From contig NZ_CP114771.1 in assembly GCF_027366395.1 (NCBI RefSeq), positions 4,588,001 to 4,652,000 of the forward strand: 64,000 nucleotides of DNA, given 5' to 3'. The stretch is from Endozoicomonas sp. GU-1. Its GTDB lineage: Bacteria > Pseudomonadota > Gammaproteobacteria > Pseudomonadales > Endozoicomonadaceae. The position numbers and the translations under genes were made by a program. Positions 1 to 64,000 of this stretch are shown piece by piece; position 1 is the stretch's first letter, and each line of letters opens with the position of its first letter. The notes below the pieces were generated by a model. It saw nothing but the letters and a program-made list of their open reading frames with translations. It made no database searches and had not been told where the DNA came from.

Positions 1-384
1 CATAGCCCACGTTCAGAAGGTGTTTATCATGTGCCCGGTTCAACCCATGAACCCAATGAAGATGAGCAAGTGATAGCCAATGCTCGTTGGCGTAAATTTG
101 ATCGGGAGTATATCAGTACGGTAAAAGGAGACTCGCTTGATATCTCTTGGCTGAAAGACCGTTCCATTATAGATGCTGCCACCCTTGGTAAGCCCGAAAT
201 CCTTGCGGAAAAAGCCATGACAGAGATGGTGGAAGCTCTACAAGAGATCAACAACCTAATGTTGGCACTTGGAGCCAAAGAAGCCTCTGACAAACTAATC
301 AATACTCTAGCCAGTGAGTTTGATCTTGCGCCTCGTGAAGAGTTGGAAACCATTACCGAAAATGGTGAAGAGGTTGAGGCGTGA
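1..384 (+). CDS. hsdM: Type I restriction-modification DNA methyltransferase subunit M, 3' end (partial)
   Basis: The reading frame is open from the first base and ends at 384, so the gene begins upstream of the window; the GTG at 31 is not a real start. The visible 127 residues are the C-terminal helical tail of an N6-adenine methylase, with no catalytic motif present. The call rests on position: hsdS follows immediately with its start a few bases past this stop, the usual M-S coupling of type I systems. HsdM binds S-adenosylmethionine and methylates the site chosen by HsdS. The restriction subunit hsdR is not downstream, so an R-M-S order with hsdR outside the window is expected. Confidence 0.85.
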   Translation, partial: HSPRSEGVYHVPGSTHEPNEDEQVIANARWRKFDREYISTVKGDSLDISWLKDRSIIDAATLGKPEILAEKAMTEMVEALQEINNLMLALGAKEASDKLINTLASEFDLAPREELETITENGEEVEA

Positions 385-386
385 TT

Positions 387-1787
387 ATGGAAAAATTGCC
401 AGAAGGTTGGGAGCGGTGCAGGCTTGGTGACGTTGTACAGTACGGTAAAACAACCAAAGCAGAGATGTCCTCAGTTGCAGATGACGTTTGGATTCTAGAA
501 CTGGAAGACATTGAGAAAAATACATCAAAGCTGCTGAAACGGGTCACTTTCGCTGAGCGAGCATCAAAAAGTGCCAAAAATATTTTTAACGCAGGTGATG
601 TTCTTTATGGCAAGCTCCGCCCATACCTAAATAAGGTAATCATTGCTCAGGAAGACGGCATTTGCTCCTCCGAAATTATCCCGCTTTCGCCCGATAGCCG
701 TTATGTGGACAAAAGTTATTTGTTTTACTGGCTCAAGGGACAAGAGTTTTTGTCTTATGTTGATGCGGTAAGTTACGGCGTAAATATGCCAAGACTAGGC
801 ACTAAAGATGCTGTAAACGCTCCGTTTTTGCTTGCTCCTAAAGAGACTCAGACACAGATTGCTGAAAAACTGGATGACCTGCTGGGACAGGTTGCCACTA
901 TCCAAGCGCGCCTTGATCAATTACCTGCCATTATCAAGCAATTTCGACAGTCAGTACTCGTTGCAGCAGTTACAGGTAACTTAACGGAAGCCTCGCGATG
1001 TTCTCTGTCAGCAGAAATAGGACTTTCACCGATTTCCGTTGGACCATCCAAAGCCAAGATTCCGGAGACGTGGAGCTGGAAAAAGCTAACTGAACTCACT
1101 GCTCTTGAGTCTGGCCATACTCCCAGAAAATCTATCCCTGAATATTGGGAGAATGGTGATCAGTACTGGATTTGCCTTCAGGATATCCGTGCAGCACATG
1201 GTAAAGTCATTACAGATACAAAGTATAAGCCGACAGCACTTGGTATCGATAACTCAAGCGCAAGAATGCTTCCCAAAGGCACTGTATGCTTTTCACGGGA
1301 CATTTCTGTTGGTTTTACCACGATAATGGGTAAAGAAATGTCTACAACTCAGCATTTTGCAAACTGGATATGTGGAAGCGCGTTGAACAACTTTTATCTT
1401 ATGTATGCCTTCATGGCTGCACAGCATGACTTAACAATTGGAGGACAAGGAACGACTGTAAAAACGATTTATATGCCCGCATTGAAGGAGTTCTATCTCG
1501 TTACTCCTCCAATTGAAGAACAAAGAGAAATTGTTGAGAAGGTACAGTCCTATTTCGGTATGGCTGAAGTTCTTGAAGCCAGCCTGAGAAAGGCACAAGA
1601 ACATGTAGATAATATAACACAGAGTATCTTAGCCAAAGCCTTCCGAGGTGAACTGGTAGATCAGCAGGAAGGCGATGAATCCGCCGAAGTTTTGCTACAA
1701 AAAATCGCCGAGGCCCGCGTCGAAGCTGAACTGCTGGAAAAAGCCACCAAAAAAGCAACCCGAGGCAGAAAGACTGCCAAAGCCTGA
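387..1787 (+). CDS. hsdS: Type I restriction-modification specificity subunit S
   Basis: This protein of about 466 residues selects the DNA target of the HsdR-M-S complex. It has the two-half plan of HsdS. The first target-recognition domain covers roughly residues 1-150, followed by a conserved helix with QIAEKLDDLLGQ and QFRQSVLVAAVTG. The second domain follows (about 215-385), then another helix with EIVEKVQSYF and SILAKAFRGELV. The charged tail is normal for the family. I prefer ATG at 387 over GTG at 381 because GAGG at 376-379 sits 7 bases upstream of the ATG. Translation is probably coupled to hsdM. HsdS domains are often exchanged by recombination; nothing here shows that directly. 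Confidence 0.93.
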   Translation: MEKLPEGWERCRLGDVVQYGKTTKAEMSSVADDVWILELEDIEKNTSKLLKRVTFAERASKSAKNIFNAGDVLYGKLRPYLNKVIIAQEDGICSSEIIPLSPDSRYVDKSYLFYWLKGQEFLSYVDAVSYGVNMPRLGTKDAVNAPFLLAPKETQTQIAEKLDDLLGQVATIQARLDQLPAIIKQFRQSVLVAAVTGNLTEASRCSLSAEIGLSPISVGPSKAKIPETWSWKKLTELTALESGHTPRKSIPEYWENGDQYWICLQDIRAAHGKVITDTKYKPTALGIDNSSARMLPKGTVCFSRDISVGFTTIMGKEMSTTQHFANWICGSALNNFYLMYAFMAAQHDLTIGGQGTTVKTIYMPALKEFYLVTPPIEEQREIVEKVQSYFGMAEVLEASLRKAQEHVDNITQSILAKAFRGELVDQQEGDESAEVLLQKIAEARVEAELLEKATKKATRGRKTAKA

Positions 1788-1806
1788 ACCGATTTACCCA
1801 ATACCA

Positions 1807-1825
1807 GGTGGGCAATTAGCCCACC
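1807..1825. other. Short perfect hairpin between hsdS and gajA
   Basis: A 7-bp perfect stem (GGTGGGC/GCCCACC) closes a 5-base loop 20 bases after the hsdS stop. No T-run follows, so it is at best a weak terminator or an mRNA-stabilising end separating hsdS from the Gabija genes. Confidence 0.4.
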
Positions 1826-1878
1826 TCACCCCAAGCAAACCACCACTCTTTTGTCAGTAATAGCGAGCAATAAGACCG

Positions 1879-3219
1879 ATGAACATTGATCAGGTCATCC
1901 TGAAGGGATTCCGTAATTTCAACGATGCCACCATCAAATTTGCCCAGAACACCCTGGTCATTGGCGGTAATGATGTTGGGAAAAGCAACCTGATGCATGC
2001 ACTGCGCATGCTGCTGGATAAAAGCCTTTCCGATATGGATATCGAGCCGACTGAGCTGGATTTTCATATCGATAAGGATGGTAATCAGGCTGATACCTTT
2101 GAGATCACTATCGCTTTTTCAAAGGTTGAGGAGGATGCTGTTCTTTCTGTGCTGAAAGGGCATGTCAGCGACGAAGGTGAAACCTTTTTCCGGTACGTTG
2201 GGCAACGAAACGGATCAAGCTTTAAACTCTATATGGGGCACTCACTGGCTGACTTGGAAGAGATAGACAGCCGGTTCTATCTGAAGCATATCAACCTGAA
2301 ATACGTTCACTCACAACGAGATTTGCAGAAGTTTATCCAGAGAGAAAAACGCCACTTGCTGAAGTTTGCGCAAGAGAGCTTGAGTGATGAAGAAAAGGCG
2401 CATGATACAGACAAGCTTGCAGCTATCACCAGATCACTGGGAGTGATTAATGCTGATGTGAGCCAACTGAAATATGTAGCCAATGCAACCCGCCAGGTTA
2501 ACGATGAGCTGAAAGAGCTTGCTCACCACCATGCGGATTACAGGGTTCAGCTGGACTCCGGCGCTATCCAGGTAAATCAGTTCATCGAAAAACTTGAACT
2601 GGGTGCGAATACCAACGGCTCGCAGGTAATGTTGGGTGGTGACGGGCGTAATAACCAGATTTTGCTGGCACTTTGGAAGAGTAAGAGCGAACGCGAACAT
2701 GATCATAACAGCCAGGTGACCTTCTATGTTGTAGAAGAACCTGAAGCGCATCTTCACCCCCACCAACAGCGTAAACTGGCTCAGTACCTGAACACCTCGC
2801 TTCCTGGCCAATCTATCATTACATCCCACTCCCCACAGATAACTGCTAAATACAGCCCGGATTCGATTATCCGCTTGCTTAATGAAGATGGTGCAACTCG
2901 GGCTGCCAGTGAGGGTTGTTCAGACTGTATCAGTACCGCTTGGGATAATATGGGTTACCGGATGAGCATTCTTCCTGCAGAAGCTTTCTTTGCCAGTGCA
3001 GTTCTGCTCGTTGAGGGTCCATCGGAGGTGCTGTTCTATAGTACACTGGCAGAAAAGCTCGATATTGATCTGGACTTCTACAACATATCCATTCTTGCTG
3101 TGGATGGTGTTCAGTTTGAGGTGTATACCAAAATATTGAATGCCATGGGTATCCCATGGGCCATGCGGACGGATAATGATGTTTCAAAGATTACGGTAGA
3201 AAAAGTGCCTCGTCAGTAA
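1879..3219 (+). pseudogene. gajA: Gabija nuclease GajA, N-terminal three quarters (interrupted by an ISL3-type IS)
   Basis: OLD-family ATPase/nuclease. The N-terminal ABC-type ATPase shows a Walker A loop GGNDVGKSN (residues 29-37), the EEPEAHLHPHQQ Walker B/D-loop region (about 284-295) and the TSHSP switch. A TOPRIM domain begins at VLLVEGPSE (about 376) and carries a DxD-type motif DND at 432-434. The genuine sequence stops at base 3206, two bases into codon 443; the last residues and stop come from the inserted element. The rest of the gene resumes at 4589. Joined across the insertion the protein is 576 residues, very close to the known length of GajA. In Gabija, GajA nicks DNA and acts with the helicase GajB, which follows here. 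As it stands the protein lacks its C-terminal 134 residues and is probably inactive. Confidence 0.9.
3199..3206 (+). repeat. Target-site duplication of the ISL3-type element, left copy
   Basis: GAAAAAGT occurs here and again at 4581-4588, directly abutting the two ends of the inserted element. An 8-bp direct repeat is the ISL3-family signature and shows simple transposition into gajA. Confidence 0.93.
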
Positions 3220-4580
3220 AATCTGTGGGTCATTTCCGGTTCAGGTAACTTGCCAAGCGCATGATATAACGCAATTTCCGCACATCTGTAGGTTCTGAAA
3301 CCGTATGATTTTCTCGTAGTGAGTTTTATCTTGGTGTTCAGACCCTCAACGATACCGCTGGAATACGCCTTTTTCGCCTTGAACCAGTTCAGGATAAGTG
3401 GCTTGTGTCGTCGAACAGTTTTAGCAACTTTCTTCATCGGTTCTATCTTTGATCGCATCACTCTTGTACACCACCGGTCCAGGTATTTTCCTGCCCAGTG
3501 TGGTGAAATGTAGTCCCAGAACACTTGGAACTCTTCTCTGAGAAGATAGGCTCTGACACTTTTGAGGTTGTACTGAAGCACTGTGTTCAGCTTGATCTCT
3601 TCTTTCTCGGTCAGGTTCTCTTTTCGCTTGAGCAGACACCAGCGTGTTTTTTTCAGCACCGGTTCATAACCATCTGCCTGAAGCTGTTTGTGTTCCGTGG
3701 TCCTGACTTCATCAATGGCCTTATTCAGCATGGCAACGATATGAAAGCGATCCAGAATATGTAATGCTTGGCTGGCAAACACCGCAATCGCTTTTACGTA
3801 GGGTTGCCACATATCAGAACAGACATACTCCAACCGCTGGCTACGCTGTGTACCCAGGAAAGCGAAGAAGCTGCGAATCGTAGCTTCGGTACGCTCCTGA
3901 CCAACCCATAGTAGCCGTGTACAGTCGCGATCAATCTGGTAGACAACAGTCAAGTATTTATGGCCGATCTGATACGCCACCTCATCAACACCAATGGCCT
4001 TGATATTATCAAGTGAACGATGCTTCTTGCCCCACTCAACCACATACTCAACAGCATGGAAGACCTTCTCCCACGAGGTATTGAAAGTACGGGCGACCTC
4101 CTTCCAGGAGAGCTTTCTAGCCCAGTTTGCCAGAAACTGCATGTAAACTTTGGTGAGTTCCTTCTTGCCTTCAGCCCATGGAACCTGCTCAACCTTTACG
4201 CCACATGTCTTGCATTCAACCCTACGCATTTTGTAGAGCAGAAAAACCCTGATTCCCCAGAGAGGGACAAACTCGAAACGACGTTCAGCAAGACGGTCAT
4301 AGCCCGGAGCTGGTTGCTGACATCCTGAGCAAATAGCATGGCCGTTCTTGCGTGGGACCACGATGACATTGAATACTTCAGAGCCTTGATAGAGACCGAG
4401 TTTTACATCCTGATAAACAAATGACTTGAGTTTATGAACTTTATTGAGGATAGTTTTTATCAGCATCAGCGGCGTTTCTTCTTGTTTTTGTCTGCAAATA
4501 AAAACATACCTGAAATCAGCCGCTGGTGCTTTTTTTTTTCAAATTTGTTGATTTCTACCCACAGTTATCCCTGAAGAGCC
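3207..4580. mobile_element. ISL3-family insertion sequence (1374 bp) inside gajA
   Basis: The ends are imperfect inverted repeats of about 24 bp: GCCTCGTCAGTA...CTGTGGGT on the left and, reverse-complemented, GGCTCTTCAGGG...CTGTGGGT on the right. Both are flanked by the perfect 8-bp duplication GAAAAAGT. The single transposase gene lies on the minus strand and looks intact. Deleting 3207-4588 (element plus one duplication copy) leaves 1731 bases of open gajA frame, so the insertion should be reversible by precise excision. Intact ends, transposase and duplication indicate a recent event. Confidence 0.93.
3213..4466 (-). CDS. ISL3-family transposase
   Basis: 417 residues, the usual size for ISL3 transposases. 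The N-terminal part has a zinc-binding region (CSGCQQ, then CKTCG at about residues 42-86) and an HTH stretch. The DDE catalytic domain follows (GVDEVAYQ, VCSDMWQPY, then GIVEGLNTKIK with the glutamate near residue 375). It fills nearly the whole element between the inverted repeats, with its stop 7 bases inside the left end. There is no frameshift or internal stop, so it is probably functional. Confidence 0.95.
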   Translation of the reverse strand: MLIKTILNKVHKLKSFVYQDVKLGLYQGSEVFNVIVVPRKNGHAICSGCQQPAPGYDRLAERRFEFVPLWGIRVFLLYKMRRVECKTCGVKVEQVPWAEGKKELTKVYMQFLANWARKLSWKEVARTFNTSWEKVFHAVEYVVEWGKKHRSLDNIKAIGVDEVAYQIGHKYLTVVYQIDRDCTRLLWVGQERTEATIRSFFAFLGTQRSQRLEYVCSDMWQPYVKAIAVFASQALHILDRFHIVAMLNKAIDEVRTTEHKQLQADGYEPVLKKTRWCLLKRKENLTEKEEIKLNTVLQYNLKSVRAYLLREEFQVFWDYISPHWAGKYLDRWCTRVMRSKIEPMKKVAKTVRRHKPLILNWFKAKKAYSSGIVEGLNTKIKLTTRKSYGFRTYRCAEIALYHALGKLPEPEMTHRFY

Positions 4581-4588
4581 GAAAAAGT
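4581..4588 (+). repeat. Target-site duplication of the ISL3-type element, right copy
   Basis: GAAAAAGT, identical to 3199-3206, lies immediately outside the right inverted repeat (…GAAGAGCC). Confidence 0.93.
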
Positions 4589-4991
4589 AGAGTTAAGGCA
4601 GCTTGCTGGTGTTAATCGCTGTTATGCAATTGCAGGGATTGAGAAGCTACCCCATAGACCTAAAGAGACAACATCTCACTCCCTTGTGAGTGATGACACT
4701 TGGGGTACTGTGTCAGGAAGCGTGAACGCCTTGGGTATATACCTGTCAAAACAAGACTTGGAGTACGATCTCTCTCTTGAACTTCCTGTCGAGCTTTGCA
4801 CATTCGCAAATAAAGAGCTGGCTGATATTTCTGCCGCTGTGAAATATCTCCAGAAACAAAAAGCAATAAGGATGAGAAAGTTTCTGGGGCAGTATGGTGA
4901 GGCCTTGGAAACCATCCGTGGTGGGGAACTGGCAAAGCCACTTTTGTTCTGTCTGAACAAGGTTATGGAGGGGGCTACTGGTGATGAGTGA
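4589..4991 (+). pseudogene. gajA: Gabija nuclease GajA, C-terminal fragment
   Basis: This is the remaining 134 codons of gajA, in frame with the upstream part once the IS and one copy of its duplication are removed. It begins LRQLAGVNRCYAIAGIEK and completes the TOPRIM domain, ending in a helical tail. It has no convincing start of its own: the GTG at 4686 is internal and has no ribosome binding site. The stop TGA at 4989-4991 overlaps the start of gajB, the translational coupling typical of the gajAB pair. The fragment is unlikely to be translated usefully while the IS is present, although an outward promoter in the IS could still transcribe gajB. Confidence 0.88.
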
Positions 4992-6597
4992 CCTTACTTT
5001 CACTGAAGAGCAGCTGGAAGCAATAGAACATGATGGCAACATGGTTATCACAGCCTGTCCGGGAAGTGGTAAAACGACCGTTGTTGTTGAGAAAATTCGC
5101 AGAATTGTTCCAGAACTAAAGTCTTACCAAGGAGTTATCGGTATAACCTTTACGGTGAAAGCCAGCGAGGAATTAAAGAAACGGTGTAAAAAAAATGCCT
5201 TCGACACCAGGCAAAGCTTCTTCGGCACCATTGATAGCTTCTGTCTGAAAGAGATTATTTTCCCGTTTGCAAGTCATCTATGGGGGAGGGCTGAGTGCGA
5301 AGTTAAACCTGTCCTAAAAATGAGTGATGAAGAAAAAGCTGACTTTGGTGGATGGGACTGGGCAACTGAGCATTTTCAGGATTATGAAAATATTCTGAAA
5401 CAGTGGTATCACTCAGGCAAAATTCCCATGGCTGCTACTGGAGCCCTTGCTTGTCATATTCTTGATCATTCTCCTGCGTGTACCAGATATATCACGGCAA
5501 GATATAAAACTGTTTTTATAGATGAGTATCAGGACTCTTCACAGCCTCAGCACGAGCTATTTCTGAAGCTGGTGTCTTTGGGGTTAACGGGTATTGCTGT
5601 TGGAGATGAGGATCAAGCTATCTACGGGTTTCGGGATGGGAACAAAGAGTTCATCAGGCGGCTGATAGATAGTAATGATTTTGAAACCTTCCCCATTTTG
5701 ATAAATCATCGCTGTCATCCATCTATTTCAAACTATGCGCGAAGGGTGATACGACCAGAATGTGAACTCGCTCCTGCTGATGATCTGCGAGTTTACCGCG
5801 CAAGCCGAAGAGGTACTGTCATTGATCTCGGCAGAACTATTTCTGAATCTATACCGAATATAAAAGAAAGGTTAGATATCACTCATAACTCAGATATAGC
5901 CATTCTGGTCAGAGCCAAGAGAAGCTTACGAAAAGTTGCCGAAGGGATGACTGTTCTGCATCGAGTCCATGAAGATGACCCATTGTCGGATATTGGTGAT
6001 GAGCATGCAAAGTTATGCATTAACCTTTTACACTACCGCTTTGATAAACAGTTAACCGCGGAAGGAGTTATTTCAGAAAATCTGATGGAGGTGTCCAGCA
6101 AAGCTAAGTCCACGTCCCTAAGGCAACTGATCAAAAATGTCAGGAGCTGCGAAGATGAAGAACTATGTTCTGCAATACACTCAGTAACCACAGAGATGTT
6201 TCCTGGGCCTATCTCCCGTAGCGTTGCTGATACTTTACAAGTTGTGTTGGGTAACCCGGAGCTTCTTGCAAAATTCTACCCGGTCAACAAAGACGAAGTG
6301 CAGATTATGACTCTACACAAGGCCAAAGGACTTGAGTTTGATGTTGTCTTTCACCTCGACCTTTATGAGTGGTCTTTTCCTCTCAAAAGGCCTCAAGATG
6401 GCTGGAATACGCCAGCTGTTTATGTTGATTTGGAAGAGGATAAAAATCTGCATTACGTGGGGATCACTCGAGCCAGAAAGGCTTGCTACTTGTTGACGAG
6501 CCTACAGAGATTCAACTCAAGAGATGAAGTTAAGGGTGGTAGCCCGTCAGAATTCTTCGATTTGCCAGGTTTAGAGGGTCTCTATGAGCAAAAATAA
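4984..6597 (+). CDS. gajB: Gabija helicase GajB (UvrD/PcrA-like, superfamily 1)
   Basis: About 537 residues. Superfamily 1A helicase motifs appear in order: Q-motif region near LTFTEEQLEAIEH, Walker A CPGSGKTT, motif II FIDEYQDSSQ, motif III GDEDQAIYGFRDG, motif V IMTLHKAKGLEFD and motif VI YVGITRARKA. It is shorter than UvrD (about 720), matching the compact GajB of Gabija. The protein works with GajA to sense or degrade phage DNA. ATG 4984 is preferred to GTG 4981; GGAGGGG lies about 10 bases upstream. The frame is intact, so only its partner is damaged. Confidence 0.9.
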   Translation: MSDLTFTEEQLEAIEHDGNMVITACPGSGKTTVVVEKIRRIVPELKSYQGVIGITFTVKASEELKKRCKKNAFDTRQSFFGTIDSFCLKEIIFPFASHLWGRAECEVKPVLKMSDEEKADFGGWDWATEHFQDYENILKQWYHSGKIPMAATGALACHILDHSPACTRYITARYKTVFIDEYQDSSQPQHELFLKLVSLGLTGIAVGDEDQAIYGFRDGNKEFIRRLIDSNDFETFPILINHRCHPSISNYARRVIRPECELAPADDLRVYRASRRGTVIDLGRTISESIPNIKERLDITHNSDIAILVRAKRSLRKVAEGMTVLHRVHEDDPLSDIGDEHAKLCINLLHYRFDKQLTAEGVISENLMEVSSKAKSTSLRQLIKNVRSCEDEELCSAIHSVTTEMFPGPISRSVADTLQVVLGNPELLAKFYPVNKDEVQIMTLHKAKGLEFDVVFHLDLYEWSFPLKRPQDGWNTPAVYVDLEEDKNLHYVGITRARKACYLLTSLQRFNSRDEVKGGSPSEFFDLPGLEGLYEQK

Positions 6598-6734
6598 GTA
6601 TCAGCTGATGCGCAGTTACAAAATATCAGTAATTATCAGCTTTTTATCATGGATATATCAGTAGCGTGATTTTCTGCAATCTCTAACATTTACCGGGCCA
6701 TTCCGGCACCACAAACCAAAGGCAGGTAACTGTT

Positions 6735-6872
6735 ATGAGTAAGCAAGCAAACCACGAAGCTGACATGGTAAATGCAAACAAAGGTACTTCTGGTACTAAC
6801 ACAACCTATGACAAGAATCAGGGGAATCGTGGCAAGCAGATGAATCCTAATCAGACTGAAAAGAAAAAGTAG
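6735..6872 (+). CDS. Small hydrophilic protein of unknown function (45 residues)
   Basis: A short ORF starting at ATG 6735 encodes a 45-residue protein with no hydrophobic segment. It is rich in Asn, Lys, Gly and Gln, begins MSKQANHEADMVNANKG and ends in a lysine run. It sits 60 bases before the HTH gene and about 140 bases after gajB, all on the same strand. Size, composition and lack of membrane or signal sequence fit a small disordered or nucleic-acid-binding protein. The ORF is convincing in context, but I do not recognise a family and assign no function. Confidence 0.5.
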   Translation: MSKQANHEADMVNANKGTSGTNTTYDKNQGNRGKQMNPNQTEKKK

Positions 6873-6932
6873 GAACCTGTGGCGTCAGGCTCAGTTAAAT
6901 AACCTGATGCCATTTCTTCAGGAGCAGTACCG

Positions 6933-7817
6933 ATGACACAGGCTAAAGAGAAGAATAAACCATTCCGGCAAACCAAAAAGCTGATACGGATGGCTCTTGA
7001 AGATGGTTGGACCCAGACAGAGATTGCGAAAAAAGCCCGTGTAACACAAAGTGTGGTTAGTGGATGGGCTACCGGTAAGACTAAGGCAAAAGAAAACCAA
7101 ATTCAGTTTCTGCTTGATGAGTATGGCGACCGGCTACGAAATGGCTCCTGCCATGTGTACTGTCATGCAGAAAAGTATTATGAAGTCGATCAAAACCTGA
7201 CCAACTATCTGAAAAAGATCGATATCCCGCTCCCTGATAATTCATCTTATATTTCTTCCATAGAGCTGAGAACATTGATTAAGGCGGGAACCGGAGAGGA
7301 AGTAAGACTTCCTGCCGCATTGGTGTCAGAAAAAAGGGAAGAAATTTTCCAGGTTGATGCCCCCATCATTTTCCGATTTACCTTTCAGTGCGAGTTAATT
7401 GTTCATAAAAAAATCAGAAAGGTTTCAACTCATCGCTGGCTATTACATAACATGGGTAGGGGAGGATTCATACTGGCGAGACAATACCGGCGCACGCTTT
7501 CTGGTGAACAATCTAAGACGGAAAACAGGCGTAGGCAGCAGTTCAGTGAAAGTGGTGTGGAGGTCCCAAAAATTGCCAGCTTCCCTGACATTTTAATAGG
7601 TGGAAGCAATGATGAGGCGGGTCGTTGGTTGACTGATCTGGATGAATTGAAGACCACTGATGATCTGATTGCCAGGACAGAAAAGCTCGTAGAAGGGATG
7701 AAAGAAGTTATCAATATCCGACTGCATGACTTGGAGGTTGTTCTGTTCTTATTGAAAAAGGCTCTAATTGAAGCAGGTTTTCCTATAAAAGGGGTCAGAA
7801 AATTTGCAGCATTTTGA
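6933..7817 (+). CDS. HTH-domain DNA-binding protein of unknown function
   Basis: 294 residues. Residues about 10-60 form a helix-turn-helix (LIRMALEDGWTQTEIAKKAR followed by VTQSVVSGWATG), the Xre/HTH-23 style fold used for DNA recognition. The remaining 230 residues contain no motif I recognise; the C-terminal half is helical and charged. AGGAG at 6919-6923 supports the ATG at 6933. It is a possible regulator of the neighbouring defence genes, of the 45-residue gene or of the structured RNA whose promoter overlaps its stop codon; this is inferred from position only. Confidence 0.75.
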   Translation: MTQAKEKNKPFRQTKKLIRMALEDGWTQTEIAKKARVTQSVVSGWATGKTKAKENQIQFLLDEYGDRLRNGSCHVYCHAEKYYEVDQNLTNYLKKIDIPLPDNSSYISSIELRTLIKAGTGEEVRLPAALVSEKREEIFQVDAPIIFRFTFQCELIVHKKIRKVSTHRWLLHNMGRGGFILARQYRRTLSGEQSKTENRRRQQFSESGVEVPKIASFPDILIGGSNDEAGRWLTDLDELKTTDDLIARTEKLVEGMKEVINIRLHDLEVVLFLLKKALIEAGFPIKGVRKFAAF

Positions 7818-7823
7818 TATAAT
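7815..7823 (+). promoter_or_regulatory. Extended -10 promoter upstream of a structured RNA
   Basis: TGATATAAT (7815-7823) matches the extended -10 consensus TGnTATAAT exactly. The -35 region is weak, as is usual for extended -10 promoters. It overlaps the end of the HTH gene (stop 7815-7817) and points into a 290-base region with no credible ORF but strong hairpins. Confidence 0.6.
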
Positions 7824-7829
7824 TCAAAG

Positions 7830-8120
7830 AAACCCAAAGCCAAGAGCTGAAGGCTCAAAACCCGTCTGACAGGCACTCAGACATACCCTTGTTACCTGTC
7901 TTGAATGACGTGCCGTATAGCTCGACCGACGCAGTCCGTCGTTATGCCGCCGGTAACGCCTTGAAATAGGCCAATTTGAAGGGGTAGCAGGAGTTTGCCA
8001 TATCGTTTGGCTAGATGAAGGTTCTGTGTTCAGAACTGGTTTCGAAAGGCTCTCTACCAATAGGGATTGGGGTGGGCGAAACCGGGTATTCTTCTGTTGA
8101 GGAGAATGCCCGGTTTTTAT
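7830..8120 (+). ncRNA. Candidate structured non-coding RNA, about 290 nt
   Basis: There is no plausible coding gene between the HTH stop and 8123, but there are a promoter, a terminator and several perfect stems. These include a CGACG/CGTCG hairpin near 7926-7940, GTTCTG/CAGAAC at 8021-8036 (loop TGTT), a 7-bp GGTTTCG/CGAAACC helix at 8038-8044/8077-8083 enclosing CCAAT/ATTGG at 8057-8070, and longer-range GGCAC/GTGCC and GTTACC/GGTAAC pairings in the 5' half. The 8077-8083 strand overlaps the terminator stem (8081-8092) by three bases, so the two helices compete. It does not resemble tmRNA, 6S, RNase P or SRP RNA as I know them. Function unknown. Confidence 0.55.
8081..8119 (+). terminator. 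Rho-independent terminator of the structured RNA
   Basis: A 12-bp stem ACCGGGTATTCT/AGAATGCCCGGT (one G-U type pair) with a 10-base loop is followed by TTTTTATTTTT on the plus strand. It is oriented for the RNA candidate and also stands between it and the convergent gene ending at 8123. Confidence 0.85.
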
Positions 8121-8122
8121 TT

Positions 8123-8518
8123 TTAAATCTGCTCAAAAGCTTTAAGGAATGGCTTTCGATCCTGATGAAAGCGAATATGGTCTTTGGAGTTCAGTCTTTT
8201 TCTTTTTTGCTGGAATGGCCGAGCCAGATATCCCCAAGGGGAGCGCCGGGAAAAATAGATGATGTAATCCAGATCAGCACTTCCCCACTTATTCTCAACG
8301 ATGACATCTTCCTGATTGGTATCCAGAAATTTGACCTGAATACGGTAAAAATTGTGTTTATCCGCCACCAGTAAGTCGGTTTTCATATCGTGGTCGATCA
8401 TTGGCAGGAAAACTTCCCAGCCATCGGATACAAGCCAGCTGGCGGCCTGAGATTCGTAGGAGATTTCTTTATAGTGACGTTGGGCAGGGGCAGTGCGAAC
8501 AATATGTTTAACTGGCAT
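8123..8518 (-). CDS. Small PD-(D/E)XK-like nuclease-fold protein
   Basis: 131 residues. The order of elements fits a minimal PD-(D/E)XK nuclease core: an early glutamate in a helix (SYESQAASWL), then MKTDLLVADK with a candidate metal-binding aspartate, then FYRIQVKFL giving the Q-x-K variant of the catalytic (D/E)xK. A central YIIYFSR strand follows. Proteins of this type occur in group I intron homing enzymes, Holliday-junction resolvase relatives and defence genes. No clear ribosome binding site precedes the ATG at 8518. It lies inside the presumed transposon between the RNA and tnsD and is likely cargo. Confidence 0.6.
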   Translation of the reverse strand: MPVKHIVRTAPAQRHYKEISYESQAASWLVSDGWEVFLPMIDHDMKTDLLVADKHNFYRIQVKFLDTNQEDVIVENKWGSADLDYIIYFSRRSPWGYLARPFQQKRKRLNSKDHIRFHQDRKPFLKAFEQI

Positions 8519-8760
8519 AGGGACACTAATAAATTCAATGCCCGAAAGAGGTTATGGCCCACCGTTTTCAAGCAGAATAGTCCCTTCTGGGAACCATTCT
8601 AAAATTTATTATCACCTTACAGGGTATCCCTTGTAACTAACTGCAAAGGCGGCCAGCCTTGCTTAAGCCTCGTTTGAAGCCTTGGGCATTAATGCAGCTA
8701 TCAGACAGTTTTGCCTGTGATAAAGACTTGCGAGCATCATAATCATAGCGATAGAAGAGT
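8519..8760. other. Intergenic region between the nuclease-like gene and tnsD
   Basis: 242 bases with no credible ORF on either strand, no obvious transposon end and no strong terminator. It must contain the end of the tnsD transcript and any promoter of the small minus-strand gene below it. Confidence 0.5.
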
Positions 8761-10650
8761 TCAACCAGGTATCAGCTCCTTCAGAGCCTTTTTTATGGCT
8801 TTGTTTTTTCGATAAAAGTGGCAGTAGCTATTATCAACTGTAGGCCCTGAAACGGGGTTGATTTTTTTGGTTTTGAGCAGCTTCCTTAATTTTTCACTGA
8901 CAATACCCGTCTGCTGACTTAAGGTTCGGAGAAGGTAGAACTTATTTTTGAAGGCCATCACAGCTGATTTTTTACAGGCTACGACAGGCCGAGATCTACC
9001 AGATAGATGAATTTTTTCCATAGGCAAGTGGTCATCATTAAGTAACCCATAAACGATGTCTTTATTACAGCCAAGGTGTTTCTGGATATCTAGCGGTTGC
9101 CAATACTCAGATGACGACTGAATCGAGGGACGTAAAGCTCTTACTTCCGCCTCAGAAAACAGTAGATCTCCCAAGACAGGTGCTTTACTGGCAGAAGCTG
9201 GCTGTAACTGGTCACTCAAAATAGCGTCCACAATTTCTGGCAACCCTATTTTGTGATATGAAAGCTGTTCGATGCTCTGTTGTAAACTCAGGCAATGAGT
9301 TCGTTTATACTCTTTAAACAGACATCGTTTATTAATTTCATGGAGAAGAGTATCGATGGCTTCTGGTTCAAAATACCAGCCCCTAGATTTGTCTACTGTC
9401 GGACCACGGAATGGAATAATGCCACCTTTACGAATCATTCCTCGTAGCTGGTAAACGGTTATGCCCAACTTTTCTGATGACTCAGAAATGGTCAGTAGTT
9501 TTTCCAGTAACTCCTTTAGAGCTGGGAGGTGCTTTCTTGAGATTAGTTTTATGTTGCTATTTGTGCTTTTTAAAGGGATCTTCAGGCGCTTACAGAAGCG
9601 CTGGAGCTGTTCAGGCCGAACATCAAGCTCTTTAGCTGCAACTCTAACTGCAACCTGATCTGCATTGATGCGTTTTTGCTTGAGGTCTTCTATCGTCTGT
9701 CTGATAGACTGCTTACGGTACGCGTTATATGCCTCCCAAAGAGGCTGGTAAATAGCCCTTTCCTGGTTTGCATTAATCAGATAAAAAGGAGCTCCTATCT
9801 CTTTGCTGATTCCGTCATTTGCTCCCTTATCTCGCCGTACTTTTCGACTGTCACTCAGCAACTGGCAGAAGTTATGAGGCCAGTTATCGAGGTAGCTCAT
9901 GGCATTGCTGTAGTGCTCATGGAGCTGATGATTAGGGGCAGATTTCAATGAGAGGAACTTTCTGGTCTTTTCCACATCATCAAGTAATTGATAGTCAAAA
10001 AGGGCCAAAGCACTGACCAGTTCCAAAACATCAGCCAAGCTATGATTCCTGAGTACTTCTGGAATTAAGCGATTGTTGGCTTCTTTATTCATACAGAGCT
10101 GATAGATGAATCTTGAAAGTCGGTATTCCTTTAGTAGAATTTTATCACCAGTGTAATGACGATAGTCGCATTCACAATTGTGACACCGGTGAATTCCAGG
10201 ACGATTCCATCTAAGGCGGGTATCGCATTCTGGGCAGTGGTCAAAAAGGTGAATATGGTGCGTAGGACAAACAGTTATAGCCGGGATATCCCAGACTGCA
10301 AGAGCCATATTATTGGATTCAAGGCATATGGGGCAAATTCGAGGGTAGTCGAGTCTTAAATGCTCATTGGCTATGTGATGATTGTGGATAATTGACTGTT
10401 TTTGATCATTCAAGCCATAGCGCAATGACTCCAAATCCTGCAAAGGCATATTGGTGATTTTTGCCAGTTTGCTGAGATCCGCATCACCCAGAACGTATTT
10501 ACTGGCCGTGTCATAATTTCTGCCAGTCCAGAGATCGGCCATCTCCAGTACGTACTGGGTTGTATGGTAACTGTTCGCCTGAGAAAGTCGGAGAATATAT
10601 CCTCGGAGACTTTCAAGCTTGTTGGATTTTGGCCTTGAAAGTAGCAGCAT
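8761..10650 (-). CDS. tnsD: TnsD-like target-selection protein (long TniQ family)
   Basis: 629 residues. The N-terminal TniQ domain carries the family zinc ligands in order: CPIC (about 108-111), CPTH (about 130), CPEC (about 143) and CHNC (about 161). The C-terminal half holds three helix-turn-helix-like modules, beginning near ISESSEKLGITVYQLRGM, QPLDIQKHLGCNKDIVYG and LSQQTGIVSEKLRKLLK, two of them followed by the same PVSGPTVDNS-type turn. Long TniQ proteins with a DNA-binding C-terminus are TnsD-type selectors that bind a chromosomal attachment site and recruit TnsC. The protein is clearly distinct from the shorter tniQ at 14916. Its start lies only 44 bases after the last CRISPR repeat on the same strand, so it is probably transcribed through the array. 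Confidence 0.88.
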   Translation of the reverse strand: MLLLSRPKSNKLESLRGYILRLSQANSYHTTQYVLEMADLWTGRNYDTASKYVLGDADLSKLAKITNMPLQDLESLRYGLNDQKQSIIHNHHIANEHLRLDYPRICPICLESNNMALAVWDIPAITVCPTHHIHLFDHCPECDTRLRWNRPGIHRCHNCECDYRHYTGDKILLKEYRLSRFIYQLCMNKEANNRLIPEVLRNHSLADVLELVSALALFDYQLLDDVEKTRKFLSLKSAPNHQLHEHYSNAMSYLDNWPHNFCQLLSDSRKVRRDKGANDGISKEIGAPFYLINANQERAIYQPLWEAYNAYRKQSIRQTIEDLKQKRINADQVAVRVAAKELDVRPEQLQRFCKRLKIPLKSTNSNIKLISRKHLPALKELLEKLLTISESSEKLGITVYQLRGMIRKGGIIPFRGPTVDKSRGWYFEPEAIDTLLHEINKRCLFKEYKRTHCLSLQQSIEQLSYHKIGLPEIVDAILSDQLQPASASKAPVLGDLLFSEAEVRALRPSIQSSSEYWQPLDIQKHLGCNKDIVYGLLNDDHLPMEKIHLSGRSRPVVACKKSAVMAFKNKFYLLRTLSQQTGIVSEKLRKLLKTKKINPVSGPTVDNSYCHFYRKNKAIKKALKELIPG

Positions 10651-10671
10651 CCATGCTGACCTGTTTTGGAT

Positions 10672-10687
10672 TCCTTAGTTTTAAGGA
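10672..10687 (-). other. Small perfect hairpin between CRISPR array and tnsD
   Basis: TCCTTA/TAAGGA with a 4-base loop lies in the 44-base interval between the last repeat and the tnsD start. It could structure the 5' end of a tnsD mRNA released by repeat cleavage; that role is inferred. Confidence 0.4.
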
Positions 10688-10694
10688 TAGAAGC

Positions 10695-10782
10695 TTATAT
10701 GGCTGCGTATGCGGCAGTGAGGCAGTTATCGATCATCCTTATTGTGATGTGTTAATTTTCAGCTGCGTATGCGGCAGTGAGG
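10695..10782 (-). CRISPR. Minimal type I-F CRISPR array: two repeats, one 32-bp spacer
   Basis: Two 28-bp repeats lie exactly 60 bp apart (10755-10782 and 10695-10722), enclosing a 32-bp spacer at 10723-10754; 28+32 is the type I-F geometry. In the crRNA sense both repeats begin CCTCACTGCCGCATACGCAG, close to the I-F consensus with its ACTGCC...GCAG hairpin. They diverge in the last 8 bases: the first ends CTGAAAAT, the second CCATATAA. A degenerate final repeat is typical of I-F3 transposons, where the terminal guide is set apart. The array is downstream of cas6 and upstream of tnsD, on their strand. The spacer in crRNA sense begins TAACACATCACA and ends CGATAACTG. Confidence 0.9.
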
Positions 10783-10918
10783 TAGAGAAAAAAACTATAG
10801 CCCATTGAAAGAATAAGGCTTACCCCCAACTTAAAAGAAATACCCTTTTTCTTCATAGTTCCTGATCAAAAAACAACTCATTGAAAATAATAAAGAAAAA
10901 TACCACATGCATACCCTC
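10783..10918 (-). promoter_or_regulatory. Leader-like interval between cas6 and the CRISPR array
   Basis: 136 bases, AT-rich, without an ORF. I see no clear -35/-10 pair reading into the array. Either the array is transcribed from the cas operon or a weak leader promoter lies here. Confidence 0.4.
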
Positions 10919-11560
10919 TCAAAATATTGGTGTGATTAGAGGCACTGAAGCCCTGTGCTCCTGAAGAGTACTAAACCCGTAATGATCGAAAGTCTGCAAA
11001 CCTTCAAGTTCTTCACTCTCATCAACCGGCACCATTTGAATACAAAGAGGCATATTTTGCCCCGTACTCATGCTGTCTGGAAAAAACAGATGGAAGAAAA
11101 TATCTTGGACTTCTGTCTGATGCTGGTCACTCCTCGGCTTATACTCAGCTGGGCTACTAATTTCACCACGGTCAATCTGTCTGCGTATTATACGTTTAAC
11201 CTTGCGTTGCTGGCCTTTGGGTGAATTACTCGTGATCCTCTGGTTCCTTAAAAATATGGCTTTCTGGGCATTTTCTGGATCAACTTCCAGAAGCTTTGAT
11301 TCCAGGATCTCACCATCAAGCATATCTCTAAAATACTCGCGTTCCATTATTTTATTAAGAACAGTCGAATCACCATAGAAAGCAATCGAACGGCCTGGGT
11401 CATCAACATTCCATTCAGGAAATAGAGTACCTATTTGGTTGTTACCATAATGAGCAATTACAGGATGCGATTCTTGCAAGATATAGCTCAGCAAGAACTG
11501 TGGATCAGCATCTTCAGTAATAATTTTAAACAACAGATGATTCATAAAGTACAATCTCAT
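10919..11560 (-). CDS. cas6f: Cas6f (Csy4-type) crRNA endoribonuclease
   Basis: 213 residues, the usual size. The N-terminal ferredoxin-like part has the family pattern NQIGTLFPEW (compare NIGVSFPLW in other I-F3 Cas6). A basic region KVKRIIRRQIDRGE at about 120 matches the arginine-rich helix that grips the repeat hairpin. The C-terminus HYGFSTLQEHRASVPLI follows the conserved SSYGLS...PVPLI ending. Cas6f cuts each repeat 3' of its hairpin and stays bound as the head of Cascade. The gene overlaps the end of cas7f by ATGA. The frame is intact. Confidence 0.93.
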   Translation of the reverse strand: MRLYFMNHLLFKIITEDADPQFLLSYILQESHPVIAHYGNNQIGTLFPEWNVDDPGRSIAFYGDSTVLNKIMEREYFRDMLDGEILESKLLEVDPENAQKAIFLRNQRITSNSPKGQQRKVKRIIRRQIDRGEISSPAEYKPRSDQHQTEVQDIFFHLFFPDSMSTGQNMPLCIQMVPVDESEELEGLQTFDHYGFSTLQEHRASVPLITPIF

Positions 11561-12691
11561 GGATTAGTTAAATCAATTTGAGTCTTATCTGATTTATCTT
11601 TTTTCTTTTTTTTAGAACTTTCGCGGTTATAAACACCTCCTTTAATCAAGTTAGCCATACAAAAGTGAATATCGCCTAGTTCCAGTATTGATTCTTTACT
11701 GAATATATCGCCGCTAAATTTTTTAAGGGTCAATATATGATCCTTTATGTTACTAATCAACGAATAGAAGTCCTGCTTGGTTCCACGCCCTCGTATAGCC
11801 CTGTGGGATTTACTGTCCAGGCCGTAAACACTTACCGGAATGTCTACCCCGAGTTTGTTCCAACGATCCCACCGCAATCCAGCGCCAATCTTTGTTGGGT
11901 GTAACATGGCCTGACGAATATCACCCAACCTGTAAAAGGCGTAGTGCCGAGATTTCTGGTATTTACCACGTCGATGGAGAAACTCTTTTTTAGCTTCAGG
12001 CAACTTTTCTATAAATTCCTCACTTGGATGGACCTCTTCGAGTCGTCCAATCTCAAGTGCCGCAGTTATAAAAAGGCGAAGCAATCTTCGTTCACCAATC
12101 AGAGCCTTTTCAATGTTTCTAATTAGTGAGTCAAACTGAAGTTTATTCGTCCCTGTCAGCTGATCAGCTGCGCATGGTAGGCCACGGAATTCATAGGGTG
12201 GGAATACTTTGTCGCTAACATTAATGATGCTCAGTGTCATAGCATCACTTTCCTGATTATTGCGCCAGAATGGCAGGCCTTGGAAAAGAGCATCTATTTG
12301 GCAGTACGCCTGATACAAGTACCCCCTTTTCTCCATAAACCTGACTCAACTCCTCTAGGAGTTCTGTCCATTCAGGATTGTTGCAAGAATGTGGAGTTAG
12401 AGATCTTGGCAAGTATTTGAGGGGGAATTGTATGACTAAATTATCAGCGTTATGGGGTAGTTGACATATATCCATCCGCAGAGGCATCCACTCCCCTAGT
12501 TCGGTATCCACTTCCCCGTGCCCGGCACTATGTGTAGATTGCGCACCGCGACCATTTAGAATGTCAACTGCTACAGGAAGCACTTCACCCTTAAACGTTC
12601 TGGCACTCATCAAGCCGAGTGAGGGGGCAGATGACTTTTCATAAGTCAGAATCGTCGGAATAGGGGGAACAGCCATCGTGAACCTCAACAA
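11557..12691 (-). pseudogene. cas7f: Cas7f (Csy3) Cascade backbone subunit, split by a +1 G in a G run
   Basis: Two overlapping frames together make one Cas7f. The first (12691 down to about 12320) starts MLRFTMAVPPIPTILTYE and runs to ELSQVYGEKG. The second continues YLYQAYCQIDALFQGLPFW and ends with LGDIHFCMANLIKGG, the conserved Cas7f C-terminal signature. They meet in AAAAGGGGG near 12323-12331; four rather than five G would give one frame of about 377 residues (about 372 from ATG 12676, the likelier start), close to the usual 350. Cas7f coats the crRNA spacer in six copies. Either the gene is inactivated or the G count is wrong; nothing else is damaged. Confidence 0.88.
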
Positions 12692-12698
12692 CAGAATG

Positions 12699-14869
12699 TT
12701 ATTCAGCTTGGCACAAAATTGTTTTTCCTGCCGACTTGTAAGACCAAAATAAGGGTAATAGGTGGAACTCCTCGAAGGAGATTTCCGTTATCAGTCTAAG
12801 CTCCTGAACTCCAACGACGGGCTCACAGTATGCATGGTACTCCAGACGACTACCAAGACGCTGTACAGGCTCTTCCAGCAGTTTATAACCAATGCCAGAA
12901 AAAGTGAGTTGTCTCCTATCAGGGGCTAGGTCCTTGTATGCAGAAAAAGCATCTACCAGATCTTCAAGAATATCATCAGACTTTCGTGTAAATTTTGACG
13001 AATAATCCAGGACCATCCATCTGGGAGTTCCTTCAACCTGCAACCCATAAAGCAACTCTTGCGTTGACTGATAGATCTGGAATGATTCTGCAAGGTAGTC
13101 ACTGGCAAAACCCTCTTCAGCAGTGCTGACCATGCCCGAGGCAAATTTAACAGGGAGGCATTCTGCCAGTAAATGTCTGACTGAGATTAGTTGTTCATAA
13201 TCGGAAGAACATTCCAGAACTAAATCAAATGTAAGATGACAAAACTTAAGACTCACGACATCGGACAGGGCTGTTTTGGTTTTACCATTCCAGCGGGCTG
13301 GCTCATGCTTTTTGATACCCTTTACACGCTGAAAACTGTGAATTAACCAAGCCACTTTTATATTGCTAATTTCAAACTGGAATTGGCTTTTAATGTTTCT
13401 GCACAACCGATCTGCAAACCCAACCAAAGCAGTAATTGCAGGTAGGCCAGTGGTGTATGGAGAGTTGTCGGCATGAGCATGCATAACCGTCAATTTTGGT
13501 ATCAGCATATAAACGGTGGACGCATGAAAGGAAGCCTCTTCATTGTTTTTACTTACGGGGCTCTCACCGGTTACGATCTCCGGCTTTGCTAACTCAATAC
13601 TTCCTCTGAACAAAGGCTTGAGATGGTTCCGGACACTTTCGCTGATGTACCTGGTAAGCGTGGGGTGATAAGTAAGCTGCTTGTAGCGGGTTCCTGATAT
13701 GTATTTCTGAATAACTGCATTCGCTTGTTTCCAGATATGCTGCATCGCCTGCTCAGAGAGCTTCGCCTCAACCACATAGCTTACCTGGGTTGCATTTAAT
13801 CCCTTGATATTTTCCTTCTGAAGGTCTCCAATCTGATAGGTGAATCTAAGCTGATCGAGCTTGGCAAACATTCTTGCAATGTTCTTGTGTATCAAATTGA
13901 GGAAGGCTGCCTTTTCCGGTGACTTCGGAGAGGGAATGTACCAGTTAGAGGCAAATTCCGCCCTCTTTCTAAGTTTCAGGAAATCGCTAAAATCCAGACC
14001 AGATGTGTCAAACAGGTCGTTTTGTTCCTCAGCTCTTTGATAATTTGAGATGTGGTTAAAGCTACTTCTGATCGTAAATTAATATCCGGTGCCAAAACTC
14101 CAATACTGCCACCGGTAGAGACTGCGAATGCACCAATATTTTCTGGGCGAGTTGGATTATGGAAAGCTCGGCCAATTAATCTTCCATTATCGCTAAGGCA
14201 CAAGGTATGAATGGCTGCCTGAACCTTTGATGCCGATACAGGCGAAAGAGAAATATAATCGGTGTTACCATTTTCATAAGTATAAGGAATAAGCACCTGA
14301 ACCTGATAGGGAGGCACCGAGTCTGGAAAAGCATGATCTCTATGAATCTGACAAGAGCTTTTGATAAGCTCATGATGAGCTTTGGTGAGCCCCATTCCTG
14401 TCAGAATACCAATAAGATCAGACGACTCCTTAATGAATTCATGATAAAGAGTTGTTTGTCTACCGTTATGAATGAACTCAGTACAGAGGAAGTACCTCTT
14501 TGGCATGTATTTGGCATTGCCAGCCCAGTCATACTGGTGGTGATATTTAACCGAGTCGTTGTAAATGTAAGGAGTATCTTTTACAAAATTGGATTCTGGT
14601 AAAAATACTCGAGCTTTTACTTTTGCATCGAATATTTTAGGGTTGTGGGTTAAAAACCCCCTCAAGGCTTTGCAGGTTTCAGTGATGAAATGACTGTCTT
14701 TTAACAATTTCTTTGCAGCTTGTAAGGCAGTGCCTGCACCTGATGTTTTGGGTTTATACTTGGCTGACTGGTTGATTATTTGAGTAAAGAATTTCTTTTC
14801 TTTCCCGGTTACATCATTAGGAATAGCCAATATTGATGTCAAAAATTTATCACTTTTATTGCTAACCAT
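12699..14869 (-). pseudogene. cas8f: Cas8f-Cas5f fusion of an I-F3 Cascade, split by a one-base loss in an A run
   Basis: Upstream part (14869 to about 14017) shows TDYISLSPVSASKVQ, equivalent to TSYISLSPV in known I-F3 Cas8. The downstream part shows LTVMHAHADNSPYTTGLPAITALVGF, equivalent to the NIRVCGATALSSP...GIPSLTAF region of the fused Cas5 part, and YKLLEEP near the end. The downstream frame is open well above its first ATG (EEQNDLFDTSGLDFSDFLKL). Adding one A to CAAAAC near 14015-14019 joins both halves into 723 residues, reading KELRNKNDLFDTSG. The fused Cas8/Cas5 is diagnostic for the I-F3 transposon subtype, recognises the CC PAM and contacts TniQ-bound Cascade. As written it is broken. 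Confidence 0.88.
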
Positions 14870-14915
14870 ACCATTTAAACATTACAGATAATTTATAGGT
14901 AGCTAGTATGATAGT

Positions 14916-16157
14916 TTACTCAAGCTCTTTGTTCTTGTAGCGAGTTAGCAAAATTGCAAAAACCTGACTTAGTGGATATAAAGGAACATAGGCTTCGAGC
15001 TTTTTTTGTGAAGCCAATAAGCGACCTTGGGCCGTCAGTTGAGCAACTGTGTTTGTACTCACCTGCAAGATCAATGCAGTCTCCTGTTTTGTAAGCAGTA
15101 AGTTTGACACTGCGTGACGGCTTTTAGTTTCTTTCTCACTCGCACATACTTTCTGAAAAAATTCTAGAGTTTCTCTGAGGACTGCGTTGTGTTTCAAACA
15201 ATTATCTGGAAGATTTTGAACTTCTTGTATTAGTCTTCCGAATACCTTATTGAATCCTGTTTTATATGCCGGCTTAACCAACAGCCGTAAACCTTTTATC
15301 ACTTTATTTTCCAAGAAGTCTTTATAAGCAACTGGCCAGTCGCGTAGAAAATCATGAAAGGCTAGTATCTTATCTGAGTCAACACCATATTCGCTAATAG
15401 AATTGCCATCATCAATATAGCGAAAGTAAAAAAGCGCAAAGCAGAACAGATGAAATACATTACTACCCAGGCAGGATAATTTTTCTGATTCAAATACAAT
15501 ACCTTTATTAAAAGCGTGCGCAATTAAACTCGAGGTTTCAAGTAACAAATCATATTCAAGATTTATAGATAGAGAGGTTGAAGTGGCTTTTTTCAAATCA
15601 AACCCACACGAACAGTTAGAGATGCTCCTGCTTTTTATATAAGAAATAGAGACCCCACACTTTGGACACTTATCAATTAAAAAAACTTTATGTGTCGGAC
15701 AGATTATATTGACAGATACGTGCCAATACTGCCGTATATATCCACTTTCAGCCAAACAGGCAGGGCAAACCGGAACGAAATACCTTCGATACAGAGTATT
15801 TGGTATTTTTACATTTTGGTAAATAAAGTTTGATAGATTATTTGAGCACTTGGTTATCGATCTGCTCAAGGTTATATCTCGTAGCGATTGACTTGTAATG
15901 CCAACTCTGGCTGCCAGCCGATCAACACCTCTATAACGAATCTCGGGGTGCAAATTAGCATGAAACAGATTAAATTCATCAAATCCAGGGACAGAACTAT
16001 CTGCTACGCCATCGATACCTAAGCATATGAATCTAATCAAACTTCTCAGCGAAATACTATTTGATCTTGCAACTCTTATCAAATAGCTTTCTAGTGTTTC
16101 ATCTGGGAAGACTTTAGGCCTGCTTAAGAATGGCGAACAACCAATTTCTCTATCCAC
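14916..16157 (-). CDS. tniQ: TniQ, Cascade-associated transposition targeting protein
   Basis: 413 residues, the size of the Cascade-linked TniQ of I-F3 elements (about 394). The zinc ligands run CPAC (about 135), CPTH (about 157), CPKC (about 170) and CSC (about 187). The N-terminus PDETLESYLIRVARSN is the TniQ family opening. A small HTH-like segment follows near the C-terminus (LTKQETALILQVSTNTVAQL). As a dimer it binds the Cas6/Cas7 end of Cascade and recruits TnsC to the R-loop. It starts 24 bases after tnsC and ends 46 bases before cas8/5f, so it sits in one continuous operon. Confidence 0.93.
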   Translation of the reverse strand: MDREIGCSPFLSRPKVFPDETLESYLIRVARSNSISLRSLIRFICLGIDGVADSSVPGFDEFNLFHANLHPEIRYRGVDRLAARVGITSQSLRDITLSRSITKCSNNLSNFIYQNVKIPNTLYRRYFVPVCPACLAESGYIRQYWHVSVNIICPTHKVFLIDKCPKCGVSISYIKSRSISNCSCGFDLKKATSTSLSINLEYDLLLETSSLIAHAFNKGIVFESEKLSCLGSNVFHLFCFALFYFRYIDDGNSISEYGVDSDKILAFHDFLRDWPVAYKDFLENKVIKGLRLLVKPAYKTGFNKVFGRLIQEVQNLPDNCLKHNAVLRETLEFFQKVCASEKETKSRHAVSNLLLTKQETALILQVSTNTVAQLTAQGRLLASQKKLEAYVPLYPLSQVFAILLTRYKNKELE

Positions 16158-16181
16158 TTAAATACCAACATAAAAAAACAA

Positions 16182-17213
16182 TCAAAAAAAACCTGCTGAT
16201 CGACCTAAGGTAAAGATGTCTCGTACACTCAACTCTCTGGAGTTTGGTAGAACTATCTTCTTCTTAGACTTATCCCAATCTGGGCTTGATTCAATCTGAA
16301 CAGCTTTCATATCCTTATATTCAGGCACGAATGGATTTGGCTTAGAAGAACCAAAATGAAACCTATATAGATTATAAAATGTTTTTACATTTAAAATCCT
16401 CACTTCGGATAATGATGACGCATGAGCAATTAGCTTCATGATTAGCTTGGGGCAGCCATTACTCGATATAAATAATGGAAACAACACTTCTGGCTCAATT
16501 AAACAACCAGCATCTATTGAAAATTCTTTTTTCAATCTTGAGGATAATGTATTTAAAAAACTGCAGTATATTTCAAGACTATCTTCATCACTTATTTTAA
16601 AAGGAAACAACTCTTCGACTATTGTAAATATTGTCCCCATTTGCTGATTATTACTTTGGATACGTTGCGCCCAAGGCATACCAATACCAACGATCGGGAT
16701 CTTAGTTTCCTTTATTAGAAGCTTCAACCAATCAGCAGTAAAAACAATTTCAGCACTGCTCATTGCCTGTGTTAAATGATGAAACTCATCAATGATAATC
16801 ATCCTAGTCTTACAGGTGTCTCTAAGATAATCTATAAGACGCGCATTTTTGAGATCAAATGAATCACTTGAATCCCAACGAGGATCACCTATAGCCTTTA
16901 AAAAGGCTCGAATTGCTTCGTATCTTTTAGCATGGGAAGGAAGAGAAAAACGTACAATAGGTTTAATTGAATTAATTCTGTCACCTAAATCTTCTTCATA
17001 GTCAGGATAAGATTTATGAAACAATTCTGCAACCAGTGACTTTCCTAGACCACTGTCACCGATAAGCAAAAAGCATGTAGGTTCAGTAGCTCCATCAAAG
17101 CTATCGAAGCAGAATTGCAATAACTCTTTGACTCCTTTAGCTGATTCATGCCAAATAAAATATTCATTATAAATCTTTCCGTATATTTTATTATTTTTGC
17201 TACTCATCATCAA
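16182..17213 (-). CDS. tnsC: TnsC AAA+ transposition regulator
   Basis: 343 residues. Walker A is LLIGDSGLGKS (about 49-59) and Walker B is RMIIIDEFHHL (about 135-145); sensor-like GIGMPWAQRI follows. TnsC polymerises on DNA in an ATP-dependent way, bridging the target selector (TniQ/Cascade or TnsD) to the TnsA-TnsB transposase and enforcing target immunity. Its start overlaps the tnsB stop by 14 bases. AT content in tnsABC is visibly higher than in the core genes after 19.9 kb, fitting acquired DNA. Confidence 0.95.
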   Translation of the reverse strand: MMMSSKNNKIYGKIYNEYFIWHESAKGVKELLQFCFDSFDGATEPTCFLLIGDSGLGKSLVAELFHKSYPDYEEDLGDRINSIKPIVRFSLPSHAKRYEAIRAFLKAIGDPRWDSSDSFDLKNARLIDYLRDTCKTRMIIIDEFHHLTQAMSSAEIVFTADWLKLLIKETKIPIVGIGMPWAQRIQSNNQQMGTIFTIVEELFPFKISDEDSLEIYCSFLNTLSSRLKKEFSIDAGCLIEPEVLFPLFISSNGCPKLIMKLIAHASSLSEVRILNVKTFYNLYRFHFGSSKPNPFVPEYKDMKAVQIESSPDWDKSKKKIVLPNSRELSVRDIFTLGRSAGFF

Positions 17214-19134
17214 AGTTCCTTAGCTTACGCTTCCCCATTGTCTGAGTTGATAGAGACTCCAAGTCTTGATGATCTTTTCTACGACTACTTTCATTGACAG
17301 AAGCACCTTCTTTTGTTGATATTCCTCTATATTTTGCTATAGCTTTTGAAGCGGCTTTTTTACTCTTACCATCAACAAGGGTCTTTACTAATTTATTTAG
17401 CTCCACCTTTGCTGCGTGTAAATTCTCACCCTCTTTATTTGAAAGTTTCATAAAGTCATTTGCATAACGCCTAATCACTTTATGCTGCCAGTAAGTCAAC
17501 CCTCCAGCATATTCAATATCAATTGCAGGAACAGAAAAATATTCACCACTAAACTTATTAAGCACATATATACAACCCATATCTTCAGGATTGTATTTAA
17601 TCAGTACATTTTCATTATTTTGATATCTTGCTCTATATTCAGATAACTCTCTTGAATCATATTTAAGATAATCTATCTGAACACCGCCAACTTTCAGCAT
17701 ACGCTTTTCTGTTTTTCCAAGAATTATATCCAGACTATCTTTAGAAAAAATCTCTCTGGGAACTTCATTAATACTACTAACCCAAGCTTTATGCGGAACA
17801 AGTACTCGACCATTACTGATCCTAATTTCTTCATAAGGATAGATATCAACCAGCCATTTATAGAATACTGAAAGAAACTCATTAAAGGTCATAATTGCTT
17901 CTTTTTCAGGATCATATTCTTGTTTTTTGAAAATACTGGAAAATGTTTTACCTTTTATATTCTCAATAAGTCTTGCATTTTGTCGTCTAAAGAAATTTTC
18001 GATACTGCCTTTTTCCCACCCTTTTTTCACTCTTGCATAATGAAGATTTATATCAAGATCAAGACAGGCAAACTTTAAGTCTTCAGACCAAAATTCCCTG
18101 GCATTATCAACTGTAAGCTCATCCATCTTGCCGAAATATGGAAAGCTATTTTTTATATTTTGAAACTGTGATTTTAAATATGTTTTTGGCAAAAGTGCAC
18201 TTTTAAGCGCTTTGGCAACAGTTAGATAACTCCCCTCATAAAATGAGATACAGACACCTAGTGGCACTCTTGAGTATTTATCAATAATCACTGTTATATA
18301 AGGTCTCCCAAGTGGTAGAAGGGTTTCATCATCAAGCAAAAAATAATCCAAGGTTGTATGATCTGCTTCCGCTCTTTGTAACACACGCTTTGGGGGTGCA
18401 TGAAATTTAGTAACCCTGAACTCTTCTTTGGCCTGTCTTACTCCTTCCCTCTTTTCTTTTATTTCATAAGGAGGAATTTTCTTAATTTCTCTCTGCATTG
18501 TTGAATAAGATGGAACCGGAATATCATCATCATTCTGTTTATTGTACTCCTTTATCGCTGTTTCTAATTGTCGATGAGTTTCACTCAAGCTAATCCTTTC
18601 CTTAGTCAAATAAACCTCTTTAATAACTTCATCAATCAACTCTTGCAGTTTGCCCCTTTTTCTTTCATAGCTACCACAGTTATCCAGATGATCAATCAAC
18701 CCCCTTATAGATCTTCCATTTTTTATATACTCTTTTCTCCAACGACTCACAGACCTCCAAGAGGGTGGCTTCAGATTATTATTCTCCGCTATGCTATCGA
18801 TTATCACTTGAGTTTTAGGAGAAATAGAAAAAACTCCTTCTTCTTCTAAACCTTTTATAAATTTATGTCGATACTCTGCCCTTTCCTTTTCTGATTTATT
18901 ATATGAATTTAAATCTTTACTCTTAGACTGAAGCCTTTCATTTCCAACAGTTTCTTCATTAATTAATTTAATACTTCCATTTTCAATACCTTCTAAAAGC
19001 TCTATTTCAGGAATCCTGATCTCTGTCTTAGAGAGTACATCTAAAGTTAGAACTATTCTGCTATTCCATGAAATAACTTCACACAGCCGATCATTATAAT
19101 GAAACTGCATTCCAGATGTTAGTGTTACCTTCAT
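17200..19134 (-). CDS. tnsB: TnsB DDE transposase
   Basis: 644 residues. N-terminal DNA-binding HTH domains lead to the RNase H-like core: first aspartate in RAEADHTTLDYFLL, second in LTVDNAREFWS, glutamate in KGSIENFFRRQN. A Mu-type beta-barrel and a charged C-terminal tail follow; the tail is where TnsB contacts TnsC. TnsB binds the repeated sites at both transposon ends and joins the 3' ends to the target. The gene overlaps tnsA by 41 bases and tnsC by 14, so translation is coupled. There are no frameshifts. Confidence 0.95.
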   Translation of the reverse strand: MKVTLTSGMQFHYNDRLCEVISWNSRIVLTLDVLSKTEIRIPEIELLEGIENGSIKLINEETVGNERLQSKSKDLNSYNKSEKERAEYRHKFIKGLEEEGVFSISPKTQVIIDSIAENNNLKPPSWRSVSRWRKEYIKNGRSIRGLIDHLDNCGSYERKRGKLQELIDEVIKEVYLTKERISLSETHRQLETAIKEYNKQNDDDIPVPSYSTMQREIKKIPPYEIKEKREGVRQAKEEFRVTKFHAPPKRVLQRAEADHTTLDYFLLDDETLLPLGRPYITVIIDKYSRVPLGVCISFYEGSYLTVAKALKSALLPKTYLKSQFQNIKNSFPYFGKMDELTVDNAREFWSEDLKFACLDLDINLHYARVKKGWEKGSIENFFRRQNARLIENIKGKTFSSIFKKQEYDPEKEAIMTFNEFLSVFYKWLVDIYPYEEIRISNGRVLVPHKAWVSSINEVPREIFSKDSLDIILGKTEKRMLKVGGVQIDYLKYDSRELSEYRARYQNNENVLIKYNPEDMGCIYVLNKFSGEYFSVPAIDIEYAGGLTYWQHKVIRRYANDFMKLSNKEGENLHAAKVELNKLVKTLVDGKSKKAASKAIAKYRGISTKEGASVNESSRRKDHQDLESLSTQTMGKRKLRNFDDE

Positions 19135-19804
19135 CTGCGAACCTCACATACATATTTGTGGAAAACATTTTATGAACATCAAACTCTATAATCCCCTTGC
19201 TAATTAATGTATATGCATGATAGTTTACAACCTCTGGTTCGTTACCAGTCAATCTACATGCTATTTTCAGAAGTTCTTTTAACCTTACGAAATTTCCTTC
19301 ATACCCAGAGAAGATATTTTTAAATAGATTCATATACTGCTCATCAATATCTGATTTTCGATAGCTTTTAAATTGCAACATATTTTGATAAAGCACGCGG
19401 TTCTTTTCAAGAAACTCATCAATAATTAAAAAATTAAAACCTTGCTTCTTTAAATCGTATTCAATAGATCCATATTTCTCTTTATCACTCTTATGGGTAT
19501 TTATATCAAAAGAATCAGTTTTCACTTCAAAATACCATTCTCCATCTGAAAATGTATAAGCAAAAAAATCGGCTGTGTATTCATGACTCTCCTGATCTAT
19601 GTGGTACATTATCCTTGGCGGCTGTGAAATGTAACTCTGAATTCGCGTATCAAACTCCAGAAAATGACAGAACTTATATTCATCTTCAGTCTGAAGGAAC
19701 AGCACATTGTTATTCTTTCTGCTTGCGAACATCCAGTTAGAGTTCACAGCCGACATTTTAATTACTCTGCCGTGCTTATCTTTTGGTTGAAATCTCCGAC
19801 TCAC
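19094..19804 (-). CDS. tnsA: TnsA endonuclease of a Tn7-like transposon
   Basis: 236 residues. The restriction-endonuclease-like core is visible: a conserved glutamate region EYKFCHFLEFD, then YTADFFAYTF, then EWYFEVKTDS carrying the catalytic E-x-K. TnsA cuts the 5' strands at the ends so the element moves by cut and paste; its separate gene (not fused to tnsB) matches I-F3. GTG 19804 is the first possible start because TAG lies in frame 15 bases upstream; GGGGG 9 bases before it may serve as ribosome site. ATG 19753 is the alternative start. Confidence 0.93.
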   Translation of the reverse strand: MSRRFQPKDKHGRVIKMSAVNSNWMFASRKNNNVLFLQTEDEYKFCHFLEFDTRIQSYISQPPRIMYHIDQESHEYTADFFAYTFSDGEWYFEVKTDSFDINTHKSDKEKYGSIEYDLKKQGFNFLIIDEFLEKNRVLYQNMLQFKSYRKSDIDEQYMNLFKNIFSGYEGNFVRLKELLKIACRLTGNEPEVVNYHAYTLISKGIIEFDVHKMFSTNMYVRFADEGNTNIWNAVSL

Positions 19805-19857
19805 AAAAAAAGCCCCCTACACAGATACCTTAGTATCAAAAATAGGAGGCTTTTAAG
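19805..19857 (-). terminator. Hairpin with T-run between parE and tnsA
   Basis: AAAAGCCTCCTA pairs with TAGGGGGCTTTT (19843-19854 with 19808-19819), with an inner GATAC/GTATC hairpin, and on the minus strand it is followed by seven T directly against the tnsA GTG. It should stop transcription coming from parE, so tnsA needs readthrough or a promoter within this short interval. Confidence 0.75.
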
Positions 19858-19934
19858 GCTTGTCAATTTTACTGATTAAAATATTGACAAGCTTTATGAC
19901 GAATTGCCAAACTTAACGATGAAATTCAAGATCA
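19858..19934. other. Probable parE-proximal end of the Tn7-like transposon
   Basis: The interval between the parE stop and the tnsA hairpin must contain the transposon end if the element lies at parE. On the minus strand TTGGCAATTCGTCATAAAGC is followed directly by TTGTCAATATTTTAATCAGT, an imperfect 20-bp direct repeat resembling tandem TnsB sites. A 10-bp inverted repeat GCTTGTCAAT/ATTGACAAGC (19857-19891) overlaps it. The only TGT suitable as a Tn7-like terminus begins at 19889, about 45 bases past the parE stop. I cannot fix the exact end without the partner end. Confidence 0.5.
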
Positions 19935-21827
19935 TTAAGCAATTTCAACCAGATTCCCCCTGGACTCCAACCAGGTCTTACGGTCTGAACTGCGCTTCTT
20001 GGCCAGCAGCATGTCCATCCGCTGAGTCGTCTCCTGCTCATCGTCGAGAGTCAACTGAACCAAACGACGAGTGTCAGCAGACATGGTGGTTTCACGAAGC
20101 TGCAGAGGGTTCATCTCGCCCAGTCCCTTAAAGCGTTGCACATTGATCTTGCCTTTCTCTTTCTCGGCACGGATGCGTTCAAGAATGCCTTCTTTCTCCG
20201 CTTCATCCAGGGCGTAATAGACGTCTTTGGCCACATCAATCCGGTAGAGCGGAGGCATGGCCACATAAATGTGGCCGCGTTCCACCAGCGGGCGGAAGTG
20301 TTGAACGAACAGGGCGCAGAGCAGGGTTGCGATGTGCAAGCCATCGGAGTCCGCATCGGCCAGGATGCAGATTTTTCCGTAGCGCAAACCATCCAGGTTA
20401 TCCGATGCCGGATCAACCCCCAGGGCTACGGAGATGTCGTGTATTTCCTGGGAGGCCAGTACTTCTGAGGAGTCCACTTCCCAGCTGTTGAGGATTTTAC
20501 CCCGCAACGGCATGATGGCCTGGTACTCACGGTCACGGGCCTGCTTGGCAGAGCCGCCCGCCGAGTCCCCTTCCACCAGGAACAGTTCGGTCATGCTCAG
20601 GTCCTGACTGGCACAATCCGCCAGTTTGCCCGGCAGTGCTGGCCCCTGGGTTACTTTTTTACGGGCGACCTTCTTGGCTTTGCGCATCCGTTTCTGTGCG
20701 TTGCTGATGCAGAGTTCTGCCAGCAGTTCAGCTTCAGCGGTGTGTTGGTTCAGCCAGAGGCTAAAGGCATCTTTTGCCACACCGGAGACAAAGGCGGCAC
20801 ACTCTCTGGAAGAGAGGCGTTCTTTGGTCTGGCCGGAGAATTGTGGGTCTGCCAGCTTGGCAGATAATACGTAGGCGCAGTTTTCCCACAGGTCATCGCC
20901 ACCGAGTTTCACCCCACGGGGCAACAGGTTCCGGAACTCACAGAATTCCCGGATGGCTTCCAGAAGACCGGTTCTCAGGCCATTCACATGGGTGCCGCCC
21001 AGCGGGGTGGGAATCAGGTTGACATAGCTTTCCGTCAGCAGTTCACCGCCCTCGGGTAACCATTGGACGGCCCAGTCTACCGCCTCACTTTCCCCTTTCA
21101 GGGAACCGGTAAAGGGTTCAGTGGGGAGCACGGCAAAGCCTCTGGTGGCACTTTTGAGATAGTCATTCAGGCCATCTTCGTAGTACCACTCGGTCACGTC
21201 TTCAGAAATCCGGTCATCAAATTCAACCCGCAGGCCAGGGCAAAGGACGGCCTTGGCCCGGAGAATATGCATTAGTCTTGGTACGGAAAATCGTGGGGAG
21301 TCGAAGTAGCTGGCATCGGGCCAGAAACGAACCATTGTTCCGGTATTGCGACGTCCGCAGGTGCCGGTTTCGTGAAGGTCTTCATCCTTGTAGCCATCTT
21401 TAAAGCTGATGGCTGAAACAACGCCGCCACGGCGAACGGTCACTTCCAGACGGCTGGAGAGCGCATTGACCACAGAGACACCCACCCCGTGCAAACCACC
21501 GGAGAACTGGTAGTTCTTGTTGGAGAATTTACCACCGGCATGCAGGCGGGTGAGAATAAGCTCAATACCCGAGATGCCATGTTCCGGATGGATATCGGTG
21601 GGCATGCCACGGCCATCATCCACTACTTCCAGAGACTGGTCTTTGTGCAGGGTGACCTTGATATGGGAAGCAAACCCTGCCAGCGCCTCATCCACACTGT
21701 TGTCGATGATTTCCTGGGCAAGATGGTTTGGCCGGGTGGTGTCGGTGTACATTCCGGGGCGTTTGCGCACCGGGTCGAGGCCACTGAGTACCTCAATCGC
21801 CTCGGCATTGTAGTCGTTCTTTACCAT
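19935..21827 (-). CDS. parE: DNA topoisomerase IV subunit B
   Basis: 630 residues from the chosen start. The GHKL ATPase motifs are present (EIIDNSVDEALAG, DDGRGMPTDIHP, GGLHGVGVSVVNALS), then the transducer domain, then the TOPRIM domain with ELFLVEGDSAGGSAKQ, PLRGKILN and the DADSDG metal site. With ParC it unlinks replicated chromosomes. The ORF is open back to 21872, but the first 15 residues lie in a MITE terminal repeat. ATG 21827 (MVKNDYNAEAIEVL) aligns with the E. coli start and has AAGGA just upstream. Its 3' end borders the Tn7-like element. Confidence 0.97.
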   Translation of the reverse strand: MVKNDYNAEAIEVLSGLDPVRKRPGMYTDTTRPNHLAQEIIDNSVDEALAGFASHIKVTLHKDQSLEVVDDGRGMPTDIHPEHGISGIELILTRLHAGGKFSNKNYQFSGGLHGVGVSVVNALSSRLEVTVRRGGVVSAISFKDGYKDEDLHETGTCGRRNTGTMVRFWPDASYFDSPRFSVPRLMHILRAKAVLCPGLRVEFDDRISEDVTEWYYEDGLNDYLKSATRGFAVLPTEPFTGSLKGESEAVDWAVQWLPEGGELLTESYVNLIPTPLGGTHVNGLRTGLLEAIREFCEFRNLLPRGVKLGGDDLWENCAYVLSAKLADPQFSGQTKERLSSRECAAFVSGVAKDAFSLWLNQHTAEAELLAELCISNAQKRMRKAKKVARKKVTQGPALPGKLADCASQDLSMTELFLVEGDSAGGSAKQARDREYQAIMPLRGKILNSWEVDSSEVLASQEIHDISVALGVDPASDNLDGLRYGKICILADADSDGLHIATLLCALFVQHFRPLVERGHIYVAMPPLYRIDVAKDVYYALDEAEKEGILERIRAEKEKGKINVQRFKGLGEMNPLQLRETTMSADTRRLVQLTLDDEQETTQRMDMLLAKKRSSDRKTWLESRGNLVEIA

Positions 21828-21857
21828 GAGTCCTTGCTGACTGATCGCTTTATGATG

Positions 21858-22022
21858 TAAGTAGCTAACCATATGAAATCATACATTTCTGACTCCTTGT
21901 TCAGGTACTCTGCTTCGTTACAACTCCGGTCACATAGCTACGGCTATGCTCCCTCCGTTGTGCCTCGCATAGCACCTGCCCAAGTAGCCAGAAATATATG
22001 ATTCCATATGGCCAGCTACTTA
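21858..22022. mobile_element. MITE-like repeat with 34-bp terminal inverted repeats between yqiA and parE
   Basis: TAAGTAGCTAACCATATGAA at 21858 extends through ATACATTTCTG to 21891; the right end (21989-22022), reverse-complemented, reads the same with few changes. The 97-base centre is GC-richer and holds the short hairpin AGCTACGGCTATGCT-like segment. There is no ORF. It behaves as a non-autonomous element and may carry the parE promoter. Confidence 0.75.
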
Positions 22023-22064
22023 AAGCGTGAAAATAGAGAGTGTAACGAATCGACGGTGATTTGT

Positions 22065-22682
22065 TCAAACGGATGTCGGAAAATCCTGTTCCAGAAAAGC
22101 AAAGATTTCTGGCAGCATTGTCTCAAAATGATCAAAGGTGTGGCTGCCATCTTCCTGTACGATCGCTCTGCATTGCTGATATTTTTCCACCGCCAGGCGG
22201 TAGTCCAGGGTTTCATCGCCCGTCTGTACCATAAGCAGCGTGTTGTCCGGTGATGCTGGTGGCTCTGTTTCCAGAAGGAGCAGCTGTTCAACATACTCTT
22301 CGGTCATCACCCAGTCGGCTCCCGTATGGAAGTTTTTCTGGGGGCCGAGAAAGGCTTCGAATCGTTCATGGGGAACAACGGCCGGGTTAATCAGCACCAG
22401 TCTTGCCTTTTTCCGGTGGCCATTATCCAGTAGCCAGCATTGCAGCCAGGTTCCCAGGAAGCCGCCAAGGGAGCTGCCAATGATGTAGATATCCCTGAGG
22501 TTCAGCGACTTTTTCAGGTGGCTCTGTAAACACTGCACAATATCCGATGGAAACACCGGCAGATCTGGTATCCATAATTCAATATCCAGCTGGTTATCCC
22601 GGACATACCCGCTGGTTTGGATAGCCTTGCTTGACTGGGATGAACTGTTCAGGCCATGCAGATAGACCAGCAGCGGCTTCAT
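22065..22682 (-). CDS. yqiA: YqiA/YcfP-family alpha/beta-hydrolase (esterase)
   Basis: 205 residues, typical size. The fold is shown by LLVYLHGLNSS (oxyanion loop), the nucleophile elbow GSSLGG (about 74-79), the acid near TGDETLDY and the histidine in GSHTFDHF. YqiA sits upstream of parE throughout Gammaproteobacteria, and that link is kept here despite the intervening MITE. It hydrolyses short acyl esters in vitro; its physiological substrate is unknown. Its start overlaps the stop of the LOG-family gene by 4 bases. Confidence 0.93.
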   Translation of the reverse strand: MKPLLVYLHGLNSSSQSSKAIQTSGYVRDNQLDIELWIPDLPVFPSDIVQCLQSHLKKSLNLRDIYIIGSSLGGFLGTWLQCWLLDNGHRKKARLVLINPAVVPHERFEAFLGPQKNFHTGADWVMTEEYVEQLLLLETEPPASPDNTLLMVQTGDETLDYRLAVEKYQQCRAIVQEDGSHTFDHFETMLPEIFAFLEQDFPTSV

Positions 22683-23236
22683 ATTTTTGCCCCTATCATT
22701 CTATTCAGCAATCTATTCACCAATTCTGCCGGGGAGTGGTCAATCACCAGCTGGTCATACCAATAGCGGGTGATAAAGCCTTCATCCACGGCATTCTCCA
22801 GCCAGGCCACCAGGTGATCATAATAGCCTGCCGTATTCAGAATGGCGCAGGGTTTACCATGGTAGCCAACCTGCTTATGGGCAATTTCCTGAAACAGTTC
22901 ATCCATGCTGCCAACACCACCAGACAAGGTGATAAAGCCATCCGCCAGCTCCCCCATGGTCTGCTTGCGCTGGTGCATGTCCTGCACATGGATCAGTTCG
23001 CTCAAGCCTTTATGGGCTTGCTCCTGGCCGACCAGGGCGTGGGGAATCACCCCAACCACTGTGCCACCTCCGGCGATGGCTCGATCAGCGATAGCGCCCA
23101 TCAGTCCAACATTACCACCGCCATAAACGATGGTGATGCCTTGCTCTAACAGCGAGTCCACCAATGCCTCAGCAGCCTGACGGTACGCTTCCTTACGACC
23201 AGACCGGGCACCGCAGAAGATTGCCACTGACTTCAT
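22679..23236 (-). CDS. LOG-family Rossmann protein (TIGR00730)
   Basis: 185 residues. The N-terminal nucleotide-binding part is VAIFCGARSG...IVYGGGNVGLMGAIADRA. The family catalytic motif PGGxGTxxE appears as SGGVGSMDELFQE, with proline and threonine replaced. Family members are nucleoside 5'-monophosphate phosphoribohydrolases (the cytokinin-activating LOG enzymes). The variant motif makes activity less certain, though SGGVGSMDE-type versions occur in Gammaproteobacteria. It probably forms an operon with yqiA and parE. Confidence 0.9.
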   Translation of the reverse strand: MKSVAIFCGARSGRKEAYRQAAEALVDSLLEQGITIVYGGGNVGLMGAIADRAIAGGGTVVGVIPHALVGQEQAHKGLSELIHVQDMHQRKQTMGELADGFITLSGGVGSMDELFQEIAHKQVGYHGKPCAILNTAGYYDHLVAWLENAVDEGFITRYWYDQLVIDHSPAELVNRLLNRMIGAKI

Positions 23237-23329
23237 TGCTTATCCCTCTATTTCTCTGCATGGCAGTAGCAAGCATACACAATTAGCTATACTGCTGCCT
23301 GTCCTAATGATCAGAATAACGCTCATACC

Positions 23330-24004
23330 ATGCATAATATCGTGATTGACATTGATTATCGGGAAAGGGCTTCAGGGATTGTTGACATACTGCAGGGGCG
23401 GGAAGGGATTGTTGTGAACACCGTCTCTCTTGATAGTGGGGATTATAAAATCAACAACGACTGGCTGGTTGAGAGAAAAACGCTGACCGATCTGGCGGCC
23501 TCCATTATTGATGGTCGGTTATTTCGGCAACTGAGCCATTTTTGTTTCCCTTATCGCAAAGTATTATTGATTGAGGGCACTACTGACATGTTGTGTTCAT
23601 CGGGTATACGACGAGAGTCTATTCAAGGGGCTCTGGTCACAGTGTCGCTGTATTTTGGTATTCCCGTACTTCGTTCCATGAACCCGAATGAAACTGCTGC
23701 ATTATTGATTATGGTGGGACGACAATGGAGCAAGTTCAGAGGGCTGATGAATTCTGCGGGTATGGGTTCCCGGCCTGTTCCATCCAAAGATCCGGTCCGG
23801 CAAACGTTAAATATGCTGCAGTGTTTGCCGGGTGTTGGCTCGCTGAAAGCCCGGGCTCTGTTGCAGAAATTCGGTTCGATTGAAGCTGTCTTGTTGAGTT
23901 CGGTTGAAGAGCTGGCACAAACCAGGGGGATTGGCAGAAAAACAGCGCAGGGCATCAAACAGATGTTGAGGCATTCCCACACTGGCAAAGCTGGAACTGA
24001 ATGA
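23330..24004 (+). CDS. ERCC4/XPF-type nuclease with C-terminal helix-hairpin-helix
   Basis: 224 residues. The N-terminal ERCC4 nuclease core has DIDYRERASG (metal aspartate), SLDSGDYKIN and the hallmark VERKTLTDL (family VERK motif) at about 47-56. The tail forms tandem HhH motifs (LQCLPGVGSLKARALLQKFG, then ELAQTRGIGRKTAQGIKQML). This is the minimal XPF/Mus81/Hef nuclease layout that cuts branched DNA. Such stand-alone proteins are uncommon in bacteria. It faces away from the LOG gene and converges on the channel gene. Confidence 0.9.
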   Translation: MHNIVIDIDYRERASGIVDILQGREGIVVNTVSLDSGDYKINNDWLVERKTLTDLAASIIDGRLFRQLSHFCFPYRKVLLIEGTTDMLCSSGIRRESIQGALVTVSLYFGIPVLRSMNPNETAALLIMVGRQWSKFRGLMNSAGMGSRPVPSKDPVRQTLNMLQCLPGVGSLKARALLQKFGSIEAVLLSSVEELAQTRGIGRKTAQGIKQMLRHSHTGKAGTE

Positions 24005-24023
24005 CCTCATCAGAGGTCATTCA
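23998..24023. terminator. Convergent-gene hairpin
   Basis: TGAATGACCTC/GAGGTCATTCA is a perfect 11-bp stem with a 4-base loop, overlapping the nuclease stop codon and lying 12 bases from the convergent channel gene. No T-run is seen, so it may act as an mRNA end barrier for both genes. Confidence 0.55.
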
Positions 24024-24035
24024 GTTAAACCGTGA

Positions 24036-24908
24036 TTAGCCTTTAACACGAAGGTGCACAAACCACTTGCTCAAACCCACCATCACACCACCACCAATGA
24101 TATTACCGATGGTAACTGGCAGCAGATTCATAAAGATGTTGGCCAGGGTGATCGTGTCGAAATCGGTAGCGGTGTAACCAATGGCCTGCCAGAACTCAGG
24201 ACCCGCCACAGTCTTAACCATGTAACCCATCGGAAGCAGGTACATATTGGCTACGGAGTGCTCAAAACCGGCAACCACAAATGCTGCTACCGGCAGAATG
24301 CAGGCCATCATTTTACCCGCAGCCGTGCGTGCACTCAGGGTCATCCAGTAGCACAGGCAAACCAGCAGGTTACAGAGAATACCCAGGATCAGGGCCTGGA
24401 AGAATGGATAGCCCAATTTGGCCTTGGCAATATACATGGCAGAGAGGCCTACCTGACCATTGCCACCTTCCCAGACCCCGCCACCAATAAGGAGCAGGAC
24501 AAAAAGAATAGAGCCGATAAAGTTACCAACGTAAACCAGCCTCCAGTTTTTGACGATGTTACGGAACTTCAGTTTACCCGTTGCCTTGCCCATCAGCAGC
24601 AGGGTACTGCTGGTGAACAGTTCGGCACCGCAGAGCACTACGAGCATCAGGCCGGTACTGAAGACAATACCACCCACCAGTTTGGACATACCGTAAGGCA
24701 TGCTTTGGGCACCGGCCATCACTACGGTATAGAACATGCCGGCAATGGCCACAAAGATACCGGCCATAATCGCCAGGATCATGGTTATCTCAGGGTGTTT
24801 TTTGGCTTTGCCTATTACTGCCTGCTCAGCCAGCTTTGCCATTTCCGCAGGAGGAACTGCACCATAGTTGGGCATATTTTGAACTTGCATGGGGTTATCC
24901 ACAGCCAA
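24036..24908 (-). CDS. Formate/nitrite transporter family (FocA/NirC) channel
   Basis: 290 residues with six predicted membrane helices; the family signatures are seen around FVAIAGMFYTVVMAG, GGIVFSTGLMLVVLCGAELFTSS (the conserved glutamate-asparagine/serine slit region) and NIIGGGVMVGL. The N-terminal cytoplasmic helix KLAEQAVIGKAKKHP is typical. It forms a pentameric inner-membrane channel for formate, nitrite or related small anions; sequence alone does not decide the substrate. It is monocistronic, with 300 bases of upstream sequence. Confidence 0.92.
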   Translation of the reverse strand: MAVDNPMQVQNMPNYGAVPPAEMAKLAEQAVIGKAKKHPEITMILAIMAGIFVAIAGMFYTVVMAGAQSMPYGMSKLVGGIVFSTGLMLVVLCGAELFTSSTLLLMGKATGKLKFRNIVKNWRLVYVGNFIGSILFVLLLIGGGVWEGGNGQVGLSAMYIAKAKLGYPFFQALILGILCNLLVCLCYWMTLSARTAAGKMMACILPVAAFVVAGFEHSVANMYLLPMGYMVKTVAGPEFWQAIGYTATDFDTITLANIFMNLLPVTIGNIIGGGVMVGLSKWFVHLRVKG

Positions 24909-25209
24909 TCGAAGTTGGCGCTAAGTCTACCAGTGAGAAGAATCGGGTATCAGAGTGGTAAATTCATCGGGTATTGCGAAAAATACTTAGTACATGGCGT
25001 GAACACTTCATAAAATGAGTCAATGAACAAAAACAGTGCATTAAAAAATAGATAGAGTTTGTGCAAAAGAACAGTTGCTTCTTGTGATAAATACAGCGAC
25101 GATAAAATGAGTTGTGTTATAAAAATGCAGTTCAATATCCACAGGCATCAAGCATACCATTTTCCGGTTCTTCACACACCTATGGAGAAAAGGATGGAGG
25201 GAAAGTGCC
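24909..25209. other. Divergent intergenic region
   Basis: AT-rich, no credible ORF, shared upstream region of the channel gene (minus) and the barrel-like gene (plus). A GGAGGGAAAG ribosome site precedes ATG 25210. I see no further clear element. Confidence 0.5.
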
Positions 25210-25716
25210 ATGAATAGTCATCTGCTGATCATTGCCCTGGGAGTCACTGTTCTCGGCTCTGCGCAAGCAGACGACCATGGGCAGATGGCCGGTTCTGTTG
25301 AACTGCTGCCTGAGCAACACGCGGCAGACTCCCCGGATAAGCCCTCTCCCTTAGAACTAAGCAACCAATCATTAATAAGCCCGGCCGATAACGCCAGAGG
25401 CCTGCGCATTGATTATCAGCCTTTTGATAACAACTTCAGTATGTCGGCTGGCAGTTTTCGCCATGCTGCAAAAGATTCACAGAATTCACGCTACAACAAC
25501 AAGACTTATCTTGGGGTAGGTTGGAAGAAAATGGTGGATCAGGCAAGGCTGGGTGTTAGGGTTGATATTGGTGCTGTTTATGAAAACAATGAGGGCAGCA
25601 ATCTTGCTGCCCCTACGGTTAACAGTTTGAAATCCATCTCAAGAAACAACGTTGATGAAACGACAACTGCCCGCTGGCAGCCTGTGATCAGTTTTGGGGT
25701 TTCTTATCGTTTCTAG
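25210..25716 (+). CDS. Secreted or outer-membrane protein of unknown function
   Basis: 168 residues. The N-terminus (NSHLLIIALGVTVLGSAQA/DD) is a signal peptide with an AxA site. The last 60 residues alternate polar and hydrophobic positions and end in SFGVSYRF, the aromatic terminus of outer-membrane beta-strands. It is too short for most barrels, so it could be a small barrel or a barrel remnant. Strong ribosome site. It is followed directly by a dead transposase fragment, which may have removed a longer 3' part. No family recognised. Confidence 0.6.
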   Translation: MNSHLLIIALGVTVLGSAQADDHGQMAGSVELLPEQHAADSPDKPSPLELSNQSLISPADNARGLRIDYQPFDNNFSMSAGSFRHAAKDSQNSRYNNKTYLGVGWKKMVDQARLGVRVDIGAVYENNEGSNLAAPTVNSLKSISRNNVDETTTARWQPVISFGVSYRF

Positions 25717-25780
25717 GTCGGACTTAACTGTAAAAGACATGTAGAATCCACACTCCAGTGACATCAGCCTTTACACCGTA

Positions 25781-25996
25781 ATGAATAAATGGAAATTCAA
25801 CCCCATTGACCGAAATACTCCCGACCTGTTTCCGGCCAGCATTCAGGATTATCTTCCTGAAGACCATATGGCTCGTTTTGTCGTTAATGTTGTTGAACAG
25901 ATTTGATGATTACTCAGGAAGCTGGCTGGCTCAAGCTGGGCAATGTGAGTTTGGGCGGCACCAAAATCAAAGCGAACGCCAATAAAGCAGTGAGTT
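25781..25996 (+). pseudogene. IS1182-family transposase remnant
   Basis: The frame from ATG 25781 reads NKWKFNPIDRNTPDLFP and then QDYLPEDHMARFVVNVVEQI, the IS1182 N-terminus, before a premature stop. After an internal deletion a second frame reads WLKLGNVSLGGTKIKANANK, another IS1182 signature that normally lies about 70 residues later. Non-functional. Confidence 0.8.
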
Positions 25997-26002
25997 GTTT
26001 CA

Positions 26003-27547
26003 TCATATTCTGGCTCCGTTTACAGGCTGGATAGCGTTTGTTGTCCACAGACTTCGCTCACGGCCTTCCACAATCAGCCTGAGTTGTTGCTGAACTCCGG
26101 GGGGAAGACGACGATAATCTTTTGGTTTCAGAGCCAGATAAATGGGTTGTGAAGAAGGTTCGATAACCGCTTTATCCAGTATTGCAAGAAGTGCCTCTTC
26201 GTCCCTGATTTCTATAGCTTTGCCACTGGAATAAAATTGTCCGGAGAAAGGTCGTTTCGGCCAGAAATAGAGGGCGGAGGATGAAAAATCCGGTTGCTGC
26301 CTGTACACATCGAGGATGCCTGCGGCGGAGTTTTTGTGATCCTTGATGGTGATACAGATCACCAGGATCAATAGAGGCACCAGGCTGCCGGGCAAGGCTA
26401 GCCAGTAACGGAGTTTCCGAGAATTTCCCACAGTCCGCCCAGCGGCGGACATCTTATTAACCATGTCGCCCAGGTAGTCGGCGATCAACAAAGCCAGAGC
26501 CGGAATACCCGGCAATACATATGTCCACAGGATATTACTGGCCATAGTGAAGAACAGCATCGGGCTTAACATCCAGCACCAGAGAAACAGCCGCCACTGC
26601 CGGGTCTGGTTAGCAGCCTCTGTACACTGACTGGTATGACTATCCGTCATCTGTCGACTTTTCCACCAGGCCAGGGGTAATACAATATTCCAGGGCAGGG
26701 CGGCTCCCAGCCAGAGCAGCCAGATCATGCCTTTGGGTTGAATATGGGCAGAGCCATAAAGGTCGCCCTCCCAGCCCCCTACCAGGAAACGGCGGAAATG
26801 TTCACCAACAATAAAGTAATCCAGAAAACCGGGGCTTGCCCGCTCTGCCAGAACGTACCAGGGAACGGTAATTGCCAGCATTAAACAAGTGCCTTTTATC
26901 CAGGGAAGCCTGGACCAGATAGTCAGCAACCGTTGTTCAGGCAGGCACCAGAGAAACACGGGTATTCCCGTTAAAATAAAGGTAATGGGACCTTTTGCCA
27001 GCAAGCCGATAGCCAGTCCCACAAAAAACAGGTAACCCCAGATAGCTGCACCGGGACGAAACCAGGACTGCCAGAATGACACCAGGGTCAGGGTGGTACC
27101 GGCTAACAGAACCGTATCGGTCATCACCGCACCAATGCTGATGGAAAAAACGACGGTGGTTGACAGCACAGCTGACGCCATGGCTGCCCGGATACGGTCA
27201 CCCTGGTCAGCGGCCAGTTTCCAGACCAGCGCCAGTACCAGCATCCCTGTCAGAAAGTGTGGAAAACGGGCGCTGAATTCACTGACACCGAAGAGTTTGA
27301 AACTGATGGCAGAAAGCCAGGTGTAAAGGGGAGGCTTACCCCAGAACGGGACATTGTAGTCAAACTGGGGCGTAATCCAGTTGCCTGTTTCCGCCATAAT
27401 ACGGGCAATCTCACCGTACCGCGCTTCTGTGGTATCCATCAGCGGATAGAGACCGAGACTGATTAAGCGAACCGTCAGGGCAACCACAGCCACCATTATG
27501 GATAACTGCATCATACGTAATGCCAACGACTTCTGACTGTGCATCAT
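26003..27547 (-). CDS. ArnT-like glycosyltransferase, GT83/PMT family
   Basis: 514 residues with about 11-12 membrane helices. The first periplasmic loop has the conserved MDTTEARYGEIARIMAETGNW with the catalytic acidic residues, then PFWGKPPLYTW. These enzymes move a sugar from a polyprenyl-phosphate carrier onto lipid A or another envelope acceptor at the periplasmic face. The stop of the preceding gene overlaps its ATG, so it is coupled to the GT2 gene that would make the lipid-linked donor. Substrate (aminoarabinose or other) is undetermined, and no arnA/arnB genes are nearby. Confidence 0.92.
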   Translation of the reverse strand: MMHSQKSLALRMMQLSIMVAVVALTVRLISLGLYPLMDTTEARYGEIARIMAETGNWITPQFDYNVPFWGKPPLYTWLSAISFKLFGVSEFSARFPHFLTGMLVLALVWKLAADQGDRIRAAMASAVLSTTVVFSISIGAVMTDTVLLAGTTLTLVSFWQSWFRPGAAIWGYLFFVGLAIGLLAKGPITFILTGIPVFLWCLPEQRLLTIWSRLPWIKGTCLMLAITVPWYVLAERASPGFLDYFIVGEHFRRFLVGGWEGDLYGSAHIQPKGMIWLLWLGAALPWNIVLPLAWWKSRQMTDSHTSQCTEAANQTRQWRLFLWCWMLSPMLFFTMASNILWTYVLPGIPALALLIADYLGDMVNKMSAAGRTVGNSRKLRYWLALPGSLVPLLILVICITIKDHKNSAAGILDVYRQQPDFSSSALYFWPKRPFSGQFYSSGKAIEIRDEEALLAILDKAVIEPSSQPIYLALKPKDYRRLPPGVQQQLRLIVEGRERSLWTTNAIQPVNGARI

Positions 27548-28584
27548 GAAGCAACCCCAGTGAGACGACGACTTGCAGGTTTAATGGATTTTTTCATCAC
27601 CAGGTAAAGGGGACGTTGTTTGGTTTCAATAAAAATACGCCCGACGTACTCCCCCAACAGGCCGATGGCCAGCAGCTGAACGCCGCCCAAAAACAGTGTT
27701 GCCACCATCAGTGAAGCGTATCCCGGAGGTGCGATACCCAGGGTAAGCGCCTGGAACACAATCACCAGGGCATAAAGCACCGCCAGGGTGGCGGTAAGAA
27801 AACCACCCCAGGACGCCAGCCTCAGGGGTTGAATGCTGAATGAGGTAATCCCTTCAAATGCCAGGCCAAGTAACTTAAGGTAGTTCCACTTGGTCTCTCC
27901 GGCTGCCCGGGGATCGCGATCAAAGAACAGTACTTTCTGCCGGAACCCCGGCCAGGAGAAAAGCCCTTTCATATACCGGGTCTTTTCCGGTAGTGCATTG
28001 ATATGATCAACCACACGGCGACTGAGCAGGCGGAAATCACCAACATTTCCCGGGATCGGTATATCTGAGAGGCGGTTGAGCAACCGATAGAAAACGGCTG
28101 CCGACGTTTTTTTCAGCCAGCTTTCACCGTGGCGCTCACGACGGCGCATATTGATAATGTCGTAGCCTTTACGCCACATATCCACCATATCGGGAATCAG
28201 TTCCGGTGGATCCTGCAGGTCGCTGTCGATCAGGATCACTGCGCTGCCCCGGGCAGCTTCAATACCAGCGCTCATGGCGGCTTCCTTGCCAAAATTACGA
28301 CTGAGCCTGATTAACGCCTGCTCGCTGGTATTCTGGGATAACAGCTGGAGTTTGCGCCATGTTTCGTCACTACTGCCATCATCAATGTAGATAATTTCCG
28401 AACCGGTGGACATGGCATCCAGAACACAAGTCAGACGACGATGAAACTGCTCAACCACCGCCGCTTCATTGAACAAAGGCACTATTATAGATAACTCAAC
28501 ATCCGTTTTTGATTGTTCTTTTATAAGCTGATAGTCGTATTCCTTCGACTGGTAAGAGGACATTGCATAGAGGGACATGAACAT
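27544..28584 (-). CDS. GT2 polyprenyl-phosphate glycosyltransferase (GtrB/ArnC/DPM1-like)
   Basis: 346 residues. The GT-A domain shows LSIIVPLFNEAAVVEQF, EIIYIDDGSSDET, the ILIDSDLQDPPE DxD region and RMKGLF-like RYMKGLFSWPGF. Two C-terminal membrane helices follow (FLTATLAVLYALVIVFQ, LFLGGVQLLAIGLLGEYVGRI). Such enzymes link a sugar to undecaprenyl phosphate on the cytoplasmic face. The start may be an internal ATG, as the first 30 residues are not conserved. Forms a two-gene operon with the GT83 enzyme, divergent from the two-component genes. Confidence 0.93.
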   Translation of the reverse strand: MFMSLYAMSSYQSKEYDYQLIKEQSKTDVELSIIVPLFNEAAVVEQFHRRLTCVLDAMSTGSEIIYIDDGSSDETWRKLQLLSQNTSEQALIRLSRNFGKEAAMSAGIEAARGSAVILIDSDLQDPPELIPDMVDMWRKGYDIINMRRRERHGESWLKKTSAAVFYRLLNRLSDIPIPGNVGDFRLLSRRVVDHINALPEKTRYMKGLFSWPGFRQKVLFFDRDPRAAGETKWNYLKLLGLAFEGITSFSIQPLRLASWGGFLTATLAVLYALVIVFQALTLGIAPPGYASLMVATLFLGGVQLLAIGLLGEYVGRIFIETKQRPLYLVMKKSIKPASRRLTGVAS

Positions 28585-28750
28585 ACACCCTGAATTCTAA
28601 TAGATGGTCAGCATCTTAAGTGGCAGGGCGTGAAAAAAATGTCCGAGACATAAATTTCACTTTTTTTATGATAATTTCCGCCTCGGTACACCCCTGGAAT
28701 GAATCAATCCATCCGAACATAAACCCAGATGCGTTGAGAGGATACGCCCT
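28585..28750. promoter_or_regulatory. Divergent control region between glycosyltransferase operon and two-component operon
   Basis: 166 bases between the two divergent operons, the likely site of autoregulation by the response regulator. I cannot pick out a convincing direct-repeat box by eye. Confidence 0.4.
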
Positions 28751-29425
28751 ATGCGCTTACTACTGGTGGAAGATAGCCGTGATGTTGCCGGTATCCTCTT
28801 CGACTACTTTGAAGCCCTTGATTACGAGCTGGACTATGCCGCCGATGGACGACAGGGTCTGACTTTAGGCCTGGAAAACAGTTATGACATCATCCTTCTG
28901 GATGTCATGCTGCCAGGCATGGGTGGCTTCGAAATCTGCGCCGAGCTGCGCCAGCAGGGCATCACCGCCCCCATTCTGATGCTGACCGCCCGGGATACCC
29001 GGGAAGATACCTTATGTGGCTTTGGACAGGGAGCAGACGACTACGTTATTAAACCCTTCGATTTGAATATCCTGCAGGCTCGGATTGAAGCACTGGTCCG
29101 CCGGGTTCACCCGGAACGATTCCAGCAGACATTGCGCTGTGGCTCTCTGCAACTGGATATGCGCACACGGGAAGTGTTCCGCGAGGGACAGAGAATTATC
29201 CTCAACCCCACCGGATTCCGCATTCTGGCCCTGTTGGCTGGTAAAGCCCCTGCTACGGTTACCCGGGAAGAGATAAGTTATAGCCTCTGGAAGGACAATC
29301 CTCCGGATGGTGATATCCTGCGCAACCATATCTATCAACTCCGGAGCCAGGTAGACAAGCCCTTCAATAAAGCACTGATTGTCACAGTCCCCAAAACTGG
29401 TTACCGGCTTGACTGCAATGAATAA
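28751..29425 (+). CDS. OmpR-family response regulator
   Basis: 224 residues. Receiver domain: acidic pair VEDSRD (about 6-11), phospho-acceptor aspartate in ILLDVMLPGMGG (about 51), threonine in LMLTARD and lysine in YVIKPFD. The winged-helix DNA-binding domain covers about 125-222 (REGQRIILNPTGFRILALL, HIYQLRSQVDKPF, VPKTGYRLD). The PmrA/QseB-like layout suits control of envelope-modification genes, and both flanks here are such genes. It overlaps the kinase gene by 8 bases. Confidence 0.95.
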   Translation: MRLLLVEDSRDVAGILFDYFEALDYELDYAADGRQGLTLGLENSYDIILLDVMLPGMGGFEICAELRQQGITAPILMLTARDTREDTLCGFGQGADDYVIKPFDLNILQARIEALVRRVHPERFQQTLRCGSLQLDMRTREVFREGQRIILNPTGFRILALLAGKAPATVTREEISYSLWKDNPPDGDILRNHIYQLRSQVDKPFNKALIVTVPKTGYRLDCNE

Positions 29426-30722
29426 CACGGGGCGTAAAGGTATTGATCAATACTCAAGGCGGTCTTTCCGATTTCAGATCACCTCGGCATTTATCCTGAT
29501 GGCTTCCGTGGTTGTGCTGATTCAAATGTTTCTTTTTGGCGTGGCTATCAAGGACTCTGAAGACGCCGTGATAGAACGCCGCCTGAGCTTATACCGTGAT
29601 ATCGCCCTGCGTGGCTTCCAATACCATATGGATAATAACGGAGTGTTATCCATAGATTCGCTGACCACAGCCTACAAAGGGCACGGTCATTTACCGGATC
29701 ATTTGCGCGAGAACATTAATCAAGGGTGGCATGGAGTTCAGGAAATCTCCCTGAACAACGACTCGGAAGAATATATGGCGCTGACAGTTTATGAACCGTC
29801 GGTAGCCAGGGACGAGCTGATTTATATTATTGAAAATATCTCCCAGCTGGAAGCCAATGAACATCAGAGTGCACTGCAAATCGGTGTATATTCCATCGTC
29901 GGTATTATTCTTTTTGCCCTGACCTGCCTTTCCATGGTTTTTATTGTTCGGAGGCTGACGGCTCCCTTAATAAAACTCAGTCATCAGCTGCATCATGCTG
30001 AATCCGACGATTTATCATTACTGGACATTCCAAAGTCCGCACCGGAAGAAGTACGACAACTGGTCACCAACCTCAATCATTACCGACAACGTCTGAAGTA
30101 CCTGATTGAGCGTGAAAGATCTTTTACCAGTTTCGCAAGCCATGAACTGAGGACACCACTGACGGTTATGCGTGGAGTCGCGACATTATTGACGATCTCT
30201 ACCGAACCATCGTTTATCCAGCGACAGCAGCAGCGTCTGATCAAGGCCACAACAGATATGAATGACGTTGTAGAAACCCTGCTGGGTCTTATTCGTGACG
30301 CGGGACAGGAGCACTCTGTCCCGATAAGCATTGGCAGGGAGATTCTGGAGCAGGTGCTGGAAGATAACCGTCAGCTATTGACCAGCAAAGCAGTTGATGC
30401 CGGGGTTATTCTAATCAGCAAACCCATTGTCCGGGCACCAGAATCGGTTATACGGATCCTGCTTTCTAACCTGGTGCGTAATGCAATGGCCCATACGTCC
30501 CACGGCAGTGTCACGGTGGAGGTCAATGGTCAATACCTCAGGGTCATTGATAGCGGAAGTGGCCTGAACACACAATCACAGACCCATGAAGGATATGGTA
30601 TCGGACTGCTGATCGTTAATGACATATGTCGTAAATATGGCTGGACATTTTCACTGACCGGTAACAACGGGCAACCGGGCTGTACCGCATCGGTACAGTT
30701 CAATCCCGGTCCTGACCAATAG
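29418..30722 (+). CDS. Membrane sensor histidine kinase
   Basis: About 434 residues from ATG 29418, which overlaps the regulator stop; the longer frame from 29379 is unlikely. Two membrane helices (about 18-40 and 155-180) enclose a 110-residue periplasmic sensor domain. A HAMP region follows, then the H-box FASHELRTPLTVMRG with the phosphorylated histidine, an N-box LVRNAMAHTS and the GYGIGLLIVNDICRKYG G-box. The pair probably senses an envelope signal and controls the adjacent glycosyltransferases; that target is inferred from position. Confidence 0.93.
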   Translation: MNNTGRKGIDQYSRRSFRFQITSAFILMASVVVLIQMFLFGVAIKDSEDAVIERRLSLYRDIALRGFQYHMDNNGVLSIDSLTTAYKGHGHLPDHLRENINQGWHGVQEISLNNDSEEYMALTVYEPSVARDELIYIIENISQLEANEHQSALQIGVYSIVGIILFALTCLSMVFIVRRLTAPLIKLSHQLHHAESDDLSLLDIPKSAPEEVRQLVTNLNHYRQRLKYLIERERSFTSFASHELRTPLTVMRGVATLLTISTEPSFIQRQQQRLIKATTDMNDVVETLLGLIRDAGQEHSVPISIGREILEQVLEDNRQLLTSKAVDAGVILISKPIVRAPESVIRILLSNLVRNAMAHTSHGSVTVEVNGQYLRVIDSGSGLNTQSQTHEGYGIGLLIVNDICRKYGWTFSLTGNNGQPGCTASVQFNPGPDQ

Positions 30723-30747
30723 CCTCGAAATGCTACAAGGCATTTCC

Positions 30748-31173
30748 TCAGGTTTTCATAAAAATAAACCGCCGGGTTAACAGGTAGTTGAAAATAAGAC
30801 CCACACTAATACCCAGTGCCTGAGCCAGCAGCGGCCAGTACGACAGCGGCGTAAAGTGGATCAACAGCCAGAATGTACCTACATTGGGCAGAAAACCTGC
30901 TCCCGACAGCACCATATAACTGAACCACTGCCTTATAAGGGATAAAACAGTCTGGCCTGCCAGGGTTTGCCCGTAGGTAAACACCCGGTTGCAGAGCCAA
31001 TTACAGCTTGCCGCTCCCCAGAAAGCAATAAGCCGGGCATCCATCACCTCCATACCCGCTTTCATCAGGATCATTAACAACAGGCTGTCCACTACAAACC
31101 CTGATCCTCCCACTAGACAGAAACGCAGGAAATAACGCTGATGCTCCTGCCCTCGGCTGATAAATATCTGCAT
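30748..31173 (-). CDS. GtrA-family membrane protein (putative lipid-linked sugar flippase)
   Basis: 141 residues, four membrane helices, with the family opening FLRFCLVGGSGFVVDSLLLMIL and the ending GLIFNYLLTRRFIF. GtrA proteins are thought to flip polyprenyl-phosphate-linked sugars across the inner membrane. With the GT2 and GT83 enzymes at 26.0-28.6 kb it completes the usual make-flip-transfer trio, although here the two-component operon separates it from them. Converges on the kinase gene. Confidence 0.9.
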   Translation of the reverse strand: MQIFISRGQEHQRYFLRFCLVGGSGFVVDSLLLMILMKAGMEVMDARLIAFWGAASCNWLCNRVFTYGQTLAGQTVLSLIRQWFSYMVLSGAGFLPNVGTFWLLIHFTPLSYWPLLAQALGISVGLIFNYLLTRRFIFMKT

Positions 31174-31289
31174 ATCAAAAAACGCAACAATTAATGGCTT
31201 CAGGCTCCGTACCCTACATGTACCCGTGTGAAAGAAACGTCTCCGGACGCAATTTTCACATTACTGTCCTTACTGCGGCTTCACACATA

Positions 31290-31466
31290 TGAGTGTTCAG
31301 CCTGTCCATAACAAAGTGCCAGCCTGCATTCAAACATGGCTGCCAGTATGTGGATGAAGGTCAGGATTACTATGAACGTAAGTACAAGGATCGGGTTATG
31401 AAAAACCTGAAACAAAAAGCCATGGAAATGGGATTCACTCTGGTGTCTGCTGAAACGGCCTCATAA
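31290..31466 (+). pseudogene. Transposase C-terminal remnant (family not assigned)
   Basis: One frame reads KHGCQYVDEGQDYYERKYK followed by DRVMKNLKQKAMEMGFTLV and a stop at 31464-31466. This is typical of the basic C-terminal end of DDE transposases. No start or catalytic part remains. The call as IS debris is fair; the family is unknown. Confidence 0.5.
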
Positions 31467-31599
31467 CTGGTAGCGTGCTTGTCGGCAAGTTGGGTTAAGT
31501 TACTCAGAAGAACCTCCCACATTCTCAGGCTTAGCCTGTCGCCATAAAGACCTGAACCCTCTGAACCCTGCTTTCGTCTCGTGCTTTCGTGTCACATTC

Positions 31600-31842
31600 A
31601 GGAGGCTGATCGAGAATAGACTGCCCTACACGGCAACTGCTCCTGCGTTGCTCTAGCTCCTGCATCCATGCAGTCGTGCGGTGGCAGAAAATTGGTTTAA
31701 AAAGTCGGAAATTTTTAGCAAATAGAACCACTATTCACTAAAAATTTCCGACTTTTTATTCTCAATTTTCTGCCATCCTCGCTACGGGCGCTATTCTCGG
31801 ACAGCCTCCCAGACGGGCGCTATTCTCGGTCAGCCTCCTGGA
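31600..31842. repeat. Interspersed short repeats TATTCTCGGTCAGCCTCCTGGA (three copies)
   Basis: Copies lie at 31600-31620 (minus), 31787-31812 and 31815-31842 (plus); a fourth is at 55836-55862. The common core is CTATTCTCGGTCAGCCTCCTG with one to three changes. Their scattered placement in intergenic DNA suggests a REP-like family of this genome. Confidence 0.7.
31682..31775. repeat. Long palindrome (MITE or strong hairpin)
   Basis: TGGCAGAAAATTG and CAATTTTCTGCCA form the outer 13-bp arms; AAAAAGTCGGAAATTTTTAG (31699-31718) and its exact complement (31737-31756) form 20-bp inner arms. The centre is 18 bases. The structure is too perfect to be chance and has no ORF. Confidence 0.8.
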
Positions 31843-31933
31843 CAAAAATCACCGACCTCGGATAACAAGGCGGAACTTTTTTACAGAGCGATTGCTCTAA
31901 GCATCCACCTGTTCGGACAGATGGCAAGTTACC

Positions 31934-33841
31934 ATGCAACCACTAAATACCGGGGGTTACCCTGGTTTGCTACCAGCCAGTGCTGCCGGAACCTCGAAAA
32001 CTTCGGAGAAAGTGGACGACACTTCTTTACCGACCTATGCAAAACAGATTCCCCGTATCTCTGTTCCCGACGATCCGGGAATAGCCGGCAGAGCCGGGTT
32101 ACAGCCCACTTATGGTCATAATCGGTCTGTAGCCGTGCAATCCGGAGTCGGGACTGACGGTCTGGCTGCTGCAGGAACCGGCGACAACCGTTGTATGGTT
32201 GCACATTGCACCGGCGCTGCCAGTAAGGTCCCTCTGAATTGTGCAGTTGAGTGCGGGGATATCAATATGGTGGCATGGCTGTTGCGCAATGGCACCGAGG
32301 TTAATGGCCGCGAGGAAGGGTTGCGGAAGCAGCATAAAGCCCTCAGGTTCCCCGGCAGAGAAGGGTTTACCCCATTGACTCGGGCAGCCATGTACGGGTT
32401 AGTTGACATCACGAGGTTACTGCTTGAGTCTGGAGCTCGTGTTGACCACGCCGATTGCAAGGGCATGACGCCACTGGCCACGGCTGCTGCCTTTGGTAAC
32501 ACTGAACTTATGCAACTGTTGATTGATTGCCAGGCGGATATTAACGGCAATACCCTTGGCTGGCCGACTCCCCTGACTCAGGCTGCCAGGAACGGACAGG
32601 TCGGGGCGATAAGCCTGTTACTGGAGCATGGAGCGGATATTTACAGCTTTGCCTACGGAGGCGGAACGCCACTGACTCAGGCTACCATGCATGGGCATAC
32701 CGAGAGCGTACGAAAGTTGCTGACTATGGGAGCCGACGCCAACAGTAATAGTTCTGGAAGGGGGACGCCACTGTGCAAGGCTGCGGGCAAGGGTTATATT
32801 GAGATTGCCCGGCTACTGGTGAGTCATGGAGCCTACATTAACAGTTTTGATGGCGGCTATTTCAGGTCAAATTCCCTGAGCGAAGCTGTCAAGCATGGAC
32901 ATGTTCAGCTGGTGAAGCTGTTGCTGGAACATGGCGCGCATTGGCAAGGTCCGGGTATGGAGAAAGGTCTGCTTAGAGTAGCTGTTGAGAAAGGTTGCAT
33001 CGAGACCGTGAAATTGCTGTTGAAGCATAATGCGGATGATGTAAACGGCGGAGGGTTCAGACCACTTTCACCACTGTCAGGGGCAGTCAAAAAGTGGGAT
33101 ATTGATTTAGTGAAACTTCTGTTGCAATTCGGTGCAGATCCTGATTGTAATGCCTTAGGTGGTGTCTATCCACCCAATCCGCTGGCCACTGTGGCTGAAT
33201 TTGGGCGAATTGAATTTGTTGAACTGCTGTTGCAATCCGGTGCCGATGTTCACGGCCATACCTTTGGGAAGAATTCGCCCTTGACGCTTGCGGCGGCTGC
33301 AGGACATTACCAGGTGGTGCAGTTACTGTTGCAGCATCAGGCGGACGTTCATAGCCGCACCAAGGGTAATGATACTCCTTTGACACAGGCGGCGGCTCAA
33401 GGGCATTACCAGGTAGCGCAGTTATTGTTGCGGCATAAGGCGGATGTTAATAGTCACTCCTCTGGTCTTGCTACTCCTTTGACGCAGGCGGCTATTGCAG
33501 GACATTACCAGGTGGTGCTGTTATTGTTGCGGTATAAGGCGGATGTTCATAGTCGTGACGTTAGAGATGGTACTCCTCTGTTCTGGGCCAACAAACGAGG
33601 GTTCTGGAAAATTGCTTTTGAACTGATCCACTACGGCAGCTGTCCAGAGAGAAGCCTGTCACCGAATGTTATCAGTACAGTCACTCAGAAATTTGGTTTC
33701 AACCCGCAAGAAACTACTCTCAGTCTGGAAAGTTTGTGCAAGAGGAGGCTGCATGATTTGCTTGATAGACGAACAATATCTTCTTTAAATTTGCCTTATG
33801 GTTTGAAAAATGCACTTCTGAAGGAAAATTTTTTCCCATAA
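31934..33841 (+). CDS. Ankyrin-repeat protein
   Basis: 635 residues. After about 90 residues without motif, 14 ankyrin repeats follow (about 95-575), for example GFTPLTRAAMYGLVDITRLL and NDTPLTQAAAQGHYQVAQLL. Repeats 11-13 are nearly identical in protein and DNA (GHYQV...LLL), pointing to recent internal duplication. No signal peptide or membrane segment is visible; a short non-repeat tail ends the protein. Ankyrin proteins are abundant in host-associated bacteria, where many are secreted and bind host proteins. Secretion and target are unknown here. Confidence 0.92.
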   Translation: MQPLNTGGYPGLLPASAAGTSKTSEKVDDTSLPTYAKQIPRISVPDDPGIAGRAGLQPTYGHNRSVAVQSGVGTDGLAAAGTGDNRCMVAHCTGAASKVPLNCAVECGDINMVAWLLRNGTEVNGREEGLRKQHKALRFPGREGFTPLTRAAMYGLVDITRLLLESGARVDHADCKGMTPLATAAAFGNTELMQLLIDCQADINGNTLGWPTPLTQAARNGQVGAISLLLEHGADIYSFAYGGGTPLTQATMHGHTESVRKLLTMGADANSNSSGRGTPLCKAAGKGYIEIARLLVSHGAYINSFDGGYFRSNSLSEAVKHGHVQLVKLLLEHGAHWQGPGMEKGLLRVAVEKGCIETVKLLLKHNADDVNGGGFRPLSPLSGAVKKWDIDLVKLLLQFGADPDCNALGGVYPPNPLATVAEFGRIEFVELLLQSGADVHGHTFGKNSPLTLAAAAGHYQVVQLLLQHQADVHSRTKGNDTPLTQAAAQGHYQVAQLLLRHKADVNSHSSGLATPLTQAAIAGHYQVVLLLLRYKADVHSRDVRDGTPLFWANKRGFWKIAFELIHYGSCPERSLSPNVISTVTQKFGFNPQETTLSLESLCKRRLHDLLDRRTISSLNLPYGLKNALLKENFFP

Positions 33842-33849
33842 GTCCATGG

Positions 33850-33879
33850 CCTGGTTCCCACGGGGGCTTGGGAACCAGG
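33850..33879. terminator. Convergent hairpin between ankyrin gene and ctpA
   Basis: CCTGGTTCCCA/TGGGAACCAGG, an 11-bp perfect stem with an 8-base loop, sits 9 bases after the ankyrin stop and 12 before the convergent ctpA stop. No T-run. Confidence 0.55.
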
Positions 33880-33890
33880 GCAGGCGTCTT

Positions 33891-35354
33891 CTACGGTGTA
33901 GTTTTCATTGGCTTAAGCGCAGCCGTCTTCTTTTCTTCCGGTTTAACGGCAGTAATCGTATTAATGTGCATCCCTTTTAATACATTCAACGCCTGATTCA
34001 GCTGATAATCCCGGGCCAATAGCTCCGCTGCCTCTTTCTCTGCCTTACTGGCCATGGCGTTCTTACTGTTGGATGCATCCTCTTTATTGCCATTGCTGAG
34101 ATGTCGTTGCAAATCGGCTTCCTTGTACTGCTGAGGTGCATCAATCGGGGTTACTTTGGCACGCTGGACCAAAATATCCGGTTTAATTCCTTCGGCCTGG
34201 ATGGATCGGCCATTGGGCGTATAATACAAGGCAGTGGTCAGTTTTAATCCCTTGGCGGCATCAACACTCAACGGTAAAACGGTTTGTACCGACCCTTTGC
34301 CAAAAGACTCGGTTCCCATCAGCACAGCTCGCTTATGATCCTGCAGGGCTCCGGCAACAATCTTGGAGGCAGAGGCTGAACCACCGTTAATTAACACCAC
34401 CAATGGAACGCCCTCTGACGGGTCATCAACCGAGGCGCTAAACCTCAACTCAGAGTTTGGAATACGACCTTTGGTGTAAACAATCAACCCTTCGCTGATA
34501 AAGGCATCGGTAACGCCAACCGCAGCCTGCAGCACACCACCCGGATTGTTGCGCAGGTCAAGGACCAGGCCGTTAAGTTTGCCGTCTTTCTGTTCTTGCT
34601 TGAGTTCTTTCAAGGTATCCACCAGCTCATGGCCGGTATCCGCCTGGAACTGACTGACACGAATATAGCCATAACCCGGCTCAAGATGCCTGGCCCTGAC
34701 ACTCTGGACTCGGATAACCGCCCGCTCCAGGGCAATCTCAAGGGGCTTCTCCACCCCTTCCCGGACAATCGTCAGCTTGATCGGGGTGCCTGCCTTACCG
34801 CGCATCTTATCCACCGATTCTCCCAGGCTCATTCCCTTAACCGATACATCATCCAGCTTGATAATCAGATCCCCTGCCTGAATACCGGCTTTTGCGGCAG
34901 GTGTGTCATCAATGGGGCTTACCACCTTGATAAAGCCATCTTCCATGCCCACTTCAATACCCAGGCCACCAAATTCTCCGGAGGTATTTTCTTCCAGCTC
35001 CTTGAAGTCATCCGGTTTCAGATAAGCAGAGTGAGGATCAAGCCCGCTGAGCATTCCCTGAATGGCATTTTCCAGCAACGTCCTGTCATCGACTTCCTCA
35101 ACATAGGCTTTTTTGATGCGTTCCATGACTTCAGTGAAGGCCCGAAGTTCATCAAGCGGCAGCTTTCCTTTTGGCTGCTCAACGTGCCCGGTGTTCTGGG
35201 CTACTGGAGACTGGCTGTTGATGTCAGCGGCAGGTGCCTTTGGGGTCTGTTCTTCCTGAACAGCCTTATCAGCCCAGCCATTGAATGCCAGTCCGGTAGC
35301 CAGCACCAGGGCCGATACCTTGATAAGCCGGTGGAGGTTAAAAATCAAATTCAT
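33891..35354 (-). CDS. ctpA: S41-family C-terminal processing peptidase
   Basis: 487 residues. A signal peptide (to about residue 28) precedes a helical N-terminus, a PDZ domain (GGLGIEVGMEDGFIKVVSPI, AGIQAGDLIIKLDDVSV) and the tail-specific protease core. The catalytic serine lies in INGGSASASKIVAG and the lysine in GTESFGKGSVQT. It acts in the periplasm, cleaving proteins at their C-termini, often cell-wall hydrolases and their regulators. The envC-ctpA neighbourhood is conserved in Gammaproteobacteria, and envC lies just upstream here. Confidence 0.95.
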   Translation of the reverse strand: MNLIFNLHRLIKVSALVLATGLAFNGWADKAVQEEQTPKAPAADINSQSPVAQNTGHVEQPKGKLPLDELRAFTEVMERIKKAYVEEVDDRTLLENAIQGMLSGLDPHSAYLKPDDFKELEENTSGEFGGLGIEVGMEDGFIKVVSPIDDTPAAKAGIQAGDLIIKLDDVSVKGMSLGESVDKMRGKAGTPIKLTIVREGVEKPLEIALERAVIRVQSVRARHLEPGYGYIRVSQFQADTGHELVDTLKELKQEQKDGKLNGLVLDLRNNPGGVLQAAVGVTDAFISEGLIVYTKGRIPNSELRFSASVDDPSEGVPLVVLINGGSASASKIVAGALQDHKRAVLMGTESFGKGSVQTVLPLSVDAAKGLKLTTALYYTPNGRSIQAEGIKPDILVQRAKVTPIDAPQQYKEADLQRHLSNGNKEDASNSKNAMASKAEKEAAELLARDYQLNQALNVLKGMHINTITAVKPEEKKTAALKPMKTTP

Positions 35355-35476
35355 GAATGCTCCCGAGCATTATTTAATTCAGTGAAGTATAGAAATTACT
35401 TATCGGTATCACCGTTTGAAACTACACTGAGTTCGGGATACTCTCCGACAGTGGTACATGGTTTGGATTCCCTTCC

Positions 35477-36640
35477 TCACTTACGGCCAAGCCATAAAGA
35501 TGGGTTCTGGGGTTTGCCCTTCAGACGCACTTCAAAATAAACCCCCTCAGTCTGCTGCCCGCCACTTTGACCACTCAACGCCAGTGGCTCACCCGCTAGC
35601 ACGGTATCACCTTCCTGCCTGAGAAGGGTGTCATTGTGAGCGTACAGCGTCAGGAAATTATCGCCATGGTCAACGATCACCAACAGGCCGTAACTGCTCA
35701 GCCAGTCGGCAAAGATAACCCGGCCATCATGCACGGCATTAACTGTTGTTCCGGAGGTTGCGGCAATGAACATGCCCTGCCAGCGCATGCGTGTTTCCGG
35801 ATTCTGATCGTTGAACTTAAACAACACACGTCCTTTTACCGGCCATAACAGCTTGCCTTTACGACTGTTGAAAGACTCGCTGTTACCGAGCTGTCGGCTG
35901 ATAATACTGGCCAGCACCTTATCCAGCTTTTCTCGCTCCTGTTCCAGTTGTTTAAGTGCTTTTCCTCCCTTTTGATAACGACTTGCCAACTCACTCAACC
36001 GCTGTTTACGTTCAGACTGCTGTTTGACCAGGGACTGCTTTTTCTGGTCAATCACGGCTTTTTCCTGATTCAGTCGGGAGAGGAGGGTTTGCTGGTCATG
36101 TTCCACTATTTTCAGTTCCGCAAGGGTTTTCTCATACTCACGGATAGACTGAAGTTGTGCCTTTTGAAAGTAATCAAGATAAACCAGTTGTCGGGAAACA
36201 CTGTCCGGATCTTCCTGGTTCAGCAATAGCTTGATGCGGCTGTCACCCAGACTCTTATAAAGCGATTGCAGACTCCGGGCAACCTGAATCTTCTGTTGTT
36301 CACTCTTTGCCGTCAGTTGCTGCTGACGGCTCCGGAGCTTTTTTATTTCGCCCTGCCCCTCCTTAAGGCGCGCTTCCAGCGTGATGATATCGGTGTTCAG
36401 TTGTTGAATGGCCTTGTCGTTCTTCTGCACCTGTTTCTGGGCAGAAGTTCGTGCCGCATTGAGGGATTCCAACAGCTCTTTCGTATGTTGGATATCGCTT
36501 TCAATGGCTTTGATTTCTGCCTCGGTCGTCACCTGTTCATTACTGATGCCCAACTGAGGAATGATTGAGCAGGCAGCAAACAACAGTGCTGTGAACATTT
36601 TTTTATATCTGCCCGTGAGCAGCGAATTGAAAAGCATCAT
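35477..36640 (-). CDS. envC: Murein hydrolase activator EnvC
   Basis: 387 residues. A signal peptide is followed by a long coiled coil (about 35-260, rich in Q, K, E, L heptads) and a C-terminal LytM/M23 domain (about 275-385). The M23 catalytic set is degenerate: the final HxH reads YFEVR, and the usual first histidine site is absent. This is how EnvC works, as an activator of the amidases AmiA/AmiB at the septum rather than an enzyme. The upstream ATG pair leaves a small choice of start. Ordinary core gene. Confidence 0.95.
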   Translation of the reverse strand: MMLFNSLLTGRYKKMFTALLFAACSIIPQLGISNEQVTTEAEIKAIESDIQHTKELLESLNAARTSAQKQVQKNDKAIQQLNTDIITLEARLKEGQGEIKKLRSRQQQLTAKSEQQKIQVARSLQSLYKSLGDSRIKLLLNQEDPDSVSRQLVYLDYFQKAQLQSIREYEKTLAELKIVEHDQQTLLSRLNQEKAVIDQKKQSLVKQQSERKQRLSELASRYQKGGKALKQLEQEREKLDKVLASIISRQLGNSESFNSRKGKLLWPVKGRVLFKFNDQNPETRMRWQGMFIAATSGTTVNAVHDGRVIFADWLSSYGLLVIVDHGDNFLTLYAHNDTLLRQEGDTVLAGEPLALSGQSGGQQTEGVYFEVRLKGKPQNPSLWLGRK

Positions 36641-36877
36641 GGTGGGCGTCTTTGGCTATTGACGAAAATCCTATCAGTATGCCTGCAATTAAAGATCAGA
36701 TATAGGCAGGGGTGACACTCAATTCAATGAATGTCGCAGGCGGTTAGTGCAGGCAAGGCGATATTTCGCATAGGGTTGCGGTATAACTCAGCTCTACCGG
36801 CACCGGTGATACCACTTTTCATAACAGCACCGCAAATCTTCAGCCACAATCAGGGAGTGAAAAGTACCGTCCCAACA
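36641..36877. other. Intergenic region
   Basis: 237 bases upstream of envC with no credible ORF. gpmI, often upstream of envC, is absent. No distinct element seen. Confidence 0.5.
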
Positions 36878-37813
36878 TCATCTCCCCGGAGTCAGTTTGT
36901 GACTGTCATTGATTGCCTTGAGCGATATTTTCATTTTGCACAAAAGGTTTTTCGCACTATCCTGCTCGAAATCTAACTGAAATAGGTTATTGATCAGGTT
37001 TTTGACATTCCTCATGGTCCATTTACGGGATTTAATGCCAAAATCAGAGGGTTTCTGGCTTTCCAGGATTGTCCTGAGTTCCTTTTTTTGTTTATCCCTT
37101 ATGCGGTGAGCCTTCTTGGCTTTCTCCCTGGAGATGTGATCAGATGAGCTAATTATGCCGCACAGTGGCCGTGGCGTTGGATGTTGTCTAAAGAGTCTGG
37201 ACAGTTCCAGCTCTTTCCTGTTTCCCGACAAAAAATCCCGGATATACTCATTAAGGGCATTTTTAGGTAAGAATTTTTTCGATTCCTCAATCAGCCCCTT
37301 ATATTCTTTTAGCTCCGCTAAACGTTGACAGTACTCCTGCTCCCGGGTACAAGAATCCTCTGTTGCAGATTCCGGAGGGTTATAGCAGTCCATATCGTTA
37401 GCAGTCGGAGGGGATCTTTGCTCACTGTTATTTCCGGGAAAGTCAGTTTCTACTATTGGCATTTCGTATCGTTCGAGCGTCTGATCATCCATTATGTTGA
37501 ACGATGGTTCATCATGTTCGCTGAAACCATAATATTGCTGACCTGTGGAGCCCTCGCCAAAATACCCCTCGGAATAAACAGGCCGAACAGAACGATAACC
37601 TCTCTCAAAACAGCAAGCATCACCTTCAATCCGGGCACCCGCACTGTCAGCCATTGCCCTCATGGGTACCACCTCTGTGCAATGATGTGTGCAAAAGCGG
37701 GCAGGTTCACCTGCAATCCGTGGTAACTCAATGTTGTCATAACCTACGAAGGTCGGTGTTGGAGCTAAATAAATATATCCGGGATAAATCATCAAGAAAG
37801 CCCAAATAAACAA
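36878..37813 (-). CDS. Hypothetical protein, possible effector
   Basis: 311 residues from the longest start; ATG at residue 8 is equally possible. The N-terminal 60 residues are cysteine-rich (ARFCTHHCTEVV, GDACCFERGY), the middle is low-complexity and acidic with CYNPPESATEDSCTREQEYC, and the C-terminal 130 residues are basic and helical. No known domain. The N-terminal hydrophobic stretch is short and could be a signal or lipid-attachment region only with difficulty. Patchy composition and lack of relatives known to me suggest a lineage-specific gene. Confidence 0.5.
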   Translation of the reverse strand: MFIWAFLMIYPGYIYLAPTPTFVGYDNIELPRIAGEPARFCTHHCTEVVPMRAMADSAGARIEGDACCFERGYRSVRPVYSEGYFGEGSTGQQYYGFSEHDEPSFNIMDDQTLERYEMPIVETDFPGNNSEQRSPPTANDMDCYNPPESATEDSCTREQEYCQRLAELKEYKGLIEESKKFLPKNALNEYIRDFLSGNRKELELSRLFRQHPTPRPLCGIISSSDHISREKAKKAHRIRDKQKKELRTILESQKPSDFGIKSRKWTMRNVKNLINNLFQLDFEQDSAKNLLCKMKISLKAINDSHKLTPGR

Positions 37814-37923
37814 TAATTAACGTGATCGATATCAACTAGACAGCTAAATTGGCAAGAAATTTCATAAGTTCGAAGTATTCCTCTGGTACAATAGAAACTG
37901 CATTGTGATTAAAGCAGGTGTTC

Positions 37924-38895
37924 ATGAAACTGACTTTTCTGGGAACTTCGGCCGGCATGCCCACCACCGAAAGAAATGTCACGGCACTGGCACTGGCCAT
38001 CGATGATGCCAGACAATGGTATCTTGTGGACTGCGGTGAAGGTACGCAACATCAGCTGCTTCGCTGTCGCTATACCCTCAACAATCTTCAAACCATCTTT
38101 ATTACTCATGTTCACGGCGATCACATGTATGGCCTGCCCGGGCTGATCACCTCTGCCAGCATGCAGGGTCGGCAGGCACCCCTGACCATCTGTGCGCCTG
38201 ACGGCGTTCGGCAGTTTGTGGAGGCGGCATTACACTATGCCGATGTCCTGGAACTGCCATTCAGTATTGAGTTTATTCGCAGCGACCAGCCGACTTTTCA
38301 CTATCAGGATACCCGGGTTGCTGTCACGGCTCACCAGCTCTCCCATCGTGTGCCAAGCTTTGCCTATCGTTTTGCGGAAAAAACACTCAGCACCCAGCTG
38401 AACATTCAGCAACTGACGACACTGGGCGTTCCCAGGGGAGAGCTATGGGGGCTTTTGCAACAAGGGCAGGCCATTACTCTGGAAGATGGCCGGACGATAC
38501 TCCCTGAACAGGTTCTGCAACCACCACCCAACAGCCGGGTTGCCATTATTGCGGGTGATAACGATAAGCCGGAATTGCTTATCGATGCACTGCAAGGCAG
38601 CCATCTATTGGTTCACGAAGCCACACTCACCGAAGCCGCCCTGCAAAAAGCCGGACCAGTCTGGATGCACAGCTCAGCCCGAATGGTTGCTGAAGCAGCA
38701 GAGGCCAGCGGTGTTCCCAATTTGATTCTTACCCACTTCAGTGGCCGCTATCAGCGCTCTGCTGAGGCTGGAGCCAACAGTATCCATGCGTTAAAGGCAG
38801 AAGCTGAAATGTACTATTCAGGAAATACAGGCATGGCCCATGATTTCAGTACCTGGGTAGTGGATAGGGACGGTCGGCTGGTTGAAGCAGATTGA
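37924..38895 (+). CDS. rnz: Ribonuclease Z
   Basis: About 323 residues from ATG 37924 (AGGT 7 bases upstream). The beta-lactamase-fold zinc motif ITHVHGDHMYGLPGL carries HxHxDH; upstream FLGTSAGMPTTERN is the family N-terminus. Further ligands lie in VHEATL (aspartate-equivalent region) and LTHFSGRY. It cuts the 3' trailer of tRNA precursors. It stands alone, divergent from the hypothetical gene. Confidence 0.95.
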   Translation: MKLTFLGTSAGMPTTERNVTALALAIDDARQWYLVDCGEGTQHQLLRCRYTLNNLQTIFITHVHGDHMYGLPGLITSASMQGRQAPLTICAPDGVRQFVEAALHYADVLELPFSIEFIRSDQPTFHYQDTRVAVTAHQLSHRVPSFAYRFAEKTLSTQLNIQQLTTLGVPRGELWGLLQQGQAITLEDGRTILPEQVLQPPPNSRVAIIAGDNDKPELLIDALQGSHLLVHEATLTEAALQKAGPVWMHSSARMVAEAAEASGVPNLILTHFSGRYQRSAEAGANSIHALKAEAEMYYSGNTGMAHDFSTWVVDRDGRLVEAD

Positions 38896-38965
38896 AATCT
38901 GGATTTTCATCCTGGTAAGAAGGTTTTTGAAAAGGAATACCTCCTCCATGGGTAGCGTTTATACC

Positions 38966-39008
38966 TTACCTATTTTTTCCTTTTCACTCTGAGGTCTGCG
39001 CTGATGAA
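38966..39008 (-). pseudogene. 3'-end remnant of a paralogue of the 39900 gene
   Basis: The minus strand encodes FISADLRVKRKK and a stop, matching the end FGISADLKVKKKK of the secreted protein at 39900-40667. The DNA is nearly identical over about 40 bases (ACCTATTTTTTC...GGTCTGCGCTGATG). The rest of that copy is gone or replaced by the intervening gene. Confidence 0.7.
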
Positions 39009-39065
39009 CCAAATAATTGTTTTGGGGTCAAATGGTCGTGTTTATAATCCAGACTGGGCTTTATT

Positions 39066-39796
39066 TTGAAACCATCACCCACCGCATTACCATCATTTTT
39101 CTCCCATTCAAACACTGCTGGCCGGGTTGATCCAGAAGCCGGTGCAAGCGGCATTTCTGACCATTCGACAGGTACATTCAGTGGTAAAGGCATCTCAAAC
39201 CGTCCGCCTCATGGAGATACAGCCACCCCCTTAAATGAAGGCAAATGTATTGAAGATGCCTTTTGGGAAAAAAAACCATTACAGGGACGACAAATCACTT
39301 CTTCAGATGTGCTTGCAGCCTATGGCAACGATGAAACGTCGCTCCGGGGTGGCCTCTTCCTGCAAAAACTGTGCTTGCAGAAAATTCCACATGACAACAG
39401 AAAAGTGACCCCGGATGACGTTATTCAAGAATTCAACCGGGTGCCAGATCAAAATAATGAGTCCATGCTGGCAATAGAGCATTTCAAAGATGAGTTAGCC
39501 AGCGCCCATGCCGCCGAGGAAGCGCGGTTGAAAGTGGAATGTTATCTGAGGGGGGATGTGGGGAAAGGCTGCAGGTGACTAAGGATGAGGCGTTGGCAGC
39601 CATTGAATTTCTTCGCAAGGAAGAGTCGTTCCCATTGCCGTTAGCGCGCGTTAACAGTCAATTTAGCCTGAGGGACCTGGCGAGGCATGGCCAGCGTGCG
39701 GCTCCTGTTGCCGTTCAGAGAGATAACCCTTTCCGTATGCCCGGTAATGAAATAGAAAATGCTTCAGCCAATCAGCGTTACCGCAAGTCCGGCTGA
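39066..39796 (+). pseudogene. Hypothetical protein, split by a frameshift in a G run
   Basis: The first frame (39066-39578, 170 residues) and the second (to 39796) overlap at CTGAGGGGGGATG. Reading seven G instead of six joins LKVECYLRG to GCGERLQVTKDEALAAIEFL, giving about 243 residues. The protein is polar, with a helical middle (SSDVLAAYGNDETSLRGG, TPDDVIQEFNRV). No domain recognised; no signal peptide. It lies between the two copies of the duplicated tail described nearby. Confidence 0.5.
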
Positions 39797-39899
39797 AACC
39801 ATTATTAAAAACAGGCGGACCGGGTTTTCCGGACAATCAGGCTCCGCCATTAAATTTGCTGACACCGTGTTGATTTTGAACACAGAGCTTATTCCTTAC

Positions 39900-40667
39900 C
39901 TATTTTTTCTTTTTCACTTTAAGGTCTGCGCTGATGCCAAAGATATCCATCTCGACATGTTCTACCACCAGGGAGTCATTGCCAGAAGTGATAAGATGGC
40001 GGCCCGCACGATCAAGCTCTGAGGCCGTCGAATCGTGATTAAACTTCAGGTATTTACCACTCAGGGCAATAGCAACCCTGTCCACGCTATCGGGCATCGC
40101 ACCCTCGGCTACGTTGAGAACGATCTTTGAGTCAGAATCAAGTCGGATTCTTCCCGTGGCCTTAATCAGGGGCTTATTATATTGATTTTGAAAAAAATTA
40201 AGTTTTGTTATGGTGATATAAGTGGTTCCTCCGGAGCCGTCAAAGTCAGCCACAACGGATCCCTGTTCAAACGATAACGTACCTTTATTCGTTACATTAC
40301 CACTGCTGTTTATCACCCCAAGGGATGCGACCGCCCCCGTGTTATTGATAAAGTGCCCATCACTCCAGTAACTGCCTGCAGTCAGTGTTCCCTCATTGGT
40401 GGCGGTCAATGTACTTCCGGAAATATTCAGCCCCATAGCGACATTAACTGAGCCACCCGCTCTATTGGTAAAAGGGCCGTTGACATTCATATTGCCATTT
40501 ATGTTGATTGAGCCAGCGTTATCGATGCCGACAGAATCATAATTTTCACTCACAGAGAGCATATTGTCTCGGACCATGACTTCTTCAGCCATCACCGGGG
40601 AAGCCAGGGCGGCTGCAAGCCCGGCCATGACAATGAATCTGAGTACTGGTTTTTTATACCTGTCCAT
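39900..40667 (-). CDS. Secreted protein with beta-helix-like repeats, unknown function
   Basis: 255 residues. Signal peptide with cleavage after ALASPVMA. The mature part is rich in N, G, S, T with repeated short strands (VGIDNAGSININGNMNVNG, TNKGTLSFEQGSV), the pattern of a right-handed beta-helix as in autotransporter passengers or adhesins. There is no beta-barrel domain; it ends in a lysine run (KVKKKK). It is probably exported to the periplasm or surface. A decayed second copy of its 3' end lies at 38966. Confidence 0.65.
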   Translation of the reverse strand: MDRYKKPVLRFIVMAGLAAALASPVMAEEVMVRDNMLSVSENYDSVGIDNAGSININGNMNVNGPFTNRAGGSVNVAMGLNISGSTLTATNEGTLTAGSYWSDGHFINNTGAVASLGVINSSGNVTNKGTLSFEQGSVVADFDGSGGTTYITITKLNFFQNQYNKPLIKATGRIRLDSDSKIVLNVAEGAMPDSVDRVAIALSGKYLKFNHDSTASELDRAGRHLITSGNDSLVVEHVEMDIFGISADLKVKKKK

Positions 40668-40754
40668 GGGGCTTATATCCTTTTTCCGGAGTTAAACAAC
40701 AGAGATTTCAATCCATTCGCTTTCTGTCGGCACGCTCAGGGAGGAATTTAAAAA

Positions 40755-40791
40755 TGAGGTGGCTATCGCAAAAGCAGCCTTTACGATAGCC
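40755..40791 (-). terminator. Terminator-like hairpin after the thi operon
   Basis: GGCTATCG (40761-40768) pairs with CGATAGCC (40784-40791) around a 15-base loop. On the minus strand ACCTCATTTTTAAATT follows, giving a T-run 5 bases after the stem. Confidence 0.6.
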
Positions 40792-40809
40792 GGTGAAACC
40801 CATTCCGGA

Positions 40810-41793
40810 TTAAAAATCCAGCATGTAGTCCTTGGTGTTGACCTGGGTTTTCAGCTCTCCAGTCGCTTGCAGATAGTCAGCAAATGCCTGATAACGGCCC
40901 GCATCCCTGGCAGCAGGTCGCAGATCAAAACGGGGAATGGTGTCAAACCAGGCGCGGCGGTTCAGTTCATTATCCAGCTTCTCCGGGCTGTAATCCCGGA
41001 AGATCTCCCAGGATTTTTCCGGGTTATTCACAATATATTGAGTGCCCAGTTCAATCGCCCTGAGAAAACGACGAATGGCGTCTTTATCGTGCTGCTTGCT
41101 GTTGGCGATAAAAATCAGTTCATCGTAAGGCGGGATATTGTTTTCCTCGTAATAGAACATACGGCCCTTACGCCCTTCAATCGCCAGCTGATTCAGTTCG
41201 AAGTTACGATACGCACCCATGATGGCATCCACCCGGCCGCTCATCAGGGAAGAGGAGAGGTTCCAGCCCACATTGACCAGTTTTACATCCCCGGCACCAA
41301 ACCCGTAAGGTGCAAACAGCGTGTCCAGAATGGCATTCTCTATGCCGCCAATATTCAAACCAATGGTTTTACCCTTCATATCCTTCAGGGATTTGATCGG
41401 GCTGTCATCCAGAACCAGCAGGCCGTCCAGGGGGGTGGCCACCAGTGTTCCGGCCCAGGCAAGGGGAAGACCGTTGGCCACCCCGTGAATCATGCTGGGC
41501 TGATAGTAAACGGCAAGGTCCACCTTTTCCGCCGCCACCAGTTTGGGCGGAAGGTTGGGGTCTGCCGGTTCCTGAATAGTCACCGTCAGCCCCTGGTCTG
41601 CAAAGTAGCCATTCTGCCGGGCAATGATGATGGGGCCGTGATCCGGGTTGACAAACCATTCCAGCATCAGGGTCAGCTCTTTCAGCTCCCTGGCCGGTGC
41701 GGTGCTGGATACCTGACTGGCGCTGGCCTGCAGGCTGACGGACAGCAGCCACGCCATTGCCCATAAAAAAGTGTGTCGCATCAGTTTATTCAT
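40810..41793 (-). CDS. thiY: ABC transporter substrate-binding protein for thiamine precursor (ThiY/NMT1-like)
   Basis: 327 residues. Signal peptide, then the THI5/NMT1 fold: LTLMLEWFVNPDHGPIIIAR, GYFADQGLTV, PADPNLPPKLVAAEKVDLAV and GLPLAWAGTLVATPLDG. Such proteins bind formylaminopyrimidine or HMP in the periplasm and hand it to the ThiXZ transporter. The last gene of a riboswitch-controlled operon containing thiD, which supports a pyrimidine-precursor substrate. Confidence 0.93.
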   Translation of the reverse strand: MNKLMRHTFLWAMAWLLSVSLQASASQVSSTAPARELKELTLMLEWFVNPDHGPIIIARQNGYFADQGLTVTIQEPADPNLPPKLVAAEKVDLAVYYQPSMIHGVANGLPLAWAGTLVATPLDGLLVLDDSPIKSLKDMKGKTIGLNIGGIENAILDTLFAPYGFGAGDVKLVNVGWNLSSSLMSGRVDAIMGAYRNFELNQLAIEGRKGRMFYYEENNIPPYDELIFIANSKQHDKDAIRRFLRAIELGTQYIVNNPEKSWEIFRDYSPEKLDNELNRRAWFDTIPRFDLRPAARDAGRYQAFADYLQATGELKTQVNTKDYMLDF

Positions 41794-41796
41794 TTC

Positions 41797-42549
41797 TTAT
41801 TCCTGGGAAGTCTCCGGTTGCCATGGAATGAGTCTGCGTAAAACACGGTCGGTGGTGTAGTAAAGGGTCACGGAACAGAAGGCCAGCACGGTGAGCGCAG
41901 CAAACATCTGGTCAGTCCAGAGTCGTGCATTGGCCTGAAGCATCAGGTAGCCAAGGCCAGCGCTGGAGCCAACCCACTCCCCGACAACGGCACCAATCGG
42001 TGCCACCACAACGGCTACCCGCAGCCCGGAAGCCAGGGCTGGCAGTGCCGCTGGCCAGCGAATATGCCGCAGAATGGCCAGCCGGTTGCCGCCCATGGTC
42101 TGGGCCATATCCAGCCAGCCCTGATGGGTATGGCGCAGTCCGTCATAACAACAGGTGGCCACGGGGAAAAAAATCACCAGAATGGTCATCACCACTTTCG
42201 ACGTCAGGCCGTAACCAAACCAGAGCATCAATATCGGTGCGAGCGCAAAGACCGGAATGGCCTGGGTAATCAACAATGGCGGCAGGAGCCAGGGTCTTAA
42301 CGCGGTAAAATAGACCAACACCAGCGCCAGAATAATGCCCAGCAGAACACCAAGTAACAGACCCAGCAGCATTTCACTGAGGGTAACCAGCGTGTGTTCC
42401 CACAGCAGGCTGGCATTTTCAACCATGCTGTTGGCCACTGCTAACGGACCGGGAAGGATGTAGGATGGCATCTCAAAGGCCATCACCAGGGTATGCCAGA
42501 GCACCAGCAGGCCAATAAGAACGACAAAGGGTTTGACGGAGTCTTTCAT
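41797..42549 (-). CDS. thiX: ABC transporter permease for thiamine precursor
   Basis: 250 residues, about six membrane helices. The coupling-helix EAA motif is seen around YDGLRHTHQGWLDMAQTMGG and LRHIRWPAALPALASGLRVA, characteristic of the nitrate/taurine/thiamine-precursor permease family. 3 bases separate it from the binding-protein gene and 3 from the ATPase gene, so the three are translated as a unit. Confidence 0.93.
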   Translation of the reverse strand: MKDSVKPFVVLIGLLVLWHTLVMAFEMPSYILPGPLAVANSMVENASLLWEHTLVTLSEMLLGLLLGVLLGIILALVLVYFTALRPWLLPPLLITQAIPVFALAPILMLWFGYGLTSKVVMTILVIFFPVATCCYDGLRHTHQGWLDMAQTMGGNRLAILRHIRWPAALPALASGLRVAVVVAPIGAVVGEWVGSSAGLGYLMLQANARLWTDQMFAALTVLAFCSVTLYYTTDRVLRRLIPWQPETSQE

Positions 42550-42552
42550 TAT

Positions 42553-43335
42553 TTATGGCACTCCAGCCTGTTCATCAAACGACTCATGACGTAAACGATC
42601 CAGCAGTTTGGCCTGTAATCTCATCAGGTCATTATTTGCCAGTGAGCGGGGTGTCTTGCCCGGCGGCGTAATGGCATCCGTCAGTCGGGCCGGGTGCCCC
42701 CTCAGGTGATAAACCTCATGGCCAAGGCGCAGGGCTTCCAGGGGATCGTGGGTGATTAACAGCACCGTACGGTTCTGTAACAGCTCACAGGCCAGGTCCT
42801 GTAAATTGAGCCGGGTGATGGCATCCAGTGCGCCAAAAGGTTCGTCCATTAATACCAGTGGCCGGTTTTCCATCAGCGTCCTGGCCAGTGCTACCCGCTG
42901 GCGCTGACCACCGGACAGGTGCTGGGGAAGAACGTCGGCTTTTGCGCTCAGGCCTACCTTTTCCAGAATGGACATGGCCTGCTCCTGAACCTCGGCTGAC
43001 AAGAGTGGACGACGGGTGAACACATCGGTCAGATTGCGACGCAGGCGTTGCCCCAGGGTGATATTGTCCAGTACCGAAAACCAGGGCAGCAGCAGGTCCT
43101 GCTGCGCCATCCAGGCGATTCGGTGATGAACCGAAAAGCCGTCCTGACTAACCACTTCCCCCGTTGTCTCGCCCGCAGGCAGACCGGCAATCAGACGCAG
43201 CAGACTGGTTTTGCCCACCCCGCTGCCGCCCAGAAGGCAGGTCCACTGGCCGCCTTTAAGGGTCAGGTTGAGATCGGTAAAAACACAGTGGTTGCCAAAT
43301 CTCAGGCTGGCCTGGCGGATAATCACATCAAACAT
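42553..43335 (-). CDS. thiZ: ABC transporter ATP-binding protein for thiamine precursor
   Basis: 260 residues. Walker A LLGGSGVGKTSL (about 35-46), Q-loop WMAQQDLLLPW, signature LSGGQRQRVALA, Walker B LVLMDEPFGALD and the switch histidine in LLITHDP. It powers uptake of the pyrimidine moiety of thiamine together with ThiX and ThiY. Confidence 0.95.
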   Translation of the reverse strand: MFDVIIRQASLRFGNHCVFTDLNLTLKGGQWTCLLGGSGVGKTSLLRLIAGLPAGETTGEVVSQDGFSVHHRIAWMAQQDLLLPWFSVLDNITLGQRLRRNLTDVFTRRPLLSAEVQEQAMSILEKVGLSAKADVLPQHLSGGQRQRVALARTLMENRPLVLMDEPFGALDAITRLNLQDLACELLQNRTVLLITHDPLEALRLGHEVYHLRGHPARLTDAITPPGKTPRSLANNDLMRLQAKLLDRLRHESFDEQAGVP

Positions 43336-43350
43336 GCGTTGCGGTATTCT

Positions 43351-44169
43351 CTATGACCAGGTTCGGTAAAAGTGATGGACCGGGCCATGGCCAGAACCGA
43401 TGTTCAGTTGGTCAGCATGGCCAATGGCACCGGCAATGTACTCCTTGGCAGAGCGGACGGCATCGATCAAAGGGTAATCCCTGGCCAGCAAGGCGGTGAC
43501 AGCAGACGACAATGTACAGCCTGTCCCGTGGGTATTTCGGGTTGCCACCCAGGGAGACTGAAGTTGGTGCAGGGTGTTACCGTCATGGAACAGATCAACG
43601 GCCTGGTTATTGCCCTGGTCTGAGGTAAGGTGGCCGCCTTTGAGCAATACTGCACTGGCTCCCAGGGCCATCAACGGGTCAATCATGGCGACCATGGCTG
43701 CCAGTGACTCAGGTCGGGGGCAGTTCAGCAGCACCGCTGCTTCCGGCAGGTTGGGAGTAATCAGGGTGGCTTTGGGAATCAGTTTGCGACGCAGGTTATC
43801 GATGGCGGCTTCCTGAAGCAGAACATCACCGCTGGTGGCCACCATCACCGGGTCAACCACCAGGTATTTCGGCTGGTAATCACTGACCGCGCGGGCAACC
43901 GCATCAATCACTTCAGGCTGGCTCAGCATACCCACCTTGGCGGCAGAAATGTTCAGGTCGGAAAAGACCGAGTCCAGCTGCTCCCGGACAAAGGCGGGTG
44001 AGACATCAAAAATACCCTGAACACCCACCGTGTTCTGTGCGGTCAGCGCAGTGATCACACTGCAGCCATAGGCACCAAGGGCCGAGAAGGTTTTCAGGTC
44101 TGCCTGAATGCCGGCACCACCGCCACTGTCAGAGCCGGCAATGGTCAATGCGATGGGTGTAGAAGACAT
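43351..44169 (-). CDS. thiD: Hydroxymethylpyrimidine/phosphomethylpyrimidine kinase
   Basis: 272 residues from ATG 44169; an upstream GTG at 44187 is less likely. Ribokinase fold with ALTIAGSDSGGGAGIQADLK at the N-terminus, and the C-terminal anion hole NTHGTGCTLSSAVTALLA with the catalytic aspartate position replaced by the family cysteine-containing TGCT loop. It phosphorylates HMP twice for thiamine synthesis. It is the first gene after the riboswitch, followed by the importer for its substrate. Confidence 0.96.
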   Translation of the reverse strand: MSSTPIALTIAGSDSGGGAGIQADLKTFSALGAYGCSVITALTAQNTVGVQGIFDVSPAFVREQLDSVFSDLNISAAKVGMLSQPEVIDAVARAVSDYQPKYLVVDPVMVATSGDVLLQEAAIDNLRRKLIPKATLITPNLPEAAVLLNCPRPESLAAMVAMIDPLMALGASAVLLKGGHLTSDQGNNQAVDLFHDGNTLHQLQSPWVATRNTHGTGCTLSSAVTALLARDYPLIDAVRSAKEYIAGAIGHADQLNIGSGHGPVHHFYRTWS

Positions 44170-44309
44170 AAGCTCGCGCCGCTCCACAAGAGAAACTCCA
44201 TATCATTAGGACTGGCGGGAACAACGGGCGGGGTGTTGCGGTTCCTGTCGAGGCAATAAACTGCATTGATTAACAGGCATGCACGATGGTCAGTACATCA
44301 GGGGTTTAG

Positions 44310-44406
44310 CAGCTCTCAGACCCGTCGGTTTCCTACGCCAGCATTATCTGGTTCAGGTTCAATGGGTGTATCTCAGTTCTGCCATTACTGGCAGAACACC
44401 CCAACC
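44310..44406 (-). promoter_or_regulatory. TPP riboswitch (THI element)
   Basis: On the minus strand the conserved parts are in order: GGGGTGTTC, CTGAGA, ACACCC, TGAACCTGA, ATAATGCTGGCGTAGGAA. A CTGCCA/TGGCAG hairpin forms the variable P3-type arm. It lies about 140 bases upstream of the thiD start and should switch off thiD-thiZXY when thiamine pyrophosphate is plentiful. The expression platform is probably within 44170-44309. Confidence 0.95.
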
Positions 44407-44466
44407 AACACTGGCGGAGTCTATGGGGTTTGCCACAGGCTGTCCAGCGATTGAGTGAATTGGTGC

Positions 44467-45246
44467 TTATCCGGTCTTACGGACCAACCAGAAATACAGC
44501 GAGTAGGGCAGGTGACGCAGAAGCGCCATGATGGCGGCAAACATGCGCGGGAAGCGAATCTCGAACTGCCGCCCCTTCATCCCCTGGACGATGACCTCCG
44601 CCGCTTTATCCACCTCCATCAGAAAAGGCATGGGGAACCGGTTCTTGCTGGTCAATGGTGTTTTGACAAAACCCGGGTTGATTATTTTGATATCAATACC
44701 CTTTCGCCAGAGCTCCGAGTTCAGGGATTCCGCCATATTGATTAACGCCGCCTTGCTGGCACCATAGCCAGCTGCTTTGGGCAGGCCTCGATAGCCTGCC
44801 AGCGACGCATTAATGGCAATCACCCCTTTACCCTGTTCTTTCATGGCAGCGATCAGTGGCTCAAGGCAGTGGCAGACACCCATCAGATTCAGTTCCATCT
44901 GTTGGCGCACCACATTGCTGGTAAATTCTGCTGCGGGCGAAGCGATATAGGTACCGGCATTCAAAATCGCCTGGTCAATGGCACCATGATTGGCAATGAT
45001 GTTGTTGACCGCCTCATTCACGGCCGTTTGATCCGTCACATCCAGCGGATAGGGAACGATCCTGCCTGGCAGTGCATCTGATTGCCTGGCCAGCGCTGCC
45101 AGCCGTTCCTCATTTCGGGCACTGGCCGCTACGGTCACTCCTTCCCGGGCCAGGGCAATGGCAACGGCTTCGCCAATGCCCTGGCTGGCTCCGGTGATCC
45201 AGACCACCGGAGCATCAGAAGGCGCTATATCCTGAGTAGAGTTCAT
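44467..45246 (-). CDS. Short-chain dehydrogenase/reductase
   Basis: 259 residues. Cofactor loop TGASQGIGEAVA (about 19-30), NAG motif ILNAGTY, catalytic serine in INASLAG, YGASK (YxxxK) at about 165-169. Last gene of the five-gene cyclopropane-synthase operon and a standard member of ECF/ChrR-controlled sets, possibly acting on a lipid carbonyl. Substrate unknown. The C-terminus is membrane-peripheral (LLRHLPYSLYFWLVRKTG). Confidence 0.92.
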   Translation of the reverse strand: MNSTQDIAPSDAPVVWITGASQGIGEAVAIALAREGVTVAASARNEERLAALARQSDALPGRIVPYPLDVTDQTAVNEAVNNIIANHGAIDQAILNAGTYIASPAAEFTSNVVRQQMELNLMGVCHCLEPLIAAMKEQGKGVIAINASLAGYRGLPKAAGYGASKAALINMAESLNSELWRKGIDIKIINPGFVKTPLTSKNRFPMPFLMEVDKAAEVIVQGMKGRQFEIRFPRMFAAIMALLRHLPYSLYFWLVRKTG

Positions 45247-45273
45247 ATCTGCTGCCTTTAAGTAGTTAACTAC

Positions 45274-45852
45274 TTATGGTTCTTCTTCTGGCCCGGGTTT
45301 TTCAAAGGCGACCGTCAACGTACCCAGCTTGATCCCCCATTTGCTCATGGTGGCGACATTCAGTAGTACGCCATCTTCCTGCAGGAACATCCAGTCATCA
45401 AAGGTCACCACCCACTCCCGGCCACGGATGGGCAGACGCATCTGGTACTTGAAGTTAAAGGCATTGCCGGCACTGCGGCCAATGGCCTGGCCAACGATAT
45501 CTCCGGCGGTGCCCAGGTACTGTCCGTCACCCATAATGTTGACCTTCCAGATACGGGTTGACTCGTTACCATCGGAATAGATGAAGCGTTCATCCAGAGT
45601 CAGTACACCGTCTTTGACGTCTCCGGTCATCAACACCTTGAACCGCTGTTGAACATTGCCAAACCGGTCCTGAAACATGCCCCAGGCAACGGTTTCCCCG
45701 GCAAAGTAGTGTTCAATTTTCAGACTTGGTTCACTAGCTGCATAATCTTCAATATTCATGGCTGAGCACCCCGTCAGCATAAACAGTAGGGTCAGGAGCC
45801 AGGCTCGTCCCGACGTCCAATCTTTTATTGTTGTTAACGCGACTCGCATCAT
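45274..45852 (-). CDS. DUF3833 family lipoprotein
   Basis: About 192 residues from ATG 45852, which overlaps the cfa stop and has GGGAGG just upstream; the longer start at 45894 is unlikely. A lipobox LTGCSAMN follows a hydrophobic stretch, so the protein is lipid-anchored. Conserved family elements include KIEHYFAGETVAWGMFQDRFG, DERFIYSDG and DDWMFLQEDG. DUF3833 proteins occur in this same operon in many Gammaproteobacteria. Function unknown. Confidence 0.9.
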   Translation of the reverse strand: MMRVALTTIKDWTSGRAWLLTLLFMLTGCSAMNIEDYAASEPSLKIEHYFAGETVAWGMFQDRFGNVQQRFKVLMTGDVKDGVLTLDERFIYSDGNESTRIWKVNIMGDGQYLGTAGDIVGQAIGRSAGNAFNFKYQMRLPIRGREWVVTFDDWMFLQEDGVLLNVATMSKWGIKLGTLTVAFEKPGPEEEP

Positions 45853-47081
45853 GCGGCCTCCCCTGACACAGGTTTGGTGAGTTTGTAGAGGCAAACATCA
45901 ATACTCCTGAATTGGAAACCGGTCGTGCAGTAATCCAGGTAAAACTGCCACAGGCGTTTAAAGCGCTGATCAAATCCGAGCTGTTCAATGGCAGGCCAGG
46001 CCGAAAGAAAAAGCCGTTTCCATTCATCCAGCGTTCTTGCATAGTCGAGACCGAAAGAGAGGGTATTGGTTATGGCCAAACCGGCCTTTTTGGCCTGATC
46101 TTTCATTACCCTGTCACTGGGCAACATGCCGCCCGGGAAGATGTAGCGCTGAATAAAGTCAACACCGCGGCGATACTCCTCGAAACGGTCGTCGTCAATC
46201 AGAATGGCCTGGATAACAGCGGAACCTCCGGGTTTCAGGCTGCGGTACAGTTTTTCAAAATAGACCGGCCAGTGCTCTTCGCCCACGGCCTCAATCATTT
46301 CGATGGAAACGATACGGTCATACTGCTCATGGATATCCCGGTAATCCGTAAGACTGAACTGATGGGACTGGTTGTCCGACATCTGTTGCGCATAGGCCAG
46401 CTGTTCCTGCGACAGTGTTATCCCTTGGTATGCGCCCTGGTGCCGCTGATTCAGTGCCCGGGCAAAGCCGCCCCAGCCGCAGCCTACCTCAAGCACGGAA
46501 TGCCCCGGACGAAGCTCAAGCCAGTCAATAATGGTGTTGTACTTATTGCCCTGTGCGGTTTCCAGATCCTCATGCTCATCAAAATAGAGGGCACTTGAAT
46601 AGGTCATGGTCGGGTCAAGCCATAGCTGGTAAAAGTCGTTGCCCAGGTCATAATGCGCGGCAATATTGCGACGGCTGCCGGAGCGGCTGTTGCGGCGTAT
46701 TTTGTGCAACACCCGGTTAAACAGATTGCTGAACCAGTTGGCTGTCATCACCTCCTGCAGATTGTCTTCATTGGCCATGGCCCAGTCGGTCAGCGCTTTC
46801 AGGTCCGGAGAGCTCCAGTCGCCATTAATAAACGACTCAGACCAGCCCAGTAATCCCTGGCTGCCTTGCTGGAATAATCCCACCGGACTATGGATCTGCA
46901 GACAGGGGATGGGGGTGCCTGACCGGAACTGCCCCACCATCACACTTTCGTTGCCATCAATGCGCAGCTCAATTCTGCTCACCCCCGCCTTGACCAATCG
47001 CTTTTCCAGCCAGGAGAGTACATTTCTCAGCGCAGGAAACCAGGGTTTGCTGGTGATCTCCGTGGAGCTGGTCGAGTTCAT
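45849..47081 (-). CDS. cfa: Cyclopropane-fatty-acyl-phospholipid synthase family protein
   Basis: 410 residues. N-terminal lipid-binding domain; SAM-methyltransferase domain with VLEVGCGWGGFARALNQRHQ, ITLSQEQLAYAQ, RIVSIEMIEAVGEEHWPVYF and IQAILIDDDRF. It methylenates unsaturated acyl chains of membrane phospholipids using SAM. Coupled by ATGA overlaps to DUF1365 upstream and DUF3833 downstream. In ChrR-regulated operons this enzyme is thought to protect membranes from singlet oxygen and related stress. Confidence 0.95.
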   Translation of the reverse strand: MNSTSSTEITSKPWFPALRNVLSWLEKRLVKAGVSRIELRIDGNESVMVGQFRSGTPIPCLQIHSPVGLFQQGSQGLLGWSESFINGDWSSPDLKALTDWAMANEDNLQEVMTANWFSNLFNRVLHKIRRNSRSGSRRNIAAHYDLGNDFYQLWLDPTMTYSSALYFDEHEDLETAQGNKYNTIIDWLELRPGHSVLEVGCGWGGFARALNQRHQGAYQGITLSQEQLAYAQQMSDNQSHQFSLTDYRDIHEQYDRIVSIEMIEAVGEEHWPVYFEKLYRSLKPGGSAVIQAILIDDDRFEEYRRGVDFIQRYIFPGGMLPSDRVMKDQAKKAGLAITNTLSFGLDYARTLDEWKRLFLSAWPAIEQLGFDQRFKRLWQFYLDYCTTGFQFRSIDVCLYKLTKPVSGEAA

Positions 47082-48031
47082 ATTTTCTTTCCCCTGTTCG
47101 CTGTGTTGTTCTGTGAAAAATATTTTGCTTTCTCACCGTTCATCGCGGCGTAGGATGCAAAATTTTTTTCTTTTGCTTTTGGCGTTTCTGCACGGGTATG
47201 GCTGAAAAAGAAATATCTTGGCGTGTGTGAGTAAATCGATATGCCCTTTAGCCAGAGCCGCAAGGCTTCCCAATGGATGGCCGCCATGACTTTCACGGTT
47301 TGCAGTGGCAGCAGCATGGTCTGTTTTACGATAAAACGATCGGTGATGGTTTTGCGCAGCCCTTTGAACACGGCAGTGAACAGCTTGCCGCTGGCATCGT
47401 TCAGGTTAATGGCAAGAGTAACCTTCTCTTTGGGGGGCTGGATCCGGAAATGGTAATAGCAGTCCATGGGAAAGAAAGGGGAAACATGCAGAGCTTTATC
47501 GGCCTGTTGTTGAATGGTTGGTTGAACAATCTGCCTGCTATGCTCTATCAGTCGTTTATCGTCCGGCTGATCTTCAGGCTGCTCTCCAGACTGTTCTCCA
47601 GACTCGACGGCCGCCACATAGGAGTGCCTTTCGCCAAAGGTATTGCTGACTTCATAGACGATGGCGGTCAGCTGTTGATCCCGATAGCAAAAGTATACCG
47701 CCAAAGGGTTGAAGGTGTAGCCAAACATCCGTGGATAACAAAGTAAGCTGACGTTATCCGGTGTCTCAATATTATAGTCGTGAAGCAACCGGTTGATCTG
47801 TTCCCGCAACGGTGTCTCTGAGCCATCACCATGATCACGGGGGTAGAAAGACACAACATTAAACCGGTTAAGGGAAAACAGGGAGAGCTGCTTATCCAAC
47901 GCCTCAATGGTATCCAGATCCAGCAACCAGGAAGCCACCTGATAAGAAAACCGATGTTTCTTCGGTTTGAACCGGTGGTGCATCAGCTCGCCAACATAAA
48001 TAGAAGAACCTGAGGAAGACTCCATTCTCAA
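47078..48031 (-). CDS. DUF1365 family protein
   Basis: 317 residues. Conserved family regions are seen: YVGELMHHRFKPKKHRFSYQ, SFYPRDHGDG, LLCYPRMFGYTFNPLAVYFC and KALHVSPFFPMDCYYHF. Always found with the FAD oxidoreductase and Cfa-type methyltransferase; probably acts on the same lipid. An insertion rich in Q/E/D (GEQSGEQPEDQPDD) is a local low-complexity oddity. Reaction unknown. Confidence 0.93.
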   Translation of the reverse strand: MRMESSSGSSIYVGELMHHRFKPKKHRFSYQVASWLLDLDTIEALDKQLSLFSLNRFNVVSFYPRDHGDGSETPLREQINRLLHDYNIETPDNVSLLCYPRMFGYTFNPLAVYFCYRDQQLTAIVYEVSNTFGERHSYVAAVESGEQSGEQPEDQPDDKRLIEHSRQIVQPTIQQQADKALHVSPFFPMDCYYHFRIQPPKEKVTLAINLNDASGKLFTAVFKGLRKTITDRFIVKQTMLLPLQTVKVMAAIHWEALRLWLKGISIYSHTPRYFFFSHTRAETPKAKEKNFASYAAMNGEKAKYFSQNNTANRGKKI

Positions 48032-49437
48032 GATTCCTGCTGCCGAGGCTCAGAGGATTCAAGTTGCGTGCTGTCAACACCCGGGTCAAAAAAGCTGCGG
48101 CCAAACAGATCCGGACGATGGAGCCGGTCATTTTCCCCTTTGACCTTCCAGGGGCGGCGAATGCCTCCAAGGCTCTCCGCGACAGCCAGGCCGGACTGTA
48201 GCCCATCTTCATGGAAACCATAGCCCATCCATGCACCACAATACCAGGTACGGTTTCTGCCCTGGAGTTTCCAGATTTTCTCCTGGGCTTCGATCGCGGC
48301 GCGATCAAACACGGGGTGGTCATACAGGTAGCAACCATGAATCAGATCGGTGGCCGGCTCCTGCTGGGGATTCAGCGTGACAAACAGTGGCGGACCGTCG
48401 AGATGCTGCAGATTATTCATCCAGTAGGTAACCGCTGGCCCCTGCTCATTGCCGGGGTCTGATGTATGTGAACCCAGATAGTTCCAGCTGGCCCAGGCCT
48501 TTTTGTTGTCAGGCATCAGTCGTTCATCGCTGTGCAGCAGAGCCTTGTTCCGTTGAAACGTAAAAGCGCCCAGCAAATGCTGTTCAAACTCGTCTGGCTC
48601 AGAAAGCAGGCTAAGCGTGGTGTCAGCATGGCAGGTCATGACAACATGGTCAAAATGCCAGTCTTTACCCTGGAAATCGGTCAATTGAACCCGGTCAGGG
48701 AACCGTTTTATTTTGCGGATACAGCGATTGGTGAGCGCCGATGTACCCAGCTCATCAATAATCCGCTGAACATACTCCCGACTGCCTCCTTTCACGGTTT
48801 GCCACTGAGGGCGATCCGACAGTTGCAGCAGACCATGGTTTGAGCAGAAGCGCAGAAAAGCCAAAGCCGGGTAGTCCAGTATTTTGTCCGCCGGTGTTGA
48901 CCAGATAGCAGCGCCCATGGGAATCAGGTGATCATGAATAAACCGTTGACTGAAGCGCTCACGATGCAGCAGCTGGCCAAGGGTCAGGGAGGCATCTATG
49001 CCTTGTTCATGCTCAAGGCTGCCCATCCATTTTTCGCTGTTGCGATAGAAACGCAGAATATCAGCCAGCATTAGCCAGAAGCCCGGACGAAGCAAGTTGC
49101 TCTTCTGGGCAAATAGTCCGGAAAGATCAGTGCCAGCGTACTCAGTAGAGCCGTTGTTCAGAGAAACGGCAAAAGACATATCCGTAGGGACAAAAGGCAC
49201 CTTCAGGTGTTTGAAAAAAGCGATCAGGTTTGGATAGGTTTTCTCATTAAAAACAATAAAGCCGGTATCGACGGGAATGGGCTTCTCATCGCCCACAGAC
49301 ACAGTATGGCTGTGGCCGCCGAAGCGATCATCCTTTTCAAATAAGGTAACGTTGTGTTGTTTGGAAAGTAGCCAGGCGCAGGAGAGTCCGCTAATACCGG
49401 AACCGACGACAGCTATGTTCATTCCTTTTGTGGACAC
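48028..49437 (-). CDS. FAD-dependent oxidoreductase (amine-oxidase-like)
   Basis: 469 residues. N-terminal dinucleotide fold IAVVGSGISGLSCAWLLSK, FEKDDRFGGHSHTV (the RxGG motif) and PVDTGFIVFNEKTYPN. The C-terminus ends with RNRTWYCGAWMGYGFHEDGL, the family's FAD-contacting end. First gene of the five-gene operon. Substrate not known, but association with cyclopropane/furan-type fatty-acid genes suggests a membrane-lipid substrate. I found no convincing ECF promoter by eye in the 100 bases upstream. Confidence 0.93.
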   Translation of the reverse strand: MSTKGMNIAVVGSGISGLSCAWLLSKQHNVTLFEKDDRFGGHSHTVSVGDEKPIPVDTGFIVFNEKTYPNLIAFFKHLKVPFVPTDMSFAVSLNNGSTEYAGTDLSGLFAQKSNLLRPGFWLMLADILRFYRNSEKWMGSLEHEQGIDASLTLGQLLHRERFSQRFIHDHLIPMGAAIWSTPADKILDYPALAFLRFCSNHGLLQLSDRPQWQTVKGGSREYVQRIIDELGTSALTNRCIRKIKRFPDRVQLTDFQGKDWHFDHVVMTCHADTTLSLLSEPDEFEQHLLGAFTFQRNKALLHSDERLMPDNKKAWASWNYLGSHTSDPGNEQGPAVTYWMNNLQHLDGPPLFVTLNPQQEPATDLIHGCYLYDHPVFDRAAIEAQEKIWKLQGRNRTWYCGAWMGYGFHEDGLQSGLAVAESLGGIRRPWKVKGENDRLHRPDLFGRSFFDPGVDSTQLESSEPRQQES

Positions 49438-49907
49438 AAATGAGACTCCCTGTTGATTTTATTCGCTATAAAAAAGGTTTGAGCGGCAATAAGTAATTCT
49501 TATCTACAAAAACCTTTCATCAGAGCAGTAAGGTACTATGCCAAAAAATTTACGAACAGAGTGTCGTAATGGTTCACCCATTTATATGGAAAATCAATCA
49601 ATAATGTTTCAGCCACTGTAAAAAGAAGAGCATGAGTGCAAGCAGGCAAGTGGAGCATGACAAAAATGCTCTTAAACTATACGAGTTCGGGCTGGAGAGC
49701 CCCGGTATAGAATTCTCAAGAAGAATATTTCCCGCAGTTATTACTGCCTGCAGGGAGTTAAGACTATCATCAATTACCCCGATAACCCGACTAAGTAAAT
49801 CACCAAATGAAATCATATATATTTTCTTGATTTCGGGCTGAGTAAAGCTTGAGGAATTGCCTGAAAAGCAAATTTCATGCTCTGATCATCGGGAAAGGGA
49901 GCGATCA
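49438..49907. other. Divergent intergenic region
   Basis: 470 bases between the FAD oxidoreductase and the J-domain gene. Two opposed 69-72-codon ORFs (49598-49841) overlap each other and look like chance. The promoters of both flanking genes should lie here. No repeat or RNA recognised. Confidence 0.45.
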
Positions 49908-51134
49908 ATGGATGGTGTTGGGGGCATAAACGGACATAATAAATACCCTGTAGATGATAATACACAACCTGCCCAGGTGCCTACGGGCAAAACCAGATCC
50001 GGACGAAAAGTTCAAAAATTTAAAAATGCTTCCTGTCGCATGGCTCGTACATTTGCGAGGAAATTGGGGCATGAAAGCACCGGGTTTATGAGGGAGTTGG
50101 GGCATGAAAGCACGGGATTTATGAAGGAGTTGGGGCATGAAACCACGTGGTTTATGAGGGAGTTGGGGCATGAAACCACGTGGTTTATGAGGGAGTTGGG
50201 GCATGCAACCACGGAGAAAATGAGAGGCACAACCAGGCCTTTGCATTCGAGGAGAATCACCAAATCTTCGGAACGGCCTCGTCAGGTTCCGGGGTTACGA
50301 GGCAATCAACCTCAACCTCAACCTCAACCTCAGCAACAGCCAGTCAACAACAGTAGCAAGGTTGACCAGCCGGTAGCCAGAGACCCTCTTCGTGGGCAGT
50401 GGTTTGACTGGAGTGCCAAGCAATTTCAAGGCAAAGGGTATGCTCCCCATGTTGCCAAAACAATGGCCGATACGGTGTTATCCCAGTGTGGCTCTGATTA
50501 TCGAGCAGTGGAAGTCATGGTAAACAGCACACCATTGAGCCCACAGGCCGCCTTCAGGCAAGAACAGCAGAAAAATTATCAGTGGGCAATGGGGCAATTT
50601 ACCGCCAAAGGCTATGATCCTGATCATGCCCGCCAGGCCATTACCGATGCTCTGAGCATGGCAGGCACTAATCTGACGGATTTTCAGCGGTGGGTTGTTG
50701 CTACTCCTGATGTCCGTGGTAGCGCAGTGGCAAGCCCGGAATACATCAAAAACGAACTGCGTCCCTGGATGATTCAGGAGATTGAGAAAAAAGGCTTTGC
50801 TCCGGCAGAGGCGCAAGCCGTGGCGGATAATTTAATAGAACTGTCCACCGGGAATGTGGATGAACTGCGCCAATCTGTCCAGGAAATTCGGCCAAAAGAT
50901 GCCAGACCGCAGGTACCGGTAGATGAGATGGAACAGCGCAATGAAGAGGCACTGGAAACCCTGGGATTGACGAAAGATGCCAGCCTGAATGATGTAAAAA
51001 AAGCCTATCGTAAACTGGCATTAAAGCATCACCCGGATAAAAATTCCGGGAACGTAGAGAGCAATCAGTTCTTTCAAAAAATCTCTGAAGCACACAGGCA
51101 CCTGACTGAGGATTCAAACTTATTCAAAAACTAA
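49908..51134 (+). CDS. J-domain protein with N-terminal 11-residue repeats
   Basis: About 408 residues from ATG 49908 (GGGAG 6 bases upstream). Residues about 50-105 are five 11-residue repeats of the type RELGHETTWFM. A QPQPQPQPQQQP linker follows, then three helical modules of about 70 residues that resemble each other (FDWSAKQFQGKGYAPHVAK, YQWAMGQFTAKGYDPDHAR, MIQEIEKKGFAPAEAQAV). A C-terminal J-domain ends the protein (LGLTKDASLNDVKKAYRKLA, HHPDKNSG). The HPD motif that stimulates Hsp70 is intact. Unlike DnaJ it has the J-domain at the end and no zinc fingers, suggesting a specialised, possibly secreted co-chaperone. The stop TAA lies in the target duplication of the next IS. Confidence 0.85.
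   Translation: MDGVGGINGHNKYPVDDNTQPAQVPTGKTRSGRKVQKFKNASCRMARTFARKLGHESTGFMRELGHESTGFMKELGHETTWFMRELGHETTWFMRELGHATTEKMRGTTRPLHSRRITKSSERPRQVPGLRGNQPQPQPQPQQQPVNNSSKVDQPVARDPLRGQWFDWSAKQFQGKGYAPHVAKTMADTVLSQCGSDYRAVEVMVNSTPLSPQAAFRQEQQKNYQWAMGQFTAKGYDPDHARQAITDALSMAGTNLTDFQRWVVATPDVRGSAVASPEYIKNELRPWMIQEIEKKGFAPAEAQAVADNLIELSTGNVDELRQSVQEIRPKDARPQVPVDEMEQRNEEALETLGLTKDASLNDVKKAYRKLALKHHPDKNSGNVESNQFFQKISEAHRHLTEDSNLFKN
50064..50228 (+). repeat. 33-bp in-frame tandem repeat, five copies
   Basis: Units begin TTGGGGCATGAA at 50064, 50097, 50130, 50163 and 50196. Units three and four are identical. A multiple of three keeps the frame, so copy number can change without breaking the protein. Confidence 0.92.
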
Positions 51135-51135
51135 G
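51131..51135 (+). repeat. Probable target-site duplication of the IS5-family element, left copy
   Basis: CTAAG here and at 52020-52024 flanks the element symmetrically. It contains the J-domain gene's TAA stop. IS5 elements often use a CTAA/CTAG-type target, so the exact length (3-5 bp) is uncertain. Confidence 0.7.
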
Positions 51136-52019
51136 AGGCTGTTTTAAAACTACTTAAACCTTCGTAGCATTATGCGAATCATGCATATATAAACGAAGGC
51201 TTCTGAACTCCTTGGCAGCTGTTCATAGTCTTTAGATAAACGTCTGGATCCTTCAAACCAGCCAAAGGTTCTCTCCACAACCCAGCGCCTGGCTTGAACG
51301 ACAAACTTTCCCCGTGGGCGTTTTGTGATTTCAAGTTCCCTTTTGGGTTTGAAGCGATAAAACCACTCTTCAAGGTAACCCCGGTAGCCACAATCAGCCC
51401 AGACTTTCCGGATGTTTTTAAAGTATTTCTTAAGGTGAGCCAGTATGAATTGACCTGCAAAACTATCACTAAATGCGGCTGCGTGTACCCATACCACCAG
51501 AATCAGGCCAAGAGTATCAACAGCTATATGACGTTTTCTGCCTTTTATTTTCTTCCCGCCATCATAGCCTCGATCCCCCCCTTTTACCGAGGTTTTCACG
51601 GATTGGGAGTCAATGCTTGCTGCTGTTGGTTGTGGCTCTTTGCCCGCCTGAATTCGCACCTGGTCACGAAGAGCATCATGCACCTTCTTCCATGTGCCAT
51701 CTTGTTTCCAGATTCGAAAATAGGTGTAGACAGTACTCCATGGTGGAAAGTCAGAAGGCAGCATTCGCCACTGACAGCCTGTTTTAGTGAGATAGAATAT
51801 GGCATTCAATATCAGACGATAACTCCAGTCGCGTGGTCGCCCATTTTTTGGAGTATCATAGCCAGGGTCAGGGAATAGAGGCTTGAGGATTGCCCACTCG
51901 TCATTGGTCAGGTCGGATGGATACATAATTATCCTCCTTAAACTAATCAGATACTGTAGTTATAGACGACGTTGAGTTTTTTATCCTGAGTTAATGGTCA
52001 GTAACTTTTACAACAGTCT
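51136..52019. mobile_element. IS5-family insertion sequence (about 884 bp)
   Basis: Left end AGGCTGTTTTAAAACTACTT and right end, reverse-complemented, AGACTGTTGTAAAAGTTACT form imperfect inverted repeats, flanked by CTAAG. One intact transposase gene lies on the minus strand. Insertion occurred at the very stop codon of the J-domain gene and preserved it. Confidence 0.85.
51150..51926 (-). CDS. IS5-family transposase
   Basis: 258 residues, intact. Typical N-terminus YPSDLTNDEWAILKPLFPDP; DDE core with SIDSQSVKTSVKGGDRGYDG, VWADCGYRGY and RRWVVERTFGWFEGSRRLSKDYE (Y-R-E signature). Single-frame gene, unlike IS5 relatives that need frameshifting. Confidence 0.95.
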   Translation of the reverse strand: MYPSDLTNDEWAILKPLFPDPGYDTPKNGRPRDWSYRLILNAIFYLTKTGCQWRMLPSDFPPWSTVYTYFRIWKQDGTWKKVHDALRDQVRIQAGKEPQPTAASIDSQSVKTSVKGGDRGYDGGKKIKGRKRHIAVDTLGLILVVWVHAAAFSDSFAGQFILAHLKKYFKNIRKVWADCGYRGYLEEWFYRFKPKRELEITKRPRGKFVVQARRWVVERTFGWFEGSRRLSKDYEQLPRSSEAFVYICMIRIMLRRFK

Positions 52020-52024
52020 CTAAG

Positions 52025-52290
52025 CGTTTTATTATTCAGATTTATTCTTAGCCTTTCGTGCCAAATTCAAACCTTAATTGTGTAAAGCTAAAAGCGATTG
52101 TGATTTTTGGCTTTCAGGTTGCAATTGAATGAATGTGTGAGTTTGTAATAAAAGATCATCTGCCTATTCAATCAAAAGACCTGCTATGAAAAAAGATTAA
52201 AATGAAAAAGCTATCTAAGTAAATAATTGAACTTTTCTTTGACCGAAGAATCAAACTCGTCAGAAAAAATTTCAACCAGGAGCATTTCTC
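52025..52290. other. Upstream region of the coiled-coil gene
   Basis: 266 AT-rich bases without an ORF, between the IS5 element and the coiled-coil gene. The ribosome site is AGGAG at about 52277. The IS insertion probably separated this region from the J-domain gene's native downstream sequence. Confidence 0.5.
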
Positions 52291-55200
52291 ATGAGTACAC
52301 CACAATTTCCTACCCAGAGTCCGGCATTTCCGACACAGCCTCCAGAGGTATCAGGTTTCAATAAAATACCAGGCCTTAGCGAGGGTGGGGGTTCAAATAC
52401 GACAGCTGTAGTTTTTAATGGCAGAACTGTTGATAAGCATGATTTAAGTATTTTTTTCAAGGAAATGACGCAAGGGGGAATGAGGCAGCTCGCATTGGAT
52501 ACTTGTGCTCAGGCTGCACGTAATCATGGCGAAGGCTGGAAAAGAGATACTCTTGTTAGAGACCTTAATGCCTATGGATTGCCCGTTGACTGTGAGCGCC
52601 GTGCAGGATTAACGGATCGCAAACCCAGTGCCGTATTGAATGTTTTTCTAAAAGTTAAAGAAGAAAGCGAGAAAGCGATTGATCAGGGGGGAAGTGGCGA
52701 TAATCTGGAGGTCGCGAAAGGTTTGTGTGATCTTTTGAATGGCACAGAAGTAAGAGTGAATGGGAAAATCCACAAGCCCCATTTTGTTGACATGAAGTTC
52801 TTTGCTGGTGAAATGAACAAATATCAACAGAAACTGGATGCCGCCCGCTCTGCCATTGGTAGCCTTGGGCAAGAGAGTCAGGGAGTAAATGAGCCAGGCT
52901 TGCCACCTGCTGAAAATCCGGCGTTTACCATGGAGGGGAAACCATTGTTACCTTCTGGGAATGCTCCGACAATGACACCCTCAGCGCCACCGAACTACGA
53001 TGCAGTTCAAGCTGAAAAGAGGTTAGCGGAGTTGAACACTCAAATTGTTTTTTTACAGCAGGGAGTAACGCAGGATTTTCAAAGTCAACAATTCCAGTAC
53101 CAATTAAGTTTGGTTCAAACAGACATAGCGCGACTTGGTATTAACTTGCCGTTGAATCTACAGGAACAATTCAATCAGGCTAAAGCCAATCTTGCTGGCC
53201 TCCAGCAACAACAGTTAGCCATGCAAGAGGGTGTCAGGATCATTGAGTTCCATGGCCAGATAGATGGGCTGAAACAGACGTTGGCACAGAATGAGCCAAA
53301 ATCAGACAATAAAACTGAAATAAAGGCGCTGGAACGGAAAGTTAAAGCGTTGGATGATCAGATTGGCAAGCTCAGTTCTCCAGAGTCCGGACGCCATAAG
53401 GAAGAACTCAAGGAGCAATTGAGCGAATTAAATATCAGTATCCGTCAGTGGTCTTCAGTGGTTACTGCTACCGAAATCCTGGCAGGCCTGAAAAGTGACC
53501 TTGAGGGTTTTCAGTATCAACAATTACCAGCGGAAGTTAGTTCTTTTTCTGCCAAATGTGACTCACTTGATGCAATTGTCAGAAAGATGCCTTCTGGAGA
53601 TCAGCGAAATCAATTGATTAAGGAGTCCAGTATTCTAAAACAAAGTTTTTCTGAAATTCAGAAAAACGTCCAACAAAATCATTTAATCGCTCAGCTTGAG
53701 AGAGCTGAAAATATCATAACAGTGATGGAATTTGACGTTAGCGGTAGTCCTAAGTCGCATCACGTTGAACAGGCCAAAGCAGCATTGCTGGTTGTTGAGT
53801 CACTCTCTCTGAAAGAGGGTACGGATAATTGTTTTGCCAGGCTGAGTAATTTGAGGGAGAGGTTGAGTAAATTTGAAGACTCCGTAGCTGCTGCGCCGGC
53901 AGCCGCTGCATCGGCAGCCGCTGCATCGGCAGCCGCTGCAAAAATGCAACCTTCTGCCCGGGGGGATGCTGAGAAGGTGATTGCGCACATTGAGAAATTA
54001 ATTAGCGAGGCTGAAGTCCGGTTAAGCGGTCAAGAAAAAAATCGTGAAGCCGTTAATGGAATTCCTCTTAATCAAACTCACATGGATGAAGTTCAGGCGA
54101 ATCTGCATCAGATCAGTGAAAAAATAATTCAAGAGTTGACTGGGAGGGATCTTCGTGATGAACGTGAACGATTGCAAAGTATGTGTTCGTCTTTGCTCAG
54201 CAGACTGGATAAGCTTCAGGGAGGAGGGGCAAGCAGCGGTCAACCCACTGCTGCCAGCGCTCAGACTGTAAGTGGTAATCAGGATCACCCCGAAGTAGAT
54301 AACATCAGTAAAGTGCTGGATGTTGCAGAAGCACCAATTGAAGCTTTAACCAGTAACCCGAATTCCTCTGCTAAAGATGAACTTATTACCACGGCGAGAA
54401 GTAATCTGGAAAAAGCAACACAGATGATTGGCAGGCTCACTGATGACGCACTCAGACCTTTTCGGTCAGGTTTGTCAACCAGACTTGGCCATTTGAATAG
54501 ACGGTTAAGTCTCATTGAATCAGGTGGGGGCCAGGGGCAGGTGACTCCAGCTGAGCCGCAACCGGAGGTTTTGCTGCAAAAAGGGGTCGCTGCGTTTAAA
54601 AAGAGATGGATGAATTCGGCAAGAAGGGAACCGTTTCAAACGAGGGGTTTGCAGCGGCAACAGCCAATATGTCCGCACTGTTAGGCCAATTTGCTGCATC
54701 ACAGGCCAGAGTGCCGGGCAGCCAAAACGTCCTCCAGCCACCAGTTGCACATACTCCGGTCAGGCAAAGTACTCTTCTGCATGCAGGGCCTGTGATGACC
54801 AGACCTGTTCGTGCCAATGGCGATAGCCTGGCGTCATTTGCCAATGCGTTGAACTTCACCAACACGATCATATCTCATAACAGTTACTCTACCGCCGGTG
54901 TGGGCATCAAGCCTTCATCTGAGAAGATCAAATCCCTTGTCACCAGTACAGATATTCCTTTTAAATCTCTGCCTTTCGATGTCCAGGAAAGAATGATGGA
55001 AGCTTATAATTGCGGCAATCACTGCCCGACAAAGATCAAGCTGGTGCAGGTGTACGCCTTTGCTCCTGACCAGAGCGATTTTAACGGTGCCAGCTTTCAG
55101 GTAAGACTTGATAGCATCTTGCCTGAGGGCCATCGTCAAATTTACCTGCGTAGCCCTCGTGCACGATACTACAGCCCTCTGGGGGCAAATCTCCGGATGC

Positions 55201-55793
55201 CTGAGGGCTTAAAGCAAGGGAATCCCTTTTATGAGGCACGCTGGTCTTTAAATGAAAATCTGGACAGACAAAATACAGTCAGTTTCGCCCATGGTTCAGG
55301 AGGGGATAGCCATAGCAACCTGGAAAATATTGGTTTTACCCTGGTCGCACCAGTGCTCAAAGCTCTGGGTGCGAGCACTGAAGAAGCGACATCCGCAGAA
55401 GCCGGTTTTGGTATCCCCTTCGGGATTGATTTGAGGAGGCAGTCGGAAGCCGTGCTGAATATGTTGCAGCAGGACGGAACGCGGCGTTATTTTGAGGTGC
55501 CAGATGTCACTGATAGTGTGGTGCCTGATGGTGGTGCGCTGGATTCTGACGTCGTATCAGATTCAGAGTCTTTGGGCACCAGTGGAATAAATCCGCTGGC
55601 CCTTCATACAGAGAGCAAACATGGAACTTCCTCACGAAGATTGACCAGCCAGATATATGCAAGAGAGGTGGGTATCTTATGGGTGAAAACGGTCACAGAT
55701 TTACCAGAGGTAAATAGCCAGAGTGGTTTGATTGACTGGGTGGAGAGTAATAAACCTGAGCCTAAAAACCTGCGTCTCCCTCAATTGCTGTAG
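52291..55793 (+). pseudogene. Very large coiled-coil protein, split by a one-base shift in an A run
   Basis: The first frame (52291-54684, 797 codons) and the second (54606-55793, 395 codons) meet at TTTAAAAAGAG near 54596-54605. One extra A gives AAFKKEMDEFGKKGTVSNEG and a single protein of about 1167 residues. The proline/glutamine N-terminus (MSTPQFPTQSPAFPTQPP) has no signal peptide. A globular domain follows (about 45-190), then a long coiled coil (about 240-610) with an alanine block at 53890-53940 made of a 15-bp repeat. The C-terminal 380 residues form another globular part (FKSLPFDVQERMMEAYN, SFAHGSGGDSHSN). No family recognised. Size, coiled coil and Q/P-rich start fit a secreted effector; that is inference. 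Confidence 0.6.
53893..53940 (+). repeat. 15-bp in-frame tandem repeat coding for alanine/serine
   Basis: GCAGCCGCTGCATCG recurs three times, giving AAAAS blocks inside the coiled-coil gene. Such a run is prone to slippage and forms a flexible linker. Confidence 0.85.
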
Positions 55794-56380
55794 TACGTCT
55801 GATGTGCATGGGTGCAGGAGCCGTTGTGGTGTAGAGCATTCTATTCTCGGTCAGTCTCCTGGATTTGAGTGAACTTAGCTGTTCAATCAATTTCTCTCTA
55901 CCTCTCAGATGAGGTAGAGAGAAACTTCCCCATTCGATCCACGGACCCCGGGGAGTTGAATGTATCTCTCTGTTCAGTATTTTTCCCGCAACTAATGAGT
56001 TGTCTGGAAATAACTTCCCTATTTTCATTGCCTGACTCGGTTCGGACTGAGTGCTGAGCTTGTCGAACTATCGAAGTTCGGTGGCACGACCCTTCGATAC
56101 TTCGACAAGCTCAGCACTCAGGGTGAACGGAAATCGGGAACATATTAAAAGACAATTCCTAAGCTGTTACCAAACCTGGGTATCACCCAAATTGGTGGAG
56201 ATATTAGCGTCAAGCATTAATGAAGCAGATCCTCAGAGAAACCGCTATTTTCTGTTGAGGAAATGCTACGCAGGACGTTTAATAGAAGTATTATGCAGGA
56301 CAGTGGCTGTATTCATCGTAAAAGATCCTTGTTAGCACTTTTTACGTATAACCACTTATGTATAAGAAATTTAAAGAATT
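55794..56380. repeat. Repeat-rich intergenic region with three palindromic elements
   Basis: 587 bases without a gene. A copy of the TATTCTCGGTCAG...CCTGGA repeat lies at 55836-55862. A perfect 14-bp hairpin TTTCTCTCTACCTC/GAGGTAGAGAGAAA spans 55891-55924. A long palindrome spans 56047-56121: CTGAGTGCTGAGCTTGTCGA...CGAAG with its complement, one mismatch in 30. The last is a common type of interspersed bacterial palindrome. Confidence 0.75.
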
Positions 56381-56968
56381 ATGGCACATCTTTGGCTTGT
56401 TGAAACCTCTATGGAATTCAAACCTGATCAGGTAGCGCAAAAGCAGGACTTCAGGCACGCTCTTGTTGATCTGGCGAAAAGTCGCGATAAACAGCTGTTT
56501 ATGCAGATTTACGACTACTTCGCCCCGCGGCTGAAAAGCTTTCTGGTCAGGAAAGGGGCGAATGAAGAACTGGCTGAAGAACTGGTTCAGGAAACTCTGT
56601 TATCGGTATGGCGCAAGACTTCCAGCTATGATCCGGCAAAAGCAACAGCGTCCACATGGATTTTTCGTATCGCGAGAAATCTATGGATTGATCGGCTTCG
56701 TAAAGAGAAGCCTGACATGCTCTCCCCGCTGAACAGTTATCCCGAGGCAGGTTACACACCCAGCATGGCGGCCTGTGATTCAGGGCGATTAAAAGATGCT
56801 CTGGGTGCCCTGCCTCAGCAACAGGCTCAATTGGTTTATAAAGTGTATTACGAAGGAAAATCCCATCGAGAAATCGCCGAAGATATGGACATGCCCATTG
56901 GCAGTGTCAAGTCTGGCCTCAGGCTCGCATTTGATAAATTACGGGTTCGCATTGGAGGTGGGTCATGA
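56381..56968 (+). CDS. rpoE: ECF-family RNA polymerase sigma factor (ChrR-partner type)
   Basis: 195 residues; ATG 56411 is an alternative start (neither has a clear ribosome site). Region 2 is seen in ELAEELVQETLLSVWRKTSSY and STWIFRIARNLWIDRLRKE. Region 4 is seen in LPQQQAQLVYKVYYEGKSHR and EIAEDMDMPIGSVKSGLRLA. It overlaps chrR by 4 bases, which defines the ECF11 RpoE-ChrR class that responds to singlet oxygen and organic peroxides. Its likely target, the FAD oxidoreductase-cfa operon, is 7 kb upstream. AGATCC...CGTATAAC at about 56317-56352 could be an autoregulated promoter but is unproven. Confidence 0.9.
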   Translation: MAHLWLVETSMEFKPDQVAQKQDFRHALVDLAKSRDKQLFMQIYDYFAPRLKSFLVRKGANEELAEELVQETLLSVWRKTSSYDPAKATASTWIFRIARNLWIDRLRKEKPDMLSPLNSYPEAGYTPSMAACDSGRLKDALGALPQQQAQLVYKVYYEGKSHREIAEDMDMPIGSVKSGLRLAFDKLRVRIGGGS

Positions 56969-57621
56969 ACTGCAATCACCACCCCGATGACAGTACCCTG
57001 CTCAGCTACGGTGCCTGCAGCCTGCCGGACGCACTGTCCATGGTCGTTGCTTGTCATCTGGCGGTTTGTGACCACTGTCATGACAAGGTTGCAGACGCTG
57101 AGCTGATCGGCCTTGGGCTGATGGAGCAGGAACCGGTGGAATCCATATCCAAAAGCTCCCGGGATTCGATGCTGGCCATGTTGGATGAACCGGTCGACGA
57201 GGCATATTTTGAGACCCGGACAACACCAGACGATCAACCTGACGGCGATATTCCGGCTCCTCTGCGTCCAATGATTGGCCAATGGTTCAGTGATCTCCAC
57301 TGGCGTACCATGGCTCCGGGCATGAAGCAGTTTGTTCTGCCAGCTTCTCAGGGCAAATTGCGACTGCTGAAAATTTCCCCGGGCACCTTTATGCCGTCCC
57401 ACGGCCACAGTGGCTCTGAACTCACCCTGGTCCTTAAGGGCTCCTACAGCGATGAACTGGGTCGGTTCTCTGTGGGCGATGTGGCGGATGTTGACCCGGA
57501 TATCACCCATCAGCCGGTTGCTGATACCCACGAAGGCTGTATCTGCCTGATTGCAACGGACGGCCCTCTCCGCTTCAAAGGTCTGGTTCCACGGCTGTTG
57601 CAGCCATTTTTTCAGCTATAA
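56965..57621 (+). CDS. chrR: ChrR-family zinc anti-sigma factor
   Basis: 218 residues. N-terminal anti-sigma domain has the zinc ligands: HHPDDSTLLSYG, then CHLAVCDHCHDK with the HxxxCxxC arrangement (about 31-39). The C-terminal cupin (about 105-200) carries GTFMPSHGHSGSELTLVLKG with HxH...E, and ITHQPVADTHEGC. ChrR holds its ECF sigma inactive until singlet oxygen or peroxide triggers release. Coupled to the sigma gene by overlap. Confidence 0.93.
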   Translation: MNCNHHPDDSTLLSYGACSLPDALSMVVACHLAVCDHCHDKVADAELIGLGLMEQEPVESISKSSRDSMLAMLDEPVDEAYFETRTTPDDQPDGDIPAPLRPMIGQWFSDLHWRTMAPGMKQFVLPASQGKLRLLKISPGTFMPSHGHSGSELTLVLKGSYSDELGRFSVGDVADVDPDITHQPVADTHEGCICLIATDGPLRFKGLVPRLLQPFFQL

Positions 57622-57727
57622 ATGCTGCAAGTCAGGTCTTTAGCAAGATTTTTTACTATTGACCTGAACTTTTATCTCGATGAACCTGTCAAAAAGTCAT
57701 TCAGTGTAATTCCAGAGAGATTGTTTC

Positions 57728-59854
57728 ATGACGCTTACTGCCCTCGTCGTAGTTGCTCTAGCTTCACTGCTGTCGTTTGCAATGGCGTGGTTCGTCTGCC
57801 GACAGACCCAGCACAGCCTTCGATTGCAAATGGAACGGGAGGTGGATGCCCAGCATCTGCAGATTGCCCAGCTGACAGACCAGAAAGCCGATCTGCAGGA
57901 CGAGCTGACGGAACAGAGCGTGGTCATGCAGGAACAGCTGGACGCTGGCAAAGCCCTTCTGCACCAGGAGACGTCACGTCTCAACGAGCTGGCCCATCAG
58001 CATCAGGTGAAGGTCGGGCGACTGGAGGCCATGCTGATTTCAGAGCGCAAGCGTGAAGCAGAAAAAAACAGGGATCTTCAGGATCGGGTAAAAGAACTGG
58101 CTGCTGAGCGCTCTGGCCGGAGCCAGGCTGAGCAGCGGGTAAAGGAACTGGAAACCCGCCTTGAAGAACAACAGGCGCAGAATCAGAAAGCCCTGATGCA
58201 GCTTCAGGAAAACAAGGAAGCCCTCAAGCAGGAGTTCAAACACCTGGCCCACGAAATCTTTGAAGCCAGGGGAAAAGTGCTCTCTGATCAGCACCATGAG
58301 CAGCTGCATTCACTGCTGGCACCGTTCAGGGAGCAGCTGGGTGAATTCCGTAACAAGGTTGAACAGGCTCACCGGGAAGACAGTGCCAGCCGGGCGGCCT
58401 TGAAACAGCAGCTGGAAACCATGCATCAGCTCAACCGCAAGATGACCGACGATGCCGAGAACCTGGCAAAGGCGCTTAAGGGTGACAAGAAACTCCAGGG
58501 CAACTGGGGTGAAATGCAGGTTGAGACCATTCTTGACAGCAGTGGCCTGATCAAGGGGCAGGAATACCAGCGGGAACCCAACTTCAGGGATGAAGAAGGC
58601 CAGAACAAGCGGCCTGACTTTATTGTTCACCTGCCTGAAGGCAAACATCTGATTATCGACTCCAAGGTGTCGCTGGTGGACTACATGGCGTATGTCAACG
58701 CTGAGACCGATGCTGACCGTGATGCTGCCATGGCCCGCCATATCCAGAGCATCCGCAACCATATCAACAGCCTTAACCAGAAAGACTACCCGAGCCTGCC
58801 GGAAATAAAGGCCCCTGATTTTGTCTTTATGTTCATGCCGGTAGAGCCGGCATTTATTTCGGCATTCCAGTATGACCAGAAGTTGTTTAATGATGCCTTT
58901 GAGAAACGCATCGTGGTTGTCACACCCACTACCCTGCTGGCCACCCTGCGCACCGTTGCCAACCTGTGGACCATTGAGCGGCAAAATGCCAACACCCGCA
59001 AGCTGGCTGATAAAGGCCGCCAGGTGTACGACAAACTTCGTGTTTTTGTTGAGAAGATGGAAAAGCTGGATATCCAGTTGGGAAATGCCCGCACCACTTA
59101 CGACGATGCCATGGGCACACTGAAGCACGGTCGTGGAAACCTGATTGCCCAGGCGGATCAGTTTCTGGCTCTGGGGGTTCGGGTCAAGAAAGAATTACCC
59201 ACCAAAACTCTGGAAACAGCCGACCTGGAGCCACTGGAAGCAGAAGAGTTATTGGCACTTGAGGCGGAGGCACCGCCAGCCGTTGCGTCGGTTGATGACA
59301 TGACTGCCCCTCAGGAGGCTGAGCCCTCTGTGCAAGAGTCTGCATCTGAGACCGCAGAGGCCTCTTCTTCCGCCGACACCACTGAACAGCCGGGCACGGC
59401 AGAAGCCGTCAAGGAAGAGCCGGTAATCCCGCCCATTGTGGATAACCCGGTCTCAGATGACGCGGAACGTTATCCACAGGCCGAAACGGATGCAGCTGCT
59501 GACCGGACTCCTGACAATACAGAACAGCCTGATGCCCATCATCACAACCATAGCTCACCGGATCTGGCTTCACTGGAGGCAAGGCCCGGTCCGGCATTTG
59601 CCCAGGCCACTGACAGCCTGCACCAGACTTATTTTCCCACTGAAGACTCCAGCGTTGCGGATGAAGATGAACTCCCGACTACGCCGGACTTTTCTGTGCT
59701 GGAGTCCAAGCTTTCAGAACTGGGCATTGACATGTCTTCGCCTGAAGGGGAGCTACCATCTCTTGAAGCTGAACTGGCGAGGCTGGAGCAGGAGAATCCT
59801 GATTATTCCTGGCCAGACTATGAGCAGCAGTTCCGGTCAGAAGATACGCCATAG
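57728..59854 (+). CDS. rmuC: DNA recombination protein RmuC
   Basis: 708 residues. An N-terminal membrane anchor (LTALVVVALASLLSFAMAWFV) is followed by a long coiled coil (about 30-190) and the RmuC domain with GNWGEMQVETILDSSGL, RPDFIVHLPEGKHLIIDSKVS (PD-(D/E)XK-like) and FIVVVTPTTL-type RIVVVTPTTLLATLR. RmuC limits inversions at short repeats. After about residue 500 there is an unusual 200-residue acidic, E/A/P-rich tail that most RmuC proteins lack. Confidence 0.94.
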   Translation: MTLTALVVVALASLLSFAMAWFVCRQTQHSLRLQMEREVDAQHLQIAQLTDQKADLQDELTEQSVVMQEQLDAGKALLHQETSRLNELAHQHQVKVGRLEAMLISERKREAEKNRDLQDRVKELAAERSGRSQAEQRVKELETRLEEQQAQNQKALMQLQENKEALKQEFKHLAHEIFEARGKVLSDQHHEQLHSLLAPFREQLGEFRNKVEQAHREDSASRAALKQQLETMHQLNRKMTDDAENLAKALKGDKKLQGNWGEMQVETILDSSGLIKGQEYQREPNFRDEEGQNKRPDFIVHLPEGKHLIIDSKVSLVDYMAYVNAETDADRDAAMARHIQSIRNHINSLNQKDYPSLPEIKAPDFVFMFMPVEPAFISAFQYDQKLFNDAFEKRIVVVTPTTLLATLRTVANLWTIERQNANTRKLADKGRQVYDKLRVFVEKMEKLDIQLGNARTTYDDAMGTLKHGRGNLIAQADQFLALGVRVKKELPTKTLETADLEPLEAEELLALEAEAPPAVASVDDMTAPQEAEPSVQESASETAEASSSADTTEQPGTAEAVKEEPVIPPIVDNPVSDDAERYPQAETDAAADRTPDNTEQPDAHHHNHSSPDLASLEARPGPAFAQATDSLHQTYFPTEDSSVADEDELPTTPDFSVLESKLSELGIDMSSPEGELPSLEAELARLEQENPDYSWPDYEQQFRSEDTP

Positions 59855-59921
59855 ATTGCGTATTTCTCCCCACATTGCCGCAGTTGAAATTTCAGTCAGC
59901 TGGTGGCCTGCTGGTACTACA

Positions 59922-61682
59922 TTCAACCGCCTTTCACCACCCCAATCAGGAATATACCGACTCATATAAAATGCCTAAAACTTGAATGATCGTCCATTGT
60001 CTTTCCTTCAAACCGACCACACGTTGTTCCTGATTATTGACCGTTAATACACTAACCCCTTGAAAACAGAAAAACACCCATCTCGCCGTTGGATTCTGGC
60101 AGGGCTTTTTTTTCTGGTTTAAGAATACACGGCTCTGCTTCTTCAATTCATACCTTATTCTGTGTTGGATAGCAGCATAGACCATCAGACACAGTGTCAT
60201 CACCATTAACAGGGCCTCAATTCGTTCCGCTTTCTTCAGGTAGAGTGAGGAAACCAGAAAGTCCGGGCTCTTCAGGAATCGAAAGCCACCTTCAACCTTC
60301 TGTTGTGACTTGTAGGTAGACAACAGCTCAGCGGCATTTATGCCCTTGTGGGTATTCAAACCCTTTTGGTCCAAATCATTGGTGCCCAAGATAAAGCAAC
60401 CCAGTGAGGCCAGCGAATTCTCTCTTTCTCGCAGGAAACAAAGCATGTGCTCTGTACAAAATATTCGAAGTGATCAGGCTTACTATCTGACGATGGACGC
60501 CCTTTGCCCGGATAGCAGGGTTTACAGATAACCTCAGGTTCCGTTTCACTTTGACAGAGTTTCGATTGTTTCTGCCACAAGGCAAAAGCCTCCAATGCAT
60601 CGTCCCGGCACAGAAAAGCCTTTTTACCCAACTTTTCCAGATCGCGGGCTTCTTTCAGTGACTGTTTCTGCATCTTTCTGGTTAGCGTTTTCTGTTCACT
60701 GAGCCTTCGCTTTTTATTGAGAAACAAGAACCATCGTTGTCGAACATCACCATAACAGGCAGGTACTTCAGTAAAAGAATAATCCTCATAGCCTTCAACA
60801 GGCTCCAGTGCCATCGCAGGCGCTTTGCCGACCAGCTCCTTGGCATCCTTGATATTCAGCGGCACCCGGGAGATAAACAGCTGTTTTTGCTTATCAAGCA
60901 ACTGGAGGGTTTCAGCAACGTACATGGCTGCATCTGCGACCAGATAACGGTTATTCAAAGCTGCCTTAAAACACGACAAATGATTTTTGATAATTTCCTG
61001 AAAGCAAGTTTTGTCGTTTACATTACCACTCGCAGGTGCCATAAACACAGGGATACCCGCCTCATTTTCGGTGATTAACTGCAAGACAACCTGATTCAGG
61101 TCAGGCCGGTGATCACGGCTATAGCCGCGGCAGATATGGATGCAGTTCAAGTCATCAGGGTTTTCATTACTGTTATAGACACCGTCTGTATGAAGGCTGG
61201 TGCCGTCCAGGTTTAATGCCTTGCAGGGCAGCTTTAGATGGTTGACGACCTTAATGGCAAGATTCAGGTATAAGTCACTGACGCCAACTTCATAAAGACT
61301 GTCGAGAGCCCGGCCAAGTATTTTGTCGTTTAAGTGTTCTGCCTGGATGCCTTCCCCAATGAGGCGATCAATCGGCTTGTCCTCAAAAAACTCAGGGACC
61401 AGATAGAGGGTCTGCCCTGTAAAGCCCAGCCCATTGATGATCATTGCGACCACAGCCTGTCCAATGGTGACATTGCGTGCATCAGAGTCATTGGTTATGC
61501 GTGCATCGAAATATTCGGCTATCTTTAGCTCCCGGCACATGGCGGCAACCAGGCCAAGGTGATTAAGGTTCTTAGACTGGTATTGAACTGGCGGCATATC
61601 GGTGCTCCTGAAGATCTGATCAGTCCTTTGACATCAGGTTTCAGGAAAATATCAATCGGGGTGGTGAAAGGCAGATTCAACA
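59922..61682. mobile_element. IS1634/IS4-like insertion sequence with frameshifted transposase
   Basis: The flanks carry inverted repeats: left (59922-59947) TTCAACCGCCTTTCACCACC; right (61652-61680), reverse-complemented, TTGAATCTGCCTTTCACCACC. Both then continue CCATT-like. No clear target duplication was found, so the outermost bases are approximate. The element lies between rmuC and the LysR gene and ends about 20 bases from the LysR stop. Confidence 0.75.
59946..61597 (-). pseudogene. IS1634/IS4-like transposase, broken by a frameshift
   Basis: Two frames make one transposase: the first (61597-60356) starts PPVQYQSKNLNHLGLVAAMC and carries the DDE core (LNLDGTSLHTDGVYN, NRYLVADAAMY). 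The second (60446-59946) supplies the C-terminus LASLGCFILGTNDLDQKG and KSQQKVEGGFRFLKSPDF with the catalytic glutamate. They meet near 60420-60446 around GCTTTGTTTCCTGCG; one extra T would join them. As written it is inactive. Confidence 0.88.
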
Positions 61683-61701
61683 ATCTCCTGCCATTCCCGA
61701 A

Positions 61702-62574
61702 TCACAGTTGGTTCGGGAATAGCGCATTCAGAATAAACCGGTAGCGGCTTGCCAAGAGGCGATGCCGCTTATGAGCCAGGTAAATGGTTTCATAGACGGC
61801 AGTGGTCATGTTCAGGATGCTGATCGCCTGTTGCTGATGAAAAGCCTCCACCATGGACTCTGGCAAAACGGTAAAGCCATTACCGGCTGCGACTGGCTCG
61901 AGAATCAGGTTGATCTGATTAACCGCCCCTTTTACCGGCAACTCAGAAAGATGCCGGAATTGAGCATAGTTTGATCTAAGCACCGAGGAGATATGATGGC
62001 TGGCATCGGGGTGCATAATGACACCCAGTTGGCATAGTTCACGATAGCCAGCATGACGAAAATGAGCGGGCACTACCAGCAGCAGTCGCTCCTGGTCGAT
62101 AGGGCAGGTAATCAGTTCCGGTTCATCACTCTGATGGGTAATCAGGCCAATATCTATGGTATTGCTCAGCAGATCTGACGAGATCCTGTGGTTTGGAGCC
62201 ACCTCATACTGCATCAGCAGTTGTGGATATTGCTGCTGCAGGGCACATAGCTGAGGGTAAAGCCTCATGGCCAGCGCTCCCGGACTGCTGAGCCGGCAGA
62301 TCCCTTCATAAGGGTTGTCCTCTTTCAGGGACTCTTTCAACTGTTCTTCGCTGGCGACCAGATTCCTGGCAAAACGAAGTACCTTTTCTCCTTCGGGTGT
62401 CAGTTCAAAGCCTTTTTCATTGCGGTTAATCAACGTGGCCTGGTAATACGCTTCCAGTTTGCGGATATGCTGGCTGACGCCCGGCTGCGTCATGTGCAGC
62501 AAGCCGGCGGTACGAGTGAAATGTTTCTGCTCAACCAGGGTAATAAAGGTCTTTAGCCAGAGGGGATTTACCAT
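61702..62574 (-). CDS. LysR-family transcriptional regulator
   Basis: 290 residues. N-terminal winged HTH: LKTFITLVEQKHFTRTAGLL followed by HMTQPGVSQHIRKLEAYYQ. A periplasmic-binding-fold effector domain follows (about 90-288). The next gene upstream is the divergent VOC protein, a common target arrangement, with 92 bases between the starts. Effector unknown. Confidence 0.95.
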   Translation of the reverse strand: MVNPLWLKTFITLVEQKHFTRTAGLLHMTQPGVSQHIRKLEAYYQATLINRNEKGFELTPEGEKVLRFARNLVASEEQLKESLKEDNPYEGICRLSSPGALAMRLYPQLCALQQQYPQLLMQYEVAPNHRISSDLLSNTIDIGLITHQSDEPELITCPIDQERLLLVVPAHFRHAGYRELCQLGVIMHPDASHHISSVLRSNYAQFRHLSELPVKGAVNQINLILEPVAAGNGFTVLPESMVEAFHQQQAISILNMTTAVYETIYLAHKRHRLLASRYRFILNALFPNQL

Positions 62575-62666
62575 AACGGAAGGTTATCAATAGGATCAAA
62601 AATGATAATTTTTTGTTGTCGGAGCTAGCTTCTAAAATGATGCCATTGCTGTTGAGGTAGAAGACA

Positions 62667-63173
62667 ATGACAGACCAAGTATACCCAAGAACCTTTTCTC
62701 ATATCGGTATTTCTGTTCCGGATTTGGACAAGGCCGTTCAGTTTTACACCGAAGTGCTGGGCTGGTACCTGATTATGGAGCCCACCACGATTGTAGAAGA
62801 CGATAGTGCAATTGGTGAAATGTGCACCGATGTGTTTGGTGCCGGATGGCAGCACTTCCGCATTGCTCACTTATCCACAGGTGACAAGATCGGTGTTGAG
62901 ATCTTCGAATTTAAAAACCAGGAAAACCCTGAAAATAACTTCGAATACTGGAAAACCGGCATTTTCCACTTCTGCGTACAGGATCCTGATGTCGAAGGCC
63001 TGGCAGAAAAGATTGTGGCCGCAGGTGGAAAGCGGCGTATGGCAAAACCACGGTTCTACTACCCGGGTGAAAAACCATACCGCATGATCTACATGGAAGA
63101 CCCGTTTGGCAACATCCTGGAAATCTACAGCCACAGCTATGAGTTGACCTACTCAGCGGGTGCCTACAACTGA
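62667..63173 (+). CDS. VOC-family protein (glyoxalase/dioxygenase fold)
   Basis: 168 residues. The fold opens FSHIGISVPDLDKAVQFYTE; metal-ligand positions are the early histidine, WKTGIFHFCVQDPDVEGLA and the late glutamate in DPFGNILEIYSHSYEL. It could be a lactoylglutathione-lyase-like isomerase or a ring-cleavage dioxygenase; sequence alone does not decide. Divergent LysR gene suggests inducible expression. Confidence 0.9.
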   Translation: MTDQVYPRTFSHIGISVPDLDKAVQFYTEVLGWYLIMEPTTIVEDDSAIGEMCTDVFGAGWQHFRIAHLSTGDKIGVEIFEFKNQENPENNFEYWKTGIFHFCVQDPDVEGLAEKIVAAGGKRRMAKPRFYYPGEKPYRMIYMEDPFGNILEIYSHSYELTYSAGAYN

Positions 63174-63410
63174 GCAAGGATACCAGGCCTGCAAACCATA
63201 AAATGTAGTGAATACCAGATGCTCCAGCGGCATAGACCGGTGCAGCTGGCTCTGGAGTTTCAGTAAATAGGCTATCGTGTCCGGAAAAATGTCCGGTCTG
63301 AATCGCTTTCGGTAATTTTCTTGTCGGTAGGTATATATTCTTTTTGCCTTTGTGCGGAAGGTGATATAAAGTACGCCACCTGTTCAGGGCGATAAACGTT
63401 TTGAGCAAAT

Positions 63411-63501
63411 GGTGAGGTGTCCGAGTGGCTGAAGGAGCACGCCTGGAAAGTGTGTGTACGTTAATCGCGTACCGAGGGTTCGAATCCCTCCCTCACCGCC
63501 A
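63411..63501 (+). tRNA. tRNA-Ser (anticodon GGA)
   Basis: Acceptor GGTGAGG pairs with CCTCACC (63491-63497), followed by G and an encoded CCA. The anticodon loop CTGGAAA gives GGA. A long variable arm (around GTGTACGTTAATCGCGTAC) identifies the serine class, and GGTTCGAATCC is the T-arm. Confidence 0.97.
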
Positions 63502-63591
63502 TTTATCTTTTCTAACTCCTTGATTTCCCATCCTTTTATTCTACTCATTTATTCCAATTTGCCGAGGTATCCAAAAAGACCCCATTTTGCT

Positions 63592-63747
63592 TTATGGATT
63601 TGTTCTGATGGCGTCGTTTAAATGTTCTTTGCTGAATTTGGCGTACTTCATGGTCATCTTGATGTCGGAATGACCGAGGATGCTTTGCAGCGCTCGAATG
63701 TTGCTACCATTCATCATAAAGCTACTGGCGAAGATATGGTTGCATAA
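63592..63747 (-). pseudogene. Tyrosine recombinase (integrase) C-terminal remnant
   Basis: 51 codons remain: FASSFMMNGSNIRALQSILG, then HSDIKMTMKYAKFS with the nucleophile tyrosine in KYAKF. The position of the catalytic arginine (RHTFAS in intact enzymes) reads NHIFAS, and a stop codon lies just before. It sits 90 bases beyond the tRNA-Ser gene, the usual site of integrated elements; the rest of the element is gone or lies beyond the window. Confidence 0.8.
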
Positions 63748-64000
63748 CTACTTCCCGTCCAAAAACTCTACAACCCGGGCACGGCAGGGTTTGGAGGGCA
63801 AAATCAAGTTTTTTTTGACGCCTTTTTCGACCAGTTTTCGGGGGCTACAGCGGGGTTGATGTGACTTTCCTGTAAATTCAGAGCACGTCAAATCCCTGTA
63901 GGCTATGTGGCCCAAGGGCCAGAGTTTTTGGATGAGAACTAACTAACAGCTAAAAGCTCATAGCTCATACCCCACAACTTATCGAAAATAATCTTTCGTA
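63748..64000. other. Terminal region without a recognised gene
   Basis: About 250 bases after the integrase remnant with no credible ORF. TAACTAACAGCTAAAAGCTCATAGCTCATA-like short direct repeats occur near 63940-63970. Probably debris of the same integrated element. Confidence 0.4.

Follow-up and report, generated by a model that had tools for sequence, protein, structure and literature searches.

The Tn6677 type (I-F3a) of CRISPR-associated Tn7-like transposons (CASTs) is characterized by a split layout, in which the cargo occurs between the tnsABC genes and the tniQ-cas genes. The two blocks are likewise split in six of the loci compared here (L030, L031, L033, L034, L036 and L097), with cargo between them in L030, L033, L034 and L036. 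In the element of A. salmonicida pS44-1 (L089), which we take to be Tn6900 (I-F3b), tnsABC and tniQ-cas8/5-cas7-cas6 share a strand over about 9.5 kb, with only two small genes, one of them for an HTH regulator, inserted between tnsC and tniQ, and in a Photobacterium toruni element the two blocks are separated by one HTH gene and by another gene of 2.7 kb. The view expressed in the initial annotation of the locus, that tnsABC is usually set apart from tniQ-cas, thus holds for the six former loci but not for the latter two.

With respect to target choice, the Tn6677 type homes by guide RNA instead of TnsD, whereas the type I-B1 and I-B2 CASTs and Tn7 possess two target selectors, one of which is a long TnsD for the chromosomal site (glmS or a tRNA gene), and have a Cascade of another type or none, according to passages of a 2024 review (PMC11406308). 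In these passages, a third branch of I-F3 is described as having two TniQ proteins, of which one directs insertion beside parE, and Tn7017/EasCAST is listed; this parE-targeting TnsD branch is equally presented in passages of PMC10293859.

The window considered here is a whole stretch of 64,000 nucleotides from the marine bacterium Endozoicomonas sp. GU-1 (contig NZ_CP114771.1, positions 4,588,001 to 4,652,000). The element found in it is, with high confidence, a type I-F3 CAST of the parE-homing, two-TniQ branch (EasCAST/Tn7017 type), of about 31.4 kb and provided with defence cargo. Elements of this kind are already described, and that of the window adds a member to the known EasCAST/Tn7017 branch.

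Gene Organization of the Element

The I-F3 CAST gene set, consisting of tnsA, tnsB, tnsC, tniQ and an I-F Cascade, is present in the window, with two of the Cascade genes broken in their frame. The genes follow one another on the minus strand in the order tnsA-tnsB-tnsC-tniQ-cas8/5-cas7-cas6-array, from position 19804 down to about 10695, with overlaps for the pairs tnsA/tnsB, tnsB/tnsC and cas7/cas6 and a widest intergenic gap, as far as cas6, of 46 bases (tniQ to cas8). The order, strand, coordinates and gaps of the continuous operon proposed initially are confirmed, except that neither cas8/5 nor cas7 is a single open gene.

The tnsA gene (19094-19804, 236 aa) gives a weak TnsA-like profile match, under the cut-off, and its product is homologous to TnsA of L020, L022 and L089. 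The tnsB product (17200-19134, 644 aa) contains Mu-transpos_C and rve domains and matches PseTnsAB and the Tn6677 TnsB in the PDB, tnsC (16182-17213, 343 aa) encodes an AAA+ ATPase (TniB profile, 8.9e-24), and tniQ1 (14916-16157, 413 aa) a putative Cascade partner (TniQ profile, 8.7e-20) for which all nine PDB matches are TniQ chains. The cas6 gene (10919-11560, 213 aa) matches Cas_Csy4 (2.9e-17) and TIGR02563, the latter over the cut-off. The tnsABC, tniQ and Cascade set is shared with the Tn6677 type, and the window proteins are homologous to the solved Tn6677 TnsB (9y7b) and to I-F3 TniQ, Cas7 and Cas8/5 chains. A search of the whole genome for Cas1 (adaptation) and Cas3 of the I-F kind yielded no match to TIGR03637 or TIGR02562 at E <= 0.001.

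The CRISPR array (10695-10782, minus strand) consists of two I-F-type repeats with a 60-base period, the first at 10755-10782 and the last, with a diverged 3' part, at 10695-10722, on either side of a single 32-base spacer (10723-10754); the repeat core is common to the L020 and L022 arrays, and four repeats occur in the element of E. ascidiicola compared to two in the window. The core had been listed as ending at this array; however, a second gene of the TniQ family, tniQ2, lies 3' of the array (8761-10650, minus strand) and the bounds of the transposon reach past the core. This tnsD-like gene encodes a putative parE targeting protein of 629 aa (TniQ profile, 8.7e-17), with an HTH_17 domain at residues 385-436 (3.3e-07) predicted to bind DNA, and it is 56% and 65% identical to its counterparts in L020 and L022, respectively. 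No solved structure was matched by its sequence, and its predicted structure (mean pLDDT 44.3) is too poor for use.

The cargo, encoded on the plus strand, comprises a type I restriction specificity subunit (381-1787; PADLOC Specificity_I, 1.1e-105) and a Gabija-like pair recognized by the PADLOC GajA and GajB profiles. Of this pair, gajB occupies 4981-6597, and gajA (1879-3219 and 4686-4991) is interrupted by an insertion at 3213-4466 identified from its ISL3 transposase.

Proposed Routes of Insertion and State of the Cascade Genes

By homology and from the reviews, tniQ2 (TnsD) would bind the end of parE and recruit TnsC and TnsAB, resulting in insertion a few bases beyond the stop codon, while TniQ1 would serve a second route, to other targets, together with Cascade and a guide RNA. 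In the assembly, the cas8/5 region (12699-14869) is split over two frames, with a break near 14027-14036. The N-terminal piece (13976-14869, 297 aa), devoid of any Pfam match, shares 66% identity with residues 2-273 of the L022 protein, which is intact and 719 aa long, and the C-terminal piece in the other frame (12699-13895, 398 aa), with a Cas_Csy2 profile, is 61.5% identical to residues 273-719 of that protein. Similarly, in the cas7 region (11557-12691) a break at five consecutive C residues, near 12323-12339, separates an N-terminal piece (12257-12691, 144 aa; Cas_Csy3 profile positions 2-120) from a C-terminal piece in the other frame (11557-12336, 259 aa; positions 137-327). In contrast, both genes are intact in E. 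ascidiicola (L022) and in the relative L020, with single open frames of 718 aa (L020) and 719 aa (L022) for the fused cas8/5, equal in extent to the window region, and of 371 and 373 aa for cas7.

With both cas8/5 and cas7 broken in their frames, the window copy has probably lost its RNA-guided route; tnsA, tnsB, tnsC, tniQ1, cas6 and tnsD are open, and therefore TnsD homing could still work. It is possible, though distinctly less probable, that the breaks are sequence errors and that the element is fully active by both routes, taking into account that they are just two small breaks, one of them at the five-C run, that the remaining six core genes are open and that two relatives have both genes intact. 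However, a single one of 48 ORF queries from relatives matching the region at >= 88% identity was found split between frames (44 queries in the flanks and parE, four in tns and tniQ genes of the element itself; E was 1e-40 or lower for all matches counted, and the queries, from several relatives and both strands, overlap), versus two of the eight core genes in the window element. Decay also occurs elsewhere in the branch, since the near-identical element of G011 has its tnsC and tniQ1 cut and shows no cas gene within the 40 kb of sequence examined, and the window array has only one spacer. Unless the breaks are such errors, the window copy probably homes by TnsD, with its RNA-guided arm broken.

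Phylogenetic Position and Relatives

The closest element of reference is that of Endozoicomonas ascidiicola AVMART05 (L022/L068, NZ_LUTV01000003.1), which possesses the identical one-strand order (parE, tnsA-tnsB-tnsC-tniQ-cas8/5-cas7-cas6-array-tnsD), the parE site and the second TniQ; the same order and site occur in G019. This layout fits the published EasCAST/Tn7017, the AVMART05 element serving as the reference rather than a letter-for-letter Tn7017. In seven separate protein trees the window and E. ascidiicola elements form a clade, supported at 100/100 for TnsB, TniQ1, TniQ2, Cas8/5, Cas7 and Cas6 and at 100/99 for TnsC. The element of A. salmonicida pS44-1, beside whose cas6 no second TniQ is annotated, stands far from the window in all trees.

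The deep branch with the same continuous order in relatives, anticipated for TnsB, TnsC, TniQ and Cas7, was therefore recovered, and the assignment to a type I-F3 CAST in an Endozoicomonas-like genome agrees with the gene set, the trees and the genus shared with E. ascidiicola. The branch, however, is a known one: since the seven trees place the element with one of identical layout that fits EasCAST/Tn7017 in its parE site and second TniQ, it belongs to a known I-F3 clade displaying the same organization.

The initial annotation also considered that the branch might be ancestral or separately assembled; in such a CRISPR transposon, Cascade would have been captured independently of the other I-F3 elements. 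A long stem separates the branch from the other I-F3 elements, the TnsC tree places it among elements devoid of cas genes (84/83), and, according to passages of PMC10293859, the tnsC branch of Tn7017 lies far from other I-F CASTs and for the most part has no Cascade, suggesting several gains or losses. However, the Cas7 of the branch, represented in the window by the 259-aa C-terminal piece, groups as sister to the other I-F3 Cas7 and away from 15 other Csy3 sequences (94/90, just under the starred threshold), all eight solved chains matched by the fused Cas8/5 of the relative belong to entries that also contain a TniQ chain, and the TnsB tree places the branch in one group with the other CASTs and with two elements of the same genus that lack cas genes (96/97), making a separate assembly very unlikely. 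In the TnsB and TnsC trees, L037 is labelled CAST, yet its stretch shows no cas genes.

With tniQ2 as a query, matches at E <= 1e-40 came from at least three of 390 genomes of the order, of which G017 has a distant TnsD; G019, which carries tniQ2, is absent among the matches listed. The window TnsB was matched in 18 of the 390 genomes at E <= 1e-60 and, in the class, in three of 369, the window's own included, and the TnsB of E. ascidiicola in five of 381 at E <= 1e-70. A scan of a genome collection with tniQ2, based on two short peptide patterns and thus no measure of the rarity of the branch, found one relative among 25 candidate stretches.

Ends, Insertion Site and Homing to parE

The right end of the element is located at position 19928, 6 bp past the stop codon of parE (19935-21872, minus strand), the host attachment gene, present in 35 of the 37 genomes of the family. 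Sequence identity to the parE-adjacent elements of G011 and G019 begins at the outer right end (19907-19928, minus strand; TGAATTTCATCGTTAAG...), which coincides with the junction to the empty site of G010. In that site, the flanks of window position 19928 and of the left end, which falls 11.5 kb ahead of the window at genome position 4576485, abut with 8 shared bases. The target duplication is readable as 6 bases, or 5 with a slip, in the window element, and consists of an exact 5 bp (CTTAG) in G019. Three TnsB-like sites, regarded as candidate binding sites, occur on the minus strand at 19899-19917, 19879-19897 and 19855-19873; the matrix used for the scan derives from three right-end sites each of the window and G019 elements, so that independent support comes from the left-end clusters. 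The right-end sequence of E. ascidiicola differs from that of the window. All four elements of the branch, three of them with cas genes, reside at the 3' end of parE.

Most I-F3 elements home by means of a guide RNA that follows an atypical repeat. Homing of this kind to parE, in place of homing by TnsD, is extremely improbable here and was rejected. Although the last repeat is atypical in all three arrays, a second TniQ is found in all three elements, and none of the 32-base stretches from cas6 to tniQ2 matches the parE of the window genome at <= 12 mismatches. The best parE matches near the arrays of G019 and G008 have 11 mismatches out of 32 (a value without a shuffled control), and the spacer matches its own array only, in one of 37 family genomes.

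That last match involved 30 spacer bases. A 34-base query (28 spacer and 6 repeat bases) found no match in plasmids or phages; these searches dealt with the window spacer. The arrays of G019 and E. ascidiicola contain four and three further spacers, respectively.

Possible Exchange of the Target-Choice Block Between Transposase Cores

Compared to L022, the Cas pieces and TnsD of the window are 52-69% identical, but TnsA, TnsB, TnsC and TniQ1 just 29-36%. The block formed by Cascade and TnsD is much closer to that of E. ascidiicola than the TnsABC block, with a TnsB/Cas distance ratio of 3.4, whereas the ratio ranges from 0.39 to 1.00 in 26 of the 28 pairs compared (the Shewanella stretch L091, without tnsB, was left out). 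It seems somewhat probable that, in the parE branch, the Cascade and TnsD block has been exchanged between deeply diverged TnsABC and TniQ1 cores, the border lying close to where tniQ1 ends. TnsB and TnsC reject a grouping of the window, G011 and EasCAST without G019 (p-AU 0.0005 and 0.0009), but the Cas proteins do not reject a grouping of the window with G019 (p-AU 0.26 concatenated, 0.31 for Cas7), and the conflict therefore rests on distances, which suggest the exchange, tree topology not proving it. Synonymous sites, saturated, were dropped as a clock for this event.

Significance for the Branch

On a limited search, the elements of the window genome (G000) and of G019, with cas genes, and the remnant of G011 were not found in the literature, and constitute the additions to a branch already described. 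They arrange into a series, from intact (G019, E. ascidiicola) to frame-broken (window) and to no cas genes found (G011). If the exchange is true, two old transposase lineages, those of the window and EasCAST elements, would share a single target-choice block, and would offer natural evidence that refitting Cascade and TnsD to different TnsABC/TniQ proteins is feasible. Taken with the mismatch in divergence between transposase and Cascade, the series allows the gain and loss of Cascade that has been suggested for the branch to be tested on a few loci.

Structural Organization of the Element Inserted beside parE

The element found in the window is a real, well-bounded transposon that belongs to a known branch of the type I-F3 CRISPR-associated transposons (CASTs), and it probably carries two gene breaks. 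The window corresponds to positions 4588001-4652000 of the Endozoicomonas sp. GU-1 genome (6.09 Mb, single contig). The element begins 6 bp past the stop codon of parE (19935-21872, minus strand) and successively comprises, all on the minus strand, the right end, tnsA, tnsB, tnsC, tniQ (tniQ1, encoding a putative Cascade partner), cas8/5, cas7, cas6 and an array of two repeats. Next to the array comes a further gene of the TniQ family, tniQ2 or tnsD (8761-10650, minus strand), whose 629-aa product combines TniQ and HTH_17 domains. The initial annotation was correct for the genes it named but overlooked tniQ2 and the splitting of cas8/5 and cas7 between frames. Elsewhere in the window, a TPP riboswitch occurs on the minus strand at 44313-44413.

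The sequence just past parE, starting at TGAATTT, is common to GU-1 and two relatives, G011 and G019. With an end-site matrix derived from the right ends of the GU-1 and G019 elements, clusters of matrix-like sites, independent of the building of the matrix, were located at genome position 4576485 in GU-1 and, in G019, at a distance of about 20 kb from the right end. Both left ends start with TGAATGTCA. The G019 element is bordered by an exact 5-bp target duplication, CTTAG, and the GU-1 element by TGATCT at both sides, corresponding to 6 bp, or to 5 bp with a slip. In G010, a relative with an empty parE site, both GU-1 flanks abut, with 8 bases shared and no element between them. From these ends and this empty site, the element therefore extends over genome positions 4576485-4607928, approximately 31.4 kb, and its leftmost 11.5 kb extend beyond the window.

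Phylogenetic Position

The four elements located beside parE, namely those of GU-1, G011, G019 (locus L020) and Endozoicomonas ascidiicola AVMART05 (G008, locus L022), form a single clade in the trees built from TnsB (32 rows, branch supports 100/100) and TnsC (100/99). The parE-element clade is similarly recovered at 100/100 for Cas8/5 (9 rows), Cas7 (10), Cas6 (10), TniQ1 (17) and TniQ2 (14), the Cas8/5 and Cas7 of the window entering these trees as C-terminal pieces only. When Cas7 was analysed together with further I-F systems from the family (27 rows), the parE-element clade branched as the sister group of the remaining I-F3 elements (94/90). TnsB was detected at E <= 1e-20 in 12 of the 37 family genomes, GU-1 counted, and a parE-type element in three of them besides GU-1, with a TnsB identity to the window of 99% (G011), 72% (G019, another genus) and 35% (G008). 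In G019 and G008, the uninterrupted gene order is complete and the cas genes are open. The idea that this order marks a branch that is new or was assembled separately is accordingly not borne out, since the element belongs within an already known clade whose members are laid out in the same way, an outcome named beforehand as contradicting it.

Passages of one publication describe, within type I-F3, a third branch whose elements possess two TniQ proteins, one of which steers insertion beside parE, and give Tn7017/EasCAST as such (PMC11406308); passages of another attribute to Tn7017 a dual tniQ-tnsD and homing by TnsD, and place it in a tnsC branch mostly without Cascade (PMC10293859). Judging from the name EasCAST and from the AVMART05 element, which stands for it here, EasCAST derives, in our reading, from E. 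ascidiicola. The literature search found no paper joining parE, a CRISPR-associated transposon and Endozoicomonas.

In other I-F3 elements of the family, tnsABC and tniQ are 9-13 kb apart (loci L030, L033, L034 and L036) or about 4 kb apart (L031). However, just two small genes separate tnsC from tniQ in the pS44-1 element of A. salmonicida, and two genes, one of 2.7 kb, in a plasmid element of Photobacterium toruni, so that the compact order is not unique to the parE branch. The repeats of the L020, L022 and window arrays fold into a hairpin whose stem has four base pairs and whose loop has seven bases (the window stretch folded being short at its 3' side), with a C-C mismatch where a C-G pair closes the hairpin of other I-F repeats.

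Frame Breaks and Proposed Mode of Action

Judged against the intact versions that two relatives encode, both cas8/5 and cas7 of the window are split across two frames, with breaks near 14027-14036 and near 12323-12339, respectively. These breaks may be assembly errors, above all that of cas7, which lies at a run of five C. As a check on such errors, ORF queries from relatives were matched to the region: of 48 queries (44 for the flanks and parE, 4 for the tns and tniQ genes of the element), 1 was divided between frames, versus 2 of the 8 core genes of the window element.

TnsD would recognize the parE end and recruit TnsC and TnsAB, resulting in insertion a few bases beyond the stop codon; no guide directed against parE was found. 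TniQ1 (413 aa) and Cascade would use guides directed at other DNA, an RNA-guided route that has probably been lost in the window copy. No match to I-F Cas1 or Cas3 was found anywhere in the GU-1 genome by profile search. The cargo consists of a DrmD-like SNF2 protein, an adjacent protein devoid of any profile match, type I restriction genes, and a Gabija-like pair (1879-6597). An ISL3-family insertion sequence (3213-4466) splits gajA of this pair, so that this defence system, too, is probably inactive.

Possible Exchange of Modules

The window element shares 29-36% identity with that of E. ascidiicola for TnsA, TnsB, TnsC and TniQ1, and 52-69% for the Cas pieces and TnsD, whereas the corresponding values with G019 are 61-71% for TnsABC, 41% for TniQ1, 46-60% for the Cas pieces and 56% for TnsD. 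Along TniQ1, identity to both relatives reaches about 60% only at residues 350-400. Among the 28 pairs formed by eight elements, the TnsB/Cas tree-distance ratio ranges from 0.39 to 1.00 in 26, as against 1.99 for G019-EasCAST and 3.41 for window-EasCAST. With simple distances, the TnsA+B+C/Cas ratio similarly ranges from 0.59 to 1.01 in 26 of the 28 pairs, as against 1.63 and 2.45, respectively; in none of 300 bootstraps did the last value (bootstrap 2.19-2.75) come down to the maximum of those 26 pairs. These sequence comparisons suggest that modules have likely been exchanged between elements of the parE branch, Cas and TnsD on one side, TnsABC and TniQ1 on the other.

The TnsB branch of EasCAST is longer than those of its relatives, so that faster change in EasCAST may add to the distance mismatch, but the TnsC branches display the opposite pattern. 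As to the exchange itself, the grouping of the window with EasCAST is weakly favoured by the Cas trees (73/78 with nine rows, 81/84 with eight rows, Cas7 93/90, Cas6 86/86) and is not resolved in the Cas8/5 and TniQ2 trees; counting against exchange, the Cas data do not reject a grouping of the window with G019 (p 0.26 and 0.31).

Distribution of Related Elements in the Family

In the G011 element, tnsC and tniQ1 are both cut by insertion sequences; no cas gene was found in the 40 kb covered by the analysis, and none of the three Csy3 matches located elsewhere in this genome was recognized as parE type. The G019 genome contains five Csy3 (Cas7f) matches, one belonging to the parE element, one consisting of a short fragment and the rest to other I-F kinds. 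The G008 (L036 and L022) and G020 (L034 and L035) genomes each harbour two tnsABC sets that belong to different branches, and I-F cas genes lie close to every one of these sets.

Past parE in the G016 genome (L046), a right-end-like sequence resembling by eye that of the E. ascidiicola element accompanies a 23-residue tnsA match (69.6%), and no TnsB occurs at E <= 1e-20 in the whole genome; these traces would represent a remnant or an assembly gap. Another Tn7-like element occupies the same parE 3' end in G017 (L024, 2330-9054); its gene for a TnsD-like protein (22% identity) is in the opposite orientation, and no cas gene was found in this stretch. The 3' end of parE seems to be a site common to several Tn7-like lineages.
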